NCBI GenBank assembly: GCA_036377595.1
Contig: DASUYB010000098.1
Span: 1-53,740, forward strand
Direction of reading: 5' to 3'
Source of the DNA: Longimicrobium sp.
GTDB taxonomy: Bacteria > Gemmatimonadota > Gemmatimonadetes > Longimicrobiales > Longimicrobiaceae
DNA length: 53,740 nt
The notes below the pieces were generated by a model. That model was given only the letters and a program-made list of their open reading frames with translations. It was not told the origin of the DNA and did no database searches. This document shows, one piece after another, positions 1 through 53,740 of the stretch. How positions within the stretch are numbered: position 1 is the stretch's first letter; each line of letters opens with the position of its first letter. The translations under genes and the position numbers were made by a program.

Positions 1-1590
1 GTGAACCTGCCAGGTCGCCGGATCGAAGCTGCGCCGGCTTCCCCGCGGGTGGTTCACGCGGAAGAACTGGTGGTTGGAAAAGACATTGTTGAGCTGCTCA
101 GCACGGCGATGTATGTCGAACCGCTTGCGCTTTACCGCGAATACGTCCAGAACGCTGCGGACGCGATTGATCAAGCATGTCGCGCGGGCCTTCTCTCCGG
201 TCGCGCAGCAGGCCGAATCGACGTCTCGCTCGACGCTTCAGGCCGCGAGGTGCGGATTCGCGACAACGGGATCGGGCTACCAGCGTCTGACGCTGAGCGG
301 ATGCTGATCGCGTTCGGTGCGAGCCGGAAGCGAGGCGACGTGGAGAGTGGCGCCCGCGGCTTTCGTGGAGTTGGAAGACTAGCAGCGTTGGGCTATGCGC
401 AGGCACTTAGCTTTCGAACGAAAGCTCACGGCGAATTGCGCGGGACGGAAGTTCGGTGGGACTGCCGAAAGCTCCGGAGCATTCTGCTCGATCCGGAGTA
501 TTTGGGCGACCTACGCGACGTCGTGCGGGACGTGGTTACAGTCCGCGAAGGGCCGAAAGAGGAATTGGATTCGCATTACTTCGAAGTCCATCTCGAACGG
601 GTAGTGCGCCTTCGAAATGACCTTCTTCTCAACGAAGACGAGATCCGCTGTTATCTCGCTCAAGTGGCACCGGTTCCGTTCCCGCGCACCTTCAGGTTTG
701 CAACGGCCATTGAGGAGTACCTTAGCGATTTTTTGCCGGGGGGGCATTTCGAAATTCGCATCGGGAACTCAGAAGCTCGGGTCGAGCGCCCCTTTAGCGA
801 TGAATTCGCAATCTCTACAGGTAAGACGGACCGGTTTACGGAACTAGAGACGATCACCCTGGAAGACCCGGACATTGGCCTCGTGGCAGTGGGTTGGGTC
901 CTGCACCACGGCTACCACGGAGCAATTCACGCATCGCCTGGATTGCGAGGCCTCCGCGCGCGCGTAGGAGATCTCCAGGTGGGCGGACCCGAGATCTTCG
1001 CCGGCATCTTTCCCGAGTCGCGGTTCAATGCCTGGACAGTGGGCGAGTTGCACATCATTGATCCCCGAGTTGTCCCGAACGGGCGGCGGGATAACTTTGA
1101 ACAGAACGCGGCGGCACTCACATTGATTCACCGGCTTGGCCCACTCGGCCGCGGACTCGCTCACAAGTGCCGAGACAGTTCAGCCCGGCGTGTACGCTTG
1201 AAGAAGTTTGAAGCTAATGAGCGGAAAGCGATCGAGTCCTTAGAAATCCTAGAAGATGGAAAGATCGGGCGGGCAGCCGCCGACTTGATAGGGAAAGAGA
1301 TTGGGTCGGCACTCGGCCAGATGCAGATGCTGATTGAACACGACCTTCTTCTCAGGTCCGAGCAGGAGGAACTGCGCGACCGTCTCGAAACACTGCGCGT
1401 CAGATACGACGTAGTGCTTCGGGCCCCGGTGGGGAGCGCTCTGAAAGATGTATCAAAGAAGCAGCGGGCCGTATATGAGCAAGCAGTCCATTGGATCTTT
1501 GAATGCTCGCCGAACCGAGCTGCAGCGAAGGCGCTCGTAGATCGGATCGCGGCACGGATACAAGCCGGTGGGGACGGAGACTCTGCGTGA
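1..1590 (+). CDS. Hsp90-like GHKL ATPase (GHKL-1), defence-island type
   Basis: 529 aa from a GTG at the very first base, so the gene could begin upstream of the window. The N-terminal third carries the GHKL/Bergerat ATP-binding motifs: N-box with E47 and N51 (EYVQNAADAI), DNGIG at 88-92, and the glycine-rich lid GFRGVGRLA at 120-128. The rest resembles the HtpG/Hsp90-like middle region but matches no family I can name; the last 100 residues are rich in Glu/Leu and probably helical. An ATP-driven conformational switch is the family role; a chaperone function is unlikely in this context. It runs toward the minus-strand GHKL-2/methyltransferase-like pair. Its C-terminal 30 codons are echoed by a relic at 4235-4330, so a second copy once existed. 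Confidence 0.8.
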   Translation: MNLPGRRIEAAPASPRVVHAEELVVGKDIVELLSTAMYVEPLALYREYVQNAADAIDQACRAGLLSGRAAGRIDVSLDASGREVRIRDNGIGLPASDAERMLIAFGASRKRGDVESGARGFRGVGRLAALGYAQALSFRTKAHGELRGTEVRWDCRKLRSILLDPEYLGDLRDVVRDVVTVREGPKEELDSHYFEVHLERVVRLRNDLLLNEDEIRCYLAQVAPVPFPRTFRFATAIEEYLSDFLPGGHFEIRIGNSEARVERPFSDEFAISTGKTDRFTELETITLEDPDIGLVAVGWVLHHGYHGAIHASPGLRGLRARVGDLQVGGPEIFAGIFPESRFNAWTVGELHIIDPRVVPNGRRDNFEQNAAALTLIHRLGPLGRGLAHKCRDSSARRVRLKKFEANERKAIESLEILEDGKIGRAAADLIGKEIGSALGQMQMLIEHDLLLRSEQEELRDRLETLRVRYDVVLRAPVGSALKDVSKKQRAVYEQAVHWIFECSPNRAAAKALVDRIAARIQAGGDGDSA

Positions 1591-1603
1591 ACAGGCGCCC
1601 AAA

Positions 1604-1623
1604 CGCATTCCGACCGGAATGCG
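1604..1623. repeat. Island palindrome, copy 1 (CATTCCG-AC-CGGAATG)
   Basis: Perfect 9-bp arms around a 2-bp centre, 14 bp after the GHKL-1 stop codon. The same 16-bp core recurs at 4348-4363 and 8614-8629 with a different central dinucleotide each time. The three copies separate the gene modules of the island. They could be protein-binding sites, recombination sites or short hairpins. A related half-matching sequence occurs near 24850, outside the island. Confidence 0.7.
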
Positions 1624-1638
1624 GTCTGTGATGGCGCT

Positions 1639-2421
1639 TCACAGCACGGGGCGCTCGAGCGCCCCGTGCTTCACGTGCCAGTATGGTGCTTCCTTCACGA
1701 GGCGGCTGAAGACGGTAGAGCCTTCAGCGAAGCTATAGCCGTAAAGGCCCATTGGCGATTTATCTCGATACTCGACGCAGCCGAAGCAACGCACGGCTAG
1801 TTCAGATTGCACCCCCGCGCGCGTGAGTCCGCGGTACAAAGTGAAGGAAGGGTGAGCGCGCCGATACCAGTGCTTTTTGCTCTCAGCATCATGCAGCTGC
1901 AGGATCCGAAACTCAGCATCTAGTCCCTGGTAAATTCGATTCCACCCGAGGTTCCTCCCGAGATAGCTCGTGACGAAGAGGACGTCATCTTCTCGTAGGC
2001 GACCGTCCTGAAACATTGAAGCGAACTGAATGTGGAAATCGCCTGCGGCGCATACACCCTCGAGATCCAGAAAGAGGATCGCTGGTAGATCATCATCTTC
2101 CCGGACGTAGTCAAACAAATTACCTCGACTTGTTTGCACTTCGATGGGTGGGTCGGCGGTCGCGAGTTTTCGCGACGTTTCCGCCGCGATTCGCGCACGT
2201 ACCGGATCGATTTCGTACGAGGTGGCTTGGGTGACGAGATTGGGGTCGATAAACCAGAGGTTCTGAACGTCTCGCAGTTCGGTGCCCCCCAGCGTGACAT
2301 AGCGGTATCGTTCAGCGCTTCCGAAGTGCCGAAGCCAGCGCGCAAATAGCAGGTGGAAAGCCGCGTATTTGGCCGGCCCGAAGATCCTCCGGTTTTTGTC
2401 GTCCTTTTTCTTGGCAATCAC
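1639..2421 (-). CDS. Rossmann-fold, methyltransferase-like protein of the GHKL module
   Basis: 260 aa. The start is a GTG whose last bases overlap the stop of the upstream GHKL-2 gene (GTGA), so the two are translationally coupled. The pattern YRYVTLGGTE (about 43-52), then SYEID (about 70), then GNLFDYV and ILFLDLEG (about 115) resembles a class I SAM-methyltransferase core: glycine-rich loop, acidic end of beta 2, and an aspartate after beta 4. The glycine motif is not canonical, however, and I see no catalytic NPPY or similar motif. It may be a nucleotide-binding or degenerate methyltransferase fold acting with GHKL-2. The family is not recognised; the functional call is tentative. Confidence 0.6.
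   Translation of the reverse strand: MIAKKKDDKNRRIFGPAKYAAFHLLFARWLRHFGSAERYRYVTLGGTELRDVQNLWFIDPNLVTQATSYEIDPVRARIAAETSRKLATADPPIEVQTSRGNLFDYVREDDDLPAILFLDLEGVCAAGDFHIQFASMFQDGRLREDDVLFVTSYLGRNLGWNRIYQGLDAEFRILQLHDAESKKHWYRRAHPSFTLYRGLTRAGVQSELAVRCFGCVEYRDKSPMGLYGYSFAEGSTVFSRLVKEAPYWHVKHGALERPVL
1643..1670. terminator. Perfect 28-bp palindrome between convergent genes
   Basis: Two 14-bp arms meet at CTCGAG (AGCACGGGGCGCTC and its complement), giving a stable GC-rich stem in RNA from either strand. It lies where GHKL-1 (+) and the methyltransferase-like gene (-) converge and overlaps the last codons of the latter. A bidirectional terminator role is inferred; there is no clear U-tract. Confidence 0.5.
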
Positions 2422-4028
2422 CGTTTAGATTTCCTTAATACCCAGTTTTTAATGCTGGAGGAGAGCTCATTGGCCGTTGCCCTCTGCTGGAAATCACCGA
2501 CAATCCCGAACTGTGCTGCTAACGTTCGCGCTTGGTCGGTTGTAAGCGTGAACGTCACCTGAATGGTGTCTCGTTGTTTTTTCTTCGGCGTTACCTTGGG
2601 ACGATAGACCGTATCGGGGAGCGCCGCGCCTCTCCCGCGCTTCGGACCGATTGCCACGGTTGCCCGATGCGGGATAGCGAGATCCCGTTTTGAGCGGTCG
2701 ATGATGTTCGCGAGCGGCGTTTGGATCAGATTCGAAACCTCGCCCGATGCTGCAATTGCGGCGTACGTTGCTCTCCAGTTATCGAAGAGGTTTCTCACCA
2801 ACTTGTGAGTGGTGAGCAGGCGCATGATGTCACGGTCGGTGTTCAAGTGCCGCTTATGCGTATCCCACGGAATGAATACATTGGGCCCTTTGATGTTGAT
2901 ATAGCCCCGAATGAGGTTTTTCGCTGCGCTGGCGGGAAACCGGTCAGCGAACGTAGTCTGATCGTAGGCTACGAAAAGTCGATCATTCCCGTATAGATCA
3001 ATCCCCCAAGAGGGACCGCCTTTCTTCGAACCGGAAGTTCTCCGGCATCCAAGCACCACTTCAATCTGTACATCGTGTTTGCGGCCTTCAAGTTCCAATA
3101 CGGCTTCGAAGGTCACCTGTTGTGGCCGAATATCAATCTCGCCAGCGTGAGTGGCGCTAAAATCGTATAGATCGTCGAGGGGCTTGAGTGGCTGCGACCG
3201 ATCTAAGAAATAAATTTTGATTGCGGGATTGCGGATAAGTAACAGCGTGTAGGTCAGTTGAATCTGATCTACAATCTTCTGGACTTGATCCGGTTCTGTG
3301 TACCAAGGAGCTCCACCGACCGGCTCCTCTCTCAATTGGAACACATATCGTGTCTGGCCCTTCTCGATTACGCTCTTGTCCTTCAAGAGGGCGTATGGGA
3401 AGTCGTAACGATCAGGATCGTTGATCCACTCCGGGCCTAACTGTACGGCAATGGCATCGTCCGTTGTCCCTGCGGGGTTCCAGTACCTCGTGACGATGGC
3501 CGCTGCTTCGGCCAATCGGAACACAGCTTTTTTCCCGCCGGTCTTGTAGCTCCCGATCGTTGGTGAAAGCGCGGTCGTGTCGCTAAAGCCCGGCACAACG
3601 AGGTGCTCAAGCTTGTCGACGGACACGCCGCCAGCGTTGTCCTCGTAAGTCAGTTGGTTCGATTCTTCGTCAATATCTATGTAGATATTGAGCTCGGGCG
3701 CCGTCTTATCGGGAACCTTCGTTCGCCGCCGTAACCATTCGTCAATACTATTGTCAATCAATTCGAGGAGGGCCTCAGACCGATCAAGATCGCGCCAAGC
3801 GCCGAGAACAACGTCCTTCGTAGGCGGCTTTCCCGCTGTCTTCAACTCGCCGACGTTATCTGGCTGCCACAGCCGGATTTCCCGTGCCAAGTGCTCACGG
3901 AACTCGCTATCAAGCTCCTCACCCAGTCGGTAATCTTGGACGATCTGATCCATCGACCGTGTCGCTAGAACCTCAATGCGCTCCGAATGCGCGAGGTCGT
4001 TCCAGTCCGTTCGGCTGTCGGTTGGCAT
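2418..4028 (-). CDS. GHKL ATPase (GHKL-2), MORC/MutL-like
   Basis: 536 aa; ATG preceded by GAAGGAGC at a good spacing. The ATP site is complete: E89 and N93 in ELIDNSIDEW, DNAGG at 130-134, and a long glycine-rich lid (GSYKTGGKKAVF, 159-170) with the KTGGKK signature typical of MORC-type rather than HSP90-type GHKL proteins. A middle S5-like region and a basic C-terminus follow (PKVTPKKKQRD near 470). MORC-like ATPases are known in prokaryotic restriction-like conflict systems beside SNF2 helicases and nucleases, which fits this island. It is coupled to the methyltransferase-like gene downstream. It is clearly different from GHKL-1, so the island carries two GHKL classes. Confidence 0.8.
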   Translation of the reverse strand: MPTDSRTDWNDLAHSERIEVLATRSMDQIVQDYRLGEELDSEFREHLAREIRLWQPDNVGELKTAGKPPTKDVVLGAWRDLDRSEALLELIDNSIDEWLRRRTKVPDKTAPELNIYIDIDEESNQLTYEDNAGGVSVDKLEHLVVPGFSDTTALSPTIGSYKTGGKKAVFRLAEAAAIVTRYWNPAGTTDDAIAVQLGPEWINDPDRYDFPYALLKDKSVIEKGQTRYVFQLREEPVGGAPWYTEPDQVQKIVDQIQLTYTLLLIRNPAIKIYFLDRSQPLKPLDDLYDFSATHAGEIDIRPQQVTFEAVLELEGRKHDVQIEVVLGCRRTSGSKKGGPSWGIDLYGNDRLFVAYDQTTFADRFPASAAKNLIRGYINIKGPNVFIPWDTHKRHLNTDRDIMRLLTTHKLVRNLFDNWRATYAAIAASGEVSNLIQTPLANIIDRSKRDLAIPHRATVAIGPKRGRGAALPDTVYRPKVTPKKKQRDTIQVTFTLTTDQARTLAAQFGIVGDFQQRATANELSSSIKNWVLRKSKR

Positions 4029-4234
4029 GACGCTCCTTCGATACAGTGAGAGCAGGAGTTGCTGCTGGCCCTGTCGATGCGAAGCAGCCTACAATGGCAG
4101 GAGGAACTGAGGAGCGGGACCTGAAATCTGATGAACCGCAGCGGACAGCGTGCTCCCCCCACGATACCCTCCCAAGCACATGCAGGGGGAGAAAAATGAC
4201 ACTTACCTCTTTAATACGCAATTCCTCGGGTTGA

Positions 4235-4330
4235 CGGATTTTCGAGTGCTCACCCAACAGAGCTGCGGCCAAAGTGCTGGTGGAGCGCATCGCTGCTCGA
4301 ATCCAGGAGTGTGACGACAACGGCAATTAG
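4235..4330 (+). pseudogene. Relic: 3' end of a GHKL-1 paralogue
   Basis: Thirty-one codons, in frame up to a TAG, encode IFECSPNRAAAKVLVERIAA and then RIQECDDNGN. GHKL-1 ends IFECSPNRAAAKALVDRIAA then RIQAGGDGDSA. The protein match is close, whereas the DNA differs at many synonymous positions, so this is the tail of a diverged paralogue rather than a fresh duplication. An in-frame TGA (4232) and unrelated sequence lie directly upstream. Copy 2 of the island palindrome follows 17 bp after the stop, just as copy 1 follows GHKL-1. This marks a recombination scar at the edge of the GHKL-2 cassette. Confidence 0.8.
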
Positions 4331-4346
4331 GGAGCCGGCCCCACGC

Positions 4347-4364
4347 GCATTCCGGTCGGAATGG
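4347..4364. repeat. Island palindrome, copy 2 (CATTCCG-GT-CGGAATG)
   Basis: Arms are perfect over CATTCCG/CGGAATG. It follows the relic stop codon at nearly the same distance as copy 1 follows GHKL-1. Its right flank (GAATGGAGTTCAG) resembles that of copy 3 (GAATGCAGGTCAG), so the repeated unit is longer than the palindrome. Confidence 0.7.
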
Positions 4365-4371
4365 AGTTCAG

Positions 4372-4397
4372 AGCCTCCGCAGTTCCACGCGGAGGCT
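4372..4397. terminator. Hairpin downstream of the ParB-B gene
   Basis: AGCCTCCGC pairs with GCGGAGGCT around an 8-nt loop, 24 bp past the minus-strand ParB-B stop codon. On the plus strand it is followed by TTGAGTTT; on the minus strand there is no U-run. A terminator for the four-gene operon is inferred from position. Confidence 0.45.
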
Positions 4398-4420
4398 TTG
4401 AGTTTCCTCATCGACGCCCT

Positions 4421-5476
4421 TCAGCCGTTCTTCTGCAAATTACCCAAAATGCGCAGGAGTTGCCTCACCTCGAAAGTAATCTGTGGGCGCAGAGGGCCAT
4501 CAGCCGCAGATAGTGCGTCCCGCACATCCTGCTGCGCCAGCCACTTTCGAAACTTTGTGAGCTTCTGATAATGGCTGTGGTCCCCGCCCGCTTCAACGGC
4601 GCGGTCAAACGCTTCCTCGAACCCATACCTTCCTGTGCTGAACCCGCGAAGGACTTTGGGGGGTCCCTCACAAATCACAGGAAGCTTGTCACGGAGATCC
4701 TGAGCCCTCGGAATCTCTCCAGATTTGATCTGCGCTACCACCAGCTCCTCAAACTCCGGGTGCAGGTCACGCGCTTTCGAGATCTTTCGTGACTTGATGA
4801 ACTCGTCGTAATAGCTCCATCGCTCACGCTGCGTGTCATCGTGCTTGACCATAAACGCATAGGCTTCAACGAGCCGGCGCACCTTTGCGCGAGACAAGCC
4901 TACACCCGCAGCCAGATCGTCAATTGCAACACCGTGCACCATATGGCGTCGGTATAGGTATCCTGCTTGTTCAAAGGGCGGCCATTCCTTCTTCCCCCGG
5001 AGGTGCCACTGACCCAGGAGAGCGGAAATAACCGACTCATCAATATCGTCTGGTAGGAGCGCACATTTGACTCTGGCCCAGCGGATCGGGTCTTTCGTAG
5101 CGAGAATCCGGTAAGCTGCAAGCCGACTGTTGCCCTCGATCACATCGAGGGTTCCTCCTCTGACGTACAGCGGATCGATTAGACCACCGTTTTCGCGAAT
5201 CTGGTGAACCAGCTCCTTCACATGATCCATCTCTTGCAGGGTTTGCTGAATTTCTTCCTGCGTAGGCTCATGCGCGGCTCCGTTTCGAACGACGGAATAT
5301 ACCCTTGGGTTATCTGCGTAGTATAAAAGATCGGCGTGTCGTAGCTCGCCGACCCGGATGGGAATTTGCTGTTTCCGAATGACGAGAGTGTCGTGCACGA
5401 AGGAGTCAGAGCCCTTCGCAGCAACGGGAACTGCTTCGGCGGCGGAAGCACGCCGTCCGGCGGTCGTCGTTCGCAT
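4421..5476 (-). CDS. ParB/Srx-fold protein with HTH (ParB-B)
   Basis: 351 aa. The ATG overlaps the helicase stop (TAATG), so it is the last gene of a coupled operon. The N-terminal part has the ParB-like core: a pairing of GGLIDPLYVRGG (98-108) with DVIEGNSRLAAYR (111-123), the family's nucleotide-binding segment. An HTH follows (VAIDDLAAGVGLSRAKVRRL, about 190-210) and then a long helical C-terminus. There is no ParA partner and no parS-like cluster, so chromosome segregation is unlikely. ParB-fold proteins in islands are known as nucleases or sequence-recognition subunits. It is paralogous in layout to ParB-A; the pair flanks the helicase and nuclease. DNA recognition for the complex is inferred. 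Confidence 0.75.
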   Translation of the reverse strand: MRTTTAGRRASAAEAVPVAAKGSDSFVHDTLVIRKQQIPIRVGELRHADLLYYADNPRVYSVVRNGAAHEPTQEEIQQTLQEMDHVKELVHQIRENGGLIDPLYVRGGTLDVIEGNSRLAAYRILATKDPIRWARVKCALLPDDIDESVISALLGQWHLRGKKEWPPFEQAGYLYRRHMVHGVAIDDLAAGVGLSRAKVRRLVEAYAFMVKHDDTQRERWSYYDEFIKSRKISKARDLHPEFEELVVAQIKSGEIPRAQDLRDKLPVICEGPPKVLRGFSTGRYGFEEAFDRAVEAGGDHSHYQKLTKFRKWLAQQDVRDALSAADGPLRPQITFEVRQLLRILGNLQKNG

Positions 5477-6981
5477 TAGTTCTCTTCACCTTCAGGGGCT
5501 GAGGCAGGTGGTTCCACTCCCAACACGCGCGCGAGCAGCTCGACAAACGAGTAGGTCGCGCGTTCGCGGTATTCTTTTAGCGCGATGTCGCCTTGGACCA
5601 ACATGGCAGCCAAGTGTTTCGCGCCCAGCAGCTCATCGACCCATTCGTCGATGGTTCCCCGCATCGAGATGTTGTGAATAAAGCAAGCCCGGTTCTGTGA
5701 GATTCGATGAATTCGATCTTGAGCCTGCAAGTAGTCATCGAGGCTGAAGCCGCGGTCATAAAACACCGCGTGATTTGCGACCGTCAACGTTAGCCCCTCC
5801 TTGGCCGCGCCGGGCGTCGCAATTAATACCTGGACTGACGCATCGCGTTTGAAGGAGTCGAGCGACCGGTTCCTTTCGGCGATTGACATCCTGCCATGCA
5901 CGCGTACGGTACCGAGGCGGCGAAGCGCTCGGGCGAGCCAATCCACGTTCTCGGTGAACGTCGTCCAAACGACCGCTTTAGAGACTCCATCGGCGAGAGC
6001 TTCGGAAAGGAGCAGCTCCAGCGCCGGCAGTTTTCCAGGGGTGCGTGCATACGCGGCATCGACAAGCCGCGGGTTCGAAGCAACCTGCACCAGCCTAAGG
6101 AGTCGCTTCAAGACATCATCTACCTTGTCAACTACTGGCACGCCGCCCCTGACGATTACGGCGCGAAGCTCGTCTCGATAAGTTTCATACAATTCCTCTT
6201 GAATTTCCTCTGGGTCTACCCAGACCGTATCAATCTCTTTGTCAGGCAGAGAAAGGCCAGCCGTATTCTTGGTTTCGCGGACGCAAAACGGACGTAGCGT
6301 TTCCCAAAGACTATCAAGGCGAGACTCGAACGCTTCCCGGGTGACTGGGTTGTGAGCGAGGTCGGACGAGAGATCGTAATCGCGCTTGAACTCGGGAAAA
6401 TCGTCCCCGAGTGTCGCTCCGCCGTCCAAGAAACGGATTAAGGCCCAAACATCGTATGGGCGGTTTGCTACTGGTGTTCCGGTCATCACCACTCGGCGGT
6501 GAAACAGTGGGCCGAGCCGAAACAGTACACCGGCAATCTTACTTTCGGGATTTTTAAATTTCTGCGCCTCGTCGCAGATCACCCCAACACGGCGCGTCTT
6601 CAGGAAGAGAGTGAGGCGGCCCTCTTCCGCGATACATGTCTCATAGTGCGTTAAGAATAGTCGCGCTGGACTGTTTAGCGCGAAGTGATTATCGCGGCGA
6701 TTCTGACCTATCACCCGCGGAGTCAGGTAAGAATGAAATCGAATCTCGGTTTTCCAGTTCTCAACCAGCGAGTTTTTCGTGATGATCAACACCGAATCAA
6801 CAACGTTCTGAGTTAACCACGTAAGGGCTAGATCAATCGCAATTTTTGTCTTTCCCAACCCCTGCTCATGGAATAGCGCAGCGAATTCCAGCCGCTCAAT
6901 CGCCTGGACAGCTTCAACTTGGTAGGGAAAGGCCGCTTGCTTGGGGCGGCGGTCCGCCTCCTTCCGTACGCGGAGCGTCAC
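5476..6981 (-). CDS. SNF2/Rad54-type superfamily 2 DNA translocase
   Basis: 501 aa from a GTG at 6981 that overlaps the nuclease stop (GTGA). An in-frame ATG at 7089 exists but would overlap the nuclease by 112 bp, so I prefer the coupled GTG. Motifs in order: Walker A HEQGLGKTK (about 38-46), DEAQ Walker B (137-140), TGTP motif III, and the SNF2-type motif VI QAQDRIHRISQ near residue 430. ITKNSLVENW after motif I is typical of the SNF2 group. Such enzymes translocate on double-stranded DNA and remodel or load partners rather than unwind strands. Encoded between a nuclease and a ParB-like protein, it is probably the motor of the system. Confidence 0.88.
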   Translation of the reverse strand: MTLRVRKEADRRPKQAAFPYQVEAVQAIERLEFAALFHEQGLGKTKIAIDLALTWLTQNVVDSVLIITKNSLVENWKTEIRFHSYLTPRVIGQNRRDNHFALNSPARLFLTHYETCIAEEGRLTLFLKTRRVGVICDEAQKFKNPESKIAGVLFRLGPLFHRRVVMTGTPVANRPYDVWALIRFLDGGATLGDDFPEFKRDYDLSSDLAHNPVTREAFESRLDSLWETLRPFCVRETKNTAGLSLPDKEIDTVWVDPEEIQEELYETYRDELRAVIVRGGVPVVDKVDDVLKRLLRLVQVASNPRLVDAAYARTPGKLPALELLLSEALADGVSKAVVWTTFTENVDWLARALRRLGTVRVHGRMSIAERNRSLDSFKRDASVQVLIATPGAAKEGLTLTVANHAVFYDRGFSLDDYLQAQDRIHRISQNRACFIHNISMRGTIDEWVDELLGAKHLAAMLVQGDIALKEYRERATYSFVELLARVLGVEPPASAPEGEEN

Positions 6982-7397
6982 GAGCGCAGTTCCGTTTCGA
7001 ATGGGAGAATTATCGATTCGACGCGTTCTGCCCTCACGGCCAGCTTCGCGTTGCGAACAATAGATCTTGCGGTCCCGGCGAGTGGCCACGGGATAGCGAT
7101 AACCAGTCTGGGATCAGGCTGAAGGGCCAAGTGCTCCAAATAAGCGTGCAACTGCCGGCGAGAGCGACGCGTCTCCAGATCCCGGTACCACTTTGCTTCC
7201 CCAATGATCAAGAAACTGGATGGCACGGTGCGGGCAACGACATCAGGTACGAAGCCTCCGACCGGGAATGGCTTGTTGCCTGGATCTGCTTCCGGACCGT
7301 CCCGGAAAATGCAGAGCCCCGGGTGAGCGCCGTGGTGCTCCACCACCCACCGTACAATGCGGTCGACAAGTCGCGCATGCTGCGCGGACTCAGGCAT
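6978..7397 (-). CDS. PD-(D/E)XK-fold nuclease, small
   Basis: 139 aa. The catalytic pattern of the restriction-endonuclease fold is visible: D52 in GGFVPDVVA, then E67 and K69 in FLIIGEAKWY, followed by an RRQLHAYLEHL helix with the conserved Q. This matches VRR-NUC/Holliday-resolvase-like or type II restriction-like nucleases of minimal size. Its stop overlaps the helicase GTG, so motor and nuclease are translationally coupled. It starts 51 bp after ParB-A. DNA cleavage as the effector step of the system is inferred. No cognate methyltransferase with classical motifs is adjacent, so self-protection is unexplained. Confidence 0.75.
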   Translation of the reverse strand: MPESAQHARLVDRIVRWVVEHHGAHPGLCIFRDGPEADPGNKPFPVGGFVPDVVARTVPSSFLIIGEAKWYRDLETRRSRRQLHAYLEHLALQPDPRLVIAIPWPLAGTARSIVRNAKLAVRAERVESIILPFETELRS

Positions 7398-7448
7398 CCT
7401 CGTTCCTCGACTCGTGTCCCTCTCGCCGTCGGCCTAAATCGCAGCCTT

Positions 7449-8477
7449 TTAGACCAATCCCACCTCGTTTACGATCTCCTGCAGGGCTTCGTATGCTTCG
7501 AGAAGATGTTGCGCCGTCGGAGAGGTGGGATCGTCCTTCATCTTCCGAACATCCCGGAACTCGATACGGTTGACGGCTTCCGCCAGTGCTCGGCAAAGAG
7601 CTGCTAGTGGCACGTCGTGCAACTGCTTCTGCGTATCTGGCCCTTCCACAATCCGTATCGCCTGTTCGATACCATCCTTCAAGAAGACCTCTGTAGCCTT
7701 GCGATCGCGCAGAATCTTGGGAAGCCAGCGTACATGAGCCAGCTTATCAATCCGCTCGTCGATGATCCACTGGGCGAAATCGCTAAATGTATGGCCTGAG
7801 CGGACAATGGCGTCCTTTACGCCAGATTTCTGTAACTCAACGAACCCGCTGAAACGGCGAAGATCGAAGTCTGCGTCGGATTCCAACAGCGGCCGATAGT
7901 AGTGTTCCATGTCCGAGTACGCGTCGAGCAATTCGGTCACGGCGCGCCTGCTGCCGCCACAGAAATCGACCAGTCGGTCCGCGGAGAAGTTTGCGACGTT
8001 CCGCAGATACGTCAGGTATTTAGCCTTTGAATAGGGGTCCCATTGCCGCGGACCGACGAGATGAGCTTGTAGCCGGATCGCGTGAACATCCTCCTCCGTG
8101 ATCTGCTCGTGAACGATCGAAGGAATCCGTTCCCACGGGCCGGGAATCTCCGCAGCAAGGAAGTCCTTATAGAGCGCTACTCTGGTATTCCCCTCAATAC
8201 AGACAAACTGTCCATCGTCTCTAAGCCGCAAGATCACAGGCTGAACAATCCCGCGGTTGGTGAGAATGGACTGTTTCAGCTTCGAGAACGTAGGACCGCT
8301 GTTGCCATCTTCGTCTCCACCCGCACCAAGCGCGAGAAAGATCATCTCCGCGGTGTACGGCGGTTCCTGAGCGTCCAGAAACGCCGCAATCCTGGGGTTT
8401 TCCTCGTCGAGTTGAATGGATGCGACAGGCACTTCCTGATACTGACCGCCTGCACGGTCAGGAGCTGGAGCTGTCAT
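7449..8477 (-). CDS. ParB/Srx-fold protein (ParB-A), first gene of the operon
   Basis: 342 aa from an ATG at 8477; the frame stays open to 8570 but the upstream codons show no conserved sequence. The ParB-like N-terminus is clear: VPVASIQLDEENPRI (17-30), then GIVQPVILRL and VCIEGNTRVALY (91-102). A C-terminal helical region follows with possible HTH (GGSRRAVTELLDAYSDM) near 180. It differs strongly in sequence from ParB-B but has the same EGN(T/S)R core. It opens the ParB-A, nuclease, SNF2, ParB-B operon. No CTPase-type GxxR(R/S)xA box of true chromosomal ParB is evident, which supports a non-segregation role. Confidence 0.75.
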   Translation of the reverse strand: MTAPAPDRAGGQYQEVPVASIQLDEENPRIAAFLDAQEPPYTAEMIFLALGAGGDEDGNSGPTFSKLKQSILTNRGIVQPVILRLRDDGQFVCIEGNTRVALYKDFLAAEIPGPWERIPSIVHEQITEEDVHAIRLQAHLVGPRQWDPYSKAKYLTYLRNVANFSADRLVDFCGGSRRAVTELLDAYSDMEHYYRPLLESDADFDLRRFSGFVELQKSGVKDAIVRSGHTFSDFAQWIIDERIDKLAHVRWLPKILRDRKATEVFLKDGIEQAIRIVEGPDTQKQLHDVPLAALCRALAEAVNRIEFRDVRKMKDDPTSPTAQHLLEAYEALQEIVNEVGLV

Positions 8478-8612
8478 CTCTCGTGTACCGGGGGGAGTGC
8501 TGTGAGGGAGGGAAACGCGATGGGGTGTCACCGAAAACTGGCGTATCCGTTCGTGAAGCGCAATTCCCACCCGTCCCCGGGAGCGAGTTCTGAGCTTCGC
8601 GCATCTGATTGC

Positions 8613-8630
8613 CCATTCCGGCCGGAATGC
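8613..8630. repeat. Island palindrome, copy 3 (CATTCCG-GC-CGGAATG)
   Basis: Third copy of the palindrome, upstream of the ParB-A operon and on the integrase-proximal edge. Arms are perfect over seven bases. The 8478-8983 interval has no convincing gene; this palindrome and a GC-rich stretch (8640-8690) are all I see there. Confidence 0.7.
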
Positions 8631-8983
8631 AGGTCAGCCGCTGCGGCCACGGCCGCGCCCGCCCCGGCCGTCGTCGCCGCGGGCCATCTTTACCCTCAGC
8701 TCGAGGGTGGCTTTCACGACCGCGACATGCGGAGCCTTGACCATGACGGCGATCTGCTGGACATGCTTAGCACCTGCCTTTTCATGTGATTTTCGCGCGC
8801 GGAAGCCGCGGCGACGGTCTCCGGGGTATCAGTAAGCAAACTGTCGCGCCCCAGCGTCTTGCCGTCCCTGAAGGTCCGGAAGCCCGGCATAGCCCGAAAC
8901 CTCGGCGCTTGGTAGGGCATCGCTGGAGGAGCGGCGACAGTTCGCCGATCGACCCATTGCACCGCTCGCGCTGACCCGACCCG

Positions 8984-9385
8984 ATGCTCCACGCGCTCAC
9001 CCCGGCCGACCTCCCCGAGACCTGGCGCGCGCTCGCCATGCAGCAGCGCAGCCTGGGCGCCGACGCGCAGGCCCGCACCCTCGAATGGTGTGCGGACCAG
9101 CTCACCACGGCCATGCTGCAGAAGGCGGACGAGCTCCTGAGCCTGCGCCGTGCAGCCCAGGAATCCGGCTACAGCGTGGACCATCTTAGCCTCCTCTTGC
9201 GTGAAGGAAGAATCCCGAATTCCGGACGCAAGGGCAAGCCGCTGATCCGTCGCAAGGACCTCCCGAGAAAAGCGGAGAAAACGAGGGTCAAACCTTGTCT
9301 TTCGCCGCTGAGTGGGTATGTTCCGGACAGGCTCTTCCGGGACATCATCCACTCCAAATTGGGAGATGATGATGCCCAAAGCTGA
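8984..9385 (+). CDS. Excisionase-like HTH protein
   Basis: 133 aa; its end overlaps the integrase start by a few codons. The middle contains a MerR/excisionase-type helix-turn-helix: LLSLRRAAQESGYSVDHLSL followed by LLREGRIPNSGRKGKPLIRR, the pattern in which the wing reads a lysine/arginine-rich sequence. The N-terminal part is an acidic helical stretch with no family match. Overlap with a tyrosine integrase gene and position beside a tRNA fit a recombination directionality factor or an integrase regulator. No strong ribosome site precedes the ATG. Confidence 0.7.
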   Translation: MLHALTPADLPETWRALAMQQRSLGADAQARTLEWCADQLTTAMLQKADELLSLRRAAQESGYSVDHLSLLLREGRIPNSGRKGKPLIRRKDLPRKAEKTRVKPCLSPLSGYVPDRLFRDIIHSKLGDDDAQS

Positions 9386-10649
9386 GAAGAAGTGCTGGTC
9401 CGAGTCGTTCGGTATGTACGGCTCGACCATCCGCGTAGCAGAGCGGGAGCCCGGCGGGGTTCTCTACCTGCTATGGATTGACAACAAGGGTAAGCGGCAG
9501 AAGCGGAGCCTGGGTCATCGGGACCGCAAGCTCGGAAAGAAGCAGGCACTCGAGCTTGCCACCCGCATGGGCGAGATCACTCAGGGCGAGCAGCGGGAGC
9601 CCGAACCTGAGCCGCTCACGCTCCGCGAGGGAATCGCGCTCGCGTTCGATCCCGTCCGCGGGATGTACCCGACCGAGTCGAAGCACTCACGCGAATCCAG
9701 GAAGCTGGCCGAGCGCGGCGCGGAGATTCTCGGGCACGAGTTGCAGTGGGCCGAGCTCACCCCCGGGAAGATCCAGTACCTGGTCCGGGTGCTCGGGCGC
9801 CGCAGCAAGGATGGCCGCGGGGCGCGTACGGCCGAGTACATGTGCGACATGCTCTACGGCGTGGCGAGCTGGCTCCGGCAGGAGGAGTTGATCCCGGAGA
9901 CGGCCGCACTGCCGAAGCGGAACTGGAAGGTTCGCCTGAAGCAGGAATGGCAGGCGCTGACCGGGGTTCGCGTCGAGCCGAAGCGTCCCAGGCACTCCGT
10001 GGACGAGGTGGCGTTGATCTTCGCCGCGCTCCCAGCGGCGGACCCACGGCTGCGGTTGCTGGTGGAACTGGCGGCGGAACTGCGGGCGGGGCAGGCCGTG
10101 CGGGCGAAGCGAAGCGATCTGGTGCTGGACGCTGTTGGTGGGTTCGGCCTCGGTCGCTTCATCGTCCACGGGCGGGGGAAGAAGCACGGCGAGGTTGTCG
10201 ATCTCCACCCCGAGCTTCGCGCGCTCGTGGATGAGGTCCTGTCGGAGGGCTATCTCTCCGTGGCGGAGGCCGCGCTTCGCAGGAAGGAGATCGAGGACTA
10301 CTACCTCTTTCCCGCGGGGCGGCTGAAGGAAGGGAAGGCGCTGCTCGACTGGGTAACGCGCCAGCCGCTCGGTCCGACGGCGATCCGGGACATGTTCCGG
10401 GCGCTCGAAAAGGCGGCGGGTGTGGAGCACCAGGCGGGCCGGTCGTTCTACGGCCTGCGCCGGCAGGCGACGGACCTGGCGCCGGAGTTCGCGCAGGACG
10501 CCCGCGTGCTGAACCGGCTGACGGGCCACCTCGACAGCGCGACGCGTGAGCGGGTGTACCAGGACCCGCAGAACGAGATCGTCCGGGCGCGGGCGGCCAA
10601 GGCCCGGAGGGAGATGCGCCAGTACCTCGGCAAGGGGCAGGCGGCCTGA
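9372..10649 (+). CDS. Tyrosine recombinase, island integrase
   Basis: 425 aa from the third of three consecutive ATGs, six bases after GGGAG. The first part holds an Arm/SAM-like N-terminal region (GGVLYLLWIDNKGKRQKR). The C-terminal catalytic domain shows the arginine in LAAELRAGQAVRAKRSDL, the box II variant SFYGLRRQATDL (Tyr in place of the usual His of HxxR), LTGHLDSATRERVYQDP with the conserved His, and the nucleophile Tyr in RVYQDP. It ends about 90 bp from the 3' end of a tRNA-Pro gene, the classic arrangement for tRNA-targeting genomic islands. It most likely inserted the 1-10.7 kb island. Confidence 0.85.
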   Translation: MPKAEKKCWSESFGMYGSTIRVAEREPGGVLYLLWIDNKGKRQKRSLGHRDRKLGKKQALELATRMGEITQGEQREPEPEPLTLREGIALAFDPVRGMYPTESKHSRESRKLAERGAEILGHELQWAELTPGKIQYLVRVLGRRSKDGRGARTAEYMCDMLYGVASWLRQEELIPETAALPKRNWKVRLKQEWQALTGVRVEPKRPRHSVDEVALIFAALPAADPRLRLLVELAAELRAGQAVRAKRSDLVLDAVGGFGLGRFIVHGRGKKHGEVVDLHPELRALVDEVLSEGYLSVAEAALRRKEIEDYYLFPAGRLKEGKALLDWVTRQPLGPTAIRDMFRALEKAAGVEHQAGRSFYGLRRQATDLAPEFAQDARVLNRLTGHLDSATRERVYQDPQNEIVRARAAKARREMRQYLGKGQAA

Positions 10650-10696
10650 GCAAATGTAGCCCAGAATGTAGCCCACCCCCTCCTTGGATGTGAAAA

Positions 10697-10724
10697 GCCC
10701 CGGCAGCGTAACCGCTGCCGGGGC
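10697..10724 (-). terminator. Intrinsic terminator of the tRNA-Pro gene
   Basis: A perfect 12-bp stem (GCCCCGGCAGCG and its complement) with loop TAAC. Read on the minus strand it is followed by TTTTCA, so it ends transcription from the tRNA. It can also stall transcripts leaving the integrase gene. Confidence 0.85.
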
Positions 10725-10739
10725 AATCACTTAAACCAG

Positions 10740-10813
10740 TCGGGACGGCCGGATTTGAACCGGCGACCCCCTGAACCCCATTCAGGTGCGCTACCGGGCT
10801 GCGCCACGTCCCG
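10740..10813 (-). tRNA. tRNA-Pro (anticodon GGG)
   Basis: Minus-strand cloverleaf: 7-bp acceptor (CGGGACG/CGTCCCG), anticodon stem CCTGA/TCAGG with loop ATGGGGT giving anticodon GGG, and T-arm with GGTTCAAATCC. The discriminator base is A; CCA is not encoded. It reads proline codons CCC/CCU. Its 3' end faces the integrase gene, so it is the probable attachment site of the island, with the 3' part of the tRNA restored on integration. The second att copy would lie left of the window. Confidence 0.93.
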
Positions 10814-11374
10814 AAACCGGTATCTCCACGCGTCGGCTGACGGCGCGAAGAAGTGCAAATGTAGCGGAACCGGGTGTTTGCGTCAACCCGGCGCCGTCCG
10901 CATCGATCCGTCTCGCCGGCACGAGGGCTTCAGCCGCGGGCACGATCTCTGGTGACGAGACGACGGGTTGCGGGAGCGCGGAATCAAGATCTAGCGACTC
11001 CCGCTCGATACGATCTCCGCGGCCTCGGCATCCTCCTGCCGACGACCGACGAGTTCTCATGGGAAAGAGAGGGAGGAATGCGTTGGAATCTGCGCTGATC
11101 CACTGGCCTTCACCGCAAACGGCGCGGATTGTATGTGTGGGATGCAGATCCTATAGAGCCGTTATTATCTGACGACTGAATGAGCAGCCTTGAATCCAGA
11201 TCCGCCCGGTCATAACTGCACGATCACAATAAGTGCAAGCAAAATTCCCATTCAGAACGCAACTCATCATCATGAAAAACTAATGTTGTCCGACGCCTTG
11301 CGCGTCTTCCGAAAATTGATTTACCTTAACCGCCATCTTTCGAGGAAACATCCTGTTCTTGGGGAGAGATCCCG
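10814..11374. promoter_or_regulatory. Intergenic region upstream of the RiPP operon
   Basis: No gene is supported. Bases 11165-11345 are clearly more AT-rich than their surroundings and precede the first gene of the RiPP operon, so the operon promoter probably lies here; no exact -35/-10 pair can be assigned. GGGGAGAG at 11361-11368 is the ribosome site that decides the TTG start at 11375. Confidence 0.4.
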
Positions 11375-12745
11375 TTGACCCGGTTCTCGTTCGCCTCGGT
11401 TCGTTCCTGCACCCCGGCCAGCCGCGCCGCCCTCGTCGCGCGGGTGGCGGTGGCCGCCTCCATCGTGGGGGTCGCGCCCGCGGCGGAGGCGCAGGACCTG
11501 ATGGCGATGAACCGGGCGGGGCGCTGGGCCGAGGTGATCCCCGCGGCCGAGGTGCTCCTGCGCGACCCCGCGCTCTCCGCGGAGCGCGCGTGCGAGACCC
11601 GGGCGGAGCTGATCCACGCGGCCACCTACGCCGGGCGGGTGGAGAAGGCGCGCGAGGCCATGCGCGCCTTCGACGCCCGCTGCGCTTCCTTCCCGCAGGA
11701 CGCGTGGTTCCGCCGCGAGGTCCAGGCCCTCGCGGAGCGCCTCGGGTCCGCGCCCGCGGCCGGCATGTCGCGCACGGCGAGCGCGCCCCTCGCGGACGGG
11801 GGCGGATGGCGGGCCGGCAATGCCGCCGCGCTGGGGCTCGACACCGCCGCGCTGGCGCGGCACCGCGCGCTGTGCGAGGGCTCCGGCGCCGACGCCTGCC
11901 TGGTGGCCTTCCGCGGCCGGATCGTGCAGGAGTGGTACGGCCCGGAGTACCGCTACCCGATGCCCACCATGTCCAGCATGAAGTCGTGGACCGGGCTGCT
12001 CGCCGGGCTGCTGGTCGCGGACGGCAGGATCGGGCTGGACGACCCGGTGGCGCGCTGGCTCCCCGAGTGGCGCGCCGGCGCCGGGCGGGGCGTCACCCTC
12101 CGCCATCTCCTCACCATGACCGGCGGGCTGCGGCGGCGCTGGGGGCGGGGCCCGGGCGACGAGATGGTGGGCGGCGTCAGCGACAAGAACGCCCTCGTCC
12201 TGTCGCTGCCGCTGGAGCGCGCGCCCGGCGAGCGGTGGGAATACAGCAACGAGGGGGCGCAGCTCCTCTCGCCCCTGCTGGAGCGCGCGGCGGGGCGGCC
12301 GCTGCGGGAGTACGCCGCCGAGCGCCTCTTCGCGCCGCTGCAGATGGACTCCACCAGCCTGCGCCTGGACGGCGCCGGGCACGCCTGGACGTACGCCGAC
12401 GCGCGCACCACGCTGCGCGACTTCGCCAAGATCTGCCAGCTGGCGCTGGACGGCGGGCGCTGGAACGGCCGGCAGGTGGTGCCCGAGGCATGGATCCGCG
12501 CCTCGCTCACGCCTTCGCCGCGGAACCCGGCGTACGGCTTCCTGTGGTGGCTGGGGACGGATCCCACCGTCTACGCCACCCGCGGCTACCTGGACACCGA
12601 CTGCGAGGCCTATCCCGAATGGGGCCTGGTCGTCGCCCGCATGCAGGCCCGCCCCCGGCCCGGCGCGCAGCCGTACCGCACCCCCGGCACCACGCGCCTC
12701 CTGGCCGAGGTCGTCCGCCACCCTCTTCCCGCGCCCCGGCCATGA
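11375..12745 (+). CDS. Exported class C beta-lactamase-like serine hydrolase
   Basis: 456 aa; TTG start seven bases after GGGGAGAG. A signal peptide ends near AAEA-Q (about residue 39). Residues 40-130 form a helical Ala/Glu-rich segment. The hydrolase domain follows: SxxK nucleophile in SSMKSW (about 205), YSN motif in EYSNEG (about 290), and a C-terminal region matching the beta-lactamase/PBP-like family (family S12). These enzymes act on peptidoglycan stem peptides, beta-lactams, esters or amide-linked peptides in the periplasm. It heads the RiPP operon and overlaps the cyclase start (ATGA). A role in maturation, immunity or cell-wall remodelling is inferred. Confidence 0.8.
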   Translation: MTRFSFASVRSCTPASRAALVARVAVAASIVGVAPAAEAQDLMAMNRAGRWAEVIPAAEVLLRDPALSAERACETRAELIHAATYAGRVEKAREAMRAFDARCASFPQDAWFRREVQALAERLGSAPAAGMSRTASAPLADGGGWRAGNAAALGLDTAALARHRALCEGSGADACLVAFRGRIVQEWYGPEYRYPMPTMSSMKSWTGLLAGLLVADGRIGLDDPVARWLPEWRAGAGRGVTLRHLLTMTGGLRRRWGRGPGDEMVGGVSDKNALVLSLPLERAPGERWEYSNEGAQLLSPLLERAAGRPLREYAAERLFAPLQMDSTSLRLDGAGHAWTYADARTTLRDFAKICQLALDGGRWNGRQVVPEAWIRASLTPSPRNPAYGFLWWLGTDPTVYATRGYLDTDCEAYPEWGLVVARMQARPRPGAQPYRTPGTTRLLAEVVRHPLPAPRP

Positions 12746-13977
12746 CCGCCGCCGCACCCGCCGCGCCCCCGCTGACCCTGGCCGCGCGCGCGCTCCGCAT
12801 CGCCCGCGAGCGGCTGGCGCAGGCGATCGAGCTTCCCGACGGGAGCCTCACCTGGCACCCCGGCTACGGCGTGACCTTCGCGCCGGTGGACGACTCGGGG
12901 ATGTTCAACGGCCGCGTGGGCGACGCCTTCTTCCTGGCCGCCGTGCACGCCGCCACCGGCCGCGCCGAGATGCGCGACGCCGCGCTCCGCGCCACGGCCC
13001 CGCTCCGCGCCCGCATCCGCGCCGCGGGCGGACCCGAGGGGCTGCTGGCGGAGACCGGATACGGGCTGACGGGGACGGGCTCGATGGTCTACGCCCTGGT
13101 GCGGATGGCCGGCTTCCTGGGCGAGCCCGCGATGCTGGACGAGGCGCGCACGCTGGCCGCCGTCTTCACCCCCGACGCGATCGCGCGCGACGAGAAGCTG
13201 GAGATGTTCTGGGGGACGGCGGGGACGATCCCCGCGCTCTTCGCGCTGGCGGACGCCGACCCCGCCGGCGCGGCCGGGTGGACCGAGCGCGCTGTGTGGT
13301 GCGCCGGGCACCTGGCCGCCCATCGCCAGGCGGACCCCGAGACCGGGCTGCGCGCCTGGCCCGGCGCGCGCGGCGAGCTGGAGACCGGGTTCGCGCACGG
13401 GAGCAGCGGTGTGGCGCACGCGCTGCTCGAGGTGTTCAGGCGCACCGGCGAGCGGCGCTTCTACGACGCCGCGGTGGAAAGCTTCGCCTTCGAGCGCGCG
13501 CTCTTCCGCGAAGACGTGATGGACTGGCCCGACTCGCGGAGCGAGCCGGGGAAGATGATCGGCTCGTGGTGCCACGGCGCGCCCGGGATCGGGCTGAGCC
13601 GCCTGGCCGCGCTCGACGGGCTGCGCCCCGACGACGAGCGGGGCGTGGCGGGCGACCTCTTCCTGGCGCTGGAGAAGGCGGGGAAGCGGAAGAAGGGCGG
13701 GGTCGACAACCTCTGCTGCGGGCACTTCGGCCGCGTCGACTTCCTCCTCGAGACCGCCCGCCGGCTGGGGAACCCGTCGCTCGAGGCGCAGGCGCGCGCG
13801 CTGGCCGAGCAGCGGTTGCGGGCGACCGATCAGCGCGGCTTCCGCCTCCCCGAGCACGACACCGGGGGCGACGAGCACATGCGCACCGGGCTGTGGCAGG
13901 GCGCGCCGGGGATCGGCTACGCGCTCCTGCGGCTGGACGACCCGGCGCGCTTCCCCTGTATCCTCCTCCTGGCCTGA
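12742..13977 (+). CDS. Stand-alone lanthionine cyclase, LanM-like with CCG zinc motif
   Basis: 411 aa; the ATG overlaps the previous stop (ATGA). It corresponds to the C-terminal cyclase domain of LanM-type synthetases without the dehydratase: GFAHGSSGVAHALL (216-229), GSWCHGAPGIGLSRL (274-288) with zinc ligand C277, and NLCCGHFGRVDFLLE (323-337) with C325/C326. The CCG motif replaces the usual CHG third ligand and is known from ProcM-like promiscuous LanM cyclases. WQGAPGIGYALLRL and the CILLL ending are also typical. It would add cysteine thiols of the precursor to dehydro-residues in the cytoplasm. The dehydratases are encoded separately at the other end of the operon. Confidence 0.88.
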   Translation: MTAAAPAAPPLTLAARALRIARERLAQAIELPDGSLTWHPGYGVTFAPVDDSGMFNGRVGDAFFLAAVHAATGRAEMRDAALRATAPLRARIRAAGGPEGLLAETGYGLTGTGSMVYALVRMAGFLGEPAMLDEARTLAAVFTPDAIARDEKLEMFWGTAGTIPALFALADADPAGAAGWTERAVWCAGHLAAHRQADPETGLRAWPGARGELETGFAHGSSGVAHALLEVFRRTGERRFYDAAVESFAFERALFREDVMDWPDSRSEPGKMIGSWCHGAPGIGLSRLAALDGLRPDDERGVAGDLFLALEKAGKRKKGGVDNLCCGHFGRVDFLLETARRLGNPSLEAQARALAEQRLRATDQRGFRLPEHDTGGDEHMRTGLWQGAPGIGYALLRLDDPARFPCILLLA

Positions 13978-13988
13978 CCGGGGCGCGC

Positions 13989-15842
13989 ATGGTTCCTCCC
14001 CCCACCGGGAGCGGCGCCGCCGCCGACCCGGCGCCCGCCGAGGCGCCGGCGCTCCGCGACGCCTACGGCCAGTTCCGGCGGCTCACGCTGCTGATGCGCC
14101 CCTTCTGGCTTCCCCTGCTGCGGGGGATGGGGATGGGGGTGGTGGTGCAGCTGCTGGGGCTGGCCATGCCCTGGACCACCAAGGTGCTGGTGGACCAGGT
14201 GTACCCTTCCGGGAACGTGACGCTGCTGAACGTGGCGGTGGGCGCCGCGCTGGCCATCGGCGCCACCAGCCTGCTGCTGAACGGCGTCCAGAACTACTAC
14301 AACCTCACCGTCAACACCCGCCTCAACAACGCCGCGGGGCTCCTCTTCTTCAACCACCTGCAGCACCTTCCCATGCGCTTCTTCGAGGAGAACCGCGTGG
14401 GCGAGCTGATGAGCCGCTTCGGCGACGTACGCCGCGCGCTGCAGAGCGTGGCCCGCGTGTTCCAGACGCTCTTCCTGCAGGGGCTCTACCTCCTCCTCGT
14501 CCCCCCCTTCCTCTTCCTGCTGCACTGGAAGCTGGCGGTGGTGGCGCTGGTCAGCATCCCCCTGACCACCGCGGTGATCGCGCTGTCGGGCGGCGCCATG
14601 CGCAAGCGCTGGAAGCGCAGCGCCGAGGCCTACGCCGACCTCTCGGCCTTCCAGACCGAGGCGTTCACCCAGATCCGCACCCTCAAGTCCATGGGGCTCG
14701 AGGGGCACACCTTCGCCCGCGCCCGCGACAAGCTGACGCGGGCGATGGACGTGGAGCTGCGCGCCGGCGGGCTGGGGCAGATGGTGACCAGCACCAACGG
14801 GATCCTGGGCGCGCTGAACACGGCGCTCCTCACCTGGCTGGGGTGGCACTACATCGTCAGCGGGTCGATGACGCTGGGCGACTACATCGCCTTCACCGCC
14901 TACAGCGGCTACCTGTACGGCCCCATCAACCAGATGGTGGGCCTCTTCTCCGAGTTCCAGCAGTCGGCGGTCAACCTGGGCCGCATGTTCGAGTACCTCG
15001 ACGGCGAGCCCGAGCAGGACCCCCAGGGCGCGTACCGGGGCGAGGCCCCGCCCGCCGTGCACACCATCGCCCGGGGCGAGGTGGTGCTGGAGGACGTCGT
15101 CTTCGGCTACGCGCCGGAGAAGCGCGCGCTGGACGGGGTGAGCCTGCGGATGGCGCCGGGGACGGTCACGGCCATCGTGGGCCCCAGCGGCTCGGGGAAG
15201 ACGTCGCTGCTGCGCCTGCTCACGCGGCTGGAGCACGCCGGCGGCGGGCGGATCCTGATCGACGGCGTACCCGTCTCGCGCATCCCCCTGGCCGACCTGC
15301 GCCGCCAGGTGTCGGTGGTGTGGCAGGAGTACAGCCTGCTCTCCGGCACGGTGTGGGAGAACCTGACGCTGGGGATGGGCGCCGTGCCTCCCGAGCGGGT
15401 GTACCGCGCCTGCCGCCACGCGCAGGCCGACGACTTCATCCGCACCCTCCCCAACGGCTACCGCACCACCGTGGCCGAGGCGGGGATGAGCCTGTCGGGG
15501 GGGCAGCGGCAGCGGATCGCCATCGCGCGGGCGCTGGTGCGCGGCGCGCCCATCCTGCTGCTCGACGAGGCCACCGCCAACGTCGACATGGCCACGGAGG
15601 CGCGCATCCTGGAGACGCTGGTGCGCGAGTACCGCGACCACACCGTGGTGTTCGTCACCCACCGCATCGCCATGGCGCGCCACGCCGACCAGGTGTGCGT
15701 GCTGGAGAACGGCCGCGTGGCCGGGGTGGGGCCGCACGCGGCGCTGCTGCGCGAGTGCGAGGCGTACCAGCGCCTGCACGGCGGCCCGGTCTCCGTTCCC
15801 GCGGCGCCGGCGGCGGCGCCCCTCGCGGCGGCGGCCTCGTGA
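13989..15842 (+). CDS. ABC exporter, TMD-NBD half transporter
   Basis: 617 aa. About six transmembrane helices occupy residues 35-310 (for example the GMGMGVVVQLLGLAMPWTT and LYLLLVPPFLFLL segments), followed by an ATPase domain with GPSGSGKTS Walker A, LSGGQRQRIAIARAL signature, ILLLDEATANVD Walker B and the THR H-loop. There is no N-terminal C39 peptidase, so leader removal must be done by another enzyme, probably the S8 protease encoded downstream. It starts 11 bp after the cyclase gene and overlaps the next (GTGA). It likely exports the modified peptide as a homodimer. Confidence 0.88.
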   Translation: MVPPPTGSGAAADPAPAEAPALRDAYGQFRRLTLLMRPFWLPLLRGMGMGVVVQLLGLAMPWTTKVLVDQVYPSGNVTLLNVAVGAALAIGATSLLLNGVQNYYNLTVNTRLNNAAGLLFFNHLQHLPMRFFEENRVGELMSRFGDVRRALQSVARVFQTLFLQGLYLLLVPPFLFLLHWKLAVVALVSIPLTTAVIALSGGAMRKRWKRSAEAYADLSAFQTEAFTQIRTLKSMGLEGHTFARARDKLTRAMDVELRAGGLGQMVTSTNGILGALNTALLTWLGWHYIVSGSMTLGDYIAFTAYSGYLYGPINQMVGLFSEFQQSAVNLGRMFEYLDGEPEQDPQGAYRGEAPPAVHTIARGEVVLEDVVFGYAPEKRALDGVSLRMAPGTVTAIVGPSGSGKTSLLRLLTRLEHAGGGRILIDGVPVSRIPLADLRRQVSVVWQEYSLLSGTVWENLTLGMGAVPPERVYRACRHAQADDFIRTLPNGYRTTVAEAGMSLSGGQRQRIAIARALVRGAPILLLDEATANVDMATEARILETLVREYRDHTVVFVTHRIAMARHADQVCVLENGRVAGVGPHAALLRECEAYQRLHGGPVSVPAAPAAAPLAAAAS

Positions 15843-17707
15843 GCCCCGTCGCCCGCCCCCCGCGCGCCCCCGTCGCGCCGCGGGACCCCGCCGTGGAGGC
15901 GCGTGAGCGCTTCGCGCGCTTCGCCCCGGGCGTCCGCGCGGCGCGCCCGCCGAGCGCGGCCGAGGCGCGGATCCTGGACGCGTGCGCGGTCCCGCGCACC
16001 CTGCGCGAGCACGCCGCCGAGTGCGCGCGGGCGATTCCTCCCGCGCTGCTCGCCGGAGACGGCGGCGCCGTGCCCGCGGGGCGCGCGGCGCTGGAGGCGG
16101 CCGCCCTGGAGCGGCTCCGCCGCCTGGCCGGCGAGGGGCACCTGGTGGCCGAGGCGGAGCTCCTCGGCTGGCTGGGCGCGCGGCTCGAGGCGGGCGCCGG
16201 CTCATCTCCCGCGCCGCGCATCGGCGCGCTCTGCATCCCCACGCGCAACCGCCCCGGCACCCTCGCGCGCGGGCTGGAGAGCTGGCTCGAGCACGGCGCA
16301 CGCCACGGGCGGGAAACGGAGGTGGTGGTGCTGGACGACAGCGACTCGGCCGACGCACGCGCGGAGAACCGGCGGACGCTGCGCGCGCTGGCCGGCCGCC
16401 ATCGCCGCGCCGCCTTCGCCGCCGACCACGCGCGGCGGGGCGCGTACGCGCGCGTCCTCGCGGCCGCCGCCGGCGTGCCGGAGGAGACGGCCCGCTTCGC
16501 GCTGCTCGGCGACGCCCGCCTGGGCGCGACCTACGGCGCCACCCGCAACGCGCTCCTCCTGGACGGCGCGGGCGGGCTCTGCCTGCAGGTGGACGACGAC
16601 ACCCTGGCCACCGTCTGCCGCCCGCCCGGCGCCCGCGAGGAGCTGGCGCTCGCCCTCGCGCCCGACCCCAACGAGTACTGGTTCGCCTCCTCGTTCGACG
16701 CCGCGCTGGCGGCGGTGGAGGTGGTGGACGAGGACTTCCTGGCCGTCCACGAGCGCCTGCTGGGGAGCACGCCGGGGGAGTGCGCCGCCTCGGGGCGGAG
16801 CGGGCCCGCGCGGGTGGGCGTTCCCTGGGACGAGGCGTACCTGGCGCGGGTCTCCGAGCCGGGCGCGCGCGTGGCCGTGAGCTTCGGGGGGATCGTGGGC
16901 GACTGCGGGGGGCCGGGGCGCGCCCAGTGGCGGCTGGCGCTGCGCGGCCCCTCGCTGGAGCGCCTCGCCGCCGGCGCGGACGGGTTCGCGGCGCGGCTCC
17001 GCGCGCGGCAGCTGGTGAAGTGCACCACCCGCGCCGGCCTGGGCACGGGCGCGTACTGCATGGCGGGGAACATGGGGGTGGACCTGCGCGTCCTCCTCCC
17101 CCCGTTCGTCCCCGGCGGGATCGCCGAGGACGCGCTCTTCGGCACCCTGCGCGCGGCGCTCTTCCCCCGGCTGCTGAGCGGCTTCGTTCCTCGCGCCATC
17201 GTCCACCGTCCCCATCCTCCCCGTCCCGACCCGGCCCTCCCCGTCCCCCTGTCGACGTACGCCAACGGGGTGACCGGCGCGCTGGTGGCGGAGCATCTCG
17301 CCACCGGTCCGGCCGGCGAGGGCGCGGAGGCGCTGGGGATCCTCGGCGCGCATCTCGAGGCGCTCGGCGCGCTCGAGGCGGACGCGTTCGCCGCGCGGGT
17401 GCGGGAGGCGATGGGGCGGGCGGCGGCCGCGGCGGTGAGGCAGATGGAAACGCTGCTCGCCGCCACCCGCGGCGCGCCCCCGCATTGGCGCGCCGCCGTG
17501 GAGGAGAGCCGCCGCGAGACCGCGACGCTGCTGGAGCGCGAGGACCCGTCGGCCCCCGCCGACCTGCCGGGGAGCGACGATGCGCGGCGCGCGGCCTTCC
17601 GGCTCCTGCTGCGCGGCTACGGCCGGGTGCTGCGGAGCTGGCCGGCGCTGGTGGAGGCGGCCGCGGAGCTGCGCGGCCGCGGCGTGCGCCTGGCGGAGCC
17701 CGCGTGA
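15839..17707 (+). CDS. GT2-like glycosyltransferase-related protein
   Basis: 622 aa from a GTG in a GTGA overlap with the transporter. Residues 1-115 are helical and unassigned. From about 120 a GT-A-type nucleotide-binding fold is suggested by IGALCIPTRNRPGTLARGLE, EVVVLDDSDSADAR and LCLQVDDDTLATV, the last a DxD-like metal site. The remainder (PNEYWFASSFD, GTGAYCMAGNMG, FVPGGIAEDALFGTL) resembles an acceptor-binding part but is not one I can place. It may glycosylate the peptide or a cell-envelope acceptor; lone GT-like proteins occur in other RiPP operons. Coupling to the transporter and transglycosylase genes supports a role in the same pathway. Confidence 0.6.
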   Translation: MSPVARPPRAPVAPRDPAVEARERFARFAPGVRAARPPSAAEARILDACAVPRTLREHAAECARAIPPALLAGDGGAVPAGRAALEAAALERLRRLAGEGHLVAEAELLGWLGARLEAGAGSSPAPRIGALCIPTRNRPGTLARGLESWLEHGARHGRETEVVVLDDSDSADARAENRRTLRALAGRHRRAAFAADHARRGAYARVLAAAAGVPEETARFALLGDARLGATYGATRNALLLDGAGGLCLQVDDDTLATVCRPPGAREELALALAPDPNEYWFASSFDAALAAVEVVDEDFLAVHERLLGSTPGECAASGRSGPARVGVPWDEAYLARVSEPGARVAVSFGGIVGDCGGPGRAQWRLALRGPSLERLAAGADGFAARLRARQLVKCTTRAGLGTGAYCMAGNMGVDLRVLLPPFVPGGIAEDALFGTLRAALFPRLLSGFVPRAIVHRPHPPRPDPALPVPLSTYANGVTGALVAEHLATGPAGEGAEALGILGAHLEALGALEADAFAARVREAMGRAAAAAVRQMETLLAATRGAPPHWRAAVEESRRETATLLEREDPSAPADLPGSDDARRAAFRLLLRGYGRVLRSWPALVEAAAELRGRGVRLAEPA

Positions 17708-18579
17708 GCCGCGGCGTTCCCCCGGTCGGCCGCCTCCGCGCCGCCGATCCCGGCGTGACGGCGTACATGCGCGTCCGCGCGCGGGAGACGGGCGCGCCGC
17801 CGCCGGCGACGGAATGGACGCCGCTGGACCAGGTCTCCCCCTACCTGGCGTTCGCGGTGGTGAAGGCGGAGGACCCGCGCTTCTTCCGCCACCGCGGAAT
17901 CCACTGGCGGTCGGTGGCGGACGCGGCGTGGGGCGCGCTGCGCGGGTGGGGGGCGCGGGGGGCCAGCACCCTCACGCAGCAGCTCGCGCGCAACCTCTAC
18001 CTCTCTCCCGCCCGCAGCGTGGGGCGCAAGGCGCGCGAGGCGATCCTCGCGCTGCGGATGGAGCGGGCGCTGGACAAGGCGCGCATCCTGGAGCTGTACC
18101 TGAACGTGGTGGAGTGGGGCGACGGGACGTGGGGCGTGGCGCAGGCCGCGCGCCGCTGGATGGATCGCCGTCCGGCCGAGCTGGACGCGCACGACGCGGC
18201 GCTGCTGGCCGCCCTCCTCCCCGCGCCGCGCCGGGCGCTGGAGGGGAACAACGCCAACCGCGCCTGGTGGGTGCAGCGCTACGTCCTCTTCCAGCTCTAT
18301 CACGCCGGCCACCTGACGGCGGACGAATGGCGCGCGGGCGTGGCCCGGGCCACTTCGCTCTGCCGGCTGACCCACGCGGGGGTGGCGCTGGACGAGGCCG
18401 TGCGGAGGGTGCGCGAGGCGCTCCCCGCACCGGTGCCGGAACGGCGCGGGCTGGAGATGGGGGCGCTCCTGGCCGACGGATTCGGCGTGGACCGCCACGT
18501 CCTCTTCCACGAGACAGTGCGCACGTGGGAGCGCCTGCGCCGGCGGCCGTCCGCGCGGGTGCCCGCGCCGTCGGCCTGA
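17704..18579 (+). CDS. Peptidoglycan glycosyltransferase (GT51), no membrane anchor
   Basis: 291 aa from a GTG (GTGA overlap). The GT51 signature is intact: catalytic E56 in VKAEDPRFFRHRG (53-65), GASTLTQQLARNLYL (86-100), and RKAREAILALRMERALDKARILELYLNVVEWG with the second acidic region. This is the monofunctional transglycosylase (MtgA-like) fold that polymerises lipid II. The usual N-terminal transmembrane helix is missing; residues 1-45 are hydrophilic. GT51 genes are rare in RiPP operons. It could protect against a lipid II-binding product or build wall at the site of export. It is the last gene before the precursors, with a 244-bp gap. Confidence 0.85.
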   Translation: MSRGVPPVGRLRAADPGVTAYMRVRARETGAPPPATEWTPLDQVSPYLAFAVVKAEDPRFFRHRGIHWRSVADAAWGALRGWGARGASTLTQQLARNLYLSPARSVGRKAREAILALRMERALDKARILELYLNVVEWGDGTWGVAQAARRWMDRRPAELDAHDAALLAALLPAPRRALEGNNANRAWWVQRYVLFQLYHAGHLTADEWRAGVARATSLCRLTHAGVALDEAVRRVREALPAPVPERRGLEMGALLADGFGVDRHVLFHETVRTWERLRRRPSARVPAPSA

Positions 18580-18823
18580 GGCCGATGGAGCGCAAACCTC
18601 CATCCTGAGGCCCGCGAAGGACGCGCCTATTCGGCCTGCGTGCGCTAAGTAAAGGTGGTTTCGAACCGCAACATGTGAAGTAGACGACGGATTACGGCTG
18701 ATTGGTACAGGACGCGGTGGAGACTCCCGCGTTACCGGCGTGGGACGCGCCACTCAGGGCCGTCCCCGGCAGGGCCCGGACTTCGCCGGAGCCCCGATCA
18801 CCCACCTCCTCGGGAGGAAAGAC

Positions 18824-19096
18824 ATGCACGCGAAGCTGAACCTGAGTCTCGACGAACTGCGCATCCGTACCTTTACGCCCACCCTGGAAGAGGACGCCCC
18901 CGAGGGCGCCGTGCACGCGCTGTGCGGCGACTGCTCGAACTGCTCCGGCTGCACCGGCTGCTCGAACTGTTCGGACTGCAGCAACTGCTCGGACTGCAGC
19001 AACTGCTCGGACTGCACCGGCTGCTCGGACTGCACCAACTGCTCGAACTGCACCGAGTGCACCTCGTCGACCTGCTTCATCTTCACGCTGTACTGA
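18824..19096 (+). CDS. RiPP precursor 1, pinensin-type leader, Cys-every-third-residue core
   Basis: 90 aa; GGGAGG six bases before the ATG decides the start. The leader KLNLSLDELRIRTF (4-17) fits the (K/R)LxLx(L/I)(D/E)xLx(V/I)x(S/T)F pattern of pinensin-type lanthipeptides. From residue 34 Cys recurs at 34, 37, 40 and so on to 79 (16 Cys, period exactly 3), then C84 and a hydrophobic tail CFIFTLY. Fifteen of the sixteen period-3 Cys are followed by Ser or Thr, so every third residue could become Dha/Dhb next to a thiol. LanB/LanC-type processing is expected; no YcaO gene is seen. A metal-binding product cannot be excluded. The gap upstream (18580-18823) may contain its own promoter. Confidence 0.88.
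   Translation: MHAKLNLSLDELRIRTFTPTLEEDAPEGAVHALCGDCSNCSGCTGCSNCSDCSNCSDCSNCSDCTGCSDCTNCSNCTECTSSTCFIFTLY
18971..19042 (+). repeat. 18-bp tandem repeat inside precursor 1
   Basis: Four near-identical 18-bp units (TCGGACTGCAGCAACTGC and variants) within a longer 9-bp periodicity spanning the core (18923-19060). Each 9-bp step encodes Cys-Ser/Thr-x three times per 27 bases. Such repeats can expand or contract by slippage and change the number of Cys triads. Confidence 0.85.
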
Positions 19097-19112
19097 TCCG
19101 CCCCGGCGGGAC

Positions 19113-19143
19113 CCGGGCATGCCTCTCCGCGAGGCATGCCCGG
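19113..19143 (+). terminator. Hairpin between precursor 1 and precursor 2
   Basis: A perfect 13-bp stem (CCGGGCATGCCTC and its complement) with loop TCCGC, 16 bp after the precursor 1 stop; GC-rich flanks extend it. There is no U-run, so partial termination or mRNA 3'-end protection is more likely than full termination. It would make precursor 1 mRNA more abundant than the enzymes downstream. Confidence 0.65.
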
Positions 19144-19183
19144 TGCCCCCGCCGGCACGAACGAACCTTTTCGCCGCGGGGCG

Positions 19184-19399
19184 ATGCACGAACGGCTGAC
19201 ACTGACGCTCGAGGCGCTGCGGGTGCGGACCTTCGCCACCACGCCGGCGCCGCACGGCGAGACGGACGACGACGACTGCGGCGAGTGCACCGAGGCCACG
19301 CGCTGCACCGACTGGACGCGCTGCACCCGCTGCACCTGGCCCAGCTGCATCGCCACGGAGGACGATGGCCCCGACTGCCTTCCCGGCACCGTTGCCTGA
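19184..19399 (+). CDS. RiPP precursor 2, pinensin-type leader
   Basis: 71 aa. The leader RLTLTLEALRVRTF (4-17) matches precursor 1 position for position, including the RTF ending. The core begins after DDDD and has seven Cys with irregular spacing among Thr-rich segments (CTEATRC, CTDWTRC, CTRC, CTWPSC), giving many Thr/Ser for dehydration. It ends LPGTVA. The ribosome site (GCGGGG) is weak. Its 3' end overlaps the S8 protease start by 35 bp in another frame, so the two are probably co-translated. Same operon, same enzymes as precursor 1 is the natural inference. Confidence 0.82.
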   Translation: MHERLTLTLEALRVRTFATTPAPHGETDDDDCGECTEATRCTDWTRCTRCTWPSCIATEDDGPDCLPGTVA

Positions 19400-20288
19400 C
19401 GCGGCGGCGGCGCTCGCCCCGGCGGACCGCGGCGGCGGCCTCGCCCGCCTCTACGCGCCGCTGCCGCGCCCGCGCTGGGCGCGCGGCACCACGGGCCGCG
19501 GCGTGCGCGTGGCGGTGATCGACAGCGGGTGGGACCACGCGCTGCGCGTTCCCGGGCTGCGGCTGCGCCCCGGCGTCTCCTTCGCCGGCGGCGCGGGCGC
19601 GCCCCCGGCCGACGACGGAGACCGGATCGGGCACGGGACGGCGTGCATCTCCACCCTCTTCCGCGTGGCGCCGGAGGCAGAGATCTGCCCCGTGCGCGTG
19701 TTCGGCGACGCCTTCGACACCTCGGTGGCGGCGCTGCGCGCGGCGCTGGAGTGGGCGGTGCGCGAGCGCTTCGACGTGATCAGCCTGAGCCTGTGGACGC
19801 CGCGCGCCGACGCGCTCGTCCCCCTCTACGCCGCCTGCGAGGAGGCGCGGCGGTCCGGCGTGGTGATCGTCGCCGCCGCGCCGGACGATCCGCGGACGGA
19901 GCACGTCTATCCCGCCGTGTTCGGCAGCGTGCTGAGCGTGGGCGAGGGCCCCTTCGGCGACCCGTTCGACTATGCCTTCCGCCACGGCGCGGCGGTGGAG
20001 TGCCTGGCCGCGCCGGGCGACCACGGCGCCGTGCTCTGGCGAGGCGGGCCGCGCGACGGGATGTGGGGCTCCAGCTTCGCCGCGCCGAACGTGGCGGGGA
20101 TCGCCGCCCTGCTGTGCGAGCGCCACCCCGGCGCGGGGCTCGAGGAGGTGCGCGGCCACCTGGCGCGCCACGCCCGCCCGCTCCCCGCCGACGCGGAGGC
20201 CGTGCGCGAGACCCGCCGCGCGGCCGGGCGCACCGCGCACGACGCGGCGCGGCAACCATCTTCTTCTCCGGACCCCCGAGACGCATGA
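19365..20288 (+). CDS. S8 subtilisin-like protease, LanP-type leader peptidase candidate
   Basis: 307 aa with the Asp-His-Ser triad in order: D53 in VAVIDSGWD, H90 in GHGTACIS, S237 in WGSSFAAPNVAG. No signal peptide is obvious, so it may act in the cytoplasm or be exported unconventionally. The usual oxyanion-hole motif AAGN is changed to AAPDD (about 171-175), replacing the Asn by Asp, which may slow or specialise catalysis. Class I lanthipeptide operons often carry such LanP proteases to remove the leader; the exporter here has no peptidase, so this enzyme is the best candidate. Overlaps precursor 2 at its start and LanB at its end (ATGA). Confidence 0.85.
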   Translation: MAPTAFPAPLPDAAAALAPADRGGGLARLYAPLPRPRWARGTTGRGVRVAVIDSGWDHALRVPGLRLRPGVSFAGGAGAPPADDGDRIGHGTACISTLFRVAPEAEICPVRVFGDAFDTSVAALRAALEWAVRERFDVISLSLWTPRADALVPLYAACEEARRSGVVIVAAAPDDPRTEHVYPAVFGSVLSVGEGPFGDPFDYAFRHGAAVECLAAPGDHGAVLWRGGPRDGMWGSSFAAPNVAGIAALLCERHPGAGLEEVRGHLARHARPLPADAEAVRETRRAAGRTAHDAARQPSSSPDPRDA

Positions 20289-23146
20289 CCACGCTCGCGC
20301 CCCCGGCGCCCGAAACGCAAACCGACACCGAGCCGCTCGCCGAGGGCGGCGGCCTGTTCCCGCACTTCGTCTGCCGCCTGTCGGGGCTTCCCGTCGACGC
20401 GGTCGAGTCGCTGCGCGCGCCGCGCTGCGAGGCGCTGCTCGAGCGGCTCCGCGACGTCGAGCAGGCGCTGGCCGCGGCGCGCGAGCCGGTGTCGGCGCTC
20501 CTCTTCGAGGCGGTGCGGGCGGAGGAATCCCCGGAGACCCGCAAGCAGCTGGTGAACCTCCGCCGCGACCTCTTCAACCTCCGTCCCGCCCGCCCGGCGG
20601 CGCTGGAGGCGGCGCGAACGGCGCTTTCTCCCGACGCCCAGGCCGGGGTCGAAGCGTTCGCGGCGCGGCTGGACGAGCGCGGCCGGGTACTCGGCGAGCT
20701 GCGCGCGCGCTACGCGGAAGAGACGCGCGCCGCGCGGACCCGCTTCCGCGCGCTGCTGGGGGAGGAAGACTTCCAGAAGGGGCTCCTCCTTTCCAGCCCC
20801 GCGCTGCACACCGCGCAGGCGCGCTACCTGGAGAGCGACGCCGGCCGGCCCGGGGGGAAGGCGGAGAAGACGGAGCGCGGGCTGCTGCGCTACTTCACCC
20901 GCACGGCGATGAAGGCCACCCCGTTCGGCACCCTGTGCGCGATCGTTCCCGGCGAGGTGGTGCCGGCGGCGCCGGGCGAGCGCGGCGCGCGGCTGCGGCT
21001 GGGCGGCGACCCGCGGCGCAAGCGCAGCTCCACGCGGCTGAACAAGCAGATCTGCGGGGTGATCACGCGCTGGGTGAAGGCGAACCCCGCGCTGCGGCCC
21101 TTCCTGGAGGTCGAGCTGAACCCCACCCTCTCCGACGAGGGCGAGGAGATGGCGTTCCTGGCCGTCCACAGGGAGCGCGAGGTGTTCCAGCGCATCGAGA
21201 AGAACCCGGTGCTGGAGCTGGTGGCCGACGAGCTGGCCGCGCGCCCCCGCGTGTCGCTGAGCGAGCTGGCGCGCGCGCTGGCCGCCAGCCCCGCGGTGGA
21301 CGCCGGCGAGGACGTGGCGCTGGCCTACCTCGAGAAGCTGGCGGAGGCCGGCTTCCTCCGCTTCCGGCTGGGGATCCGCGAGCAGGACGCCGACTGGGAC
21401 CTCCCGCTCCGCGCCCTGCTCGAGCGCACGGGCGACCCCGGCGCGCTGCGGCTGGCCGCGCTCCTGGGCACGCTGCGCGAGCGGGCCGGGCGGTACGACG
21501 CGGCCGGGCCGGAGGAGCGCATCCGTCTCCTCGCCGACACCCGCGCGGAGCTGGAGGAGGCGCGCGCGGCGCTGAAGCTGCGCGGCCCCGGCTTCGCCGC
21601 GAACCTTCCCTTCCTGGAAGATTCCACCGCCGACGTCCCCGTCACCCTCGCGCGCACCCCCGAGGTGCGCGCGCTGGAGGAAACGCTGGCCGGGCTGGTG
21701 CGGCTGGCGCGCCGGGTGGCGGCCAACCGCGGCGAGCAGGCCGAGATGCGCCACTGGTTCGAGGCGCACTACGGCCCCGACGCCGCGCCGGTCCCGCTCC
21801 TGGCCTTCTTCGAGGACTTCAGCCGCGAGCACCTGAAGCCGCACGCCCTCCTCCAGCGCCGCGGCGATCCGGGCGAGCTCCCCGCGGGATACCGCCCTTC
21901 CAACCCCTTCGGCCTCCCCTTCATCGACGGGCTGCGCCGCGCCGAGCGCGCGCTGTCGGACCTGGTCTCGGCACGCTGGGCCGCCGCGCCCGGCGCCGAG
22001 GAGGTGGCGCTCTCGCGCGGAGACCTCGAGGCGGTGCTGGGCGGCGTTCCCGCGATGAGCCCCGACCCGGCCTCGGCGGCGGCGTTCGCCGAGCTGGTGG
22101 GGGCCGACGCGGGAGGAACGGCCCGGCTCATCCTCACCAAGAGCGCGTTCGGGATGGGGTTCGGGAAGTTCTTCTCCCGCTTCCTCCCGCTCTTCCCCGC
22201 GCGGGTGCAGCGCGACCTGCAGGAGGCCAACCGCGGCCCGGCCGACGGGTTCATGGCCGAGATCTGCGGCGACGGCAACCACAACGCCAACCTCCATCCC
22301 CCACTGGTGGCGCGGGAGATCAGCTATCCCACCGGCGAGAGCGGGGTGGCCGAGGAGCAGGTGCCCTCCACCGACATCGTCGTCGCCCCGCACCCGGCCG
22401 ATCCGCGCGCGCTCTGCCTGGTGCACGCCCCCACCGGCGAGCGGGTGGTGCCGGTGGACCTGGGGATCGTGAACCCCGGCTCGCGCCCGCCGCTGTACCA
22501 GCTCCTCTCGCGCTTCACCCCGCCGGTGGAGCTGTACCTGCGCCTCCCCGAGCATCCCTTCCACCTGGCGGGGATCCTCCGCGACCCCGCGCTGGAGCCC
22601 GCCGGGCCCGCCGAGCGCGCCGCGCGCGAGGCGGCGGAGCGCGAGGCGCTGGACCGCTACCTCACCTCCGTCACCCACGCCCCGCGGATCGTCTACGAGG
22701 GGTGCATCGTCCTGCGGCGGCGGCAGTGGGTGGTCCCCGCGTCGCTCCTTCCGCGGCAGGGCGCCGACGAGGCGCCGCTCGACTTCTTCCTGCGCGTGGA
22801 CCGGTGGCGGCGCGAGCACGGCATCCCGCGCGAGGTTTACGCCTCCATCCAGCCGCTTCTCGTGCTCCCGGGCGGGGGTGGGGGGATGGACGAGGTGAAC
22901 GGGCGCCCGGTGCCGCGCCGGGTGAGCCGCGCCTCGCTCAACCACCGGAAGCCGCAGTACGTCGACTTCGCCAGCCCGCTGCTGGTGGGGCTCTTCGGCC
23001 ACTTCGCGCCGGACGACGGCGACGCCTACTCGGTGCTGCTCGCGGAGCGCCTCCCCGGGGGGGATGAGCTTCCCGAGTTCGAGGGGCGGCGCTACGCGGC
23101 GGAACAGATCATCCAGGTGAACCTGTCCCATGCTCCTGGCGAGTGA
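20285..23146 (+). CDS. Lantibiotic dehydratase, N-terminal (glutamylation) part, LanB-N
   Basis: 953 aa; ATG overlaps the protease stop. Conserved LanB N-region features: LPVDAVESLR near the start, RRDLFNLRPARP (about 95-106), and FTRTAMKATPFGTLCAI (about 205-220), the family's TPFG motif. It lacks the C-terminal SpaB_C elimination domain, which is encoded separately in the next gene with a 17-bp overlap. In LanB enzymes this part transfers glutamate from Glu-tRNA to Ser/Thr of the precursor. A split dehydratase is known from pinensin-type clusters and thiopeptide systems. With the cyclase it would make lanthionine-type rings in the Ser/Thr/Cys-rich cores. Confidence 0.88.
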   Translation: MTTLAPPAPETQTDTEPLAEGGGLFPHFVCRLSGLPVDAVESLRAPRCEALLERLRDVEQALAAAREPVSALLFEAVRAEESPETRKQLVNLRRDLFNLRPARPAALEAARTALSPDAQAGVEAFAARLDERGRVLGELRARYAEETRAARTRFRALLGEEDFQKGLLLSSPALHTAQARYLESDAGRPGGKAEKTERGLLRYFTRTAMKATPFGTLCAIVPGEVVPAAPGERGARLRLGGDPRRKRSSTRLNKQICGVITRWVKANPALRPFLEVELNPTLSDEGEEMAFLAVHREREVFQRIEKNPVLELVADELAARPRVSLSELARALAASPAVDAGEDVALAYLEKLAEAGFLRFRLGIREQDADWDLPLRALLERTGDPGALRLAALLGTLRERAGRYDAAGPEERIRLLADTRAELEEARAALKLRGPGFAANLPFLEDSTADVPVTLARTPEVRALEETLAGLVRLARRVAANRGEQAEMRHWFEAHYGPDAAPVPLLAFFEDFSREHLKPHALLQRRGDPGELPAGYRPSNPFGLPFIDGLRRAERALSDLVSARWAAAPGAEEVALSRGDLEAVLGGVPAMSPDPASAAAFAELVGADAGGTARLILTKSAFGMGFGKFFSRFLPLFPARVQRDLQEANRGPADGFMAEICGDGNHNANLHPPLVAREISYPTGESGVAEEQVPSTDIVVAPHPADPRALCLVHAPTGERVVPVDLGIVNPGSRPPLYQLLSRFTPPVELYLRLPEHPFHLAGILRDPALEPAGPAERAAREAAEREALDRYLTSVTHAPRIVYEGCIVLRRRQWVVPASLLPRQGADEAPLDFFLRVDRWRREHGIPREVYASIQPLLVLPGGGGGMDEVNGRPVPRRVSRASLNHRKPQYVDFASPLLVGLFGHFAPDDGDAYSVLLAERLPGGDELPEFEGRRYAAEQIIQVNLSHAPGE

Positions 23147-24812
23147 CCCCGCGCCCCCGGCGCCGTGCGCCCTCTTCCACGCGCCGGGCCACGCGTGGCT
23201 CTCGGCGCACCTCTTCGTCCGCGGCAACGTCTACGGGCCCCCGGGCGACCGGGTGATCCTGGAGGTGGTCGACCCGTTCGTCCGCCACTGCCTGGAGCGC
23301 GGGTGGATCGCCGGCTTCTTCTTCATCCGCTACGGCGAGCTGGGGCCGCACGTGCGGCTGCGGATGTACGGCGATCCCGGCGTCCTCGCGGGCGAGGTCT
23401 CCCCCGCGCTGGAGGCGTGGCTGCAGGACGCGCCCGCGGGCCTGCTGGCGGCGCCGCGCGAGGAGCCCACGGCCGTCACCCGCCCCTCGCGGGCCGAGGC
23501 GCTCCGCTGGATCGCGTACGAGCCCGAGGTGGAGCGGTACGGCGGCGATGAGGGGATGATGCTGGCCGAGACGCTCTTCCGCGCATCGAGCGAGGCCTGC
23601 ATCGAGCTGATGCGCGGCGCCGCGCTGGCCGACCGCTCCGTGCGGCTGGGGCGGGCGCTCCCCGCGCTGGTCGTGTCCCTCGCCCTCTTCGGGGGCGACG
23701 CCAGGCGCGCGGCCGAGCTGGCCCGTCTGCATCGCGACTCGTTCGTGGGCGACCCCGAGGTCGGGGGGGACAAGGGTTATGCGGAGGTGTTCGACGCGGG
23801 GATGGCGGCGCAGGAAGCGACGGTGCGCGACCGGGTGGAGGCGTTCTGGACGGCCGCGCGCGAGGGCGTCCCCCTTCCCGCGCCGCTGGACGGCTACCTC
23901 GACGGGCTCGCGGCCCACCGCGCGCGGCTGCGCGCGGCGGTGGAGGCGGGGCGGCTGGTGCTCGGCGGGAAGAGGGTGGAGACGTGGGACGAGGCGTGCC
24001 GCGGGCTCCTTCCCAGCTACGGCCACATGACGTGCAACCGCCTGGGCGTCACCTATCGCGAGGAAGGCTTCCTGCTCCACATGATCGCCCGCGTGCTGGG
24101 CGGCGGCGAATCCCCGCGCCCCGCGGCGGTGCGCCCGGCCGGCCTTGCGCGCGTCCCCGCGGACCGGGTGGGCGATGGATACGAGCAGGTGGTGATCCGC
24201 GCGGACCTCGAGGCGCCGTACCTCGAGGCGTACCGGCGGGTGCGAGCGCTGGGGGGGATCCTGACCTCCAGCGGGGGGATCCGGGAGCTCCGCGCGGCCG
24301 CCGCGCCGGGGCGCAGCCGCACCAGCGTGCACTACACCGGGCGCGCGATCGACCTCTACATCCGCACCGGGATGCAGGGGCCGGACGACCGCTACGCGAT
24401 CGTCCGCGACGGGGGGACGGACGAGCGTCCGCTCTGGCGGGTGTACTGCGCCGGCGAGCCGCCCGACCCCGCCGACCCGCTCCACGACCCCGCGCTGGTG
24501 CGGGAGATGGAGCTGGAGTGCGCGCTCTGGCGGCCGGGGGGGATCGAGACGGTGCGGCGGCGCGGCCGGTGGATCTGCCTGACCGACCTCCTGGCCGAGG
24601 CCGGCTGGCACCGCATCCCCGCGCGCGCGGACTGGCGCGACAACTACCTGTCCGTGGAGTGGTGGCACTTCCAGCACCACGGCGGCCTGGTCGCCGGCCA
24701 CACGCGCTTCGGCGACGAGCTTCTCCGCGCCTGGCCCGCCTCGCGCGTGGCGGAGAGCGGGCTGGCGCTCGACGCCGTCTGGACCGGCCTCTCCTTCGAC
24801 CCGCCGGAGTGA
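23130..24812 (+). CDS. SpaB_C elimination domain fused to M15/VanY-like peptidase
   Basis: 560 aa. Residues 1-340 match the SpaB_C/thiopeptide-type family: AWLSAHLFVRGNVYG, then FFFIRYGELGPHVRLRMYGD (about 63-82), and SYGHMTCNRLG. They would remove glutamate to form dehydro-residues. From about 350 the sequence changes to a peptidase M15-like (D-Ala-D-Ala carboxypeptidase) domain: SVHYTGRAIDLYI with H401 and D408, and VEWWHFQHH with E510 and H513, the full zinc/catalytic set. I know of no standard LanB partner with this fusion. The M15 part could trim the peptide or act on wall precursors. It is the last gene of the operon, so it may also be read from an internal start. Confidence 0.8.
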   Translation: MLLASDPAPPAPCALFHAPGHAWLSAHLFVRGNVYGPPGDRVILEVVDPFVRHCLERGWIAGFFFIRYGELGPHVRLRMYGDPGVLAGEVSPALEAWLQDAPAGLLAAPREEPTAVTRPSRAEALRWIAYEPEVERYGGDEGMMLAETLFRASSEACIELMRGAALADRSVRLGRALPALVVSLALFGGDARRAAELARLHRDSFVGDPEVGGDKGYAEVFDAGMAAQEATVRDRVEAFWTAAREGVPLPAPLDGYLDGLAAHRARLRAAVEAGRLVLGGKRVETWDEACRGLLPSYGHMTCNRLGVTYREEGFLLHMIARVLGGGESPRPAAVRPAGLARVPADRVGDGYEQVVIRADLEAPYLEAYRRVRALGGILTSSGGIRELRAAAAPGRSRTSVHYTGRAIDLYIRTGMQGPDDRYAIVRDGGTDERPLWRVYCAGEPPDPADPLHDPALVREMELECALWRPGGIETVRRRGRWICLTDLLAEAGWHRIPARADWRDNYLSVEWWHFQHHGGLVAGHTRFGDELLRAWPASRVAESGLALDAVWTGLSFDPPE

Positions 24813-24861
24813 TCGAGAAGAATCATACTGGCTGCCGTAATTGATTGTGCATTCCGATCGG

Positions 24862-25045
24862 ATGTCATTCCGAGCGGCGCCGCTGCTCCGAATCTTCAAT
24901 CGCGTCGATGCCGGGCGGCGCCCGAGGAATCTGTGGCATGCGTCCAAGCGACAGGCGGCTTGTGGCTCGGGAGCCGGCCACAGATTCCTCAGGCGCCATG
25001 ACCTGGCATGGAGGATAGGGCGGCGCAGCGCCTTCGGAATGACAT
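24862..25045. repeat. Dispersed intergenic repeat, nested inverted arms
   Basis: Outer arms ATGTCATTCCGAGCGGCGCC and its near complement (GGCGCAGCGCCTTCGGAATG) enclose inner arms GAGGAATCTGTGGC/GGCCACAGATTCCTC. A relative lies at 31701-31777. It is noncoding and lies after the RiPP operon. Confidence 0.7.
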
Positions 25046-25095
25046 TCCCATCCCTTCCTCCAATGCACAGTTGGTCCGGAAATTCGGTATCACAT

Positions 25096-25188
25096 CACAC
25101 AGCCACAGAGGGCACGGAGATCAAAAGAGAGGCACAGAGGACCGCGATGGGTTCTCTGTGCCTTCGTGATCTCCGTGCCCTCTGTGTG
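25096..25188. repeat. Long hairpin of reiterated words (CACAGAGGGCACGGAGATC)
   Basis: Two long arms (CACAGAGGGCACGGAGATC and its complement) with an inner GGCACAGAG pairing form a stem of more than 35 bp. It sits between convergent genes (RiPP operon + and M61 -). Probably a bidirectional terminator-like element; one of several word-reiterating hairpins in this window. Confidence 0.7.
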
Positions 25189-25206
25189 AAAAAACCGGAT
25201 CGCCGA

Positions 25207-27006
25207 TTATCGAGCGGTATCCGGTGACGCGGCGGGCGGCGGGTCCTGGCGCAGCCAGTGCTCCAGCAGCGCCCGCTGCTCCGCCGTGGGCGCGTCCGCC
25301 GGGCGCAGCACCAGGCGCTGCGGCGGGGCGAACTCCACCGGCAGCTGCAGCGTCAGCAGCTCGTCGCGGCGGAAGACGGTGAGGAGCGCGGTGGAGCCGG
25401 GCGCCTTCTCCTGCATCCGCATCCCCAGCGACATGGCGTCCACGCGCAGGCCGTCGAGCGCCACGATCTCGTCGCCCGCGCCGACGCCGGCGCGCCACGC
25501 CGGGGTCCCCGCCAGCACGTTGCCCACGATCGTCTTCCCGCCCTCGAACTTGAACTGGAAGCCGATCCTGGCCTCGCGCGGGCCCTCCGCGGGCGGCGGC
25601 GGCGGAGATCCGGGCGCGGCGGGCGGACGCGGCTGCTCGTGCGCGGGGATCAGCGCCAGGCCCGCCTCCGCCAGCCGCGGCGCGAAGTCCAGCTCCTCGG
25701 GCGTGCGCAGCCAGCGGTCGAACAGCGGCTTCAGGTCCACTCCCGCCACCTCCGACGCCACCTCCTCCACCCGCCGCTCCGGGAAGCCCACGTCGGGGCG
25801 GCCGGACTCGGCCCACAGCGCGCGCATCACGTCGTCCAGCGAGCGCTGGTTCCCCGTGGCGCGGCGGATCTCCAGGTCCAGCAGCAGCGCCACCAGTCCC
25901 CCCTTGTGGTAGTAGGAGATGGTGGCGTTGGGGGAGTTGGCGTCGGGCCGGTAGAACTTGATCCACGCGTCGAAGCTGGCGTCCTCCAGCGGCTGCACCA
26001 GACGGCCGGGGATGCCCAGCAGCCGCGTGATCTGCTCCGCCGTCTTCTCCAGGTATCGCTGCGGGGAGATGATCCCGGCGCGGCGCAGGATCAGGTCCGT
26101 GTAGTAGGTGGTGATCCCCTCCACCACCCACAGCTCGCGCGTGTAGCTCTCGCGCACGTAGTCGAACGGGCCGAGGACGGCCGGGCGGATGCGCTTGCCG
26201 TTCCACGCGTGGAAGAGCTCGTGCGCGACCAGCCCCAGGAAGCTCTCGTACTGCGGCCCGCGGAAGCTCCACCGGTCGGCCACCAGCACGGTGGAGTCGC
26301 GGTGCTCCAGCCCCCCCGAGCCGCCGGGAATGAGGTGGAGGATGATGGTGTACGACCGGTACGGCAGCTCGCCGAACAGCGCCTTCTCGGTGCGGACGAT
26401 CTTCGTGGTGTCGGCCACCAGCCGCTGCGGATCGTAGTTGCCGCGCCCCCAGATCGCGTAGCGGTGGGGAACGCCGTCGACCTCGAACTCGATCAGCGAG
26501 TGCGTGCCGATCTCCAGCGGGCTGTCGGCCAGCTCGTCGTAGTGCGCGGCCCGGAAGACGTTCGGCTCCGTCTCCTCCATCGCCGTGGTCGCGCGCCACC
26601 CCTGCGGCGCGCGCACCTCCAGCCGCACCTCGTCGCCCTCGCGCCCCTCCAGGTACATGAAGACGGAGGGGCCGTTGACGAAGCCGTGCGACGCGTCGAG
26701 GTGGCTGGTGCGGACGGAGAGCTCGTCGGCGTGGACGAGGTACCGCGCGCGGAGCCGGCCGTCCGACGGCGCGGCGACCTCCCAGGTGTTCTTGTCGGCC
26801 TTGCGCGAGGCCAGGAGGTTCCCCGCGCCGTCGGCCGCGGCGAAGGTCACCACGTTGCGCGGGAACTCGCGGATCAGGTACGAGCCGGGCGTCCACGACG
26901 GCATCACCAGCCGGGCGGGCGCCGTCACGCCGTCGGCCTCGACGTCGACCAGGAAGTGGTGCGACTGCGGCTCGGCTAGGGTAAGCCGGTAGATGACGCG
27001 CGGCAT
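25207..27006 (-). CDS. M61 family peptidase with C-terminal PDZ
   Basis: 599 aa; ATG overlaps the stop of the proline dehydrogenase gene by one base (TGATG). The N-terminal beta-sandwich includes MPSWTPGSYLIREFPRNV; the catalytic part has VAHELFHAWNGKRI (HExxH) and WVVEGITTYY with the third zinc-ligand Glu. The C-terminal quarter holds a PDZ domain (GNVLAGTPAWRAGVGAGDEI, about 510-530). This is the glycyl-aminopeptidase-like M61 layout at normal length. No clear signal peptide, so cellular location is uncertain. Confidence 0.9.
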   Translation of the reverse strand: MPRVIYRLTLAEPQSHHFLVDVEADGVTAPARLVMPSWTPGSYLIREFPRNVVTFAAADGAGNLLASRKADKNTWEVAAPSDGRLRARYLVHADELSVRTSHLDASHGFVNGPSVFMYLEGREGDEVRLEVRAPQGWRATTAMEETEPNVFRAAHYDELADSPLEIGTHSLIEFEVDGVPHRYAIWGRGNYDPQRLVADTTKIVRTEKALFGELPYRSYTIILHLIPGGSGGLEHRDSTVLVADRWSFRGPQYESFLGLVAHELFHAWNGKRIRPAVLGPFDYVRESYTRELWVVEGITTYYTDLILRRAGIISPQRYLEKTAEQITRLLGIPGRLVQPLEDASFDAWIKFYRPDANSPNATISYYHKGGLVALLLDLEIRRATGNQRSLDDVMRALWAESGRPDVGFPERRVEEVASEVAGVDLKPLFDRWLRTPEELDFAPRLAEAGLALIPAHEQPRPPAAPGSPPPPPAEGPREARIGFQFKFEGGKTIVGNVLAGTPAWRAGVGAGDEIVALDGLRVDAMSLGMRMQEKAPGSTALLTVFRRDELLTLQLPVEFAPPQRLVLRPADAPTAEQRALLEHWLRQDPPPAASPDTAR

Positions 27007-28058
27007 CAGCGGCGGCCGCGGCGGCGCAGCTTCGACTTCTTCTTCCGCCCCCGCCACACCAGCGTGGCCGCCGCGCCCGCGGCGATCCCCGTGACGATGG
27101 CGGCGGGGTTGAAGAAGCGCGTCGCGCCCGACTCCTTGAGGATGTTCCCCGCCATGAACAGCACGTTGGCCGGGCGCTCGGCCAGCCGGCGCATCAGGTA
27201 CGGGTACCAGCTGTCGCCGAAGGGAACGTAGACGCGGACGTTGTACCCCTCCTCGCGCAGCCGCGTCTGCAGGTCGCGGCGCACGCCGTACAGCATCTGG
27301 AACTCGAAGCTCTCCTTGGGGATCCCCTGCTCGAACACGAACTGGCGGGCGTGCTCGATGATGGCCTCGTCGTGGGTGGCGATGGCCGGATACTTCCCCG
27401 CCTCGAGCAGGCGCTCCATCTCCTCCACGAACGCGCGGTCCACGTCGGCCTTGTCGGGGAAGGCCACCTCGTCGGGCTCCTTGTACGCGCCCTTCACCAG
27501 GCGGACGCGCGAGCCGAGCTCGATCAGCCGCTCCAGGTCGTCGGGCGTGCGGCGGAGGTAGCTCTGCAGCACCGTTCCCGTGTTGTGGAAGCCGTCCTCC
27601 CACAGCGCCTCGACCAGCGACACGGTGCGCTCGGTGTAGTCGCTGCTCTCCATGTCCAGCCGCACGAAGACCTCGCCGTCGCCGTCGCCCAGCTCGCGGG
27701 CGCGCTGCAGCACCATCTCCACGTTCGTCCTGCAGAACTCTGGGTCGAGGTCGAGGCCCAGCTGCGTGGGCTTGACCGAGACGTTGGCCTCGATCCCGGT
27801 GCGCTCGATCGTCTCCAGAATGCGGACGATCATGGCGGTGGCGGCCTCGGCCTCCTCGCGCGAGTTCACGCTCTCGCCCAGGAAGTCCAGCGACACGGCC
27901 AGCCCGGCGCGGTTCAGCGCGCGCGCGGCCTGCACCGCGTCTTCCAGCGTGTCGCCGGCCACGAAGCGCATGGCCAGGCTGCGCGAGATGGGCGCGCGGG
28001 TGATCACGCTCTTGGCGGCCGAGCTTTCGCTGAGCAGGAGAAGGCTTTCCTTGAGCAT
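27006..28058 (-). CDS. Proline dehydrogenase with C-terminal membrane tail
   Basis: 350 aa. FAD-dependent oxidation of proline to P5C; a single-domain PRODH of the PutA type. Recognisable segments: VSLDFLGESVNSREEA, SVKPTQLGLDL, LVKGAYKEPDEVAFP, FQMLYGVRRDLQ and VPFGDSWYPYLMRRLAERPAN, which carry the substrate and flavin contacts. The catalytic domain ends near residue 310; a 20-residue hydrophobic stretch (NPAAIVTGIAAGAAATLVW) and a strongly basic tail (RGRKKKSKLRRRGRR) follow. This tail is unusual and suggests membrane attachment, handing electrons to quinone. The P5C dehydrogenase gene is not in the window. Confidence 0.9.
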   Translation of the reverse strand: MLKESLLLLSESSAAKSVITRAPISRSLAMRFVAGDTLEDAVQAARALNRAGLAVSLDFLGESVNSREEAEAATAMIVRILETIERTGIEANVSVKPTQLGLDLDPEFCRTNVEMVLQRARELGDGDGEVFVRLDMESSDYTERTVSLVEALWEDGFHNTGTVLQSYLRRTPDDLERLIELGSRVRLVKGAYKEPDEVAFPDKADVDRAFVEEMERLLEAGKYPAIATHDEAIIEHARQFVFEQGIPKESFEFQMLYGVRRDLQTRLREEGYNVRVYVPFGDSWYPYLMRRLAERPANVLFMAGNILKESGATRFFNPAAIVTGIAAGAAATLVWRGRKKKSKLRRRGRR

Positions 28059-28101
28059 CTGCCTCTGGCTTCGGGTGTGTCCGGGGAGACGGCGGTGCGG
28101 C

Positions 28102-28470
28102 TCAGCCCTCGTCGTCGGCGCGGGCGCGGATGGTCGCGTCGAGCACCTCGCGCACGCGGGCCAGCGGGAGCGCCTCGAGCGCGGCGCGGGCCTCGTCCTC
28201 GCTGGCGGCGGTGGCCAGGTCGTCCGTCTCCAGGTGGCCCATGATGGCCGTGCCGGTCTGCGCCCAGCGGATGAAGACGAGGTACGCGCTGTACGGCGCC
28301 GCGGGGTCGCCGCTCTCGTCGGTCTCCACCGCGGCGGTGTACGGCTCGCCGTCGCACCCCTCGAAGGCGGCGGCGCGGCCGTGCACCGCCTGGTAGCCGC
28401 CCAGCGTCTCGTCGGTGACGTCCGGCGGGGTGACGGGGTTCAGCCGGTCTTCCGCGCTGGCGTACTTCAT
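28102..28470 (-). CDS. Hypothetical acidic protein
   Basis: 122 aa from the ATG at 28470 (MKYASAEDRLNPV). Codon usage is strongly GC at third positions like its neighbours, supporting a real gene. The sequence is acidic with a central YSAYLVFIRWAQTGTAIMGH stretch and a C-terminal helix-rich segment; no signal peptide or transmembrane helix. I do not recognise the family. It lies 43 bp upstream of the proline dehydrogenase start on the same strand and may be co-transcribed with it. Confidence 0.6.
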   Translation of the reverse strand: MKYASAEDRLNPVTPPDVTDETLGGYQAVHGRAAAFEGCDGEPYTAAVETDESGDPAAPYSAYLVFIRWAQTGTAIMGHLETDDLATAASEDEARAALEALPLARVREVLDATIRARADDEG

Positions 28471-28693
28471 GGGCGGGCAAAGTACCGGGGGATGGGGATG
28501 TACGAAAGTACGGGGTTGCGCGATGGACCGGGGACGGAAGAAGCGGGCCGGGCGGGGGATGAGCGCCGGCGCGCGTCGCGGGCGTGGCACCACGGATGGG
28601 GTGGATCGGGGGAGAGAGGTTGTTCGCGCGGAGGGTGGCGGCTACCGTTCCGCCACTCACCGCCTTCCACCGACCCCTCTCCGCCCCCTTCCG

Positions 28694-29104
28694 ATGCGCC
28701 GCCTGATCCTGCTCGCCGTGTTTCTCGCCGCGTGCGACCTCCCTCCCGATCCACGGAAGGACCCGCCGGACCCCAAGGCCGTGTTCACCCTGGTGTCGGT
28801 GGATGGACGGCCGGTGCCGATCCGATGCGACTGGACTTCGGCGCGCTGGGTGCTGGGCGGCAACGGTGCGTGGACGATGCGCGAGCGGTTCGTACTGTGC
28901 GACGGCGCGGAGCGCATGCTCGCAGACGGAGGCTGGGTGGGAAAGTACCGATGGGCGGGCGACAGCCTGGTGGTGCGCACCTGGCCGGCGTGGTTCAGCC
29001 GCAGCCGGCCGTTCGGCGGCTCCGCGAGGCTGCGCGGCGACACGCTGGTCACCCGCGGGATGTTCACCTCCGCCGAGCTGCGCTGGGTGCGCACCGGCCC
29101 GTAG
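28694..29104 (+). CDS. Small predicted lipoprotein
   Basis: 136 aa; the N-terminus MRRLILLAVFLAACDLPPD is a lipoprotein signal with lipobox FLAAC (Cys14). The mature part is a single domain with repeated Trp and Gly (ARWVLGGNGAWTM, GWVGKYRWAGDSL, SAELRWVRTG), probably a small beta barrel of the lipocalin/META-like type. Function unknown. Divergent from the hypothetical gene 28102-28470. Confidence 0.7.
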   Translation: MRRLILLAVFLAACDLPPDPRKDPPDPKAVFTLVSVDGRPVPIRCDWTSARWVLGGNGAWTMRERFVLCDGAERMLADGGWVGKYRWAGDSLVVRTWPAWFSRSRPFGGSARLRGDTLVTRGMFTSAELRWVRTGP

Positions 29105-29200
29105 CCGCGGGAGCTCCCGGCTCCAGCCTATCGGCGGTGACGTCCGGCGGGGCGCACATCTCCCCAGCCCTCACTTCCAACCATGGGAGATGAGGGAAGA

Positions 29201-29320
29201 AACTCAGCGCGCGGAGGAGCTTCGGTGCGACCGGGACGCATCCTGCCCGCCACGGGTGGCCCCCACCCCCGCTGCGCAGGGGAGGGGAGAACTGCAACCA
29301 ACCTCCGCGCTGAGTTGCAG
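29201..29320. repeat. Imperfect inverted repeat in a gene-free gap
   Basis: Arms AACTCAGCGCGCGGAGG and CCTCCGCGCTGAGTT, with a second nested pair GAACTGCAAC/GTTGCAGTTC. Noncoding; between the lipoprotein gene and recG. Confidence 0.5.
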
Positions 29321-29347
29321 TTCACCTCTCCTGCTGTCGGGAGAGGT

Positions 29348-29400
29348 CGAAAAAATGGAGAGTCGAGACGGCTGTTACGTCTCGGCTCTCCATTTTTTCG
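29348..29400. terminator. Bidirectional terminator before recG 3' end
   Basis: CGAAAAAATGGAGAG(T)CGAGAC pairs with GTCTCG(G)CTCTCCATTTTTTCG around a 9-base loop. A-tract and T-tract on the two sides make a bidirectional intrinsic terminator for the convergent lipoprotein (+) and recG (-) genes. Confidence 0.88.
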
Positions 29401-29436
29401 GGTGAGGGGTCCCGGCTGCGGTGGCGCAGATGTTTG

Positions 29437-31539
29437 TCACCCCACGTGGTACATCCGCGCCCGCTCGCCGTAGCGGTCCTCCAGCACGCGGCGGAGCTGG
29501 GGGTGGCGCTCCAACTCGGGGTCGGCGTCGACGATGCGGCGGGCCTCGATCTGCGCGCGGCCGAGGAGCGACATGTCCTTTTCCAGGTCGGCGAAGCGGA
29601 AGTCCGGCAGCCCCGTCTGCCGGGAGCCGAACAGGTCGCCGTAGCCGCGCTGGCGCATGTCGTACTCGGCGATGCGGAAGCCATCCTCCGTCCCCGCGAA
29701 CATCTTCAGCCGCTCGCGCGCCTCTGCGCCGTTCGCCAGCAGGATGCAGTAGCTCTCCTCCGCGCCGCGCCCGACCCGTCCCCGCAGCTGGTGCAGTTGG
29801 CTCAGCCCGAAGCGCTCGGCGTGCTCCACCACCATCACCGTGGCGTTGGGCACGTCGATCCCCACCTCGATCACCGTGGTGGAGACGAGCACGTCCACCT
29901 CGCCCGCGGCGAAGGCGCGCATCACCTGGTCCTTCTCGTCCCCGTGCATCTGCCCGTGGATGAGGGCGACGCGGAGGTCGGGGTAGACCTCGGTCTTCAA
30001 CCGCTCGTATTCCTCGGTGGCGGACTTGAGGTCGACCTTCTCGGACTCCTCCACGAGGGGATAGACGAAGTACGCCTGGCGGCCCTTGGCGACTTCCTCG
30101 CGGACGAAGCCGAGCACCTTGGGGCGCGCGGACTCGAAGCGCAGCGCGGTGCGCACCGGGCGGCGGCCGGGCGGGCGCTCGTCGAGCACGGAGACGTCCA
30201 GGTCGCCGTACAGCGTCAGCGCCAGCGAGCGGGGGATGGGGGTGGCGCTCATCACCAGCATGTCGGCCTGCGTTCCCATCTCCGCCAGGGCGAGACGCTG
30301 CTTCACCCCGAAGCGGTGCTGCTCGTCGACGACGACGAGGCCCAGGCGGTCGAAGGCGACGCTCTCCTGGATCAGCGCGTGCGTGCCCACCGCGATCCCC
30401 GCGCCGCCGCTGGCGATGCGGTAGCCGGCCTCGCGCCGCTGCTTCGCGCCCATCCGCCCGGTGAGGAGGGTGACGCCGACGGGGAGGCCGTCCAGCAGCT
30501 TCGTGAGCGTGCGCGCGTGCTGCTCGGCCAGGATCTCGGTGGGCGCCATCATCGCCGCCTGGTAGCCGTTCTCCACCGCGCGCAGCATGGCGAAGAGCGC
30601 CACCACCGTCTTCCCCGAGCCCACGTCGCCCTGCAGCAGCCGGTTCATCCGCCGGGTCGACGCCATGTCCTCGCCGATCTCCTTCAGCACCTTCTTCTGC
30701 GCCTCGGTCAGCGTGAAGGGGAGCTGGCGATGGAAGGGGCGCACGAGGAAGTCCTTGCGCTCGAAGGCGATCCCCTTGCGCTGCGCGACCGTGCGGTGGC
30801 GGGTGCGGGCGTGCAGCAGCTGGAGGAAGAAGAGCTCCTCGAACGCCAGCCGCCGGCGCCCCATCTCCGCCTCCTGCAGCGAGGTGGGGCGGTGCACGTG
30901 GTCGAGCGCCTTCCACAGCGGCTCGATCTCCAGGCGCTTCATCACGTCGGCGGGGATGGGGTCGTCCTCCTCGCGCACGCGGCGCAGCAGCTCGTCCAGA
31001 TTGTCGTGGATGAGCTTGCGCACCTGCCGGTAGGTGAGCCCTTCCGTGGCCGGATAGACGGGGAAGATGGCGCCCGATTCCTCGGCCGAGCTGTCTCCCT
31101 CGCTGGCGACGACGGTGAACTCGCGCGGCTGCATCTGCCGGCCGTGGAAGAACTTCACCGGGCCGGAAAGGAGGAGGAGGTCGCCCTTGCGGATCACGCG
31201 CTCGAGGTACGGCTGCCCGGGCCACGCGCACTCGATCATCCCGGTGTCGTCCCTGATCACCGCCTGGAAGATGCGCAGCCCGCGGCGTGTGGGGAGCACG
31301 CCGGCGGAGACGACGCGGCCGATGATGGTTGCGTCGAGCCCCGGCGCCAGCGCGCTGATGCGGGTGATGGTGGACGCGTCCTCGTAGCGGTGCGGCGCGT
31401 GGTACAGCACGTCGCGCGCGGTCAGCAGCCCCAGCTTCTGCAGCAGCGGGGCACGGCCCGGCCCCACCCCCTTCAGGAACTGCACGGGGCGGTCGAGCGA
31501 CGAGATCGCGGGCTGGTGCGTGGTGCTGCCGTACGTCAC
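29437..31539 (-). CDS. recG: ATP-dependent DNA helicase RecG
   Basis: 700 aa, the family's usual length. Wedge/OB domain with FLKGVGPGRAPLLQKLGL at the N-terminus, then helicase motifs: GDVGSGKTVVALFAML (Walker A), VVDEQHRFGVKQR (DEQH box), MSATPIPRSLALTLYGD (motif III), and VGIDVPNATVMVVEHAERFG and QLRGRVGRGAEESYC (motifs V/VI). It reverses stalled replication forks and processes recombination intermediates. A T-rich terminator follows its end. Single gene, no operon partner. Confidence 0.97.
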   Translation of the reverse strand: MTYGSTTHQPAISSLDRPVQFLKGVGPGRAPLLQKLGLLTARDVLYHAPHRYEDASTITRISALAPGLDATIIGRVVSAGVLPTRRGLRIFQAVIRDDTGMIECAWPGQPYLERVIRKGDLLLLSGPVKFFHGRQMQPREFTVVASEGDSSAEESGAIFPVYPATEGLTYRQVRKLIHDNLDELLRRVREEDDPIPADVMKRLEIEPLWKALDHVHRPTSLQEAEMGRRRLAFEELFFLQLLHARTRHRTVAQRKGIAFERKDFLVRPFHRQLPFTLTEAQKKVLKEIGEDMASTRRMNRLLQGDVGSGKTVVALFAMLRAVENGYQAAMMAPTEILAEQHARTLTKLLDGLPVGVTLLTGRMGAKQRREAGYRIASGGAGIAVGTHALIQESVAFDRLGLVVVDEQHRFGVKQRLALAEMGTQADMLVMSATPIPRSLALTLYGDLDVSVLDERPPGRRPVRTALRFESARPKVLGFVREEVAKGRQAYFVYPLVEESEKVDLKSATEEYERLKTEVYPDLRVALIHGQMHGDEKDQVMRAFAAGEVDVLVSTTVIEVGIDVPNATVMVVEHAERFGLSQLHQLRGRVGRGAEESYCILLANGAEARERLKMFAGTEDGFRIAEYDMRQRGYGDLFGSRQTGLPDFRFADLEKDMSLLGRAQIEARRIVDADPELERHPQLRRVLEDRYGERARMYHVG

Positions 31540-31616
31540 GGGTTGCGTGGTGATGATGCTGCTGGGCGATTGGTTCCAGGCGCCGCGCGGAGGCCCTCTC
31601 CCTGGCGCTTCGCGCC

Positions 31617-31648
31617 TGTCCCTCCCCCAAAACCGACTGGGGGAGGGA
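31617..31648. terminator. GC-rich hairpin upstream of recG
   Basis: Perfect 12-bp stem GTCCCTCCCCCA/TGGGGGAGGGAC with loop AAACCGAC, in the gap before the 31992 gene. No U-run; probably a dispersed hairpin rather than a strong terminator. Confidence 0.45.
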
Positions 31649-31700
31649 CGGGCTCGCTTCGCTCGTGACGCGCGGGGACGAGATGCCCGCGCGACAGGCC

Positions 31701-31777
31701 TGTCATTCCGAGCGGAGCCGCCGCGCCGTCCTCGCGTCGACGCGGACGCTCGGCGGCTCCCGGGGAATCTATGGACA
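31701..31777. repeat. Dispersed repeat related to the one at 24862
   Basis: Begins TGTCATTCCGAGCGGAGCC and ends CGGGGAATCTATGGACA, like the first half of the 24862-25045 element. The 31540-31991 gap holds this repeat and a hairpin; no gene is seen there. Confidence 0.6.
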
Positions 31778-31991
31778 GTCGCCGCGCGAGGCTCCGCTTC
31801 ACGCGCGAATGGCCGCTGCCGGTAATGTCGGGATGCTGGGGAAGGATTACAACTGGGGCGGCGAGAGGTTCACGCGGTGGTGAGCGGTTGCCGGCGCGGC
31901 CACGGCTGCGTTGTGAAATCCCGGCGCGGATGCCTTAGTAGAGGGAGCCTTGCTGGTGCTGCGCGCCTCACCCCCGGCACGAGAGATCGCA

Positions 31992-32489
31992 ATGAAGCCG
32001 ACCCGCATCGCCTGCCTGCTCGCCGCTCCAATGCTCCTCGCCGCACCGCGGGGCGATGCCCATCCCGCCGCGGTGCAGCGGCCCGGGACCATCTGTCCGG
32101 ATCCCGCCCATCCGTGCGGCGGCTTCCAGGCGCACGACCTCACCTTCGTGCCGCCGCGGGACGGCATCCCCCGCGACGAGTTCCGCTCCGAGCCGTTCTA
32201 CGCCGTGATCCTGCGCAGCGGCGCGCGCTGCTCGATCCCGGAGCGCGAGCGGCTGGCCGTCCAGGCGCTGTTCCCCCGCCGCAAGGTGTTCTCGCACCGC
32301 TTCTTCTGCGACGAGATCGTCGAGAACAACATCACCTACACGAACGTGGACGAGAACCTGGCGTTCCTGGCGGTCTATGCCGGGAAGACGCGCGAGGAGG
32401 CCGCGGCCTTCCTGCGCTCGGTCAACGCGATGCGCCGCTTCCCCGGCGCGAACTTGCGGAGGATGCAGGCGGTGCTGGTGTACGACTGA
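31992..32489 (+). CDS. Hypothetical exported protein
   Basis: 165 aa from ATG 31992. A signal peptide is likely: MKPTRIACLLAAPMLLAA with a cleavage near GDAHP-A. The mature part has four Cys in two short loops (CPDPAHPC and RCSIPERE), FFCDEIVENN, and a C-terminal SVNAMRRFPGANLRR segment that recalls the ends of SPOR-like or septal-ring proteins only superficially. I do not recognise a family. It lies convergent to the GNAT gene. Confidence 0.7.
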   Translation: MKPTRIACLLAAPMLLAAPRGDAHPAAVQRPGTICPDPAHPCGGFQAHDLTFVPPRDGIPRDEFRSEPFYAVILRSGARCSIPERERLAVQALFPRRKVFSHRFFCDEIVENNITYTNVDENLAFLAVYAGKTREEAAAFLRSVNAMRRFPGANLRRMQAVLVYD

Positions 32490-32526
32490 TATGAGATGGG
32501 CGGGGAGAAGGCGGGAGGAAGAATCG

Positions 32527-32961
32527 TCAGGCGTTCGAGTCGCCGGTGAGGTTGCGGGACATGATCAGGAGATCGTCGCGCGCGTGCCAGCCGATCCGCC
32601 GCCAGAACGCCTGCCCCGCTTGGTTGTGGTGATAGACCATCAGGTGGCACTTGGCGATGCCATCGCCGCGGAGGCCGGCGAGGCAGCGCTCCACCAGCGC
32701 CGCCCCGATCCCCCGGCGCCGGTGCGACGCGGCGACGGCCAGGTGGTGCAGATACCCCCGTCTCCCGTCGTGGCCGCACAGCACCGCGCCCACCATCCGC
32801 CCGTCCTCGCGCGCGACGATGCTGAGGCCGGGGTTGCGGGCCAGGTACCGCGCCAGCTCTCCCGGCTCGTCCGCGCCGCGTAGCCCGACGCCCTCCGACG
32901 CGCTCCACAGCGCGAGCGCCTCGGGGATGTCGTCCGCCGTCATCGGCGCGTATCGGGTCAT
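32527..32961 (-). CDS. GNAT family N-acetyltransferase
   Basis: 144 aa from ATG 32961; the longer open frame upstream runs through a repeat and is not part of the gene. GNAT fold: VGAVLCGHDGRRGYLHHLAVAAS followed by acetyl-CoA binding RRRGIGAALVERCLAGL (the R/QxxGxG/A motif), then MVYHHNQAGQAFWRRIGW typical of the C-terminal strand. It acetylates an amine on a small molecule or protein; the substrate cannot be told. It follows ftsY on the same strand across a repeat-filled gap. Confidence 0.85.
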   Translation of the reverse strand: MTRYAPMTADDIPEALALWSASEGVGLRGADEPGELARYLARNPGLSIVAREDGRMVGAVLCGHDGRRGYLHHLAVAASHRRRGIGAALVERCLAGLRGDGIAKCHLMVYHHNQAGQAFWRRIGWHARDDLLIMSRNLTGDSNA

Positions 32962-33011
32962 CGCGGACGGGATTCCGGTGGCGGGATGTGGATCACCCGT
33001 CGGCGTCGGCC

Positions 33012-33120
33012 AGATCCTTCGGCCGCGCCAGGTGCTTTCGTGGACGCGGCTCGCGTGCGGCGCGGCCTCAGGATGACATCCTACTGGGCACTGGGCACTG
33101 GGCACTGGGAACTCAGCACT
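33012..33120. repeat. Dispersed repeat plus GGGCACT word array
   Basis: 33012-33078: AGATCCTTCGGCCGCGCC with a near-complementary GGCGCGGCCTCAGGATGACA. 33083-33120: ACTGGGC reiterated in one arm only. Both families recur elsewhere (45747-45810; 41611-41731). The element sits between ftsY and the GNAT gene. Confidence 0.65.
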
Positions 33121-34049
33121 CAAGCCCCCAGCACTTCCTCCGCGAACTCCTTCACCTCGAAGGGAAGGAGGTCGTCCATGGTCTCGCCGACGCCGACGAA
33201 CTTCACGGGGATGTCGAACTCCTCCTTCAGCGCCACCACGATCCCGCCCTTGGCCGTGCCGTCGAGCTTGGTGAGGATGATGCCGGTGAGCGGCAGCGTC
33301 TGCTGGAAGGTGCGGATCTGCGCCATACCGTTCTGGCCCACGGTGGCGTCGAGCACGATCAGCGTCTCGTGCGGCGCGCCCTCCAGCTTCTTGCCGATCA
33401 CGCGGTGCACCTTCTCCAACTCCTTCATCAGGTCGCCCTGCGTGTGCAGCCGGCCGGCGGTGTCGATGATCACCACGTCGGCGCCGGTGGCCTGCGCCTG
33501 CTCGATGGCGTCGAACGCCACGGCGGCGGGGTCGCGGCCGGGCTCGGCGTCCACGAAGTCGGCGCCTACGCGGTCGGCCCAGCGCTTGAGCTGCTCGATG
33601 GCGCCCGCGCGGAAGGTGTCGCCCGCCGCCAGCAGCACCTTGCGCCCCTGCCGCTGCAGCCGGTGCGCCAGCTTGGCGATGGACGTCGTCTTCCCCACGC
33701 CGTTGACCCCGACCACCAGGAAGACGGTGGGGCCCGCGTCGTAGTCGAAGCGCAGCGCCGTGTCGGAGCGGCCGGCGGAGAGGATCTGCGTGATCTCGTC
33801 CTTCACCGCGCGCTCGAAGTCCTGCTGCGACCGGGCCACGCCGCGCTGCGCCAGCGTCTCGACCACCTGCACCAGCCGCAGCGTGGCGGGGACGCCGAAG
33901 TCGGCGGCGATCAGCGTCTCTTCCAGCCGCTCCAGCGACCCGTCGTCCATCCCCTTGACGAGCACCGACACGTCGGTGAGCGCCACGTCGACGATGCGGT
34001 CCCAGAGCGACTTCCTACCTTCTTCCCTGCGGCGAAACAGGCGCGCCAT
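33120..34049 (-). CDS. ftsY: SRP receptor FtsY
   Basis: 309 aa. Docks the signal-recognition particle to the inner membrane. NG domain is complete: four-helix N domain with LEETLIAADFGVPATLRL, G1 GVNGVGKTTSIAKL, G2 DTFRAGAIEQL, G3 DTAGRLHTQ, G4 TKLDGTAKGG, and a C-terminal FVGVGETMDDLLPFEV. The N-terminal A domain is very short (MARLFRRREEGRKS), with a basic stretch for membrane contact. Single-gene unit. Confidence 0.97.
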   Translation of the reverse strand: MARLFRRREEGRKSLWDRIVDVALTDVSVLVKGMDDGSLERLEETLIAADFGVPATLRLVQVVETLAQRGVARSQQDFERAVKDEITQILSAGRSDTALRFDYDAGPTVFLVVGVNGVGKTTSIAKLAHRLQRQGRKVLLAAGDTFRAGAIEQLKRWADRVGADFVDAEPGRDPAAVAFDAIEQAQATGADVVIIDTAGRLHTQGDLMKELEKVHRVIGKKLEGAPHETLIVLDATVGQNGMAQIRTFQQTLPLTGIILTKLDGTAKGGIVVALKEEFDIPVKFVGVGETMDDLLPFEVKEFAEEVLGA

Positions 34050-34217
34050 CTTCCAATCCCCAATGCTATTCTGCGGATGCGAAAACGCCCCTCGCGGGGC
34101 GGGCGCACAATCTACAACGCACGGTGGCGATGCACACTCTCTTCAGGGTAAGAGCGTCGACATGTCTGGTGCGTACGCTACTTCCGATGTAGCTTCGAGC
34201 TCCTGGGAAAGGGGAAG

Positions 34218-34418
34218 ATGAAGAACGAGATCGAGGACTTCGTGGACGAGGGCGAGGAGCTGATCGCCGAGGTACGCGCGGCTCGCCACCGGATCTCCGA
34301 GCGCTTCGGACACGATCCGTACAAGCTCGTCGCGTACTACATGGAGCGGCAGAAGGCGCACGCCGAGCGGTTGATTCGCGCGCCGGAAGATGCTCGGACG
34401 GCGATATCCGCCGGGTAG
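34218..34418 (+). CDS. Small conserved-pattern protein, antitoxin-like
   Basis: 66 aa with ribosome site GGGGAAG before the ATG. The sequence EVRAARHRISERFGHDPYKL followed by VAYYMERQ fits the small helical proteins with an (E)xRxxRxxIxxxxGxD pattern that accompany toxins in other genomes. No toxin is next to it. Its terminator is the strong hairpin at 34443-34477. Function unassigned; antitoxin-like is only an analogy. Confidence 0.7.
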   Translation: MKNEIEDFVDEGEELIAEVRAARHRISERFGHDPYKLVAYYMERQKAHAERLIRAPEDARTAISAG

Positions 34419-34442
34419 AGCGTCAACTCGTGCGTCCTGTAG

Positions 34443-34477
34443 ATCGCCCCCGCCCGGGATGCCCGGGCGGGGGCGAT
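34443..34477. terminator. 16-bp stem terminator between convergent genes
   Basis: A perfect 16-bp stem (ATCGCCCCCGCCCGGG and its complement) with a 3-base ATG loop, followed by TTTC on the plus strand. It separates the small protein gene (+) from the orphan precursor P3 (-). Confidence 0.82.
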
Positions 34478-34499
34478 TTCGTGGTCTGCGCGCCGGCCC

Positions 34500-34733
34500 C
34501 TAGCAGCGGGGGAAGAAGGTATCGCAGCCCGTCTGGGTGCACGTGCAGGTGCCGAAGCAGGTGTCGTTCGGCGTCTGGCACTGGGGCTTCGAAACGCCGC
34601 AGTCCGGGTAGCCGGTGCACCATTCGGACTCGATGGTGTCGTTGCCGCGCACGGTGCCGACCCGGCCGTGCGCGTCGCCCGTCGCGAACGAATCCACCTT
34701 CAGGGTGTCGATCTTCAGCGCCAGCTTGGCCAT
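34500..34733 (-). CDS. Orphan RiPP precursor P3, pinensin-type leader
   Basis: 77 aa; ribosome site GGAGGAA before ATG. The leader KLALKIDTLKVDSF (3-16) has the same pattern as the operon precursors about 15 kb to the left. A shared spacer AHGRVGTVRGNDT follows, then a core with eight Cys: WCTGYPDC, GVSKPQCQTP, TCFGTCTCTQTGCD, FFPRC. It is 53 bp from the paralogue P4. There are no biosynthetic genes within 9 kb, so it probably relies on the enzymes at 12-24 kb or on a locus elsewhere. Thr content near Cys fits lanthionine chemistry. Confidence 0.83.
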   Translation of the reverse strand: MAKLALKIDTLKVDSFATGDAHGRVGTVRGNDTIESEWCTGYPDCGVSKPQCQTPNDTCFGTCTCTQTGCDTFFPRC

Positions 34734-34785
34734 GAGTTCCTCCGGTGAGGGAAGTGACTGTCACGATCGCGTGGCGGCATCCCGG

Positions 34786-35016
34786 TCAGCAGTTGGGCGC
34801 GATGGTATCGCAGTTCTCGGTGCAGCCGCAGGTGCCGTAGCAGGTGCGGCGGGGCGTCTGGCAGCCGTGCTGCGAGACGCCGCAGTCCGGGTACCCGGTG
34901 CACCATTCCGTCTCCACCGTGTCGTTGCCGCGCACGGTGCCGACCCGGCCGTGCGCGTTCCCGGTGTCGAACGAGTCGACGCTCAGGTTGTCCAGTTTTA
35001 GTCCCAGCTTCCGCAT
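34786..35016 (-). CDS. Orphan RiPP precursor P4, paralogue of P3
   Basis: 76 aa from ATG 35016 with AAGGAGG at an ideal distance; an in-frame upstream ATG (35064) lacks one. Leader KLGLKLDNLSVDSF (3-16), then AHGRVGTVRGNDT as in P3. Core: WCTGYPDC, GVSQHGCQTP, TCYGTCGCTENCD, IAPNC, eight Cys aligned with P3. Conserved Cys, Pro, Gly and leader but changed loop residues suggest selection for the scaffold with diversification between rings. The 35017-35286 gap carries an AT-rich stretch (about 35085-35120) that may be the promoter for both genes. Confidence 0.85.
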   Translation of the reverse strand: MRKLGLKLDNLSVDSFDTGNAHGRVGTVRGNDTVETEWCTGYPDCGVSQHGCQTPRRTCYGTCGCTENCDTIAPNC

Positions 35017-35286
35017 CGTTGCCTCCTTGTGGGAGAGACGGTCGAAGAGCGTACACGGCTGCAAAGTCGGTGCCGCGCCTAATGCGTCTTCAAGATTACA
35101 GATGTATACAGGTTAGGCGACGAAACAGCTGGCGCTCGGAAGATACGGGCAGATGTGGGGTGCCAACGGCGAGGAGGATGGCTAGGGAGCAGTTCCGCGT
35201 AGTTCTCCGCGCCCTCCGCGTCTCCGCGTGAGGCCTGTCCGTCTTCGTTCAGCGCGGATGCGTCGGCAACGCGCACACGAGCTCGA

Positions 35287-37356
35287 TCACCAGCCGCTGC
35301 CGAGCTTCACCTCGAGGCCGGCGTAGATGGAGCGGCCGGGGCCCGGCTCGTAGTAGCGGCCGCGCGCGGCGTTGATGACGACGGAGGTGTTGTACTCCAC
35401 GCCGAAGAGGTTGGTGACGCCGACGTTCGGCGACAGGCGGACGCGGCCCAGGCGCAGCTCCGACCATCCGCCGCGCAGGTCCACGGTGGTGTACGCGGGA
35501 GATGCGAGCGCGCCGGTGGAATCCGTGTCGGCCACGGGGGTGCGGCTCTCGTGGCGCACGTCCACGCCTGCGAACGGCCCCGCCGCGCGCGACCAGAACA
35601 CCGTGCCCTCCACCCGGTGCGGCGCGATGCCCGGGACGCGGTTGCCGCTCAGGTCGGTGCCGCCGAGCACGTACGTGCCGAAGCGCGCGTCCGTGTACGT
35701 GTACGCCGCGCGGAGCGTGAGCCCGGCCACCGGCTCGACGCCCGCGCTGGCCTCGATGCCGCGGTGCACGGCGCGGCCGGCGTTGCGGTAGAACTGGCGC
35801 CCGGGAAAGCCGTCGACCTCGAACGGGATCAGCGCGTCGCGGATGCGGGCGCGGTAGGCGGCCAGCTCGCCCCAGGCCGCGCCGCGGCGCGCGCGGGCGC
35901 CCGCCTCGAGGGACGCGGTGCGCTCGGGCCGCAGGTCGGGGTTGAAGCCGCCGGCGCCGCTGGGGCGGTTGGCCAGCTCCGTCGTGGTCGGCGTCTGGAA
36001 GGCGGTGGCCACGTTGCCGTAGAACGCCAGCCACGGCGCGGCCTGCACGCTCACGCCGAGCGTCGGGCTCCACGCGCCCAGGGTGCGCGCCCCGGAGTCG
36101 TCGGGGTCGCCGGTAGTGACAAGACGGTCGCGCACGGAGAAGCGGAAGCGGTCGTAGCGCACAGCGCCCAGCACCGTCGCCGGCCCCGCGTCGGCAGAGA
36201 GGGCGGCGAAGGCGGCGGCGGAGGTCACGCGCTCCACCTGGTCCAACAGGAGTGCGCCGCGCGCGCCCTGCAGGTTCTCGTGGTTCTGGCGGTGGTCGCG
36301 CTGCAGCTCCCACTCGCCGCCGAGCGTCCAGTGCACCACGTCGGCGCCGGTCCACAGCGCGCGCGCCCCGCCCGCCGCGCGGTCCAGGTCGATGAAGCGC
36401 ACGGGGATGGGATTGTCGAGCGAGCGCGCCAGGCCGTAGCCGGTGACCTCGATCGAGCCGGCGCCGAGCGCGTGCTCCCAGGTGAGCCCGAGCTGCCCCT
36501 GGTGCCCCTCCTCGCCCGCCTTCTGGGTGACGTTGGTGGCGACGGCGGCGGTGCGGTCCACGCGCAGGAGCGAGTCGGAGAGCGCGCCGGGGTTCTGCGC
36601 GTCGTAGTGCACCGCGGTGAAGGCCAGCCGCAGCGCGTCCGCCCCGCGGTGCAGGCCCAGGTTGAGCCCCACCTGCGAGTTGTCCGCCGACTGGTGCTCG
36701 CGGTAGCCGCCGTACTTCAGGCGGGTGACGCTCAGGCGGTACGCGGCGGGCCCCGTCGTTCCCCCCGCCCAGCTCTGCAGCCGCAGCAGCCCGTCGGCGC
36801 CGGCGCTGGCGCGGTACTCGGAGCCGAGGGGGACGGGCGGCGGCGGGAGCGTGGAGAGGCGGACCACGCCGCCCGACGCGTTGCCGTACAGCGCGCTGGC
36901 GGGCCCGCGGATCACCTCCGCGCGGCCGATGGAGCCGACGTCGACGTGGTTGAGCGTGGTCTGCCCGTCCGGCATGGTCGCGGGGAGGCCGTCGACCAGC
37001 ACGCGCACGCCGCGCACGCCGAACTGCGCCCGCGCGCCCAGCCCGCGCACCGCGATGCGCTCGCCCAGCGCGTAGTTGAAGCGGTTCTCCACCTGCACGC
37101 CGGGGATGCCGGCCAGCGGCTCGTTCAGCGCCAGCGCCGGCTTCGCGCGCCGCTGCTCCTCGCCGCCGGCGACCGAGACGGCGAAGGGCGCGCGCAGCGG
37201 CGGTACCGGCGTGCGCAGCACGCGAACGGAGAGCGTGTCGATGGCGTAGCGCCGCGCGGTGTCCGCCAACGCGTCCTGCTGCGCCGCGGCGGCGGACGCG
37301 CCCGCGGCCGCCAGCGCCAGCGCGGCGGCGATGGAGCGAAGGGTGATGACCGGCAT
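35287..37356 (-). CDS. TonB-dependent outer-membrane receptor
   Basis: 689 aa. Signal peptide IAAALALAAAGASAAAAQQ. Plug domain with RIAVRGLGARAQFGVRGVRV, LPDGQTTLNHVD-like GLPATMPDGQTTLNHVDVGS, and RAEVIRGPASALYGNASGGV (about 110-190), then a beta-barrel with alternating aromatic strands to the end, where GRYYEPGPGRSIYAGLEVKL forms the last strand. Plug and barrel match CirA/FecA/BtuB-like receptors. The substrate cannot be told; neighbours do not help. The IS66 element lies upstream on the other strand. A recognisable TonB box (about IDTLSVRV) is near residue 42. Confidence 0.92.
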   Translation of the reverse strand: MPVITLRSIAAALALAAAGASAAAAQQDALADTARRYAIDTLSVRVLRTPVPPLRAPFAVSVAGGEEQRRAKPALALNEPLAGIPGVQVENRFNYALGERIAVRGLGARAQFGVRGVRVLVDGLPATMPDGQTTLNHVDVGSIGRAEVIRGPASALYGNASGGVVRLSTLPPPPVPLGSEYRASAGADGLLRLQSWAGGTTGPAAYRLSVTRLKYGGYREHQSADNSQVGLNLGLHRGADALRLAFTAVHYDAQNPGALSDSLLRVDRTAAVATNVTQKAGEEGHQGQLGLTWEHALGAGSIEVTGYGLARSLDNPIPVRFIDLDRAAGGARALWTGADVVHWTLGGEWELQRDHRQNHENLQGARGALLLDQVERVTSAAAFAALSADAGPATVLGAVRYDRFRFSVRDRLVTTGDPDDSGARTLGAWSPTLGVSVQAAPWLAFYGNVATAFQTPTTTELANRPSGAGGFNPDLRPERTASLEAGARARRGAAWGELAAYRARIRDALIPFEVDGFPGRQFYRNAGRAVHRGIEASAGVEPVAGLTLRAAYTYTDARFGTYVLGGTDLSGNRVPGIAPHRVEGTVFWSRAAGPFAGVDVRHESRTPVADTDSTGALASPAYTTVDLRGGWSELRLGRVRLSPNVGVTNLFGVEYNTSVVINAARGRYYEPGPGRSIYAGLEVKLGSGW

Positions 37357-37472
37357 CAGGGATGGACGTCGGGCGTGATCAGGAGACCCGCTCGCGCGCC
37401 GGAGCACGCAAAAGCCGCGCGAGCTGGACACCACTGGGGGAGGCTGTCGGGGAGGGGCGAATGAATTCGCTG

Positions 37473-37631
37473 CAACAACCACACGAAGTCCCCCTGCGGG
37501 GACTACGGGCTTCGGCGCTGTCCAAGCCGCGGCGCTCGGTCCCGACAATCGTGCGAAGCCAGTCGCGAGCACCAACATCCCGGACCAACGAGAGCATGTA
37601 GTCCGCGAAGGCGGACTTCGTGTGGTTGTTG
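37473..37631. repeat. Hairpin repeat R1, left of the IS66 element
   Basis: Arms CAACAACCACACGAAGTCC and GGACTTCGTGTGGTTGTTG are complementary; each arm carries a small GC hairpin (CCCTGCGGGGACTAC; GTAGTCCGCGAAGGCGGAC). R2 (39127-39281) is the same unit inverted. A partial copy lies at 47657-47705. Confidence 0.85.
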
Positions 37632-37637
37632 CCGCGG

Positions 37638-39120
37638 TGTAACCGTTCAGGGGCCATGCGCGAAAGTTGTGGACTTCGTTCATGTTGGCCACTACATATT
37701 GTGGCTCATGAGCATAGTCGAGCAACTCGAGGCCAGCGGCGAGGTACTCTCGCCATCGTTGCGTGCTGCCGTGGAGCAGCAGGAGAGGCTCATCGCCGCC
37801 CTGCAGGAGCGCGTGCGGGAGCTGGAGGCGCGCCTGGCGCAGAACTCGACCAACTCGTCGAAGCCACCGTCGTCGGATCCTCCGGGCCTCGTCCGGCCGG
37901 GAAAGAAGCCGAAGGGAAGGAGGCGTGGCGGCCAGCCGGGGCACCGGGGCCACCACCGCATGCTTCTCCCACCGGAGCGGGTGGGCGAGGTGGTGCAGCA
38001 CGCGCCGGAGGCGTGCGAGCACTGCGGGCATTCGCTGGCGGGTGCGGAGGAAGCGCTTCCGGCGCAGGTGCACCAGACGGTGGAGCTTCCGCCGATCCAC
38101 GCCGAGGTGACGGAGCACCGGCTGAGGTGCCTGCGCTGCCCGAAGTGCTCGGGGCTGACCCGCGCGCCGTTGCCGTCGGGCGGCAAACACTTCGGCCCGC
38201 GGCTGACCGCGCTGGCAGGCGTGCTGGCCGGGCATTACCGGATGAGCCGCCGCTCGGTGCAGGACCTGGTGGGCCGGCTGCTGGATGTGCCGGCGCCGTC
38301 GCTGGGGAGCACGGAAGCCTGCACGCAGGAGACGAGCGCCGCGCTGGAAGCGGCGTACCGGGTGGTGCAGACCGAGGTGAGGGCGAGCTGGCGGGCAGGC
38401 GTCGACGAGACGCCGTGGAAGCTGTGCGGCAGGAAGATGTGGCTGTGGGTGGGCGTGGCCGACCGGGCGACGGCGTTCCACATCGGGCGCAGCCGGGGAA
38501 AGGAGGAGCTGAAGGAGTTCCTGGGCGACTTCGCGGGAATCGTCAGCAGCGACCGCTGGTGCTCCTACCAGGCCTGCGCGAAACGGCAGCTCTGCTGGGC
38601 GCACCTGATCCGGAACTTCCGGAAGCTCGCGCTGCGGGGCGGCATGGCGGCGGAGTTCGCGGCCGAGGGCGAGAAGATCTGCGACCGGGTCTTCGAGCGC
38701 TGGCGAAGCCACCAGGAAGGAACGCTGGCGCGGGACGAGCTGAAACGCGGGATGGCCCGCATCCGGGCGTCCTTCCGGCGTCTGGTCGAAGGCGGCGCGA
38801 AATCGATCAACAACCGGGTCGCACGCATGTGCCGCAACCTGCTGAAGCTGTGGGAATCGCTGTGGACCTTCCTCGACGAGCCGGTCGAGCCGACCAACAA
38901 CGCGGCCGAGCGCGCGCTGCGGAAGGCCGTGCTGTGGCGCAAGAGCAGCTTCGGCAGCCAGAGCGAAGCCGGGCTGCGCTACGCCGAGCGCATCCTCTCG
39001 ATCAGCGCGACCTGTCAGCAACAAGGAATTCATCCGCTCGACTTTGTAGCTCGCTCCATCGCAGCCCTGCGTGCTGGCACCCCCGCGCCCACGATTCTGC
39101 CGACCAACTGAACGGTTACA
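37638..39120 (+). mobile_element. IS66-family insertion sequence, single-gene type
   Basis: 1483 bp between TGTAACCGTTCAG (37638) and CTGAACGGTTACA (39108-39120). Inverted identity continues outward into the R1/R2 hairpins with one mismatch, so the true end is uncertain and could reach 37458/39303. No TnpA/TnpB genes are present and no 8-bp target duplication is visible at the inner ends. Confidence 0.82.
37708..39111 (+). CDS. IS66-type DDE transposase (TnpC-like)
   Basis: 467 aa from ATG 37708; an in-frame GTG at 37669 is a possible earlier start. Typical IS66 order: leucine-rich coiled coil (AALQERVRELEARLAQNSTN), SSKPPSSDPPG linker, Arg-rich GQPGHRGHH, a CxxC zinc-ribbon (EHCGHSL and RCPKC), then catalytic D in VDETPWK, D in SSDRWCSYQ, and E in PTNNAAERALRKAV. 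All three acidic residues are present, so it looks active. TnpA and TnpB, normally encoded before it, are missing; such one-gene IS66 variants exist. Confidence 0.93.
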   Translation: MSIVEQLEASGEVLSPSLRAAVEQQERLIAALQERVRELEARLAQNSTNSSKPPSSDPPGLVRPGKKPKGRRRGGQPGHRGHHRMLLPPERVGEVVQHAPEACEHCGHSLAGAEEALPAQVHQTVELPPIHAEVTEHRLRCLRCPKCSGLTRAPLPSGGKHFGPRLTALAGVLAGHYRMSRRSVQDLVGRLLDVPAPSLGSTEACTQETSAALEAAYRVVQTEVRASWRAGVDETPWKLCGRKMWLWVGVADRATAFHIGRSRGKEELKEFLGDFAGIVSSDRWCSYQACAKRQLCWAHLIRNFRKLALRGGMAAEFAAEGEKICDRVFERWRSHQEGTLARDELKRGMARIRASFRRLVEGGAKSINNRVARMCRNLLKLWESLWTFLDEPVEPTNNAAERALRKAVLWRKSSFGSQSEAGLRYAERILSISATCQQQGIHPLDFVARSIAALRAGTPAPTILPTN

Positions 39121-39126
39121 TCGCGG

Positions 39127-39281
39127 CAACAACCACACGAAGTCCGCCTTCGCGGACTACCGGCTCTGGTGAGGACGCGACAGCGGCGCTCGCAACGAGC
39201 ATCCATTGCGTGCCCCGAGCGCCGCCGTCTCGTCGGCACCGAAGGCAGTAGTCCCCGAAGGGGGACTTCGTGTGGTTGTTG
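39127..39281. repeat. Hairpin repeat R2, right of the IS66 element
   Basis: Inverse of R1: its left arm is the exact complement of R1's right arm (CAACAACCACACGAAGTCCG...), its right arm nearly that of R1's left. Internal loops of R1 and R2 differ in sequence. Nested palindromes flank the IS symmetrically. Confidence 0.85.
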
Positions 39282-39327
39282 CTGCGAATTTATTCGCCCC
39301 CTTCTTCCCCCCAATTCTTTCCCCTAA

Positions 39328-39843
39328 TCACCCCTCCACCAGCCACACGACGTGGTTGATCTCGGGGGCGATCAACTTCTCCCAGGCCAGCTTGACCGCG
39401 GCGGGGGAGCCGGGGAGGGAAAAGACGACGCGGCCGCGATGGACGCCCGCCGTGGCGCGCGAGAGCATGGCCGCGGCGCCGACCTGCTCCCAGCTCAGCA
39501 TCCGGAACAGTTCGCCGAAGCCGGGGAGCGGCTTCTCGATCATCCGCGACAGCACGTCGTAGGTGGTGTCGCGCGGCGCGATCCCCGTTCCGCCGTTGAA
39601 GACAATCACGCGCGCGCCACCCGTCACCATCTCCTCCAGCGCGGCGGCGACCAGGTCCGGCTCGTCGCGGATCACGCGGTAGCCCGCGGCTTCGTGCCCC
39701 GCGGCGGCGATGGCGTTGCGGAGCCAGCGCCCGTTCGTGTCCGTCTCCTCCGTCCGCGAGTCGCTGACGGTGACGACGGCGATGGGGACGGGTCCCCGCG
39801 CATCCGCCGCGCGGTGATGGCGCTCGCTGCTCTCGCTCGTCAT
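39328..39843 (-). CDS. moaB: Molybdopterin biosynthesis protein MoaB/Mog-like
   Basis: 171 aa from ATG 39843 (ribosome site AGGGAGGGG). MoCF-binding domain: [37 protein letters not shown] (the GGTG phosphate loop), [20 protein letters not shown], and [18 protein letters not shown]. It adenylates molybdopterin before molybdenum insertion in MoCo synthesis. MoaB and Mog are hard to separate by sequence; length fits MoaB. The stop lies next to the IS-flanking repeat. Confidence 0.93.
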
Positions 39844-39936
39844 CGCCCCTCCCTCTGCTTTGCGGGACCCCGCCGCCGCGCTACATTCGGTGCAACGAAC
39901 ACCCACCATCGCCGATCGTCACCCCGCCCGCCGCGA

Positions 39937-40767
39937 ATGGCCGCGCGGGCGGAACCGGAGCCCGCGAATGAAGCCGTTCTTCCGCGCCGCCGCAAGATCG
40001 CCGTCGCCGCGGGTGCGCCGCGTCCGCGCGTGACTACTCCGGCGGCGGACGGGGAGGCGGCGCCCGCGCGGCGCGGGTTCGACTGGAAGAAGATCGTGCT
40101 CGTCGCCGCCATCGCCGCGATCGTGGCCGCCTTCTTCCTGCTGGGCGGGCACGAGTACCTGCGGCTGGAGACGCTGAAGGCCAACCGCGCGCGGCTGCTG
40201 GAGTTCACGCACGCGCACTACCCGGCGATGCTGGTCGTCGCGTTCGCCGCGTACGTGGTGCTGACGGCGCTCAGCATCCCCGACGCCATCGTGTTCTCGC
40301 TGGCGGTGGGGCTGCTGTTCGGGCGCTGGGCGGGCACCGCGCTGGTGGTGGCCGCGGCGACGACGGGGGCCACGCTGGCGTTCCTGGGCGCGCGCTACCT
40401 GTTCGCGGACGCGGCGCGCCGACGGATGGGGCCGCGGCTGCAGCGCATCGCCAAAGGGTTCGAGGAGGACGCGTTCGGCTATCTCCTCTTCCTGCGCCTG
40501 GTGCCGCTCTTCCCGTTCTGGCTGGTGAACCTGGTGCCGGCGTTCACCCCCGTCACCACGCGCACCTACGTGGCGGCGACGGCCATCGGCATCATCCCGG
40601 GCAGCTTCGTGTTCTGCAACCTGGGCGCGCGGCTGGCCACGATCGAGTCGACGCGCGACCTGTTCGACCGGCAGACGCTGCTGGCGCTGGCGCTGCTGGG
40701 CATCACCGCGCTGGTCCCCATCGCCTGGAAGAAGATCCGCAACCGACGGACAGGAGCCACCCGATGA
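39937..40767 (+). CDS. TVP38/TMEM64 (DedA-like) membrane protein
   Basis: 276 aa. Hydrophilic N-terminus, then about five to six transmembrane segments: IVLVAAIAAIVAAFFLL, AMLVVAFAAYVVLTALSIPD, FSLAVGLLFGRWAGTALVV, and others. The family core motif FxxRxxPxxPFxxxN appears as FLRLVPLFPFWLVNLVPAF, and ATAIGIIPGSFVFCNLG follows. Members are lipid-scramblase-like or small-solute transporters. It is translationally coupled to the DUF1499 gene (ATGA overlap). TVP38 proteins are often near arsenosugar loci, and ArsS is two genes away. Confidence 0.9.
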   Translation: MAARAEPEPANEAVLPRRRKIAVAAGAPRPRVTTPAADGEAAPARRGFDWKKIVLVAAIAAIVAAFFLLGGHEYLRLETLKANRARLLEFTHAHYPAMLVVAFAAYVVLTALSIPDAIVFSLAVGLLFGRWAGTALVVAAATTGATLAFLGARYLFADAARRRMGPRLQRIAKGFEEDAFGYLLFLRLVPLFPFWLVNLVPAFTPVTTRTYVAATAIGIIPGSFVFCNLGARLATIESTRDLFDRQTLLALALLGITALVPIAWKKIRNRRTGATR

Positions 40768-41606
40768 GCCCTGTTGGCAACGATCCCCCTGTTGGCCTCG
40801 GCGAGACCCCCGCCGGCTTCGACCCGCCCGCCCCGTCGAACCTGGGCCACACCCTCGCCCTCGTCGCCCTGGTCGTGGGGGCGATCGCGTTCCTGATGGT
40901 GATGTTCGCCGGCCCCGGCTACCGGCTGGGGTGGTGGGACGTGGGGACGGCGCTGCGCACGATGTTCAAGTACGGGGCGTACCTCGGCATCGCCGCGGCG
41001 GTGCTGGCGATCGTCGCGGCGCTGATGGCGCGGCGCGGGCCGGGCCGCGGCGCGCTGGCGCTGGCCGCGCTGGCGCTGCTGCTGGGGGCGGCGGCGTGGT
41101 TCTTCCCGTGGAGCTTCCGCCGGCACGCACGCGCGGTGCCGCCCATCCACGACATCACCACCGACTTCGTGAGCCCGCCCGAGCTCACCTATTCGCGGAT
41201 GATGCGGGACACCAGCGGCGGCAAGCTGAACGCGTGGCAGTACGAGGGAGATTCGATCGCCGCGCAGCAGCGGAAGGCGTATCCCGACGTCCAGCCGGTG
41301 ATGCTGTCGATGACCCCCGACGAGGCCTACCGCGCGGTGATGCGCGTGGCCAACGACATGGGGTGGGACGTGGTGGTGAACGATCCGCAGGGGCGGCGGC
41401 TGGAGGCGGTGGACGAGACGAAGTGGTTCGGCTTCAAGGACGACGTCTCCATCCGCGTCACCCCCGCGTCGGGGATCGCGCGGGTGGACATCCGCTCGGT
41501 CAGCCGCATCGGCCGCAGCGACGTGGGGAAGAACGCCGAGCGCATCCGCGCCTTCATCGCCCGGCTGAAGCAGACGTACCGCGCGCAGGTGGCGGATACA
41601 GCGTAA
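40764..41606 (+). CDS. DUF1499 membrane protein
   Basis: 280 aa. Three N-terminal transmembrane helices (LALVALVVGAIAFLMVMF; AYLGIAAAVLAIVAALMA; ALALAALALLLGAAAWFFPW), then a soluble domain of the DUF1499 family: PIHDITTDFVSPPE, then AYRAVMRVANDMGWDVVVND, LEAVDETKWFGFKDDVSIRV and SVSRIGRSDVGKNAERIRAF. Role unknown; the family is common near membrane and oxidative stress genes. ATGA overlap with the TVP38 gene implies joint expression. Confidence 0.88.
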   Translation: MSPVGNDPPVGLGETPAGFDPPAPSNLGHTLALVALVVGAIAFLMVMFAGPGYRLGWWDVGTALRTMFKYGAYLGIAAAVLAIVAALMARRGPGRGALALAALALLLGAAAWFFPWSFRRHARAVPPIHDITTDFVSPPELTYSRMMRDTSGGKLNAWQYEGDSIAAQQRKAYPDVQPVMLSMTPDEAYRAVMRVANDMGWDVVVNDPQGRRLEAVDETKWFGFKDDVSIRVTPASGIARVDIRSVSRIGRSDVGKNAERIRAFIARLKQTYRAQVADTA

Positions 41607-41610
41607 AGAC

Positions 41611-41731
41611 AGTGCCCAGTGCCAAGTGCCCAGTGCCCAGTGCCCAGTGGGTTCGTCCCGCGAGCCGGCACCGGCGCGCGGGACGAGTCTTCTACTGGGC
41701 ACTGGGCACTGGGCACTGAGAACTGGGCACT
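41611..41731. repeat. Hairpin of reiterated AGTGCCC words
   Basis: One arm is (AGTGCCC)-type repeats (41611-41648), the other (ACTGGGC)-type (41694-41731), giving about 38 paired bases; between them TCGTCCCGCG...CGCGGGACGA forms a second stem. It lies between the DUF1499 and AhpD-like genes, and the latter starts just 9 bp after it. Confidence 0.85.
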
Positions 41732-41739
41732 TTTCCGAC

Positions 41740-42075
41740 ATGCACACGCACTACTACGACGCGCACGACCTGCCGCGGTTCGGCGAGATCGGCAAGGACG
41801 CACCGGAGCTGGCGGAGAAGTTCTTCGCCTGGTACAACGCGGTGTTCGCCGAGGGGGCGCTGACGGAGCGGGAGAAGAGCCTGATTGCGCTGGCGGTGGC
41901 GCACGCGGTGCAGTGCCCGTACTGCATCGACGCGTACAGCCAGGACTGCCTGACCAAGGGCGCCGACACCGAGCAGATGACGGAGGCCGTGCACGTGGCC
42001 GCCGCCATCCGCGGCGGCGCGTCCCTTGTGCACGGCATCCAGATGCGCAACCGCGCCGAGGGGTTGGGGATGTAG
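41740..42075 (+). CDS. AhpD-like protein of arsenosugar type
   Basis: 111 aa from ATG 41740, after the hairpin repeat; upstream frame is repeat-derived. Carboxymuconolactone decarboxylase/AhpD fold: EREKSLIALAVAHAVQCPYC, where the CPYC pair (HAVQCPYCIDAYSQDCL) is the redox site, then HVAAAIRGGASLVHG. It resembles the peroxidase-like partner encoded beside arsS. It acts as a small thiol peroxidase or lactone-decarboxylase-like enzyme. No ribosome site is visible. Next gene is ArsS, 95 bp downstream across another hairpin. Confidence 0.85.
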   Translation: MHTHYYDAHDLPRFGEIGKDAPELAEKFFAWYNAVFAEGALTEREKSLIALAVAHAVQCPYCIDAYSQDCLTKGADTEQMTEAVHVAAAIRGGASLVHGIQMRNRAEGLGM

Positions 42076-42082
42076 GAAAAGA

Positions 42083-42161
42083 AGTCCTGGGTCCTGAGTC
42101 CCAAGTCCTGAGTGCTGTGGACCCGGGGCACTTAGGACTCAGGACCCAGGACTTAGGACTA
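42083..42161. repeat. Hairpin of AGTCCTGGGTCC words
   Basis: AGTCCTGGGTCCTGAGTCCC pairs with GGACTCAGGACCCAGGACT; total arms about 34 bp. Same design as the neighbour at 41611 but different words, between the AhpD-like and arsS genes. Confidence 0.85.
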
Positions 42162-42170
42162 TCAGTTTCG

Positions 42171-43229
42171 ATGCCCGCGACCGCGCACCGCGTCCTCCCG
42201 ACGCTCCACAAACGCCACGCGCCGCTCGCCTCCGCCGCGGAGCAGCGCGCGATGCTGGCGCGCGTGCCCGTGCGTGGGTTCGGGGAGGCGCTGGCCGGCG
42301 CGGGGATGCTGCCGCTGCGGGCCACGGGGATCGAGATCCTGCAGCTGAACGTCGGGCGCAAGTGCAACCAGACGTGCCGCCACTGCCACGTCGACGCCGG
42401 CCCCGACCGCACCGAGATGATGCCCGACGCGGTGGTCGACCGCTGCCTGGAGATCATCGAGCAGATCGATATCCCCACCGTCGACATCACGGGCGGCGCG
42501 CCGGAGCTGCACCGGCGCTGGCGCGAGATCGTCGTCCGCGCGCGCGCCGCGGGGAAGCACGTGATGGACCGCTGCAACCTCACCATCACCCTCCTCCCCA
42601 ACTACGCGTACCTGCCGGAGTTCTACGCCGGGCACGGCGTGCACGTGGTCGCCAGCCTCCCGCACTACCGCCAGAAGGGCACCGACACCCAGCGCGGCGA
42701 GGGCGTGTTCGACGAGTCCATCACCGCGCTGCGGCGGCTGAACGCGTTGGGCTACGGGAAGCCGGGCACCGGGCTGGTGCTGGACCTGGTGACGAACCCC
42801 GTGGGCACCTTTCTCCCGGGGAACCAGAAGGCGCTCGAGGCGGAGTGGAAGCGGCAGCTGCTGCGGCTGTATGGCGTGGAGTTCAACGCGCTGTACGCCC
42901 TCACCAACATGCCCATCTCCCGCTTCCTAGAGTTCCTGGAGACGTCGGGCCAGCTCGCCGAGTACATGGAGCGCCTGGTGACGGCCTTCAATCCCGCCGC
43001 CGCCGCGGGGGTGATGTGCCGCAACACGCTGTCGGTGGGATGGGATGGAACCCTCTACGACTGCGACTTCAACCAGATGCTGGAGATGCCGGTGCACCCC
43101 CGCGCCCCGCGCACCGTCTTCGACTTCGACCTGGAGGGGCTCGCGAGCCGTGAGATCGTGCTGGGCCCGCACTGCTTCGGCTGCACCGCCGGCGCCGGCT
43201 CCAGCTGCGGCGGCGCCACGGTGACGTGA
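42171..43229 (+). CDS. arsS: Arsenosugar biosynthesis radical SAM protein ArsS
   Basis: 352 aa. Radical SAM cluster CNQTCRHC at 65-72 (CxxxCxxC), SAM-site LNVGRKCNQT, DITGGAPELHRRW, MDRCNLTITLLPNY, LPHYRQKGTDTQRG, LVTNPVGTFLPG, NMPISRFLEFLE, and a C-terminal Cys-rich end (CDFNQMLEMP; GPHCFGCTAGAGSSCGG) fitting a second Fe-S site. Members transfer 5'-deoxyadenosyl to dimethylarsenite in arsenosugar synthesis. The arsM methyltransferase is not here. All key Cys are Cys codons; no selenocysteine. Confidence 0.93.
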   Translation: MPATAHRVLPTLHKRHAPLASAAEQRAMLARVPVRGFGEALAGAGMLPLRATGIEILQLNVGRKCNQTCRHCHVDAGPDRTEMMPDAVVDRCLEIIEQIDIPTVDITGGAPELHRRWREIVVRARAAGKHVMDRCNLTITLLPNYAYLPEFYAGHGVHVVASLPHYRQKGTDTQRGEGVFDESITALRRLNALGYGKPGTGLVLDLVTNPVGTFLPGNQKALEAEWKRQLLRLYGVEFNALYALTNMPISRFLEFLETSGQLAEYMERLVTAFNPAAAAGVMCRNTLSVGWDGTLYDCDFNQMLEMPVHPRAPRTVFDFDLEGLASREIVLGPHCFGCTAGAGSSCGGATVT

Positions 43230-43272
43230 ATTCAGAAGTCACCGCGAGTCTAGACGAAGTAGGCTAGGATAT

Positions 43273-43299
43273 ATTATCTATCTTATTAAGATAAATAAT
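43273..43299. promoter_or_regulatory. AT-rich palindromic operator before the NTase pair
   Basis: ATTATCTATCTTA-T-TAAGATAAATAAT: 13-bp arms with one mismatch, in a strongly AT-rich stretch in otherwise GC-rich DNA, 22 bp before the first gene. It probably overlaps the -10 (TATATT/TATTAT) and is a plausible autoregulatory site. Confidence 0.6.
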
Positions 43300-43320
43300 T
43301 TCACCCATGAGGATGGCCAC

Positions 43321-43914
43321 ATGGCCGAGTTGATTCAGATATTACCGCGTGCGCTCGAAGCGGTCGGGTCGCTCCTTCAGGCCGAGGCCGCACCGGCCGC
43401 CGTGGTGGTCGTGGGCGGTGCGACGCTGAACCTGCTGGGTCTCGTCGCGCGGACGACGCAGGACGTAGACGTGATCGCCCGCGCGGAGGTGGAGCGGAGC
43501 GGCTCGCCGGTCGTGCTGGTACCGCCCGACCCGCTGCCTGAACCCCTCAACCGCGCCATCGCCCGCGTGGCGCGGGATTTCGGCTTGTCGGCGGACTGGA
43601 TGAACACGGTCGTGGCGCGCCAGTGGAGCCAGGGGCTGCCGCCGTGGATCGGCGAAGACCTGGAGTGGAGGCGGTACGGCGCGCTGCATGTCGGGCTCGC
43701 CGGGCGGCGCACGCTGATCGCGCTGAAGCTCTTCGCGGCGGCGGACCAGACGCTGCGCAGCGTCCATGCGCAGGACCTGGTCGCACTCGCACCGTCGGAC
43801 GCGGAGCTGGGCGAGGCGGCCGCGTGGGTGCTGACGCAGGACGCATCACCCGTCTTCCCGCGGCTCGTTGCCGAGGTGGTGGAGCATGTCCGCGACGCCC
43901 GCCGAGATCGCTAG
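43321..43914 (+). CDS. Nucleotidyltransferase, DUF6036/AbiEii-like
   Basis: 197 aa. Nucleotidyltransferase-fold start: VVVVGGATLNLLGLVARTTQDVD (28-50), with the GG motif and RTTQDVDV holding the two acidic residues in the DxD position; then YGALHVGLAGRRTLIALKLFAAADQ, a typical AbiEii/DUF6036 helix. The protein lacks long extra domains. Such enzymes are often toxins, paired with a winged-helix antitoxin. The downstream gene overlaps it by 29 bp. AMPylation or tRNA modification is possible; no direct proof. Confidence 0.8.
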   Translation: MAELIQILPRALEAVGSLLQAEAAPAAVVVVGGATLNLLGLVARTTQDVDVIARAEVERSGSPVVLVPPDPLPEPLNRAIARVARDFGLSADWMNTVVARQWSQGLPPWIGEDLEWRRYGALHVGLAGRRTLIALKLFAAADQTLRSVHAQDLVALAPSDAELGEAAAWVLTQDASPVFPRLVAEVVEHVRDARRDR

Positions 43915-44821
43915 CCGCGCGCGCGAGGCCGCCGTCGCCGTCGCATGGAGGCAATGGGCGGCGCTCGGTGCACCCGTATCCGGTGGCGCCGTTCAGGCGC
44001 GGGCGATCGTCGATCCCGAGGCGCTGGTCCTCCTTTCGTGCGTGCTGCGTGATGGCGAACGCCGCCTCGACGACGTGCTTGCGTGGTGGGCGACGGCGGG
44101 GGCGCCGTTGATGAGCGTGCAGCGGATCACCACGCTGCGGAAGCAGTTCCCCGTGTCGGCGCACGGGGGGCTCGCCACCTTCGCGCGCGCGGTGGTGGAC
44201 GGCGGAGATCTGCGCTGGCACAGACTCGCCGCGCAGGCGGAAGGGGAAGACGAGCTGCTCGTGCGCCGAAAACGTGGCGGCGACGTATCGCTCATCTCCG
44301 CGCCGGCGCTGATGCTTCGGTTGCGGTCCGCCTTCGGCGTGGGTGTGAAAGCCGATCTCCTGGCGGTGCTGCTGGGGCTCGGCGGGGCTCCGGAAACGGT
44401 TCGGACGCTCGCGACCGCGACCGGCTACACCCTTGCCTCCGTGCGGCGGGCGGCGCAGGAGATGACGGCCGCGCGGATCGCATACCGGACGCTCGGCCGC
44501 CCCGTCACCTACGCCGCCGATCCACGGGACTGGGAGATCCTGCTGGGGTTCAGGCCCGGCACCTCGCCGCCCGCGTGGCGTTACTTCGCCCAGGTGTTCG
44601 CGTTCGTCGCGGCCACGATCGAATGGTCGGACGCCGCGTCGTCGGTCAGCCCGTACATCGCCGCCTCGACGGCACGCGACGTGTTCGATGCGCATCGCGG
44701 CGCGTTCGAGCTCAACCGCATCCGCATCCCCGAGCCGTCCGACTACCGCGGCGAGCAGTACCTCGAAGGCTTCGCGGCAGCCGTGGACGCCCTCGCCTCG
44801 TGGCTGGACGAAGCCGGGTAA
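43886..44821 (+). CDS. Partner of the NTase, winged-helix-like
   Basis: 311 aa from ATG 43886 inside the NTase 3' end. A wHTH-like stretch DLLAVLLGLGGAPETVRTLA followed by TATGYTLASVRRAAQEMTAA (about 150-190) resembles an N-terminal AbiEi-like DNA-binding unit, though it lies mid-protein here. The remainder is helical (FAQVFAFVAATIEWSDAASS) with no family I recognise. Overlap with the NTase gene and the upstream AT-rich palindrome support a toxin-antitoxin-like pair, with this protein as the antitoxin or regulator. Confidence 0.7.
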   Translation: MSATPAEIASRAREAAVAVAWRQWAALGAPVSGGAVQARAIVDPEALVLLSCVLRDGERRLDDVLAWWATAGAPLMSVQRITTLRKQFPVSAHGGLATFARAVVDGGDLRWHRLAAQAEGEDELLVRRKRGGDVSLISAPALMLRLRSAFGVGVKADLLAVLLGLGGAPETVRTLATATGYTLASVRRAAQEMTAARIAYRTLGRPVTYAADPRDWEILLGFRPGTSPPAWRYFAQVFAFVAATIEWSDAASSVSPYIAASTARDVFDAHRGAFELNRIRIPEPSDYRGEQYLEGFAAAVDALASWLDEAG

Positions 44822-44824
44822 AGC

Positions 44825-45661
44825 TCACCCCAGCCCCACCATTCGCTCGCTGATCTCCCACAGGCGCCGCGCGGTCTCGTCGCGGGTGGAGGCGAATAGC
44901 GAGACCGCGCGCTCGTCGACGAAATACTTCGCCGTGACAGCCGCCACCTCGGGCGAGGCGGCGAGATGGACGGCGGTGGCGGCGCCCTGCTCGGGGGTGC
45001 GCATCCAGCGGCGGAACAGGCGGATGGGCGGGAAGCCGTTCAGCAGCAGGTCGGTGGCCACGACGCCGGGATGGAGCGCGTTCGCGGTGACGCCCGTGCC
45101 GGCGGCGCGGCGCGCCAGCTCGCGCGTGAACAGCACGTTGGCGCGCTTGGTGTTGCCGTACTGCCGGAAGCCGCGGTAGCGCCGCCGCCGCATCTCCAGG
45201 TCGTCCCAGCGCAGGTCGGCCATCTCGTGCGCGTTGGAGCTGACCGTCACCACGCGCGCGGGGGCGCTCGCGACGAGCCGCGGCAGGAGCAGGTTCGTCA
45301 GCAGGAACGGCGCGAGGTGGTTCACCGCCCACTGCATCTCGATCCCGTCGTCGCTCAGCCGGCGGCGGCGCGTGTAGACGGCGGCGTTGTTCACCAGCAC
45401 GTCGATGCGCGGGAACGCCGCCAGCAGCTCGTCCGCCGCGCGCCGCACGTCGGCCTGCCGCGACAGGTCGGCCAGGACGATGCGCGCGTCGCGGCACCCG
45501 GCGTCGCGCTCGATCTCGGCGAGCGCCGCGCGGCCGCGCTCGGGGCTGCGAACGACGAGCGCCACCGTGGCTCCGCGCCGCGCCAGCTCTTTCGCCGTGG
45601 CCTTGCCGATGCCGCTGCTGGCGCCCGTCACCACGCAGACGCGCCCGCTCATCTCCCCCAC
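44825..45661 (-). CDS. Short-chain dehydrogenase/reductase
   Basis: 278 aa. NAD(P)-binding TGASSGIG (12-19), LADLSRQADVRRAADEL, NNAAVY, catalytic SSNAHE (Ser) and YGNTKRANVLFTRELARR with Tyr and Lys of YxxxK. NALHPGVVATDLL is the usual loop after the active site. It resembles retinol-dehydrogenase-like SDRs; the substrate is unknown. Convergent with the NTase partner gene, only 3 bp apart. Confidence 0.93.
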   Translation of the reverse strand: MGEMSGRVCVVTGASSGIGKATAKELARRGATVALVVRSPERGRAALAEIERDAGCRDARIVLADLSRQADVRRAADELLAAFPRIDVLVNNAAVYTRRRRLSDDGIEMQWAVNHLAPFLLTNLLLPRLVASAPARVVTVSSNAHEMADLRWDDLEMRRRRYRGFRQYGNTKRANVLFTRELARRAAGTGVTANALHPGVVATDLLLNGFPPIRLFRRWMRTPEQGAATAVHLAASPEVAAVTAKYFVDERAVSLFASTRDETARRLWEISERMVGLG

Positions 45662-45746
45662 GCAGGGCTCCTCATCTCAGGGCCGGGCAAATCGATCCGG
45701 GTGAAGATTCGGTGAGTTTCGCCGGATCAGGTGCCGAGCCGGCGAT

Positions 45747-45810
45747 AGATCCTTCGGCCTGCAAGTTCTTGTGCAGAAGCTGATTACGGTCTGGCGGCCT
45801 CAGGATGACG
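45747..45810. repeat. Dispersed AGATCCTTCGGCC/GGCCTCAGGATGAC repeat
   Basis: Same family as 33012-33078, here with a small hairpin (TGCAAGTTCTTGTGCA) in its middle. Noncoding; upstream of the SDR and downstream of the membrane protein gene. Confidence 0.65.
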
Positions 45811-45865
45811 TCCAGCCGGCATCGGAGGAATTCACCTGAGCAACGAAGGCGCAAAGCCGGCGAGT

Positions 45866-47560
45866 CTACCGTCCGAGTCTGCGGCTTCCACGAATCACGA
45901 ACACGCTGTTTGCGGCGATCACCAGTGCGAGGGCGATGGCGCTGAGGGCGAGGTGGCGCTCGTCCATCCACCAGAGCGCGGCGGCGGCGATCTGCGAGGC
46001 GAGCGCGGCGGCTGGCATCCACACCTCCAGCCGTCGCCGGAGCCGCGCGAGCGGGGCGATGGCGACGAGGACGGCGTAGTAGTACGACGTCAACTGCAGC
46101 ATCAGGGCGATCCACAGCGTGGACAGCCCCGGCGCCGCCCACGTTCGCCGCGCGCGCCTGACGGCGATCACGAACGGCGCGGCGAGCAGCAGCGCCAGCA
46201 TCCACGCGACCGGCTGCCGCGAGCGCCAGCGCGCCGAGCGCACGTCCTTCCACGGCTGCACGGGATCGGGAAGGCGCTCGTCGCGCAGGTAGCGCAGGCG
46301 CCCGGACGCGGGGCCGTGGCCGATGCCGGAGGTCAGCAGCGGGCGCAGCCCCATCTCGTTGGTGAGCGGCGTCCGCTCGTGCAGGCGGATGTGGCGCACG
46401 AACGCGGGGTACGCGCCCGGCCCCGCCGCGGCCGCGCCCGCCGCCAGCATCACCACCGCCGCGGCGAGGCCGCCGGCGGCGGTTCGCAGCATCGCGCGGC
46501 GCCGGGGGCGGGCGGTGCGCGGATCGAGCAGCATCACCACCCAGCCGATCGCGAGCAGGGCGGGAAAGACGCGCAGGCACGCGGCGACCGCCAGCGACGC
46601 GCCCGCCGCCGCGTGCCGTCCGCGGCGGGACAGGGAGACGGCGAGCACGGAGAGGAAGAACCAGTCCTGCCGCAGGAACGCGCCACCCGTCCAGAAGAAC
46701 GGCGCGAATGCCTGGCATCCCCAGAACACCGCCGCGAGCGACGCCGTCCGCCAGCCGAACGCCCACGCCAGCGCCGCGAACGCGCCGAGCACCAGCAGCG
46801 GATCGAGCAGCGCCAGCGCCACCATCCACCCGCTGCTCGCCGGCCGCAGCCCCGCGACCGCGCCGCCGACGGCCGTCCACGGCGGCGGCGGGTTGTAGCC
46901 GTGGTCGCGCTGCATCTGCGCCCAGTGCTGCGCGCCCGCGGCCATGCGGAAGAAGACCACATCGCGCCGGAACGCGTTCCACCGCGCGGGGGTGAATCGC
47001 CCCGTGCACGCGCCCGGATCCGCCAGCGCGCCAGCGGCGGGGACGAGCACGTTGCCGCGATCCAGGTCGCGGACCAGGAACCCCGGCGCGCGCACCTCCG
47101 CCCGCAGGTCGACTGGCGATCCATCCCGCTGTCGAACAGTGCCGGTCTGGTCGAGCGCGACGGCGGCGCAGCGGTACAGGCCGTCGTAGCCCAACTCGCG
47201 GAAGTACTTCGATCCCACCACGTAGTGGAACTGGTCCCACACGTGGAAGAAGCCGCGGTACGCGTACAGCGCCCCCGCGTACCACGCGAGCACCGCCGCC
47301 GCGACGAGCGCGATCCCCATGCGCCGCGCCGTCCGCCGCGCGACCGGCCGCCCCGCGCGCCGGCGATGCCGCTCCCACGCGAGCATCGCCAGCGCGCCGG
47401 CCGCGATCGCCGCCTTCGCCACGTCCGGCCAGATCGCGCTGCGAAACAACCGCCAGTGCAGCGCGGCCACGATCCCCGCGCACGCCATCACCCCCACGGC
47501 GAGGAGCGCCGCGAGCAGTGTATCGCGAGGAGGCGTGGAAGCGGGCCGGGTGAGGTTCAA
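45866..47560 (-). CDS. Multi-pass integral membrane protein
   Basis: 564 aa with about ten predicted transmembrane segments (for example LLAALLAVGVMACAGIVAAL, MGIALVAAAVLAWYAGALYA, LASQIAAAALWWM) and long extracytoplasmic loops. The loop after the third helix contains YRGFFHVWDQFHYVVGSKYF, the sort of acidic DxF/H loop seen in GT-C-type glycosyltransferases of the GT87/PMT class. I cannot confirm a glycosyltransferase role. It follows the SDR and precedes ppk on the opposite strand. Confidence 0.75.
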   Translation of the reverse strand: MNLTRPASTPPRDTLLAALLAVGVMACAGIVAALHWRLFRSAIWPDVAKAAIAAGALAMLAWERHRRRAGRPVARRTARRMGIALVAAAVLAWYAGALYAYRGFFHVWDQFHYVVGSKYFRELGYDGLYRCAAVALDQTGTVRQRDGSPVDLRAEVRAPGFLVRDLDRGNVLVPAAGALADPGACTGRFTPARWNAFRRDVVFFRMAAGAQHWAQMQRDHGYNPPPPWTAVGGAVAGLRPASSGWMVALALLDPLLVLGAFAALAWAFGWRTASLAAVFWGCQAFAPFFWTGGAFLRQDWFFLSVLAVSLSRRGRHAAAGASLAVAACLRVFPALLAIGWVVMLLDPRTARPRRRAMLRTAAGGLAAAVVMLAAGAAAAGPGAYPAFVRHIRLHERTPLTNEMGLRPLLTSGIGHGPASGRLRYLRDERLPDPVQPWKDVRSARWRSRQPVAWMLALLLAAPFVIAVRRARRTWAAPGLSTLWIALMLQLTSYYYAVLVAIAPLARLRRRLEVWMPAAALASQIAAAALWWMDERHLALSAIALALVIAANSVFVIRGSRRLGR

Positions 47561-47656
47561 GGGAGATCGGGAGAGGGGAAGATACGTGGCGCCATCACGA
47601 TAATCGCAGCGCCGATCCGGCGCGAATGCAGGCGATGTGCACGGATGCGGGCGGCT

Positions 47657-47705
47657 GCAGTCCCGCAGGGACTTCGTGCTCTTGTTGCTGCGAATTCATT
47701 CGCCC
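47657..47705. repeat. Partial R-type repeat upstream of ppk
   Basis: GCAGTCCCGCAGGGACTTCG, then TTGTTGCTGCGAATTCATTC: matches the outer arm of the R1/R2 hairpins. The 47561-47866 gap holds this repeat and otherwise nothing I can assign apart from the likely ppk promoter after 47780. Confidence 0.65.
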
Positions 47706-47866
47706 GTCGAACCCCCGGCGCGGCTCGCCAGGCGTTCAGCCGATCACCAAAACCCCCGCCCCGACTCCGCCGCCGCGCGAAACATCGTTACATTGGAATG
47801 GTTTACATCTTCGGGGCGCCGCGCTAACTGTACGTATACGCCCCGACCCGATCCCCAGCCCATCCC

Positions 47867-50137
47867 ATGCGCGCCGAGCACGTCCCGTCTGCCAGCCCCG
47901 GCGAGAGTCCGCCGCCCCCGCAGTCCGCGCCGCGCCGCCCGCGCAGCGTCCGCGCCGTTCCGCGCGTCCCCGACGGGCCGCACGCGATCCCGCGCGCGGT
48001 GCGCCCGCGCCCCGTGCCGCGCGGCGCCGACCTGGACAACCCGGCGCTGTACTTCAACCGCGAGCTGGGGCTGCTGGACTTCAACTGGCGCGTGCTCGCG
48101 CAAGCGCTGGACACGCGCACGCCGCTGCTGGAGCGCGTGCGCTTCCTGGCCATCGCCTCCAGCAACCTGGACGAGTTCTTCCAGAAGCGCGTGGGCGGCC
48201 TCAAGGGCCAGCTCGCGGCCGGCGTGCAAGCGCTTTCGACCGACGGACGCACGCCGGCGGAGCAGCTGGAGCTGATCGGCAACGCCGCGCTGGAGATGCA
48301 CGCGGCGCTCGGCGACACCTGGGAGCAGGTGCTCAAGCCGCTCCTGCGCACCGAGGCCGACGTCGTGGTCTCGCACTACCACGAGCTCGACACGCCGCAG
48401 CGGCGCGCGCTCGACGAGCACTTCCGCGAGCAGATCTACCCCGTCCTCACCCCGCTGGCGGTCGACCCCGGGCACCCGTTTCCCTTCATCTCCAACCTGA
48501 GCCTGTCGCTGGCGGTGCTGATGCGCCACGCCGCGCGCAGCACCTATCACTTCGCCCGCATCAAGGTCCCCCCCCAGAACGGGCGCTGGCTCCCCGTTCC
48601 CCACAGCGAGCACCGCTTCCACTTCGTCCCCGTGGAGCAGGTGATCCAGGCCAACGTGGGCTCGCTGTTCCGGGGGATGGAGATCGTGAACGTCCACCCC
48701 TTCCGCGTCACCCGCAGCGCGGCCGTGGACCGGGGAGACGACGAGGCCGAGGACCTGCTGGCGCTGATCAGCGAGGAACTGCGCGAGCGCCGCTTCGCCC
48801 CGGTCGTGCGCCTGGAGGTGGACCGGGCGATGCCGCGCGAGGTGCGGCAGCTGCTGGTGCGCGAGCTGGAGCTGGAGGAGCAGGACGTGTACGAGGCGGG
48901 CGGGCTGATCGCCCACGCGGACTGCGCCGTGCTCGCCGAGCTCGACGTCCCCGCGCACAAGTACGAGCCGTGGGAGCCCGTCGTCCCCGAGCCGCTGCAG
49001 CACGAGGGCGAGACCGAGGAGGAACGCAACATCTTCTCCATCCTCCGCCGCGGCGACGTCCTCGTCCATCACCCGTACGACTCCTTCCCGGCCAGCGTAC
49101 AGCGGCTGCTGGAGGAGGCGGCGGTCGACCCGCGCGTGGTGGCCATCAAGCAGACGCTCTACCGCACCGGCGGCGAGGCCAGCCCCATCGTGAAGGCGCT
49201 GATCCGCGCCGCCGAGCTGGGGAAGCAGGTGGCGGTGCTGATCGAGGTGACCGCGCGCTTCGACGAGGAGAACAACATCCGCGGCGCGGAGATGCTGGAA
49301 GACGCCGGGGTGCACGTGACCTACGGCCTGGTGGGGCTGAAGACGCACAGCAAGGTCGCGCTGATCGTGCGCGACGAGGGCGGGCCGCCGCGCACCTACT
49401 GCCACATCGGCACCGGCAACTACCACGCGCGCACGTCGCGGATGTACAGCGACCTGGGGCTGCTGACCTGCCACGACGAGATCGGCGACGACCTGGTGAA
49501 CCTGTTCCACTTCCTCACCGGGTACGCGCCCGACCAGCAGTACACGCGGCTGCTCGTGGCCCCGCGCGACATGCGGCGGGTGTTCGAGGAGCGTATCGAG
49601 CGCGAGGTGCAGCACCAGCGGCGGTACGCGAACGGCCGCATCATCGCCAAGATGAACGCGCTCGACGACCCCGGCATTATCCGCGAGCTGTACCGCGCCT
49701 CGCGCGAGGGGGTGAAGATCGATCTCATCGTGCGCGGGCACAGCCGTCTCCGCCCGGGGCTGGCGGGGTACAGCGAGAACATCCGCGTGGTGAGCCTGGT
49801 GGGCCGCTTCCTGGAGCACGACCGCGTCTTCCACTTCGCCAACAACGGCGACCCCGAGGTGTTCATCGGCAGCGCGGACTGGCGCGAGCGCAACCTGAAC
49901 GAGCGGGTGGAGACGATCGTCCCCGTGCTGGACCCCGCGCTGAAGGAGCGGCTGCTGCGCCTGCTGGACGCCGCGCTGGCCGACAACCGCCTGTCGTGGG
50001 AGCTGCAGCCCGACGGCCACTGGCGCCCGCGCACACCGGGTCCGGACGAGCCGGAGATCAACTACCACGACCTGCTGATGCGCGACGCGCTCGAGCGCAG
50101 CCGCCAGCGCGCCCGCCCCTGGGAGGTGATGCTGTAA
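47867..50137 (+). CDS. ppk1: Polyphosphate kinase 1
   Basis: 756 aa. Reversibly moves the gamma-phosphate of ATP to polyphosphate. N-terminal DNPALYFNRELGLLDFNWRV and LAIASSNLDEFFQKRVGGL are strongly conserved; GHPFPFISNLSLSLAV, HHPYDSFPASVQRL, KQTLYRTGGEASPI, RFDEENNIR, and CHIGTGNYHARTSRMYSDLG in the catalytic C1/C2 region carry the phosphorylated and binding residues. A basic, Pro-rich N-terminal extension of about 60 residues is extra. Full length for the family. Confidence 0.97.
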   Translation: MRAEHVPSASPGESPPPPQSAPRRPRSVRAVPRVPDGPHAIPRAVRPRPVPRGADLDNPALYFNRELGLLDFNWRVLAQALDTRTPLLERVRFLAIASSNLDEFFQKRVGGLKGQLAAGVQALSTDGRTPAEQLELIGNAALEMHAALGDTWEQVLKPLLRTEADVVVSHYHELDTPQRRALDEHFREQIYPVLTPLAVDPGHPFPFISNLSLSLAVLMRHAARSTYHFARIKVPPQNGRWLPVPHSEHRFHFVPVEQVIQANVGSLFRGMEIVNVHPFRVTRSAAVDRGDDEAEDLLALISEELRERRFAPVVRLEVDRAMPREVRQLLVRELELEEQDVYEAGGLIAHADCAVLAELDVPAHKYEPWEPVVPEPLQHEGETEEERNIFSILRRGDVLVHHPYDSFPASVQRLLEEAAVDPRVVAIKQTLYRTGGEASPIVKALIRAAELGKQVAVLIEVTARFDEENNIRGAEMLEDAGVHVTYGLVGLKTHSKVALIVRDEGGPPRTYCHIGTGNYHARTSRMYSDLGLLTCHDEIGDDLVNLFHFLTGYAPDQQYTRLLVAPRDMRRVFEERIEREVQHQRRYANGRIIAKMNALDDPGIIRELYRASREGVKIDLIVRGHSRLRPGLAGYSENIRVVSLVGRFLEHDRVFHFANNGDPEVFIGSADWRERNLNERVETIVPVLDPALKERLLRLLDAALADNRLSWELQPDGHWRPRTPGPDEPEINYHDLLMRDALERSRQRARPWEVML

Positions 50138-50160
50138 CGACTTCGGTCAAGGGAAGGGAA

Positions 50161-50230
50161 TCACACGGAGGGAACGGAGGGAACGGAGGAACAGCGGCAG
50201 TCCTCCGTTCCCTCCGTTTCCTCCGTGTGA
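50161..50230. repeat. Hairpin of GGAGGGAAC words after ppk
   Basis: TCACACGGAGGGAACGGAGG and its near complement form a stem of about 30 bp with the loop ACAGCGGCAG. Another member of the word-reiterating hairpins; probable terminator of ppk. Confidence 0.8.
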
Positions 50231-50319
50231 GACTTGCTGTTTCTGACCCGCACCGGGCGTGAGGCTTGCGAGCCACCGCGGTCGATCACGGACACGACGA
50301 CCCTGGACAGGCGCGGACG

Positions 50320-51234
50320 ATGGAGAAGCGGCGGATCGGATCGCTCGAGGTGTCGGTGGTGGGGCTGGGATGCAACAACTTCGGGCGGAGAGTCGACGCG
50401 GCGGGGACGGCGGCGGTGGTCGACGCGGCGCTGGACGCAGGGGTGAATTTCCTCGACACGGCCGACATCTACGGCAGCGGCCAGAGCGAGGAGTACCTTG
50501 GCCGCGCGCTGCAGGGCCGGCGCGAGCAGGTGGTGCTGGCGACGAAGTTCGGGATGAAGATGGACGAACAGCGCCACGGCGCCCGTCCCGATTACATCCG
50601 CCACGCCGTGGAGGACAGCCTGCGGCGGCTGCGCACGGACCGCATCGACCTCTACCAGCTGCACACGCCAGACGAGACGGTGCCCATCGCCGACACGCTG
50701 GCCGCGCTGGACGAGCTGGTGCGCGCCGGCAAGGTGCGCGAGATCGGCTGCTCCAACTTCTCCGCTGCGCAGCTGCACGAGGCGGCAGATGCGGTGCGAC
50801 CGGGCGCGGCGCGGTTCGCCAGCGTGCAGAACGAGTACAGCCTGCTGCACCGCGAGCCGGAGGACGGCGTGCTGGACGCGTGCGAGCGGCTGGGGATCGC
50901 CTTCATCCCCTATTACCCGCTGGCCAGCGGGCTGCTGACGGGGAAGTACCGCCGGGGCGAACCAGTCCCCCAGGGCGCCAGGCTCTCCGACGAGCGCGTC
51001 GCCGACCGGAGATCGGACGAGAAGCTCCAACTCGTGGAGAGGTTGATCGCGTTCGCCGAGGCGCGGGGGCACACGCTCCTGGAGCTGGCGTTCTCGTGGC
51101 TCCTAGCGCGCCGCGCCGTCGCCTCCGTCATCGCCGGCGCGACGAAGCCGGAGCAGGTGCGCAGCAACGCCGCCGCGGCCGGGTGGACGCTGACGGAGGA
51201 CGAGCTCGCCGAGGTGGACCGCATTCTCGGGTGA
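50320..51234 (+). CDS. Aldo/keto reductase
   Basis: 304 aa from ATG 50320. NADP-dependent reduction of carbonyls on a TIM barrel. Motifs: NFLDTADIYGSGQSEEYLGRA with catalytic Asp and Tyr, VLATKFGMKMDEQ with catalytic Lys, RIDLYQLHTPDETVPI with the His, and REIGCSNFSAAQL. It ends AEVDRILG. It resembles the yeast-like AKR11/12 group; the substrate is unknown. Expressed alone, between two hairpin repeats. Confidence 0.94.
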   Translation: MEKRRIGSLEVSVVGLGCNNFGRRVDAAGTAAVVDAALDAGVNFLDTADIYGSGQSEEYLGRALQGRREQVVLATKFGMKMDEQRHGARPDYIRHAVEDSLRRLRTDRIDLYQLHTPDETVPIADTLAALDELVRAGKVREIGCSNFSAAQLHEAADAVRPGAARFASVQNEYSLLHREPEDGVLDACERLGIAFIPYYPLASGLLTGKYRRGEPVPQGARLSDERVADRRSDEKLQLVERLIAFAEARGHTLLELAFSWLLARRAVASVIAGATKPEQVRSNAAAAGWTLTEDELAEVDRILG

Positions 51235-51250
51235 TCCATCAACAGAAGAG

Positions 51251-51320
51251 CTCCACGCAGAGTCAGCAGAGTCAGCAGTTGAACAGCGGTTTTCTGCTGA
51301 CTCTGCTAACTCTGCGTGAG
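51251..51320. repeat. Hairpin of GAGTCAGCA words
   Basis: CTCCACGCAGAGTCAGCAGA and GACTCTGCTAACTCTGCGTG arms pair over about 27 bp with a short loop. Terminator-like, between the aldo/keto reductase and the S9 peptidase. Confidence 0.8.
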
Positions 51321-51420
51321 ACATTCTCCTTCTTTATCGCGTTGCCTGTGCTGATTTCTTAGCGTACCTTGCGCGCTTCGTCCGCCGATCTCCCCAATCC
51401 CTTCGCTCCCCCGAGCCCGA

Positions 51421-53682
51421 ATGACTCGTTCGACCCAAACGCGCGCCGCGTCGATGCTGCTGGCCGCCGCGCTGGCGGTGGTGCCCGCGCTGGCCGGCGC
51501 GCAGCAGAAGCAGCGCTTCGCCAGCCTGCAGGAGGCGCTGGCCGCCACGGGCGCGCTGTCCGGCCGCAACGGCCCGCGCAGCGTCAACTGGATCGACGAA
51601 GGGAGCCGGTTCAGCTACCTGGACCGCGACGCGCAGGGGAAGGACGTGATCAAGGCGTACGACCCCGCAACCGGCGCGGAAAGCACCCTCTTCTCCGCGC
51701 AGGGGATGACCTTCCCCGGGTCGCAGACGCCGTTCGAGTACGAGAGCTTCCAGTGGGCGCAGGACTCGAAGCACCTGGTCTTCCAGTCCAACTTCCAGCC
51801 CATCTACCGCCGCTCGGGGACGGCGGACTACTACATCTACTCGCTGGCCGACCGGTCGCTGCAGCTGGCCACGCGCGGCGCACGCACGGCCGAGCTCTCG
51901 CCCGACGGGTCGATGCTGGGCTTCGAGCGCGGCGGCGACATGTACGTGACGGACCTGGCCACGCACACCGAGCGCCGGTTGACGAATGACGCCACGCTGC
52001 ACGTGTTCAACGGGCACTTCGACTGGGTCTACGAGGAGGAGTTCGGCCTCGCGCAGGCGTGGAAGTGGTCGCCCGACAGCCGCAGGATCGCGTTCTGGCA
52101 GGTGGACGAGAGCGCCGAGCCCATCTACATGCTGAGCGACCTCTCCGGGCTGCATCCCAGCTACGACAGCATCCCCTATCCCAAGGTCGGCGATCCCAAT
52201 CCGAAGGTGCGCATCGGCGTGGTGGACGCGCGTAGCGGGCGGAAGACCTGGCTCGACACCGGCCTCACCGGCGACTTCTACATCCCCCGGATCTACTGGA
52301 CCAGCCGGCCCGACACCATCGCCGTGCTGACGCTGAGCCGCGCGCACAACGAGCTGCGCGTGTTCTTCTTCGACGTGAACACCGGCGGGCGGCGGCAGGT
52401 GATGATGCAGCGGTCGGACGCGTGGATCGACCTGTACGACTTCTACGCGGGGATCGACGACATGATGACCTTCCCGGCCGGGATGCACGAGTTCTTCTGG
52501 ATCTCGGACCAGGACGGGTGGCAGCACGTGTACCGCTACGACTACTCGGGGCGGCTGGTGAACCAGGTGACGAAGGGGAACTTCACCGTCACCCGCGTGG
52601 AGGGGATCGACCCGCGCACGCAGACCATCTACTACTCGTCCACGCAGGACTCGCCGCTGCAGCGCCAGATGTACGCGGTGAGGTTCGACGGCAGCGGGAC
52701 GCGGAAGATCACCTCCGCGCCGGGGACGCACCACTTCGACATGTCGCCCAGCACCGCCTACTTCATCGACCGCTGGACGAGCGTGCGGCAGCCCAAGCAG
52801 GTGGAGCTGTGGTCGCCGCAGCGCGGGAAGCTGCGGACGATGGAGGCCAATCCGCAGGTGACGCAGTGGCTGGCCACGCACGAGTACTCGCCCGCCGAGC
52901 CGTTCTCGTTCACCACCGCCGACGGGGTGCGGATCGACGCATCGATGATCAAGCCGGTGCCCTTCGACCCCACGAAGAAGTATCCCGTGGTCTTCGACAT
53001 CTACGGCGGGCCGGGGTCGCAGCAGGTGTACGACCAGTTCGCCACCGACGGCTACGACCAGTGGCTGGCCCAGCACGGCTACATCGTCATCGGCGTGAAC
53101 AACCGCGCGACCAACAACTACGGCGCGGCGTTCATGAAGACGGTCTACAAGCACCTGGGGCGGTGGGAGGCGCACGACTTCGCGGAGACGGCGAAGCATC
53201 TCGCGACGCTGCCGTACGTGGACGCGCGGCGGGTGGGGATCATCGGCACCAGCTACGGCGGCTACGCGGTGCTGATGGCGATGGAGCTCTACCCCGAGCT
53301 CTTCCCCGTGGGCGTGGCGAACAGCGCCGTGGCCGACTGGCGCTTCTACGACTCGATCTACACCGAGCGCTACATGGGGCTGCTGAGCGAGAATCTGGAG
53401 GGCTACAAGGAGAGCTCGCCGCTGGAGAACGCCGCGAAGATGCGCGGGCACCTGCTGCTGATCCACTCGCTGCTGGACGACAACGTGCATCCGCAGAACA
53501 CCATGCAGCTGCTGACGGCGTTCACCGCGCTGGGGAAGGACGTGGACCTGCGCATCTATCCGCCCGGCCACCACGGCGCGGCGTACGACTTCAACAGCTA
53601 CCGCCTGATCAGCCAGGTGACGGACGAGTGGCTGGGCCGCTGGCTGCAGGGTGCGACCCCGCCGGCGATCGCGGCGCGGTAA
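51421..53682 (+). CDS. Dipeptidyl-peptidase IV-like S9 peptidase, exported
   Basis: 753 aa. Signal peptide (ASMLLAAALAVVPALAGAQ). Beta-propeller with blades from about 50 to 470 (for example FEYESFQWAQDSKHL, AFWQVDESAEPIYM), including the DPP-IV-type WVYEEEF double-Glu segment that anchors the substrate amino end. The catalytic alpha/beta-hydrolase has IIGTSYGGYAVLMAM (Ser), LLDDNVHPQNTM (Asp), and YPPGHHGAAYDF (His). It releases dipeptides from Xaa-Pro-type N-termini in the periplasm. Complete at the 3' end; 58 bp remain before the window ends, with no feature. Confidence 0.95.
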   Translation: MTRSTQTRAASMLLAAALAVVPALAGAQQKQRFASLQEALAATGALSGRNGPRSVNWIDEGSRFSYLDRDAQGKDVIKAYDPATGAESTLFSAQGMTFPGSQTPFEYESFQWAQDSKHLVFQSNFQPIYRRSGTADYYIYSLADRSLQLATRGARTAELSPDGSMLGFERGGDMYVTDLATHTERRLTNDATLHVFNGHFDWVYEEEFGLAQAWKWSPDSRRIAFWQVDESAEPIYMLSDLSGLHPSYDSIPYPKVGDPNPKVRIGVVDARSGRKTWLDTGLTGDFYIPRIYWTSRPDTIAVLTLSRAHNELRVFFFDVNTGGRRQVMMQRSDAWIDLYDFYAGIDDMMTFPAGMHEFFWISDQDGWQHVYRYDYSGRLVNQVTKGNFTVTRVEGIDPRTQTIYYSSTQDSPLQRQMYAVRFDGSGTRKITSAPGTHHFDMSPSTAYFIDRWTSVRQPKQVELWSPQRGKLRTMEANPQVTQWLATHEYSPAEPFSFTTADGVRIDASMIKPVPFDPTKKYPVVFDIYGGPGSQQVYDQFATDGYDQWLAQHGYIVIGVNNRATNNYGAAFMKTVYKHLGRWEAHDFAETAKHLATLPYVDARRVGIIGTSYGGYAVLMAMELYPELFPVGVANSAVADWRFYDSIYTERYMGLLSENLEGYKESSPLENAAKMRGHLLLIHSLLDDNVHPQNTMQLLTAFTALGKDVDLRIYPPGHHGAAYDFNSYRLISQVTDEWLGRWLQGATPPAIAAR

Positions 53683-53740
53683 ACAGCGGGGGCGCTTCGC
53701 GCCGGGCCCTCATCCCCCCCGGCCCCCCTTCTCCCGATAA

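Follow-up and report, generated by a model that had tools for sequence, protein, structure and literature searches.

A truncated GHKL-1 gene and a dispersed palindrome, probably a ParB loading site, on integrated mobile elements of Longimicrobium sp.

Introduction

Dispersed ParB-type sites are already known from RK2, IncC and N15, and GxRRxxA and ENxQR are the CTP-binding motifs of the ParB family. Mycobacteriophage L5 has its prophage silenced through many dispersed repressor sites, the stoperators, which are asymmetric and are bound by a repressor of another family. For RK2/RP4, the ParB-family clamp KorB is described as sliding from its OB operators and silencing at a distance (PMC11790492). 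IncC plasmids are reported to have parS palindromes with a 14-bp core at up to 14 scattered positions, in R55 four of these inside genes, and SGI1, an integrated island with two parS, borrows the plasmid ParAB (PMC10954446). Phage N15 is described with the SopB centromere sites IR1-IR4 (PMC7205306), the ParB paralogue Noc with many NBS sites scattered over a replicon (PMC4331003, PMC7383237), and a 2025 survey reports that orphan ParB proteins are numerous among mobile elements (PMC12704722).

Compared here with these systems is a stretch of 53,740 nucleotides from a Longimicrobium sp. genome (the window), which begins with a 10.7-kb island, together with two integrative conjugative elements (ICEs), one on contig C122 of the same genome and one on contig C198 of a genome from another genus of the same family (G224). 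Their likeness to KorB-OB lies in a protein of the ParB clamp family and palindromes, putative operators, on a conjugative element, the ParB of the C122 ICE matching both Pfam KorB and PDB KorB. However, the OB site differs (core TTTAGCGGCTAAA in the oligonucleotide given in PMC11790492), and the C122 ICE is integrated, with about 22 sites over its 43 kb (many of these in genes), and encodes a much longer ParB; a KorA or IncC partner was not identified at the ICE. With IncC and SGI1 the elements share scattered palindromes with a 14-bp core, some in genes, and an island with the sites of a putative helper. Whereas IncC plasmids as a rule have ParA and 12-14 sites (PMC10954446), the C122 ICE is the shorter element with the larger number of sites, and ParA was not found there. 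The window island may be an SGI1-like hijacker: it has three sites, an integrase, a tRNA-Pro and no HTH_ParB gene, its left part being missing from the contig; in contrast to SGI1, its borrowing is something we only infer. N15 likewise has palindromes with a 2-nt centre and is a temperate phage, but as a prophage it exists as a linear plasmid and has SopA, whereas the elements here are integrated, with a higher density of sites on the ICEs. Noc differs in its chromosomal role in division, and the NBS sequence differs from the dispersed site described here.

Results

A second GHKL-1 3' end in the window island

The following features were assigned in the window island:

1..1590, + strand: GHKL-1 ATPase gene (HATPase_c_3, 4.7e-8), 5' end possibly cut by the contig end
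1495..1590, + strand: 3' end of GHKL-1, first direct-repeat copy (from alignment and codon count)
1606..1621, no strand: dispersed site 1, core ATTCCGACCGGAAT at 1607-1620
1639..2421, - strand: 260-aa gene without Pfam or PADLOC match, its end converging with GHKL-1, 4-bp overlap with GHKL-2
2418..4028, - strand: GHKL-2 (HATPase_c_3, 2e-4, below cut-off)
4238..4330, + strand: 3' tail left from another, diverged GHKL-1 gene (relic), TAG at 4328-4330
4348..4363, no strand: dispersed site 2, core ATTCCGGTCGGAAT at 4349-4362
4421..5476, - strand: ParB-A, ParB N-domain-like, with weak PADLOC ParB-like matches and no HTH_ParB match
5476..7089, - strand: SNF2-type helicase (SNF2-rel_dom, 1.3e-29)
6978..7397, - strand: small gene labelled nuclease, no Pfam match, 32-38% identity in plasmid operons
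7449..8477, - strand: ParB-B (ParB_N, 6e-4, below cut-off), 40-50% identity in plasmid operons
8614..8629, no strand: dispersed site 3, core ATTCCGGCCGGAAT at 8615-8628, absent from an earlier note on this DNA
8984..9385, + strand: excisionase-like small gene, homologous to the integrase-adjacent gene of both ICEs
9369..10649, + strand: tyrosine integrase (Phage_integrase, 3e-4, below cut-off), at the island's right end
10739..10813, - strand: tRNA-Pro(ggg) (ARAGORN), probable attachment site of the island

Translation of 4238-4330 gives IFECSPNRAAAKVLVERIAARIQECDDNGN followed by TAG and matches residues 499-528 of GHKL-1, whose C-terminus is IFECSPNRAAAKALVDRIAARIQAGGDGDSA with TGA at 1588-1590. 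Tail and GHKL-1 are 73% identical over 30 aa (blastp, E 1.8e-12) and 69% identical over 129 bp of DNA (E 6.8e-11), and site 1 follows the stop codon of GHKL-1 at about 15 nt, site 2 that of the tail at about 17 nt. The earlier note had read tail, stop and palindrome as a repeat of the GHKL-1 end in the same orientation, which agrees with these alignments, its coordinates being right to within 3 bases. Its claim of two diverged parents is likewise borne out, as the first 23 codons comprise 17 synonymous changes, 2 replacements and 4 identical codons (pS 0.94, pN 0.04). Compared by eye, the tail is nearer to the window GHKL-1 than to the ends of plasmid homologues. On the 5' side of position 4238, tblastn of GHKL-1 on 4029-4340 returned the tail alone, and TGA is the codon directly before CGG-ATT. 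These comparisons suggest that the tail is the remnant of a second GHKL-1 lineage, long separated and under purifying selection, and since it shows no decay, the truncation may be recent.

GHKL-1 is 38-46% identical to plasmid homologues, several of which come third in a DGQHR-radical SAM-GHKL operon; the genes upstream of the window GHKL-1 lie beyond the contig end. Relatives were found in 13 plasmid records for GHKL-1 and in 8 for ParB-A, which shares 52% identity with a ParB N-terminal domain protein from Mesorhizobium, while the plasmid search gave one weak match for GHKL-2 and none for the 260-aa gene. A search proposed by the earlier note, for GHKL-1 beside a ParB-A/SNF2 module elsewhere, found this arrangement on the Roseomonas mucosa plasmid p2-AD3, where DGQHR-radical SAM-GHKL-1 is followed after 33 bp by the converging genes ParB-A-SNF2-small (nuclease) gene-ParB-B; the radical-SAM homologue there is 70-74% identical to annotated radical SAM proteins. 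The p2-AD3 order is that of window 4238-8477 with a whole GHKL-1 replacing the tail, and the tail occupies the very place expected for the 3' end of a resident GHKL-1. Because p2-AD3 has the GHKL-1/ParB-A order uninterrupted, it is well supported that the tail is a relic from insertion or replacement. An island lacking just 1623-4234, also sought as that note had proposed, was not found in close relatives, and the note's cassette (1623-4234) is at best a candidate for a unit that moved as a whole. In Mesorhizobium NZP2077 and Rhizobium sophoriradicis the two modules are co-directional, and Novosphingobium pNL1 carries the DGQHR-radical SAM-GHKL module alone, without the ParB-A/SNF2 module. As the two modules are adjacent elsewhere, the window DNA with GHKL-1 and the GHKL-2 pair (1639-4028) appears to split them, the tail marking the resident GHKL-1. 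This gene would have belonged to convergent defence-type modules, DGQHR-radical SAM-GHKL-1 facing ParB-B-nuclease-SNF2-ParB-A, and may have lost its 5' part to incoming DNA with another GHKL-1 and the GHKL-2 pair. The nuclease in this order is putative: the label is ours, without a family match, for a small gene that is kept in the corresponding plasmid operon.

Among 80 relatives, GHKL-1 has a match in 4 genomes, its own included. In the genus of the window, one locus (G251:C104, 5931-15368) contains DGQHR-radical SAM-GHKL-1, 53% identical, with two more GHKL-like genes adjoining; neither ParB-A nor the dispersed site was found in the 40 kb read there. Three alphaproteobacterial plasmid loci (L196 9223-17469, L197 3289-11545, L199 3262-11527) have a conserved seven-gene association of DGQHR-radical SAM-GHKL with ParB-B/small gene/SNF2/ParB-A. 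Two of the three also have a PIN-like and GHKL pair next to it, and the association is possibly an uncharacterised defence system.

The excisionase-like gene (8984-9385) is the sole detected protein link between the window island and the ICEs (35%, 3e-7, and 34%, 2e-10, to the two homologues). The 10.7 kb of the island lack an HTH_ParB gene, the left part being beyond the contig end, and a sequence-overlap search of the genome for a contig neighbouring this end gave no matching copy. Elsewhere in the window, at 18740-19096, a small ORF with many CxxC repeats (CSNCSGCTGCSNC...) lies upstream of two further ORFs, one protease-like and the other large, and this region looks like a peptide biosynthesis cluster.

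Two homologous ICEs

A complete 43-kb ICE with direct-repeat ends occupies 31697-74581 of C122. It encodes an integrase, an excisionase-like protein, ArdC, ParB, a MobA/VirD2-type relaxase with a NikA-like gene, VirB8, TrbI, a coupling protein and a signal-peptidase-type gene; VirB4- and VirB11-like genes are our labels for ORFs matching type IV secretion (T4SS) regions in five other genomes. Its cargo includes a UvrD-type helicase and a GmrSD-type gene. The homologous ICE in G224 (C198 832-48001) has T4SS and relaxase genes that are mostly 63-92% identical to those of the C122 ICE, whereas its cargo differs and includes a DNA methylase and ResIII pair. One 13-bp direct repeat ends both ICEs (C122 31697/74569, C198 832/47989). 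Among plasmids, the relaxase and the ParB of the ICE had only distant relatives.

A DNA search of the phylum with VirB4 led, among its stronger matches, to five related T4SS regions (G245, G108, G105, G010, G032), in which ATTCC-N4-GGAAT was not among the top palindromes and a three-sequence profile, of unchecked sensitivity, detected no ParB. The G245 region (G245:C5 93818-108981; L171, L172) has another dispersed palindrome, AAGTGWWCACTT, with 5 exact copies and one with a single mismatch in 15 kb, and no copy outside these coordinates in the 80 kb read. As this ICE has a dispersed palindrome and no ParB by the three-sequence profile, dispersed palindromes need not mean ParB.

Confinement of the palindrome to mobile elements

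At up to two mismatches, 0.23 matches to the palindrome would be expected by chance in the window. In the whole genome, ATTCCG-NN-CGGAAT was found at 25 sites on two integrated elements, 22 on the C122 ICE and 3 on the window island. The 16-bp form CATTCCGNNCGGAATG has 20 copies in this 7.2-Mb genome, 3 in the window and 17 on contig C122, and with arms shortened to ATTCC and GGAAT (ATTCCNNNNGGAAT), 25 of 28 copies lie on the C122 element or the window island. All sites lie inside the ends of the ICEs, 22 on C122 and 17 on C198, counting one and two, respectively, with one mismatch. Only 2 of 395 genomes of the phylum have more than four copies of ATTCCGNNCGGAAT, this genome with 26 and G224 with 20, and the 16-bp form occurs in 3 of 21 genomes of the family (20, 7 and 1 copies). 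A wider contig search for the 16-mer returned at least 118 stretches, and the single site in each of the 80 listed represents background. Looser ATTCC-N4-GGAAT sites were found in G224 on two prophages, 8 on C5 and 4 on C207. In having many copies over one element and almost none on the host chromosome, the palindrome behaves as a dispersed parS/OB-type site. No obvious common sequence flanks the copies. Outside the elements, a site-like but distinct repeat, ATTCCGATCGGATGTC.TTCCGAGCGGCGCCGCTG, is present in both contigs (window 24851, C122 20402).

Conservation and spacing of the sites

All eight C122 sites that lie in DNA alignable with C198 are also sites there, with 96 of 96 arm positions identical, whereas 5 of 16 centre positions changed and the aligned DNA is 82% identical overall. 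Equal conservation of the same 12 positions is seen in 16% of all aligned windows, so that eight conserved sites in a row would be expected by chance at about 4 in 10 million, a product of our own that holds if the sites are independent. Sites within genes encode IPTGIP, HSGRN and AFRPE, that is, they are read in three frames, and they use rare codons: in 11 ICE genes, ATT makes up 9 of 148 Ile codons and AAT 12 of 126 Asn codons. Three reading frames and rare codons together argue that the constraint acts on the DNA, and conservation at the nucleotide level is a further trait of dispersed parS/OB-type sites. Both GHKL-1 ends in the window also retain the site despite saturated synonymous positions.

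The gaps between sites have a mean of 1.9 kb on C122, where the largest is 3.4 kb, and of 2.6 kb on C198. Random placement would give coefficients of variation of 0.96 and 0.95; those observed are 0.43 and 0.44 (P 1e-4 and 3.5e-4). On C122, every point between the two outermost sites is within about 1.7 kb of a site, and such even coverage would favour a coating of the element over promoter operators or one centromere.

Control of the palindrome scan

A blind scan for over-represented 6-bp inverted arms, to which no motif was supplied, was applied to 18 regions with 15 Markov sequences each. The two ICEs reached scores of 80 and 54 and N15 one of 10.6, whereas lambda, HK97 and Mu scored 0. For N15 exactly four sites were returned, with cores that match the IR oligonucleotides published as IR1 to IR3. 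Across all 18 regions, maxima of the Markov sequences ranged from 0 to 6.8. The highest score on host chromosome, 9.6, and a score of 7.6 came from two stretches with 3 copies each, and given such chromosome scores, three-copy clusters count only through a match to the ICE motif. For generality, two phage records besides N15 were sampled, both picked for encoding ParB. Acidovorax phage Aval, with 3 exact copies and a score of 8.9, is not above background, since the host chromosome reaches 9.6 with 3 copies. The ParAB-bearing Aphanizomenon phage Yong-DA (L204) scored 15.0 with five copies of TTCAGAC[GA]TCTGAA (3728, 15526, 19739, 31877 and 38139), the last inside parB (37616-38491), and these palindromes are probably parS sites.

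An element-encoded ParB as candidate reader

Both ICEs encode a protein of 790-825 aa with an HTH_ParB domain, at 42913-45285 on C122 and at 11078-13555 on C198. The C122 protein combines a ParB N-terminal domain with the HTH, with HTH_ParB (2e-12) and KorB (2.9e-6) above and ParB_N (9e-4) below the cut-offs, and it matches PDB ParB at 3e-15; the PDB relatives of the ICE ParB are ParB, Spo0J, Noc and KorB. The two ICE proteins are 40% identical and have the recognition stretch GKxQxYVSKRLA in common, so that key positions of the putative recognition helix are identical in both, as expected from the identical sites. At the positions of the CTP motifs, C122 has GRRRHAA and ENGQR and C198 has GRRRWTG and ENIHH.

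Among the HTH_ParB genes of the two genomes, two were taken as chromosomal (E 1e-36 or better), and the three others (C122, C198 and C5 prophage) all lie inside site clusters, each with a site near the start of the element parB (C122 43075, C198 11306, C5 106773). Two of the five site clusters, the window island, which is cut by the contig end, and the C207 prophage of G224, are without an HTH_ParB gene. In the C5 prophage ParB (L146:6770-8518), the recognition region is quite unlike that of the ICE proteins; the prophage sites resemble the ICE sites but are looser. No relatives of this ParB were found in viral contigs. A pattern search only, for KGGx[GA]K[ST] in ORFs of at least 100 aa of the C122 ICE, the C198 ICE, the island and the C5 region, gave no ParA, the partner in canonical ParABS systems, nor was a partner that separates partition from silencing found at these elements. 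Judged from these sequences, it is likely that the palindromes are recognised by the element ParB.

Discussion

The whole is probably best explained by two superposed features, a relic tail and a dispersed site acting as ParB loading site. From the observed sites, their confinement to elements, conservation and spacing, and their co-occurrence with parB, we propose that ATTCCG-NN-CGGAAT is a parS/KorB-operator-like loading site of the long orphan ParB encoded by the elements. By analogy with KorB as described in PMC11790492, ParB dimers would bind there, load as CTP clamps, slide over the adjacent kilobase or two and repress at a distance. Sliding ParB would thereby coat the integrated element, probably silencing it; element-wide silencing is the function we prefer, at slightly under an even chance. 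With its three sites, the window island may borrow the ParB of the resident C122 ICE, as SGI1 uses a helper ParB in the account of PMC10954446.

The earlier note had taken the palindrome as part of a cassette or scar, and an array of cassettes with recombination sites was the first hypothesis here also; it was dropped because sites lie inside T4SS, relaxase and parB genes. What was found is a 14-bp site that is scattered over a whole class of mobile elements and conserved by selection, with copies often inside conjugation-machinery genes at positions common to two genera, which does not fit a scar. In an integron-like array an integrase would cut at the palindromes, hence the module borders, and in the window the sites do lie between modules and near an integrase. 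However, seven sites are inside ICE genes rather than at borders only, those in relaxase, VirB4-like, TrbI and parB genes at the same positions in two genera, the flanks have no common sequence, and the even spacing persists despite differing cargo, which makes this reading extremely improbable. It is also very unlikely, if somewhat less so, that the tail is no relic but a conserved functional unit, a 3' RNA or terminator, repeated behind GHKL-1 genes. Frame, stop and site are indeed kept in both copies; recent truncation predicts an undecayed tail equally well, and in Roseomonas only 33 bp, without a second tail, separate GHKL-1 from ParB-A.

Two alternatives concern the reader of the sites and its function. 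The sites could be operators of an ordinary element repressor such as the XRE-type protein at C122 40201-40494, since the two ICEs have homologous HTH_3 genes in matching positions and palindromes fit dimers of such proteins. We regard this as quite unlikely, as many sites are inside genes and the motif is also on prophages with other regulators; the recognition region differs between the ICEs though the sites are identical, and for this lack of conservation the XRE-like protein is a weaker candidate than ParB. Alternatively, the sites might be dispersed centromeres at which ParB partitions the excised, replicating element, with silencing secondary. IncC carries scattered parS, SGI1 with two is described as stabilised through the plasmid ParAB (PMC10954446), and the N15 sites recovered by the same scan are centromeres. 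Yet even spacing over the whole element would be unnecessary for partition, a search of both ICEs, the island and the C5 prophage region gave no ParA-type Walker motif, and near the ParB N-terminus there is no ParA-binding motif of the LGKGL kind, as that motif is given in PMC12704722. A centromere role is therefore unlikely, though less so than the repressor.

As far as searched, in a literature that took in few subscription papers and no preprints, the tiling of an ICE, the density of the sites and their in-gene conservation across genera are new, as is one site common to ICEs, prophages and a defence island. For the orphan ParB proteins studied here, the probable targets can be read from sequence, being dense, even and conserved as DNA on the two ICEs and looser on a prophage, and a testable rule follows, namely that an element with an orphan parB should also carry a dispersed palindrome. 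More speculatively, and rather less likely than not, ICEs, prophages and defence islands of one lineage might share a 14-bp address, placed every 2-3 kb on ICEs, through which an orphan ParB clamp coats its own element and, within one cell, others that have borrowed the site. If true, one binding code would link conjugative elements, prophages and the window defence island, and element-wide chromatin would be made by the mobile DNA and not by the host.

Follow-up and report, generated by a model that had tools for sequence, protein, structure and literature searches.

The closest described systems to the locus reported here are the pinensins, class I lanthipeptides from Chitinophaga (family I 17; PMC7268733), which contain two methyllanthionine rings with Dhb located N-terminal to Cys (PMC13060382). 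LanC enzymes, including that of the pinensin pathway, normally place Dha N-terminal in the ring, whereas enzymes of the ProcM clade, which have a CCG zinc motif, form rings in both directions; indeed, in three of the four nostolysamide rings the Cys is N-terminal to its partner (PMC13060382). The combination of a LanB with a three-Cys (CCC) cyclase accounts for only two predicted peptides among 2785 surveyed genomes, and the same survey puts the maximum number of bridges in a lanthipeptide at seven for known and eight for predicted peptides (PMC11251773). Heterocycloanthracin and sonorensin (TIGR03601) likewise have Cys at each third residue behind a leader (PMC2674419), and period-3 Cys cores are thus known in RiPPs generally.

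The window, i.e. the whole stretch of 53,740 nucleotides of DNA that was analysed, encodes a 90-residue precursor with a ladder-like core, P0001 (18824..19096, + strand), which has an ATG start at 18824 and a stop at 19096, and which is preceded by a Shine-Dalgarno-like GGGAGG (18812..18817, +) identified by direct reading. Its translation, MHAKLNLSLDELRIRTFTPTLEEDAPEGAVHAL-CGDCSNCSGCTGCSNCSDCSNCSDCSNCSDCTGCSDCTNCSNCTECTSSTCFIFTLY, comprises a leader (residues 1-33; LxLDELRIRTF..EGAVHAL), a period-3 core (residues 34-79, codons 18923..19060, +) and a tail that includes Cys84. The earlier note had described Cys at every third residue, sixteen times, within Cys-Ser/Thr-x triads of which the first is CGD, and translation of the ORF confirmed both points: sixteen Cys are located at positions 34, 37 and so on to 79 with an exact spacing of 3, and all triads after CGD conform to C[ST]x, although a seventeenth Cys (84), outside the period, has to be added as a correction. 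The periodicity is not attributable to chance, since the longest period-3 Cys run encountered in 100,000 shuffles of the 57-residue core was 11. The density of 17 Cys among 57 core residues was also correctly said to lie beyond that of described lanthipeptides, given the known and predicted maxima of seven and eight bridges (PMC11251773). No other period-3 run of at least five Cys was found in any of the six frames of the window. A bare microsatellite was ruled out as the origin of the run by the mere 65% match between its 9-bp DNA units, by the mixed Ser codons (TCG, TCC and AGC), and by relatives that have the same protein pattern with different codons and lengths; the imperfect repeat and the switching between TCN and AGC codons indicate that the pattern is maintained as a feature of the protein.

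P0001 is one of ten closely spaced ORFs that share a strand (11375 to 24812), with several 4-bp overlaps and one wider gap of ~245 bp ahead of P0001 itself. The first gene encodes a beta-lactamase-fold serine hydrolase (PF00144; 11375..12745, +), presumed to belong to the operon solely on account of its 4-bp overlap with the following gene, which encodes a stand-alone LanC cyclase with the zinc motif WCHG...CCG (12742..13977, +; domain match and motif). Next in order are genes for an ABC exporter without a C39 peptidase domain (13989..15842, +; domain match), a GT2-like protein with a weak match to PF00535 and a VDDDT motif (15839..17707, +), and a GT51 peptidoglycan transglycosylase (PF00912; 17704..18579, +), the last of which overlaps the GT2-like gene and has a counterpart, 65% identical, adjoining ladder precursors on contig G300:C102; an immunity function is possible for this enzyme. 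Between P0001 and a second precursor, P0002 (19184..19399, +), is a 13-bp perfect inverted repeat with a 5-nt loop (19113..19143, +; direct reading), which probably forms a hairpin involved in mRNA processing or attenuation. The 71-residue P0002 has the same type of leader and a non-periodic core, with Ser/Thr at +4 of six of its seven Cys, and a similar precursor with a non-periodic core is present in G300:C102. The operon continues with an S8 subtilase (19365..20288, +, although the start may be further in), which has the D, H and S motifs VIDSG, GHGT and GSSFAAP, is 50% identical to its counterpart in the G251 cluster, and is the probable leader peptidase.

The final two genes encode a split LanB, the glutamylation half (PF04738, E 3e-42; 20288..23146, +, start approximate) being followed by the elimination half (23130..24812, +), in which residues 23-322 match PF14028 (E 1.1e-39). 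The elimination half retains RLR, ExERYGG and HMxxNR motifs, the role of which we take to be that of their equivalents in NisB. Its fused C-terminal domain (residues ~323-560) contains SVHYTGRAID and EWWH, corresponding to SxHxxGxAxD plus EWWH, presumably the signature associated with M15 zinc peptidases, and these motifs suggest that the domain is M15-like. Pfam did not recognise the domain, however, and sequence searches of the PDB with this domain and with the GT2-like protein gave no match. Their AlphaFold models were too poor for use (mean pLDDT of 37 and 52, respectively), and Foldseek searches with these poor models returned nothing below E 0.2. A stretch 64-65% identical to the M15-like domain is encoded in G300:C256, where it adjoins a LanC and is away from any LanB match.

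Elsewhere in the window, positions 1-10813 include an integrase-like gene (9312-10649) beside a tRNA-Pro (10739-10813, -), at the border of a block that has genes for an HSP90-like ATPase, ParB-like proteins and an SNF2 helicase resembling ZorD/DpdE, and that is possibly a defence island. An IS66-like transposase ORF (37669-39111), which may represent an insertion, was seen by eye beside a TonB-receptor-like frame (35287-39138, -). A radical-SAM-like protein with a CxxxCxxC motif (42252-43229), ArsS-like by eye, is encoded ~17 kb from the cluster and is probably unrelated to it.

The distribution of the ladder was examined in the family Longimicrobiaceae (Gemmatimonadota), for which 21 genomes were searched and the loci inspected. 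Ladder precursors are present in three, namely the window's own genome (G000), G251 and G300. The search returned five further ladder precursors, one in G251:C30 with a run of 13 Cys and four in G300 with 8 to 11 Cys, and the leader is conserved among them; however, these leaders scored only 17.8-21.5 bits against the pinensin leader model NF038180, for which the cut-off is 24 bits. The suggestion that P0001 is a modified precursor with a pinensin-like leader is supported on the whole, although P0001 itself gave no match to the model. A pinensin-type precursor from the same genome scored 24.4 bits. At least 20 such pinensin-type precursors are scattered over many contigs of this genome (L010, L012, L016, L017, L018 and L336, for example), many of them with no LanB or LanC match within the flanks examined, in an arrangement that resembles the one-enzyme-many-substrates organisation of the prochlorosins.

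Of the 63 triads in the six ladders, 59 have Ser/Thr directly after the Cys and the four exceptions are each the first of a run, which upholds the earlier proposal that dehydratable residues face the Cys. The third residue of the triad is, with few exceptions, a small one (G, N, D, S or A), and most tails close with C[FY]x(x)T, an aromatic motif, such that a polar ladder is followed by a hydrophobic end. Among the 21 genomes, the GT2-like gene is confined to the three that have ladders and is present in each of them; it was not detected in the second G300 ladder cluster, a locus truncated by contig ends. Neither the GT51 enzyme nor the M15-like domain was found in the 40 kb examined around the G251 cluster, and hence these are not a constant part of the system.

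No other ladders were identified in profile searches of 395 genomes from the same phylum, 395 from Bacteroidota and 284 from Myxococcota, each set being a sample of a larger group. Weak profile matches in Gemmatimonadota, Bacteroidota and Myxococcota proved to be microsatellite frames or ordinary pinensin-type precursors, and scans for C[ST]x runs with a DNA pattern returned mostly microsatellites, because WS matches TG too. The only other ladder-like proteins from these scans were unrelated phage proteins. Long (CSx)n proteins of viral contigs (L169, 3751-4737, -; L145, 3803-4486, +; L167; L204) share a C-terminal WHxCxxTHCRAGW segment, those of L145 and L169 having in addition an N-terminal segment like ANGNRCSVE.FGS and that of L169 a run of 52 Cys, and apparently they are not RiPP precursors. 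Further CSx-repeat proteins were noted in L197, L200 and L213.

The ladder clusters are set apart by their cyclases. The LanC of the window is a stand-alone protein of 411 residues that matches PF05147 (E 1e-43) and no other domain. A CCG zinc motif is present in all four ladder-adjacent LanCs, as opposed to CHG in all eight pinensin-type LanCs of the family, and the two-Cys-one-His ligand set of class I is thereby replaced in each of the ladder cyclases by what would be a set of three Cys. The window's LanC is 47-62% identical to the other ladder LanCs and 28-32% identical to the CHG LanCs, whereas identity comparisons of the LanB halves revealed no split along ladder versus pinensin-type lines. 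In an unrooted tree, the three complete ladder LanCs are placed, with 100/100 support, among CCG domains of their own phylum and apart from the pinensin-type CHG LanCs of the family; the CCG partners are mostly full LanM proteins with DUF4135, and three of four CCG relatives scanned carry PF13575. Taken together, the zinc motif, identities and tree indicate that the cluster combines a pinensin-type LanB with a class II-like CCG cyclase. The window's own genome also has a CHG pinensin-type cluster (G000:C103, L336).

Two other cyclase loci were observed during this work. A stand-alone CCG LanC occurs at L391 (G243:C393; 1222-2388 and 6291-7745, -) with five double-glycine-leader precursors that end in SSSG(T/S)CCSC(S/D)SCSS, representing another kind of precursor with a CCG cyclase outside LanM. 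A second LanC-like protein adjoining a LanB at L323 (G300:C45; 5676-6425) has its zinc-ligand Cys missing in the alignment (GWRHG, with no CHG or CCG).

With PF04738, PF14028, PF05147, an ABC exporter and an S8 protease encoded in one operon, it is very probable that the P0001 core is thioether-modified. In the pathway proposed, the split LanB (20288-24812) would glutamylate core Ser/Thr and eliminate the adducts to give Dha/Dhb, to which the stand-alone CCG cyclase (12742-13977) would add Cys thiols; the subtilase would remove the leader near residues 30-33, where cleavage is predicted, and the ABC protein would export the product. That P0001 is a lanthipeptide precursor processed in this manner, enzymes and rings included, is probable as judged from sequence.

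The register of the putative rings was examined via the position of Ser/Thr relative to Cys. Over the six runs, Ser/Thr is present at +4 for 68 of 69 Cys, at +1 for 65, at -2 for 60 and at -5 for 54, and in P0001 at +4 for all 17. Since a perfect lattice makes many registers look alike, the decision falls to the run ends and the non-periodic relatives. At the run ends the missing Ser/Thr is that of the first triad, while the last Cys has Ser/Thr at +4 in five of six runs. In P0002 and its G300 relative, which are not independent of one another, 13 of the 15 Cys are followed by Ser/Thr at +4, a value reached by none of 2000 shuffles, in contexts as varied as CTDWT, CTWPS/T, CLPGT and CQPGT. In comparison, 41 pinensin-type precursors have Ser/Thr at +4 for only 37 of 236 Cys (shuffled mean 0.19), with -1 and -5 enriched instead. 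The +4 rule was spotted after viewing the ladder, and the data that discriminate, i.e. the run ends and the non-periodic pair, come from few lineages. Given a modified peptide, the rings are likely to be of the Cys(i)-to-Dha/Dhb(i+4) type, with the Cys N-terminal to its partner because Ser/Thr is best kept at Cys+4, and this direction fits the ability of ProcM-clade CCG enzymes, which CHG LanCs normally do not have (PMC13060382). The predicted pairs would be C34-S38, C37-S41 and so on to C79-T83, with C84-T88 in the tail, so that as many as 17 (methyl)lanthionine rings would overlap, each Cys having its own partner and only Ser81 and Ser82 being left unpaired.

Rings in the usual direction, formed by the same pathway with Dha/Dhb N-terminal to Cys, would span i,i+2 or i,i+5, as the earlier note had envisaged. 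This direction is normal for LanC enzymes, including those of pinensins (PMC13060382), and the lattice does offer partners, with Ser/Thr at -2 for 71 and at -5 for 62 of the 96 Cys in all eight precursors. However, the corresponding value at +4 is 83 of 96 (93 of 96 for +3 or +4), and Cys34 and Cys37 of P0001 have no partners in the -2 and -5 registers. The non-periodic pair also fails, with Ser/Thr at -2 for seven of 15 Cys and at -5 for seven of 14, i,i+2 rings are unusual in that most surveyed bridges span at least three residues (PMC11251773), and the cyclase is of the CCG type. Rings of this kind are accordingly not favoured, and are considered unlikely.

It is improbable that part of the core carries sugars in place of rings, as in a glycocin-like peptide or glyco-lanthipeptide in which the GT2-like protein glycosylates core Cys or Ser/Thr. 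GT2-type S-glycosyltransferases are known in glycocins, and the gene is strictly tied to the ladder clusters, but the PF00535 match is below the cut-off (E 0.0074), the structure model is too poor to confirm the fold, and the truncated second ladder cluster of G300 has no such gene that could be found. Sugar transfer by this protein may, moreover, add to ring formation instead of replacing it. A metal-binding polythiol, which the earlier note had offered as its alternative and which would keep its thiols free for soft metals with little or no modification, would account for 17 Cys per 57 residues and for the CxxC spacing throughout, but it is weakened by the complete LanB/LanC set in the operon and by a cyclase type that co-varies with the core, and a Ser/Thr lattice (59 of 63 triads) would be superfluous for metal binding; this reading appears very unlikely. 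Finally, an azole peptide (TOMM) with Cys, Ser and Thr cyclised by a YcaO enzyme is scarcely credible, for although Cys-Xaa-Xaa repeats are seen in heterocycloanthracin, whose gene can lie at a distance from those of its enzymes (PMC2674419), and two relatives match TIGR03601 weakly (16.4 and 13.9 bits, cut-off 35), LanB and LanC are present in its stead and YcaO (PF02624) has no match anywhere in the 96% complete G000 genome, which largely refutes this reading.

To return to the i+4 lanthipeptide, the GT51 enzyme and M15-like domain within the operon suggest a link to peptidoglycan, and the product may be an exported, cell envelope-directed peptide, although this is offered tentatively, with the GT51 perhaps acting as a spare target enzyme for self-protection. 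All of these elements might be joined in one reading, namely an unbroken thioether-stapled rod, possibly a fully stapled helix, with Cys(i)-to-Dha/Dhb(i+4) rings, 16 of them overlapping in series and one in the tail, made via a CxxxS/T code by a hybrid of pinensin-type LanB and LanM-derived three-Cys cyclase, directed at the envelope and tolerated by means of the GT51; as a whole, this is possible but rather unlikely. If the i+4 lanthipeptide reading is right, the largest ring count recorded for a single lanthipeptide would be more than doubled, the code would be readable, with each Cys paired with the Ser/Thr four residues on, and a promiscuous, bidirectional CCG cyclase would be acting as the stand-alone partner of a LanB. 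The same genome also encodes a CHG LanC together with precursors that lack a ladder, a natural contrast that would make the relationship between ring direction and zinc ligand set directly testable, and a repeat to which triads can be added one at a time would lend itself to the design of rigid rods that resist proteases.

In comparison with known systems, the locus has a leader resembling that of the pinensins (LxLDxLxVESF...GTV) and has in common with them the split LanB and a stand-alone LanC that is nearer to LanM domains than to other class I LanCs, and pinensin-type precursors and LanBs are abundant in the same family of genomes. It differs in its cyclase motif, which is CCG and not CHG, in the addition of a GT51, an M15-like domain and a GT2-like gene, and in the up to 17 rings predicted as opposed to two. 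As in class I systems generally, LanB and LanC are separate, but with the two LanB domains on two proteins. The CCG motif is shared with the ProcM-clade class II enzymes of prochlorosins and nostolysamides, whose Cys-N-terminal rings fit the +4 bias; there, however, cyclase and DUF4135 dehydratase form one polypeptide, as opposed to the separate 411-residue protein and split LanB found here. Heterocycloanthracin is an azole peptide made by a cyclodehydratase, with repeats of Cys-Gly-Gly or Cys-Trp-Ser instead of C[ST]x. The most bridged characterised lanthipeptides, geobacillin I and elgicin, have seven rings in a non-periodic arrangement (PMC11251773), in contrast to the periodic P0001, and full cyclisation involving 17 residues would be unprecedented. 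By the features examined, the predicted lanthipeptide system of P0001 is neither a plain pinensin system, since cyclase type and core differ, nor ProcM-like, since the dehydratase differs.

Follow-up and report, generated by a model that had tools for sequence, protein, structure and literature searches.

What does a putative zinc peptidase do at the end of a lanthipeptide elimination enzyme? The question is raised by an open reading frame of Longimicrobium sp. that a first-pass annotation had described as a SpaB_C elimination domain fused to an M15, VanY-like peptidase. The frame lies on a contig of 53,740 nucleotides, the whole of which is referred to as the window (contig C98 of genome G000, an assembly of 7.2 Mb in 208 contigs). 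A SpaB_C plus M15-type architecture with intact zinc and catalytic residues is supported by Pfam matches, residue conservation, profile-profile alignment with hhalign and fold comparison.

A split-LanB cluster hosts the fusion gene

Judged by gene content, the fusion gene belongs to a class I lanthipeptide cluster of the split-LanB type (Table 1). The set is complete, with a LanB N-terminal half, a separate elimination protein, LanC, a transporter and Cys-rich precursors. The stop of the subtilase gene overlaps the start of the LanB gene, and the fusion gene in turn begins within the end of the LanB gene, an arrangement that implies co-translation of the three. The core of precursor 1 is built from about 15 C-S/T-x repeats, and its counterparts in two related genomes, G296 and G198, end in CYTTY or CYLTY. 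Leaders of the type L.LDDLRVE(T/S)F are abundant: a single precursor query at E 0.01 gave 51 matches in G000, 53 in G224 and 51 in G243, and these hits, taken as a bulk count, suggest many scattered lanthipeptide-type precursors in each of the three genomes. Copies of the GT51 domain, 45 to 50% identical, sit directly after a full-length LanB gene in two further genomes (L071, contig C322 of G293, about 8787 to 9629; L072, contig C9 of G010, about 10470 to 11147). The anchor-less transglycosylase of the window is a candidate for a role in immunity or in attachment of the peptide to the wall.

Table 1. Coordinates of the fusion gene, its parts and the surrounding cluster genes in the window.
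Feature	Position	Strand	Evidence or remark
Serine beta-lactamase/DD-peptidase-like protein, signal-like N-terminus	11375..12745	+	PF00144 E 1.2e-35; cluster membership uncertain
LanC cyclase	12742..13977	+	PF05147 E 1e-43
ABC transporter	13989..15842	+	PF00664/PF00005; 75% identical in G296
GT2-like protein	15839..17707	+	weak PF00535 match, E 0.007, below cut-off; relatives in G198, G296
Peptidoglycan glycosyltransferase domain (GT51), no N-terminal hydrophobic segment	17704..18579	+	PF00912 E 6e-48; hydropathy
Precursor peptide 1, 90 aa, leader LSLDELRIRTF, core of C-S/T-x repeats	18824..19096	+	relatives in G296, G198
Precursor peptide 2, 71 aa, ends CLPGTVA	19184..19399	+	G296 counterpart ends CQPGTAA
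Subtilase, QhpE-like, probable leader protease	19365..20288	+	PF00082 E 2.5e-20; NF049966 E 1.8e-35, below model cut-off
LanB N-terminal (glutamylating) half, separate protein, 953 aa	20285..23146	+	PF04738 E 2.9e-42
Fusion protein, SpaB_C elimination domain + linker + M15-type peptidase, 560 aa	23130..24812	+	ORF, Pfam, alignment, predicted fold
Lant_dehydr_C/SpaB_C domain, residues 23-322	23196..24095	+	PF14028 E 1.1e-39; NisB alignment
Linker, residues 323-341	24096..24152	+	gap between Pfam match end and conserved-domain start
M15-type (LAS) zinc peptidase domain, residues 342-560	24153..24809	+	alignment, AF2 pLDDT 91.4, fold matches, hhalign
H401 codon, zinc ligand by motif	24330..24332	+	invariant 6/6
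D408 codon, zinc ligand by motif	24351..24353	+	invariant 6/6
E510 codon, general base by motif	24657..24659	+	invariant 6/6
H513 codon, zinc ligand by motif	24666..24668	+	invariant 6/6

The N-terminal half matches the SpaB_C elimination family

The first-pass annotation had assigned the N-terminal 340 residues to SpaB_C. The family match is real, with PF14028 (Lant_dehydr_C) scoring 137.6 bits against a curated cut-off of 24.4 and covering positions 1 to 254 of the 255 in the model, and TIGR03891 matching the N-terminal part at E 4e-29. Its extent is narrower than proposed, however, since the match ends at residue 322 and a linker leads to the M15-like region, which begins at about residue 342. 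Arg136, in the segment YEPEVERYGG, aligns with position 826 of the NisB chain 4wd9 (NisB R826). His299 falls within SYGHMTCNRLG, an HMxxNR segment; Arg76, Arg78 and His299 are assigned by motif only. Family membership and these conserved residues suggest that this half is active in elimination. A full-length structure prediction, for which the alignment spanned only the C-terminal half, was poor (mean pLDDT of 56.5, with the SpaB_C half mostly below 50), and the model was set aside for the N-terminal half because of the low pLDDT.

The C-terminal half resembles M15/LAS peptidases

The M15 residues named in the initial annotation, His401, Asp408, Glu510 and His513, are as stated. Together with Arg385, Ser396 and Ser399, they are invariant in an alignment of six sequences drawn from four phyla. 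The bare HxxxxxxD...[E/D]xxH pattern is weak evidence, arising in 2009 of 20000 shuffled versions of the 219-residue half; the full signature, SxHxxGxAxD...ExWHF, arose in none of 200000. Profile libraries gave little. No M15 Pfam family matched the peptidase half above its cut-off, NCBIfam returned one irrelevant match only, and the domain taken alone matched no Pfam family even at E 10 and no NCBIfam family even at E 1. Among six relatives scanned, PF13539, PF08291 and PF02557 were matched by one each (best E values of 0.011 to 0.086), and by the window's copy not at all. Sequence searches of the PDB with the domain alone or with a three-sequence profile yielded nothing credible, and PHROGs gave weak matches only, endolysins among them (best endolysin E of 0.078).

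Because no Pfam or NCBIfam family was reached, the M15 assignment rests on the motif, its conservation, one local profile-profile match and the predicted fold. The profile-profile match was obtained with hhalign against a VanY-family alignment made from 14 of 18 VanY/M15 loci in related genomes (L044, L045, L054 and L055 were omitted). It has a probability of 94 and an E value of 9e-8 over 63 columns that include the SGxR and SxHxxGxAxD segments, and it stops short of the ExxH segment. AlphaFold2 predicts the C-terminal half with a mean pLDDT of 91.4 and a pTM of 0.88. Plain Foldseek found no match at E 0.001, placing VanX at rank 6 (E 0.73) and VanY at rank 10 (E 1.3); its top four rows, at E 0.02 to 0.24, are unrelated methyltransferases, and Foldseek alone is unconvincing. 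In a second look at the PDB with VIA-align, all 13 rows were M15 or hedgehog chains, with Z scores of 3.8 to 6.0 (all below 8). They comprise LdcB, VanY (VanYB), VanX, Ply500, VanXY, LysB4, hedgehog and the Streptomyces albus DD-peptidase, which form a single superfamily. Since these Z scores are modest and Foldseek is weak by itself, we regard the M15/LAS fold of this half as likely rather than proven. Zinc binding and peptidase activity are predicted from the motif residues. The possibility raised at the outset that this half merely extends SpaB_C did not hold up, for the domain exists alone elsewhere and is predicted to fold independently.

One reading frame spans the junction

The two halves are confirmed to form a single continuous protein, encoded from an ATG start through 560 codons with zero internal stops. 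GC content by codon position is 0.78/0.54/0.96 over the full frame, junction included. That a sequencing error erased a stop or the frame between two adjacent genes is very unlikely. The fusion is known from one instance in a single assembly of 208 contigs, but the frame is kept, the third-position GC bias runs unbroken across the junction, and inspection by eye revealed no obvious ribosome site ahead of an internal start. Hydropathy shows no signal-like or strongly hydrophobic segment, which would place the protein in the cytoplasm.

The fusion is rare. Using the fusion protein (P0001) as query, 19 of 295 genomes of the class were matched at E 1e-5, the window's own genome included; one of the 19, G093, matched the C-terminal part only. 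We measured the distance from the end of the SpaB_C alignment to the stop codon at the 23 other SpaB_C loci, and an M15 tail is absent from every one. At 17 of them the alignment reaches residue 305 or beyond and 0 to 50 residues remain before the stop. The other six align only to residues 155 to 188, and the 132 to 166 residues that remain are the rest of SpaB_C itself. None of the 23 thus has space for a peptidase. The C-terminal domain occurs in 2 of 21 genomes of the family, the window's and G296, and the fusion in one genome only among those examined.

A sister cluster carries the peptidase as a separate gene

The assembly of G296 is 61% complete and in 630 contigs. Contig C256 carries a standalone peptidase gene, 65% identical to the M15 half and opening with a GTG just past the preceding stop; LanC (62% identical) and then the ABC transporter (75%) follow it. 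Contig C102 holds the end of a GT2-like gene (55%), a transglycosylase (65%) and three precursors, and the gene order of the window suggests a single cluster divided between C256 and C102. Contig C45, with a LanB N-terminal half (47%), an unfused SpaB_C (49%) and another LanC adjoining, is probably a second cluster. Because the separate gene adjoins LanC and the transporter in G296, we infer that clusters of this type include the peptidase as a component, which became fused in the window. The fusion point in the window (VRPAGLARVPAD) is where the standalone gene would begin (VGERPGFVGLDTVPAD in G296), and the fusion therefore appears to have arisen by in-frame joining of neighbouring genes. 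In the window, the position directly before LanC that the separate M15 gene holds in G296 is taken by the beta-lactamase/DD-peptidase-like gene.

Such a history could also leave a neutral or scaffolding fusion, in which loss of the stop codon between neighbours joined to the elimination domain a peptidase that cuts ordinary wall fragments or has no relevant substrate. The restriction to one genome, the 23 of 23 other SpaB_C loci without an M15 tail and the coincidence of the junction with a standalone gene start are what one would expect of it. However, all catalytic residues are kept and the divergence from the G296 copy is about that of LanC, so the domain seems to be under constraint as part of the cluster, and we consider a neutral fusion improbable.

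The related cluster of G198 contains S8, ABC, GT2-like, LanC, SpaB_C and LanB genes and a precursor of type 1, the only type seen there; it has no match to the M15 domain and none to the transglycosylase. Precursors of type 2, with a C-terminal Ala, are encoded in both lanthipeptide genomes that bear the peptidase, the window's and G296, so that the co-occurrence comprises two genomes with and one without.

Relatives of the domain point to the cell wall

When 84,980 species genomes were scanned with an alignment of three sequences, a method that catches only copies with the exact motif words and misses more distant ones, 50 pattern matches came up, five of them true relatives: two from Gemmatimonadota and one each from a Bacillota MAG, Thalassotalea mangrovi and a Myxococcales MAG, with identities from 65 down to 36%. 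None of the five is fused to SpaB_C. In the Bacillota MAG (L040) and T. mangrovi (L041) the domain is placed after PG_binding_1 repeats; another relative (L042) is standalone, downstream of OmpA/PG_binding_1 genes; and in L039, from G400, the domain is preceded by an unrelated N-terminal extension, and no lanthipeptide genes were seen adjoining it. A distant relative on contig C57 of G296 likewise has a PG_binding_1 repeat. Because relatives carry these repeats, the usual substrate of the domain family is probably peptidoglycan.

When 395 sampled genomes of the phylum were searched with a six-sequence profile, 4 matched. The ExxH pair is missing from L069 (G093) and L070 (G385), two distant homologues from Gemmatimonadota, and part of the family may therefore be non-catalytic. 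The match in G093 was weak enough to be suspected of arising by chance, which the profile search (E 1.5e-14) and the translation, that of a distant homologue lacking ExxH, led us to reject. No relative was found among the plasmids, phages and viral contigs searched. The distant M15-like segment on contig C57 of G296 (L066, 2082 to 3503) lies with PG_binding_1 in a 474-residue frame, next to a protein that by eye resembles contractile injection system cargo.

A wall-directed family raises the possibility of self-protection, in which the M15 half, like VanX or VanY, would strip D-Ala from cytoplasmic peptidoglycan precursors and so deny the lanthipeptide or its intermediates their target, with the transglycosylase serving the same protective function. 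The PG_binding_1 relatives agree with this, as do the best matches among solved structures, which include VanX, VanYB, VanXY and LdcB, and the anchor-less transglycosylase domain in the clusters of the window and G296 and directly after LanB in G010 and G293. However, among the genes of the window that were scanned, none stood out as an alternative D-Ala-D-X ligase, and self-protection gives no reason for fusion to an elimination domain. Known lipid II-binding lantibiotics, moreover, mostly grip the pyrophosphate rather than D-Ala, and the producer is one that we take, from what holds for its phylum, to be probably diderm. We regard self-protection as possible, on the unlikely side.

Trimming of the modified precursor is the favoured role

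We favour precursor trimming over immunity directed at wall precursors, because the fusion puts the peptidase beside the peptide that the elimination domain handles. A second reason is that precursors of the second type, ending in PGTVA or PGTAA, are encoded in both lanthipeptide genomes that have the peptidase. The best explanation, to which we give rather less than an even chance, is a bifunctional cytoplasmic enzyme whose M15 half trims the modified lanthipeptide precursor. The SpaB_C half would eliminate glutamate from Ser/Thr residues glutamylated by the separate LanB half. The C-terminal half would be a catalytically active zinc peptidase with the M15/LAS fold: a cluster component, present as a separate gene in G296, that became linked in frame to the SpaB_C end and would cleave one residue or a short tail off the modified precursor while the dehydratase complex holds it. 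A plausible target is the C-terminus of precursor 2 (PGTVA, or PGTAA in G296). M15 enzymes prefer bonds beside D-configured residues, and lanthionine rings supply such residues. Trimming also has a published precedent of a kind: elimination domains occur in fusion with a methyltransferase that has a homologue among peptide-tailoring enzymes. Against it stand the PG_binding_1 repeats of the relatives, the transglycosylase domain of the cluster and the presence in G198 of the precursor-1 type without an M15 domain. Shaping of the C-terminus of precursor 1 was considered as a role and dropped, the tails CFIFTLY, CYTTY and CYLTY being alike with and without the domain.

A more far-reaching version, which we think unlikely, makes the LAS peptidase a built-in site of RiPP maturation whose preference for D-residues would serve to proof-read or trim the lanthionine peptide; together with the anchor-less transglycosylase and the GT2-like protein, the cluster might then couple a lanthipeptide to wall fragments. 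Least probable of all is that the M15 domain is the leader peptidase. The cluster contains no other metalloprotease, but a QhpE-like subtilase lies immediately before LanB, with homologues in the G198, G010, G243 and G179 loci, and the peptides cut by M15 enzymes are short or contain D-residues.

Comparison with described enzymes

Like the split LanB enzymes (pinensin type, SptBb), the window protein has a Lant_dehydr_C domain apart from the glutamylating half, and with NisB it appears to share the canonical Arg in EVERYGG and, by motif, the His in HMxxNR. Described split LanB elimination enzymes are not known to extend beyond the domain, whereas in the window a 219-residue peptidase follows. 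Split LanB proteins have been described for pinensin, SapT and thiopeptides (PMC7268733; PMC9011353). In SptBb the catalytic His is missing, as is an active-site Arg (PMC9011353), in contrast to the window protein, in which the canonical catalytic residues appear present.

The first-pass annotation knew of no such fusion in RiPP enzymes. This stands for the peptidase within the scope searched: an elimination domain with a peptidase partner was not found in the open-licence PMC literature, and the passages on split LanBs there name none. It does not stand for elimination-domain fusions as such, of which those with PIMT-type methyltransferases, CoiSA included, have been published (PMC7268733; PMC9011353). 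Because of these SpaB_C-methyltransferase fusions, the peptidase is a new partner within a known fusion type, and in this its novelty lies. As in CoiSA and the PIMT/PCMT fusions, the elimination domain is joined to a second pathway enzyme that is also a separate gene in other clusters. The partner there is a methyltransferase and in the window a putative zinc peptidase, the fusion protein having no Pfam match to a PIMT/PCMT methyltransferase; the coi cluster, moreover, also has a full-length LanB.

With M15/LAS peptidases (LdcB, VanY, VanX, VanXY, Ply500, LysB4 and the S. albus G DD-peptidase) the C-terminal half shares SxHxxGxAxD and ExWH and, by prediction, probably the fold. It differs from them in falling below all Pfam and NCBIfam thresholds, in extra strands at about residues 420 to 485, in having no signal peptide and in being fused to a RiPP enzyme. 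The domains of L041 and L040 are of the same family, 36 to 40% identical with all invariant residues kept, but are fused to wall-binding repeats rather than to a lanthipeptide enzyme.

The pairing, unseen in any relative examined, is a testable new combination. A search of the leader-protease review PMC10885120 gave no occurrence of 'M15'. Should the peptidase act on the lanthipeptide, a protease family that this review does not mention would be added, and dehydration would be physically coupled to proteolysis. If it acts on wall precursors, an immunity enzyme would be welded to a biosynthetic one. Under either reading, the separate copy of G296 and the fused one are a well-matched pair for a test. 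That wall-type enzymes (transglycosylase, M15) recur in these clusters is a lead in itself.

Upstream of the cluster, GC content is 0.54 to 0.63 up to about 10 kb and 0.68 to 0.80 beyond. With an integrase-like frame at 9312 to 10649 (PF00589 below cut-off) and a tRNA at 10740 to 10813 on the minus strand, positions 1 to 11000 of the window are probably an integrated element.

Follow-up and report, generated by a model that had tools for sequence, protein, structure and literature searches.

Two small cysteine-rich precursor peptides, P3 and P4, are encoded in a stretch of Longimicrobium sp. DNA of 53,740 nucleotides (the window), and the locus raises the question of which enzymes act on them. 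The answer that we regard as probable is a class I lanthipeptide system that spans the genome, in which the enzyme set on contig C103 of the same genome modifies P3 and P4 in trans.

The P3 and P4 locus

Both precursors that an earlier note had described at 34500–35016 were found as open reading frames on the minus strand, each with an 8-Cys core and with AHGRVGTVRGNDT in common (Table 1). They are 72% identical to each other, and a GGAGG-like ribosome-binding site lies directly upstream of each. At the DNA level they form a tandem duplication (79% identity over 212 nt, spacing 283). Around the pair lie a 66-aa ORF and the genes for FtsY, a TonB receptor and an IS66 transposase; none of these neighbours encodes a lanthipeptide enzyme, as the note had said. 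The order TonB receptor, single P3/P4 ortholog, 66-aa ORF and FtsY is kept in the related genome G306, and one further ortholog is present in G286. Therefore, the locus is old and vertically kept. The duplication most simply arose within the window's lineage. A Pfam search of P3 and P4 gave no family up to E 10, no double-Gly cleavage motif was evident in their sequences, and neither a scan of named genomes nor a plasmid search found relatives.

Other features of the window were recorded. The 66-aa ORF (34218–34418), between the precursors and ftsY, is 72% identical in G306 and belongs to no known family. A dispersed short repeat (GGACTTCGTGTGGTTGTTGC...) occurs at 37467–37538, 39121–39192, 39262–39299 and 47668–47705, beside IS66 and elsewhere, and is matched in the relatives' loci too. 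An island at 1–10649 encodes HATPase-like proteins, an SNF2 helicase (domain-level ZorD/DpdE matches), an integrase-like ORF and two proteins with weak PADLOC candidate-defence matches that by eye are ParB-like. The PADLOC matches at 1–9 kb are at the domain level only, and the island is possibly a defence or mobile element.

Table 1. Coordinates of the precursors, of the window operon used as comparator and of the domain predicted on the C103 cyclase (window positions unless a locus is given).
Feature	Position	Strand	Remarks
P3 precursor gene	34733..34500	minus	77 aa, 8 Cys; leader model E 7.5e-14; orthologs in G306 and G286
P3 leader, residues 1-33	34635..34733	minus	
P3 core, residues 34-77	34500..34634	minus	Thr-Cys pairs as in P4, the last being T72-C77
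P4 precursor gene	35016..34786	minus	76 aa, 8 Cys; tandem copy of P3; leader model E 3.3e-14
P4 leader, residues 1-33	34918..35016	minus	MxKLxLxLDxLxVDSF block and GTVRGND block
P4 core, residues 34-76	34786..34917	minus	conserved T40-C45, T54-C59, T58-C63 and T71-C76, candidate rings
Window lanthipeptide operon	11375..24812	plus	comparator, not the enzymes proposed for P3/P4
Beta-lactamase-fold hydrolase	11375-12745	plus	window operon
CCG-type LanC, 411 aa	12742-13977	plus	window operon
P1 operon precursor	18824-19096	plus	comparator outside the dispersed system; diverged leader without GTV block
P2 operon precursor	19184-19399	plus	comparator outside the dispersed system; diverged leader without GTV block
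LanB_N	20285-23146	plus	window operon
LanB_C	23130-24812	plus	window operon
TglI/NGO1945-like RRE domain fused to class I cyclase	L039:12821-13600		C-terminus of C103 LanC, predicted

A dispersed precursor family and its cores

P3 and P4 are two of about 220 similar precursor genes scattered over one genome. The genome scan with the leader that the earlier note had proposed was run, and it confirmed the family and put its size far above what the note had foreseen. The genome, 7.2 Mb, is a bin of 208 contigs with 96% completeness and 4.8% contamination, and the pinensin-leader model (NF038180) already matched it at many places. A leader model built on an alignment of 66 leaders gave at least 150 matches in the genome search, all with E of 4.2e-9 or below and P3 and P4 among them, and at least 191 ORFs reached 25 bits or above; these lie at 99 sites of 58 contigs (0.92 Mb of DNA). 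The reversed-ORF control gave 0 at this score, and no match of even 10 bits or more was found among 14,184 reversed ORFs. The frames of the 191 verified ORFs are intact and their starts are mostly ATG; every one of the peptides has at least 2 Cys, and a typical one is about 72 aa long and has 6 Cys. The total of about 220 rests on a whole-genome census with a DNA pattern of 42 bases (95% sensitivity on the 191 verified ORFs), which found 222 sites against 1 in the control. Four additional sites found by the pattern only were checked, and all four encode Cys-containing precursors. A mixture of strains in the bin as the source of the high count was ruled out because pairs above 60% identity never span different contigs. 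The same pattern found 189 sites in G306 and 154 in G286.

The family leader consists of two blocks, KLxLxLDxLxVxSF and then GTVRAH, ahead of hypervariable Cys/Thr-rich cores. The sequence that the note had seen as shared by P3 and P4 is present in both; it is the second conserved leader block of the whole dispersed family, GTVRG(N/H)D, and not specific to the pair. P3 scored 21.6 bits against the NF038180 cut-off of 24 bits and P4 did not match, while nine other places in the genome pass. Therefore, P3 and P4 are termed pinensin-like rather than members of NF038180. K-mer and EM searches of 113 upstream regions found no positioned motif, so co-regulation of the precursors is unsupported; the regions show a mild AT-rich dip near –100.

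Selection on the cores was analysed with 31 reciprocal-best ortholog pairs with G306. Pooled over these pairs the core dN/dS was 0.53, and 226 of 235 core Cys (96%) were kept, against 803 of 1227 other residues (65%). By residue, Cys is the most conserved (0.97) and Thr the next (0.87). For P3 and P4 against the G306 ortholog, the core dN/dS was 0.33–0.38 and all eight Cys were retained. Judged by these substitutions, the cores are under selection and functional. The same values bear on the idea that P3, P4 and most of the dispersed copies are decaying, untranslated relics. Some family members are indeed short or lack the GTV block; however, the constrained cores, the intact frames with mostly ATG starts and the ribosome-binding sites ahead of P3 and P4 all speak against decay, and we consider it highly improbable.

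Relative to Cys, Ser/Thr is over-represented at –1 (z 19) and –5 (z 17) and depleted at –2 to –4, and the signal at –5 survives removal of CxxxC or of the coupling with –1 (z 4.7 to 8). Across P3, P4 and both orthologs, four Thr(i)–Cys(i+5) pairs never change, whereas the intervening residues differ. This spacing was considered as a discriminator of the two enzyme sets of the genome and dropped: the window precursors P1 and P2 also have Ser/Thr at –5, so it cannot identify the enzyme set.

The composition of the cores could also be read in another way, in which the dispersed genes encode microproteins that are exported, are rich in disulfides and carry no lanthionine, and whose leader serves only a transporter and a protease. 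Cys makes up 16% of core residues, even Cys counts are somewhat commoner than odd ones (112 to 79 in 191 cores), and the C103 locus does encode an exporter and a protease. However, odd counts are still common, and Thr follows Cys in conservation and stands at fixed spacings from it. Besides, the precursors occur only in genomes with LanB, and the cyclase itself bears a predicted RRE-fold domain (see below). Taken together, this evidence makes the disulfide explanation unlikely.

Two enzyme sets in one genome

The genome holds two complete lanthipeptide sets, the window operon (C98) and C103:89.2–105.3 kb, and PF04738, PF14028 and PF05147 are over their cut-offs at both. The LanB glutamylation and elimination domains and the LanC cyclase of a class I system are thus present in the genome, and P3 and P4 do not adjoin them as a class I precursor would its enzymes. 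The C103 set consists of LanB_N, LanB_C, a 704-aa LanC, an ABC transporter, HlyD and an S8 protease. Of the 191 precursors, 10 are local to it, no further than 10 kb from its enzymes, and most of these have the two-block leader. The window operon also encodes an ABC transporter, a transglycosylase, P1 and P2, and an S8 protease. A weak LanC-like match was seen at C145. The S8 protease of C103 (L154:3719–4834) resembles QhpE (NF049966, below cut-off) and is a candidate for leader removal.

The earlier note had assigned P3 and P4 to the CCG-type cyclase set of the window, on the basis of a leader shared with P1 and P2. Scored with a leader model built without P3/P4, the C103-local or the operon precursors, P3 and P4 reach 49.7 bits, the C103-local precursors 32–51 and P1/P2 22–25. 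A loose relation of the leaders therefore stands, whereas the GTV motif is absent from the P1 leader (KLNLSLDELRIRTF) and the P2 leader (RLTLTLEALRVRTF) and neither matches the strict motif. The zinc ligands of the C103-type LanC are CHG and those of the window LanC are CCG. The CCG-type cyclase of the note is thus the window type; the set that tracks the dispersed precursors is of the CHG type.

Co-occurrence was compared in 21 genomes of the family. Leader genes and LanB are found in an identical 10 of the 21; the chance of such overlap is 1 in 352,716 under an independence of genomes that does not hold, and this test takes no account of phylogeny. The co-occurring set is LanB, LanB_C and a stand-alone LanC and not a class II LanM. 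All 8 genomes with at least 11 precursors carry a C103-type LanB, and these form one clade with C103 (support 97/97). Outside this clade are the window LanB and those of G300 (5 precursors, 61% complete) and G251 (1 precursor). G306 and G286 have one full-length LanB each, of the C103 type. G251 is without a C103-type LanB; its LanC resembles the window LanC, and its sole precursor is a P1-like CxxC-repeat peptide beside its LanB.

The enzymes for P3, P4 and the dispersed family are most likely the C103 set and not the window set, because LanB phylogeny, cyclase type and the G251 comparison all agree. The note had held that a second complete set elsewhere, paired with P3/P4-like precursors, would count against its assignment, and C103 is such a set. 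The window set, perhaps with cross-talk between both sets, still has some points in its favour as the one acting on P3 and P4 in trans: it lies on the same contig at 10–15 kb, its leaders are still related, P1 and P2 share the –5 spacing, and both sets encode LanB, LanC, ABC and S8 protease. However, its C98-type LanB is not part of the clade that goes with the dispersed precursors, and G251, with a similar LanC, has only the one P1-like precursor. Moreover, the P3/P4 ortholog is kept in G306 and G286 with C103-type LanB, and the window LanC lacks the extension described below. We rejected the window operon as the cognate set on the position of its LanB, the G251 comparison and the enzymes present in G306 and G286, and this assignment is now quite unlikely.

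Several observations on the window-type loci were made. P1 has as its core a CxxC/CSNC repeat with 17 Cys, and the P1 look-alike of G251 (L182, about 9242, minus) lies beside the LanB outside the C103 clade; this suggests that P1-like peptides are a separate cis-only subtype. The transglycosylase (PF00912, 17704–18579) lies inside the window operon, as does the hydrolase; the two may have to do with targeting of the cell wall or with self-protection. The window LanB_C has about 230 extra C-terminal residues (24120–24812), VanY/M15 peptidase-like by eye, in which Pfam found nothing at E 0.001. A 622-aa operon protein (15839–17707) has by eye a GT2-like glycosyltransferase segment and no Pfam or NCBIfam match. 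In G300 (L183, contig C45) one LanB is flanked by two LanCs, one of the CCG type and the other C103-like, and this locus is possibly a hybrid of both sets.

A C-terminal extension of about 250 aa was present in 6/6 C103-type LanCs examined, from six genomes, and the window LanC is without it. The AlphaFold model of this part (260 aa; pLDDT 79, pTM 0.74) has the winged-helix RRE fold, about 115 residues at the C-terminus, as a predicted structure. Its closest likeness is to TglI (Foldseek E 1.4e-6, Z 13.1 over 207 residues, 14% sequence identity) and NGO1945 (Z 11.4); the RREs TbiB1, lasso B1, MibB and PqqD gave Z 8.2–9.3 (TbiB1 9.3). PF05402 (PqqD) scored 15.3–15.6 bits on the extension, with a cut-off of 23.4. 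The DUF2063-type protein 3DEE has been described as an RRE (PMC12710340). From the model we infer that the C103 cyclase may directly bind the common leader, which would explain one cyclase serving so many cores. A candidate for the recognised motif is the LxLD-like LKLD/LKID of the leaders, because FxLD-to-LxLD variation is reported for lanthipeptides (PMC12710340).

For the C103 system as a whole, we infer the following steps of modification, leader cleavage and export, together with a ring pattern and a biological role. About 220 scattered genes would supply the same two-block leader before hypervariable cores. The split class I set of C103, comprising the LanB glutamylation protein, a separate elimination protein and LanC, would read this leader, dehydrate Ser/Thr and close thioether rings, largely from Thr(i) to Cys(i+5). 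The RRE-fold domain of the cyclase probably holds the leader, so that one cyclase could act on many cores. The subtilisin-like S8 protease would then cut off the leader, and the ABC/HlyD exporter would secrete the product. Most likely, the secreted products form a library used in interactions with other microbes.

Known systems and significance

Closest to the present case are ProcM and SyncM, with 29 and 79 precursors, and one Synechococcus genome that has 143 putative precursors and two ProcM-like enzymes (PMC10783134). SyncM was named the most flexible reported in a 2025 review (PMC12328550). The likeness to prochlorosins and synechococsins consists of one or few synthetases, many dispersed precursors, a conserved leader, a hypervariable core and isolated or tandem genes. 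The in trans, ProcM-like logic that the note had proposed is thus supported as the simplest reading of leader-bearing precursors without local enzymes. The differences are that ProcM and SyncM are class II and the system here is class I with split LanB plus LanC; that the leader is pinensin-like and not Nif11/GG; that the proposed cyclase is CHG with a predicted RRE-fold domain and not of the ProcM-like CCG type; and that the precursors number about 220.

Pinensins (NF038180; Chitinophaga) are also similar. P3 matches profile positions 2–27 of the family (E 1.5e-4), the pinensin LanB is likewise split into glutamylation and elimination proteins (PMC7268733), and the LanC here matches LanM-type LanC domains, as reported for pinensin-associated LanCs (PMC7268733). 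However, P3 and P4 are below the family cut-off, and a dispersed genome-wide set is not described in the pinensin papers found. TglI and NGO1945 (DUF2063-type) have the fold that is predicted for the last 260 aa of C103-type LanC; here the fold is fused to a lanthionine cyclase, whereas TglI-type proteins partner an iron oxidase. In the open literature we found no paper on a LanC–RRE fusion and none on such a dispersed class I set.

The count of about 220 exceeds 143, the largest published count found (class II, Synechococcus). If one enzyme set processes all of them, the dispersed set would be the largest single-genome peptide library of its kind known to us. On balance we lean towards the wider statement that, in several genomes of one Gemmatimonadota family, a class I machine with a cyclase–RRE fusion acts on about 200 precursors scattered over each genome and read in trans, as the largest known RiPP library of a single enzyme set. 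The 2020 lanthipeptide survey searched within seven genes of LanC (PMC7268733), and surveys confined to the LanC vicinity miss over 90% of the family genes.

ProcM-like enzymes of class II are known to draw on dispersed pools, and the same strategy would now appear in class I. For the handling of many cores by one enzyme, a leader-binding domain on the cyclase is a structural candidate mechanism. The set may serve as a natural library for leader-guided promiscuity and new ring topologies.
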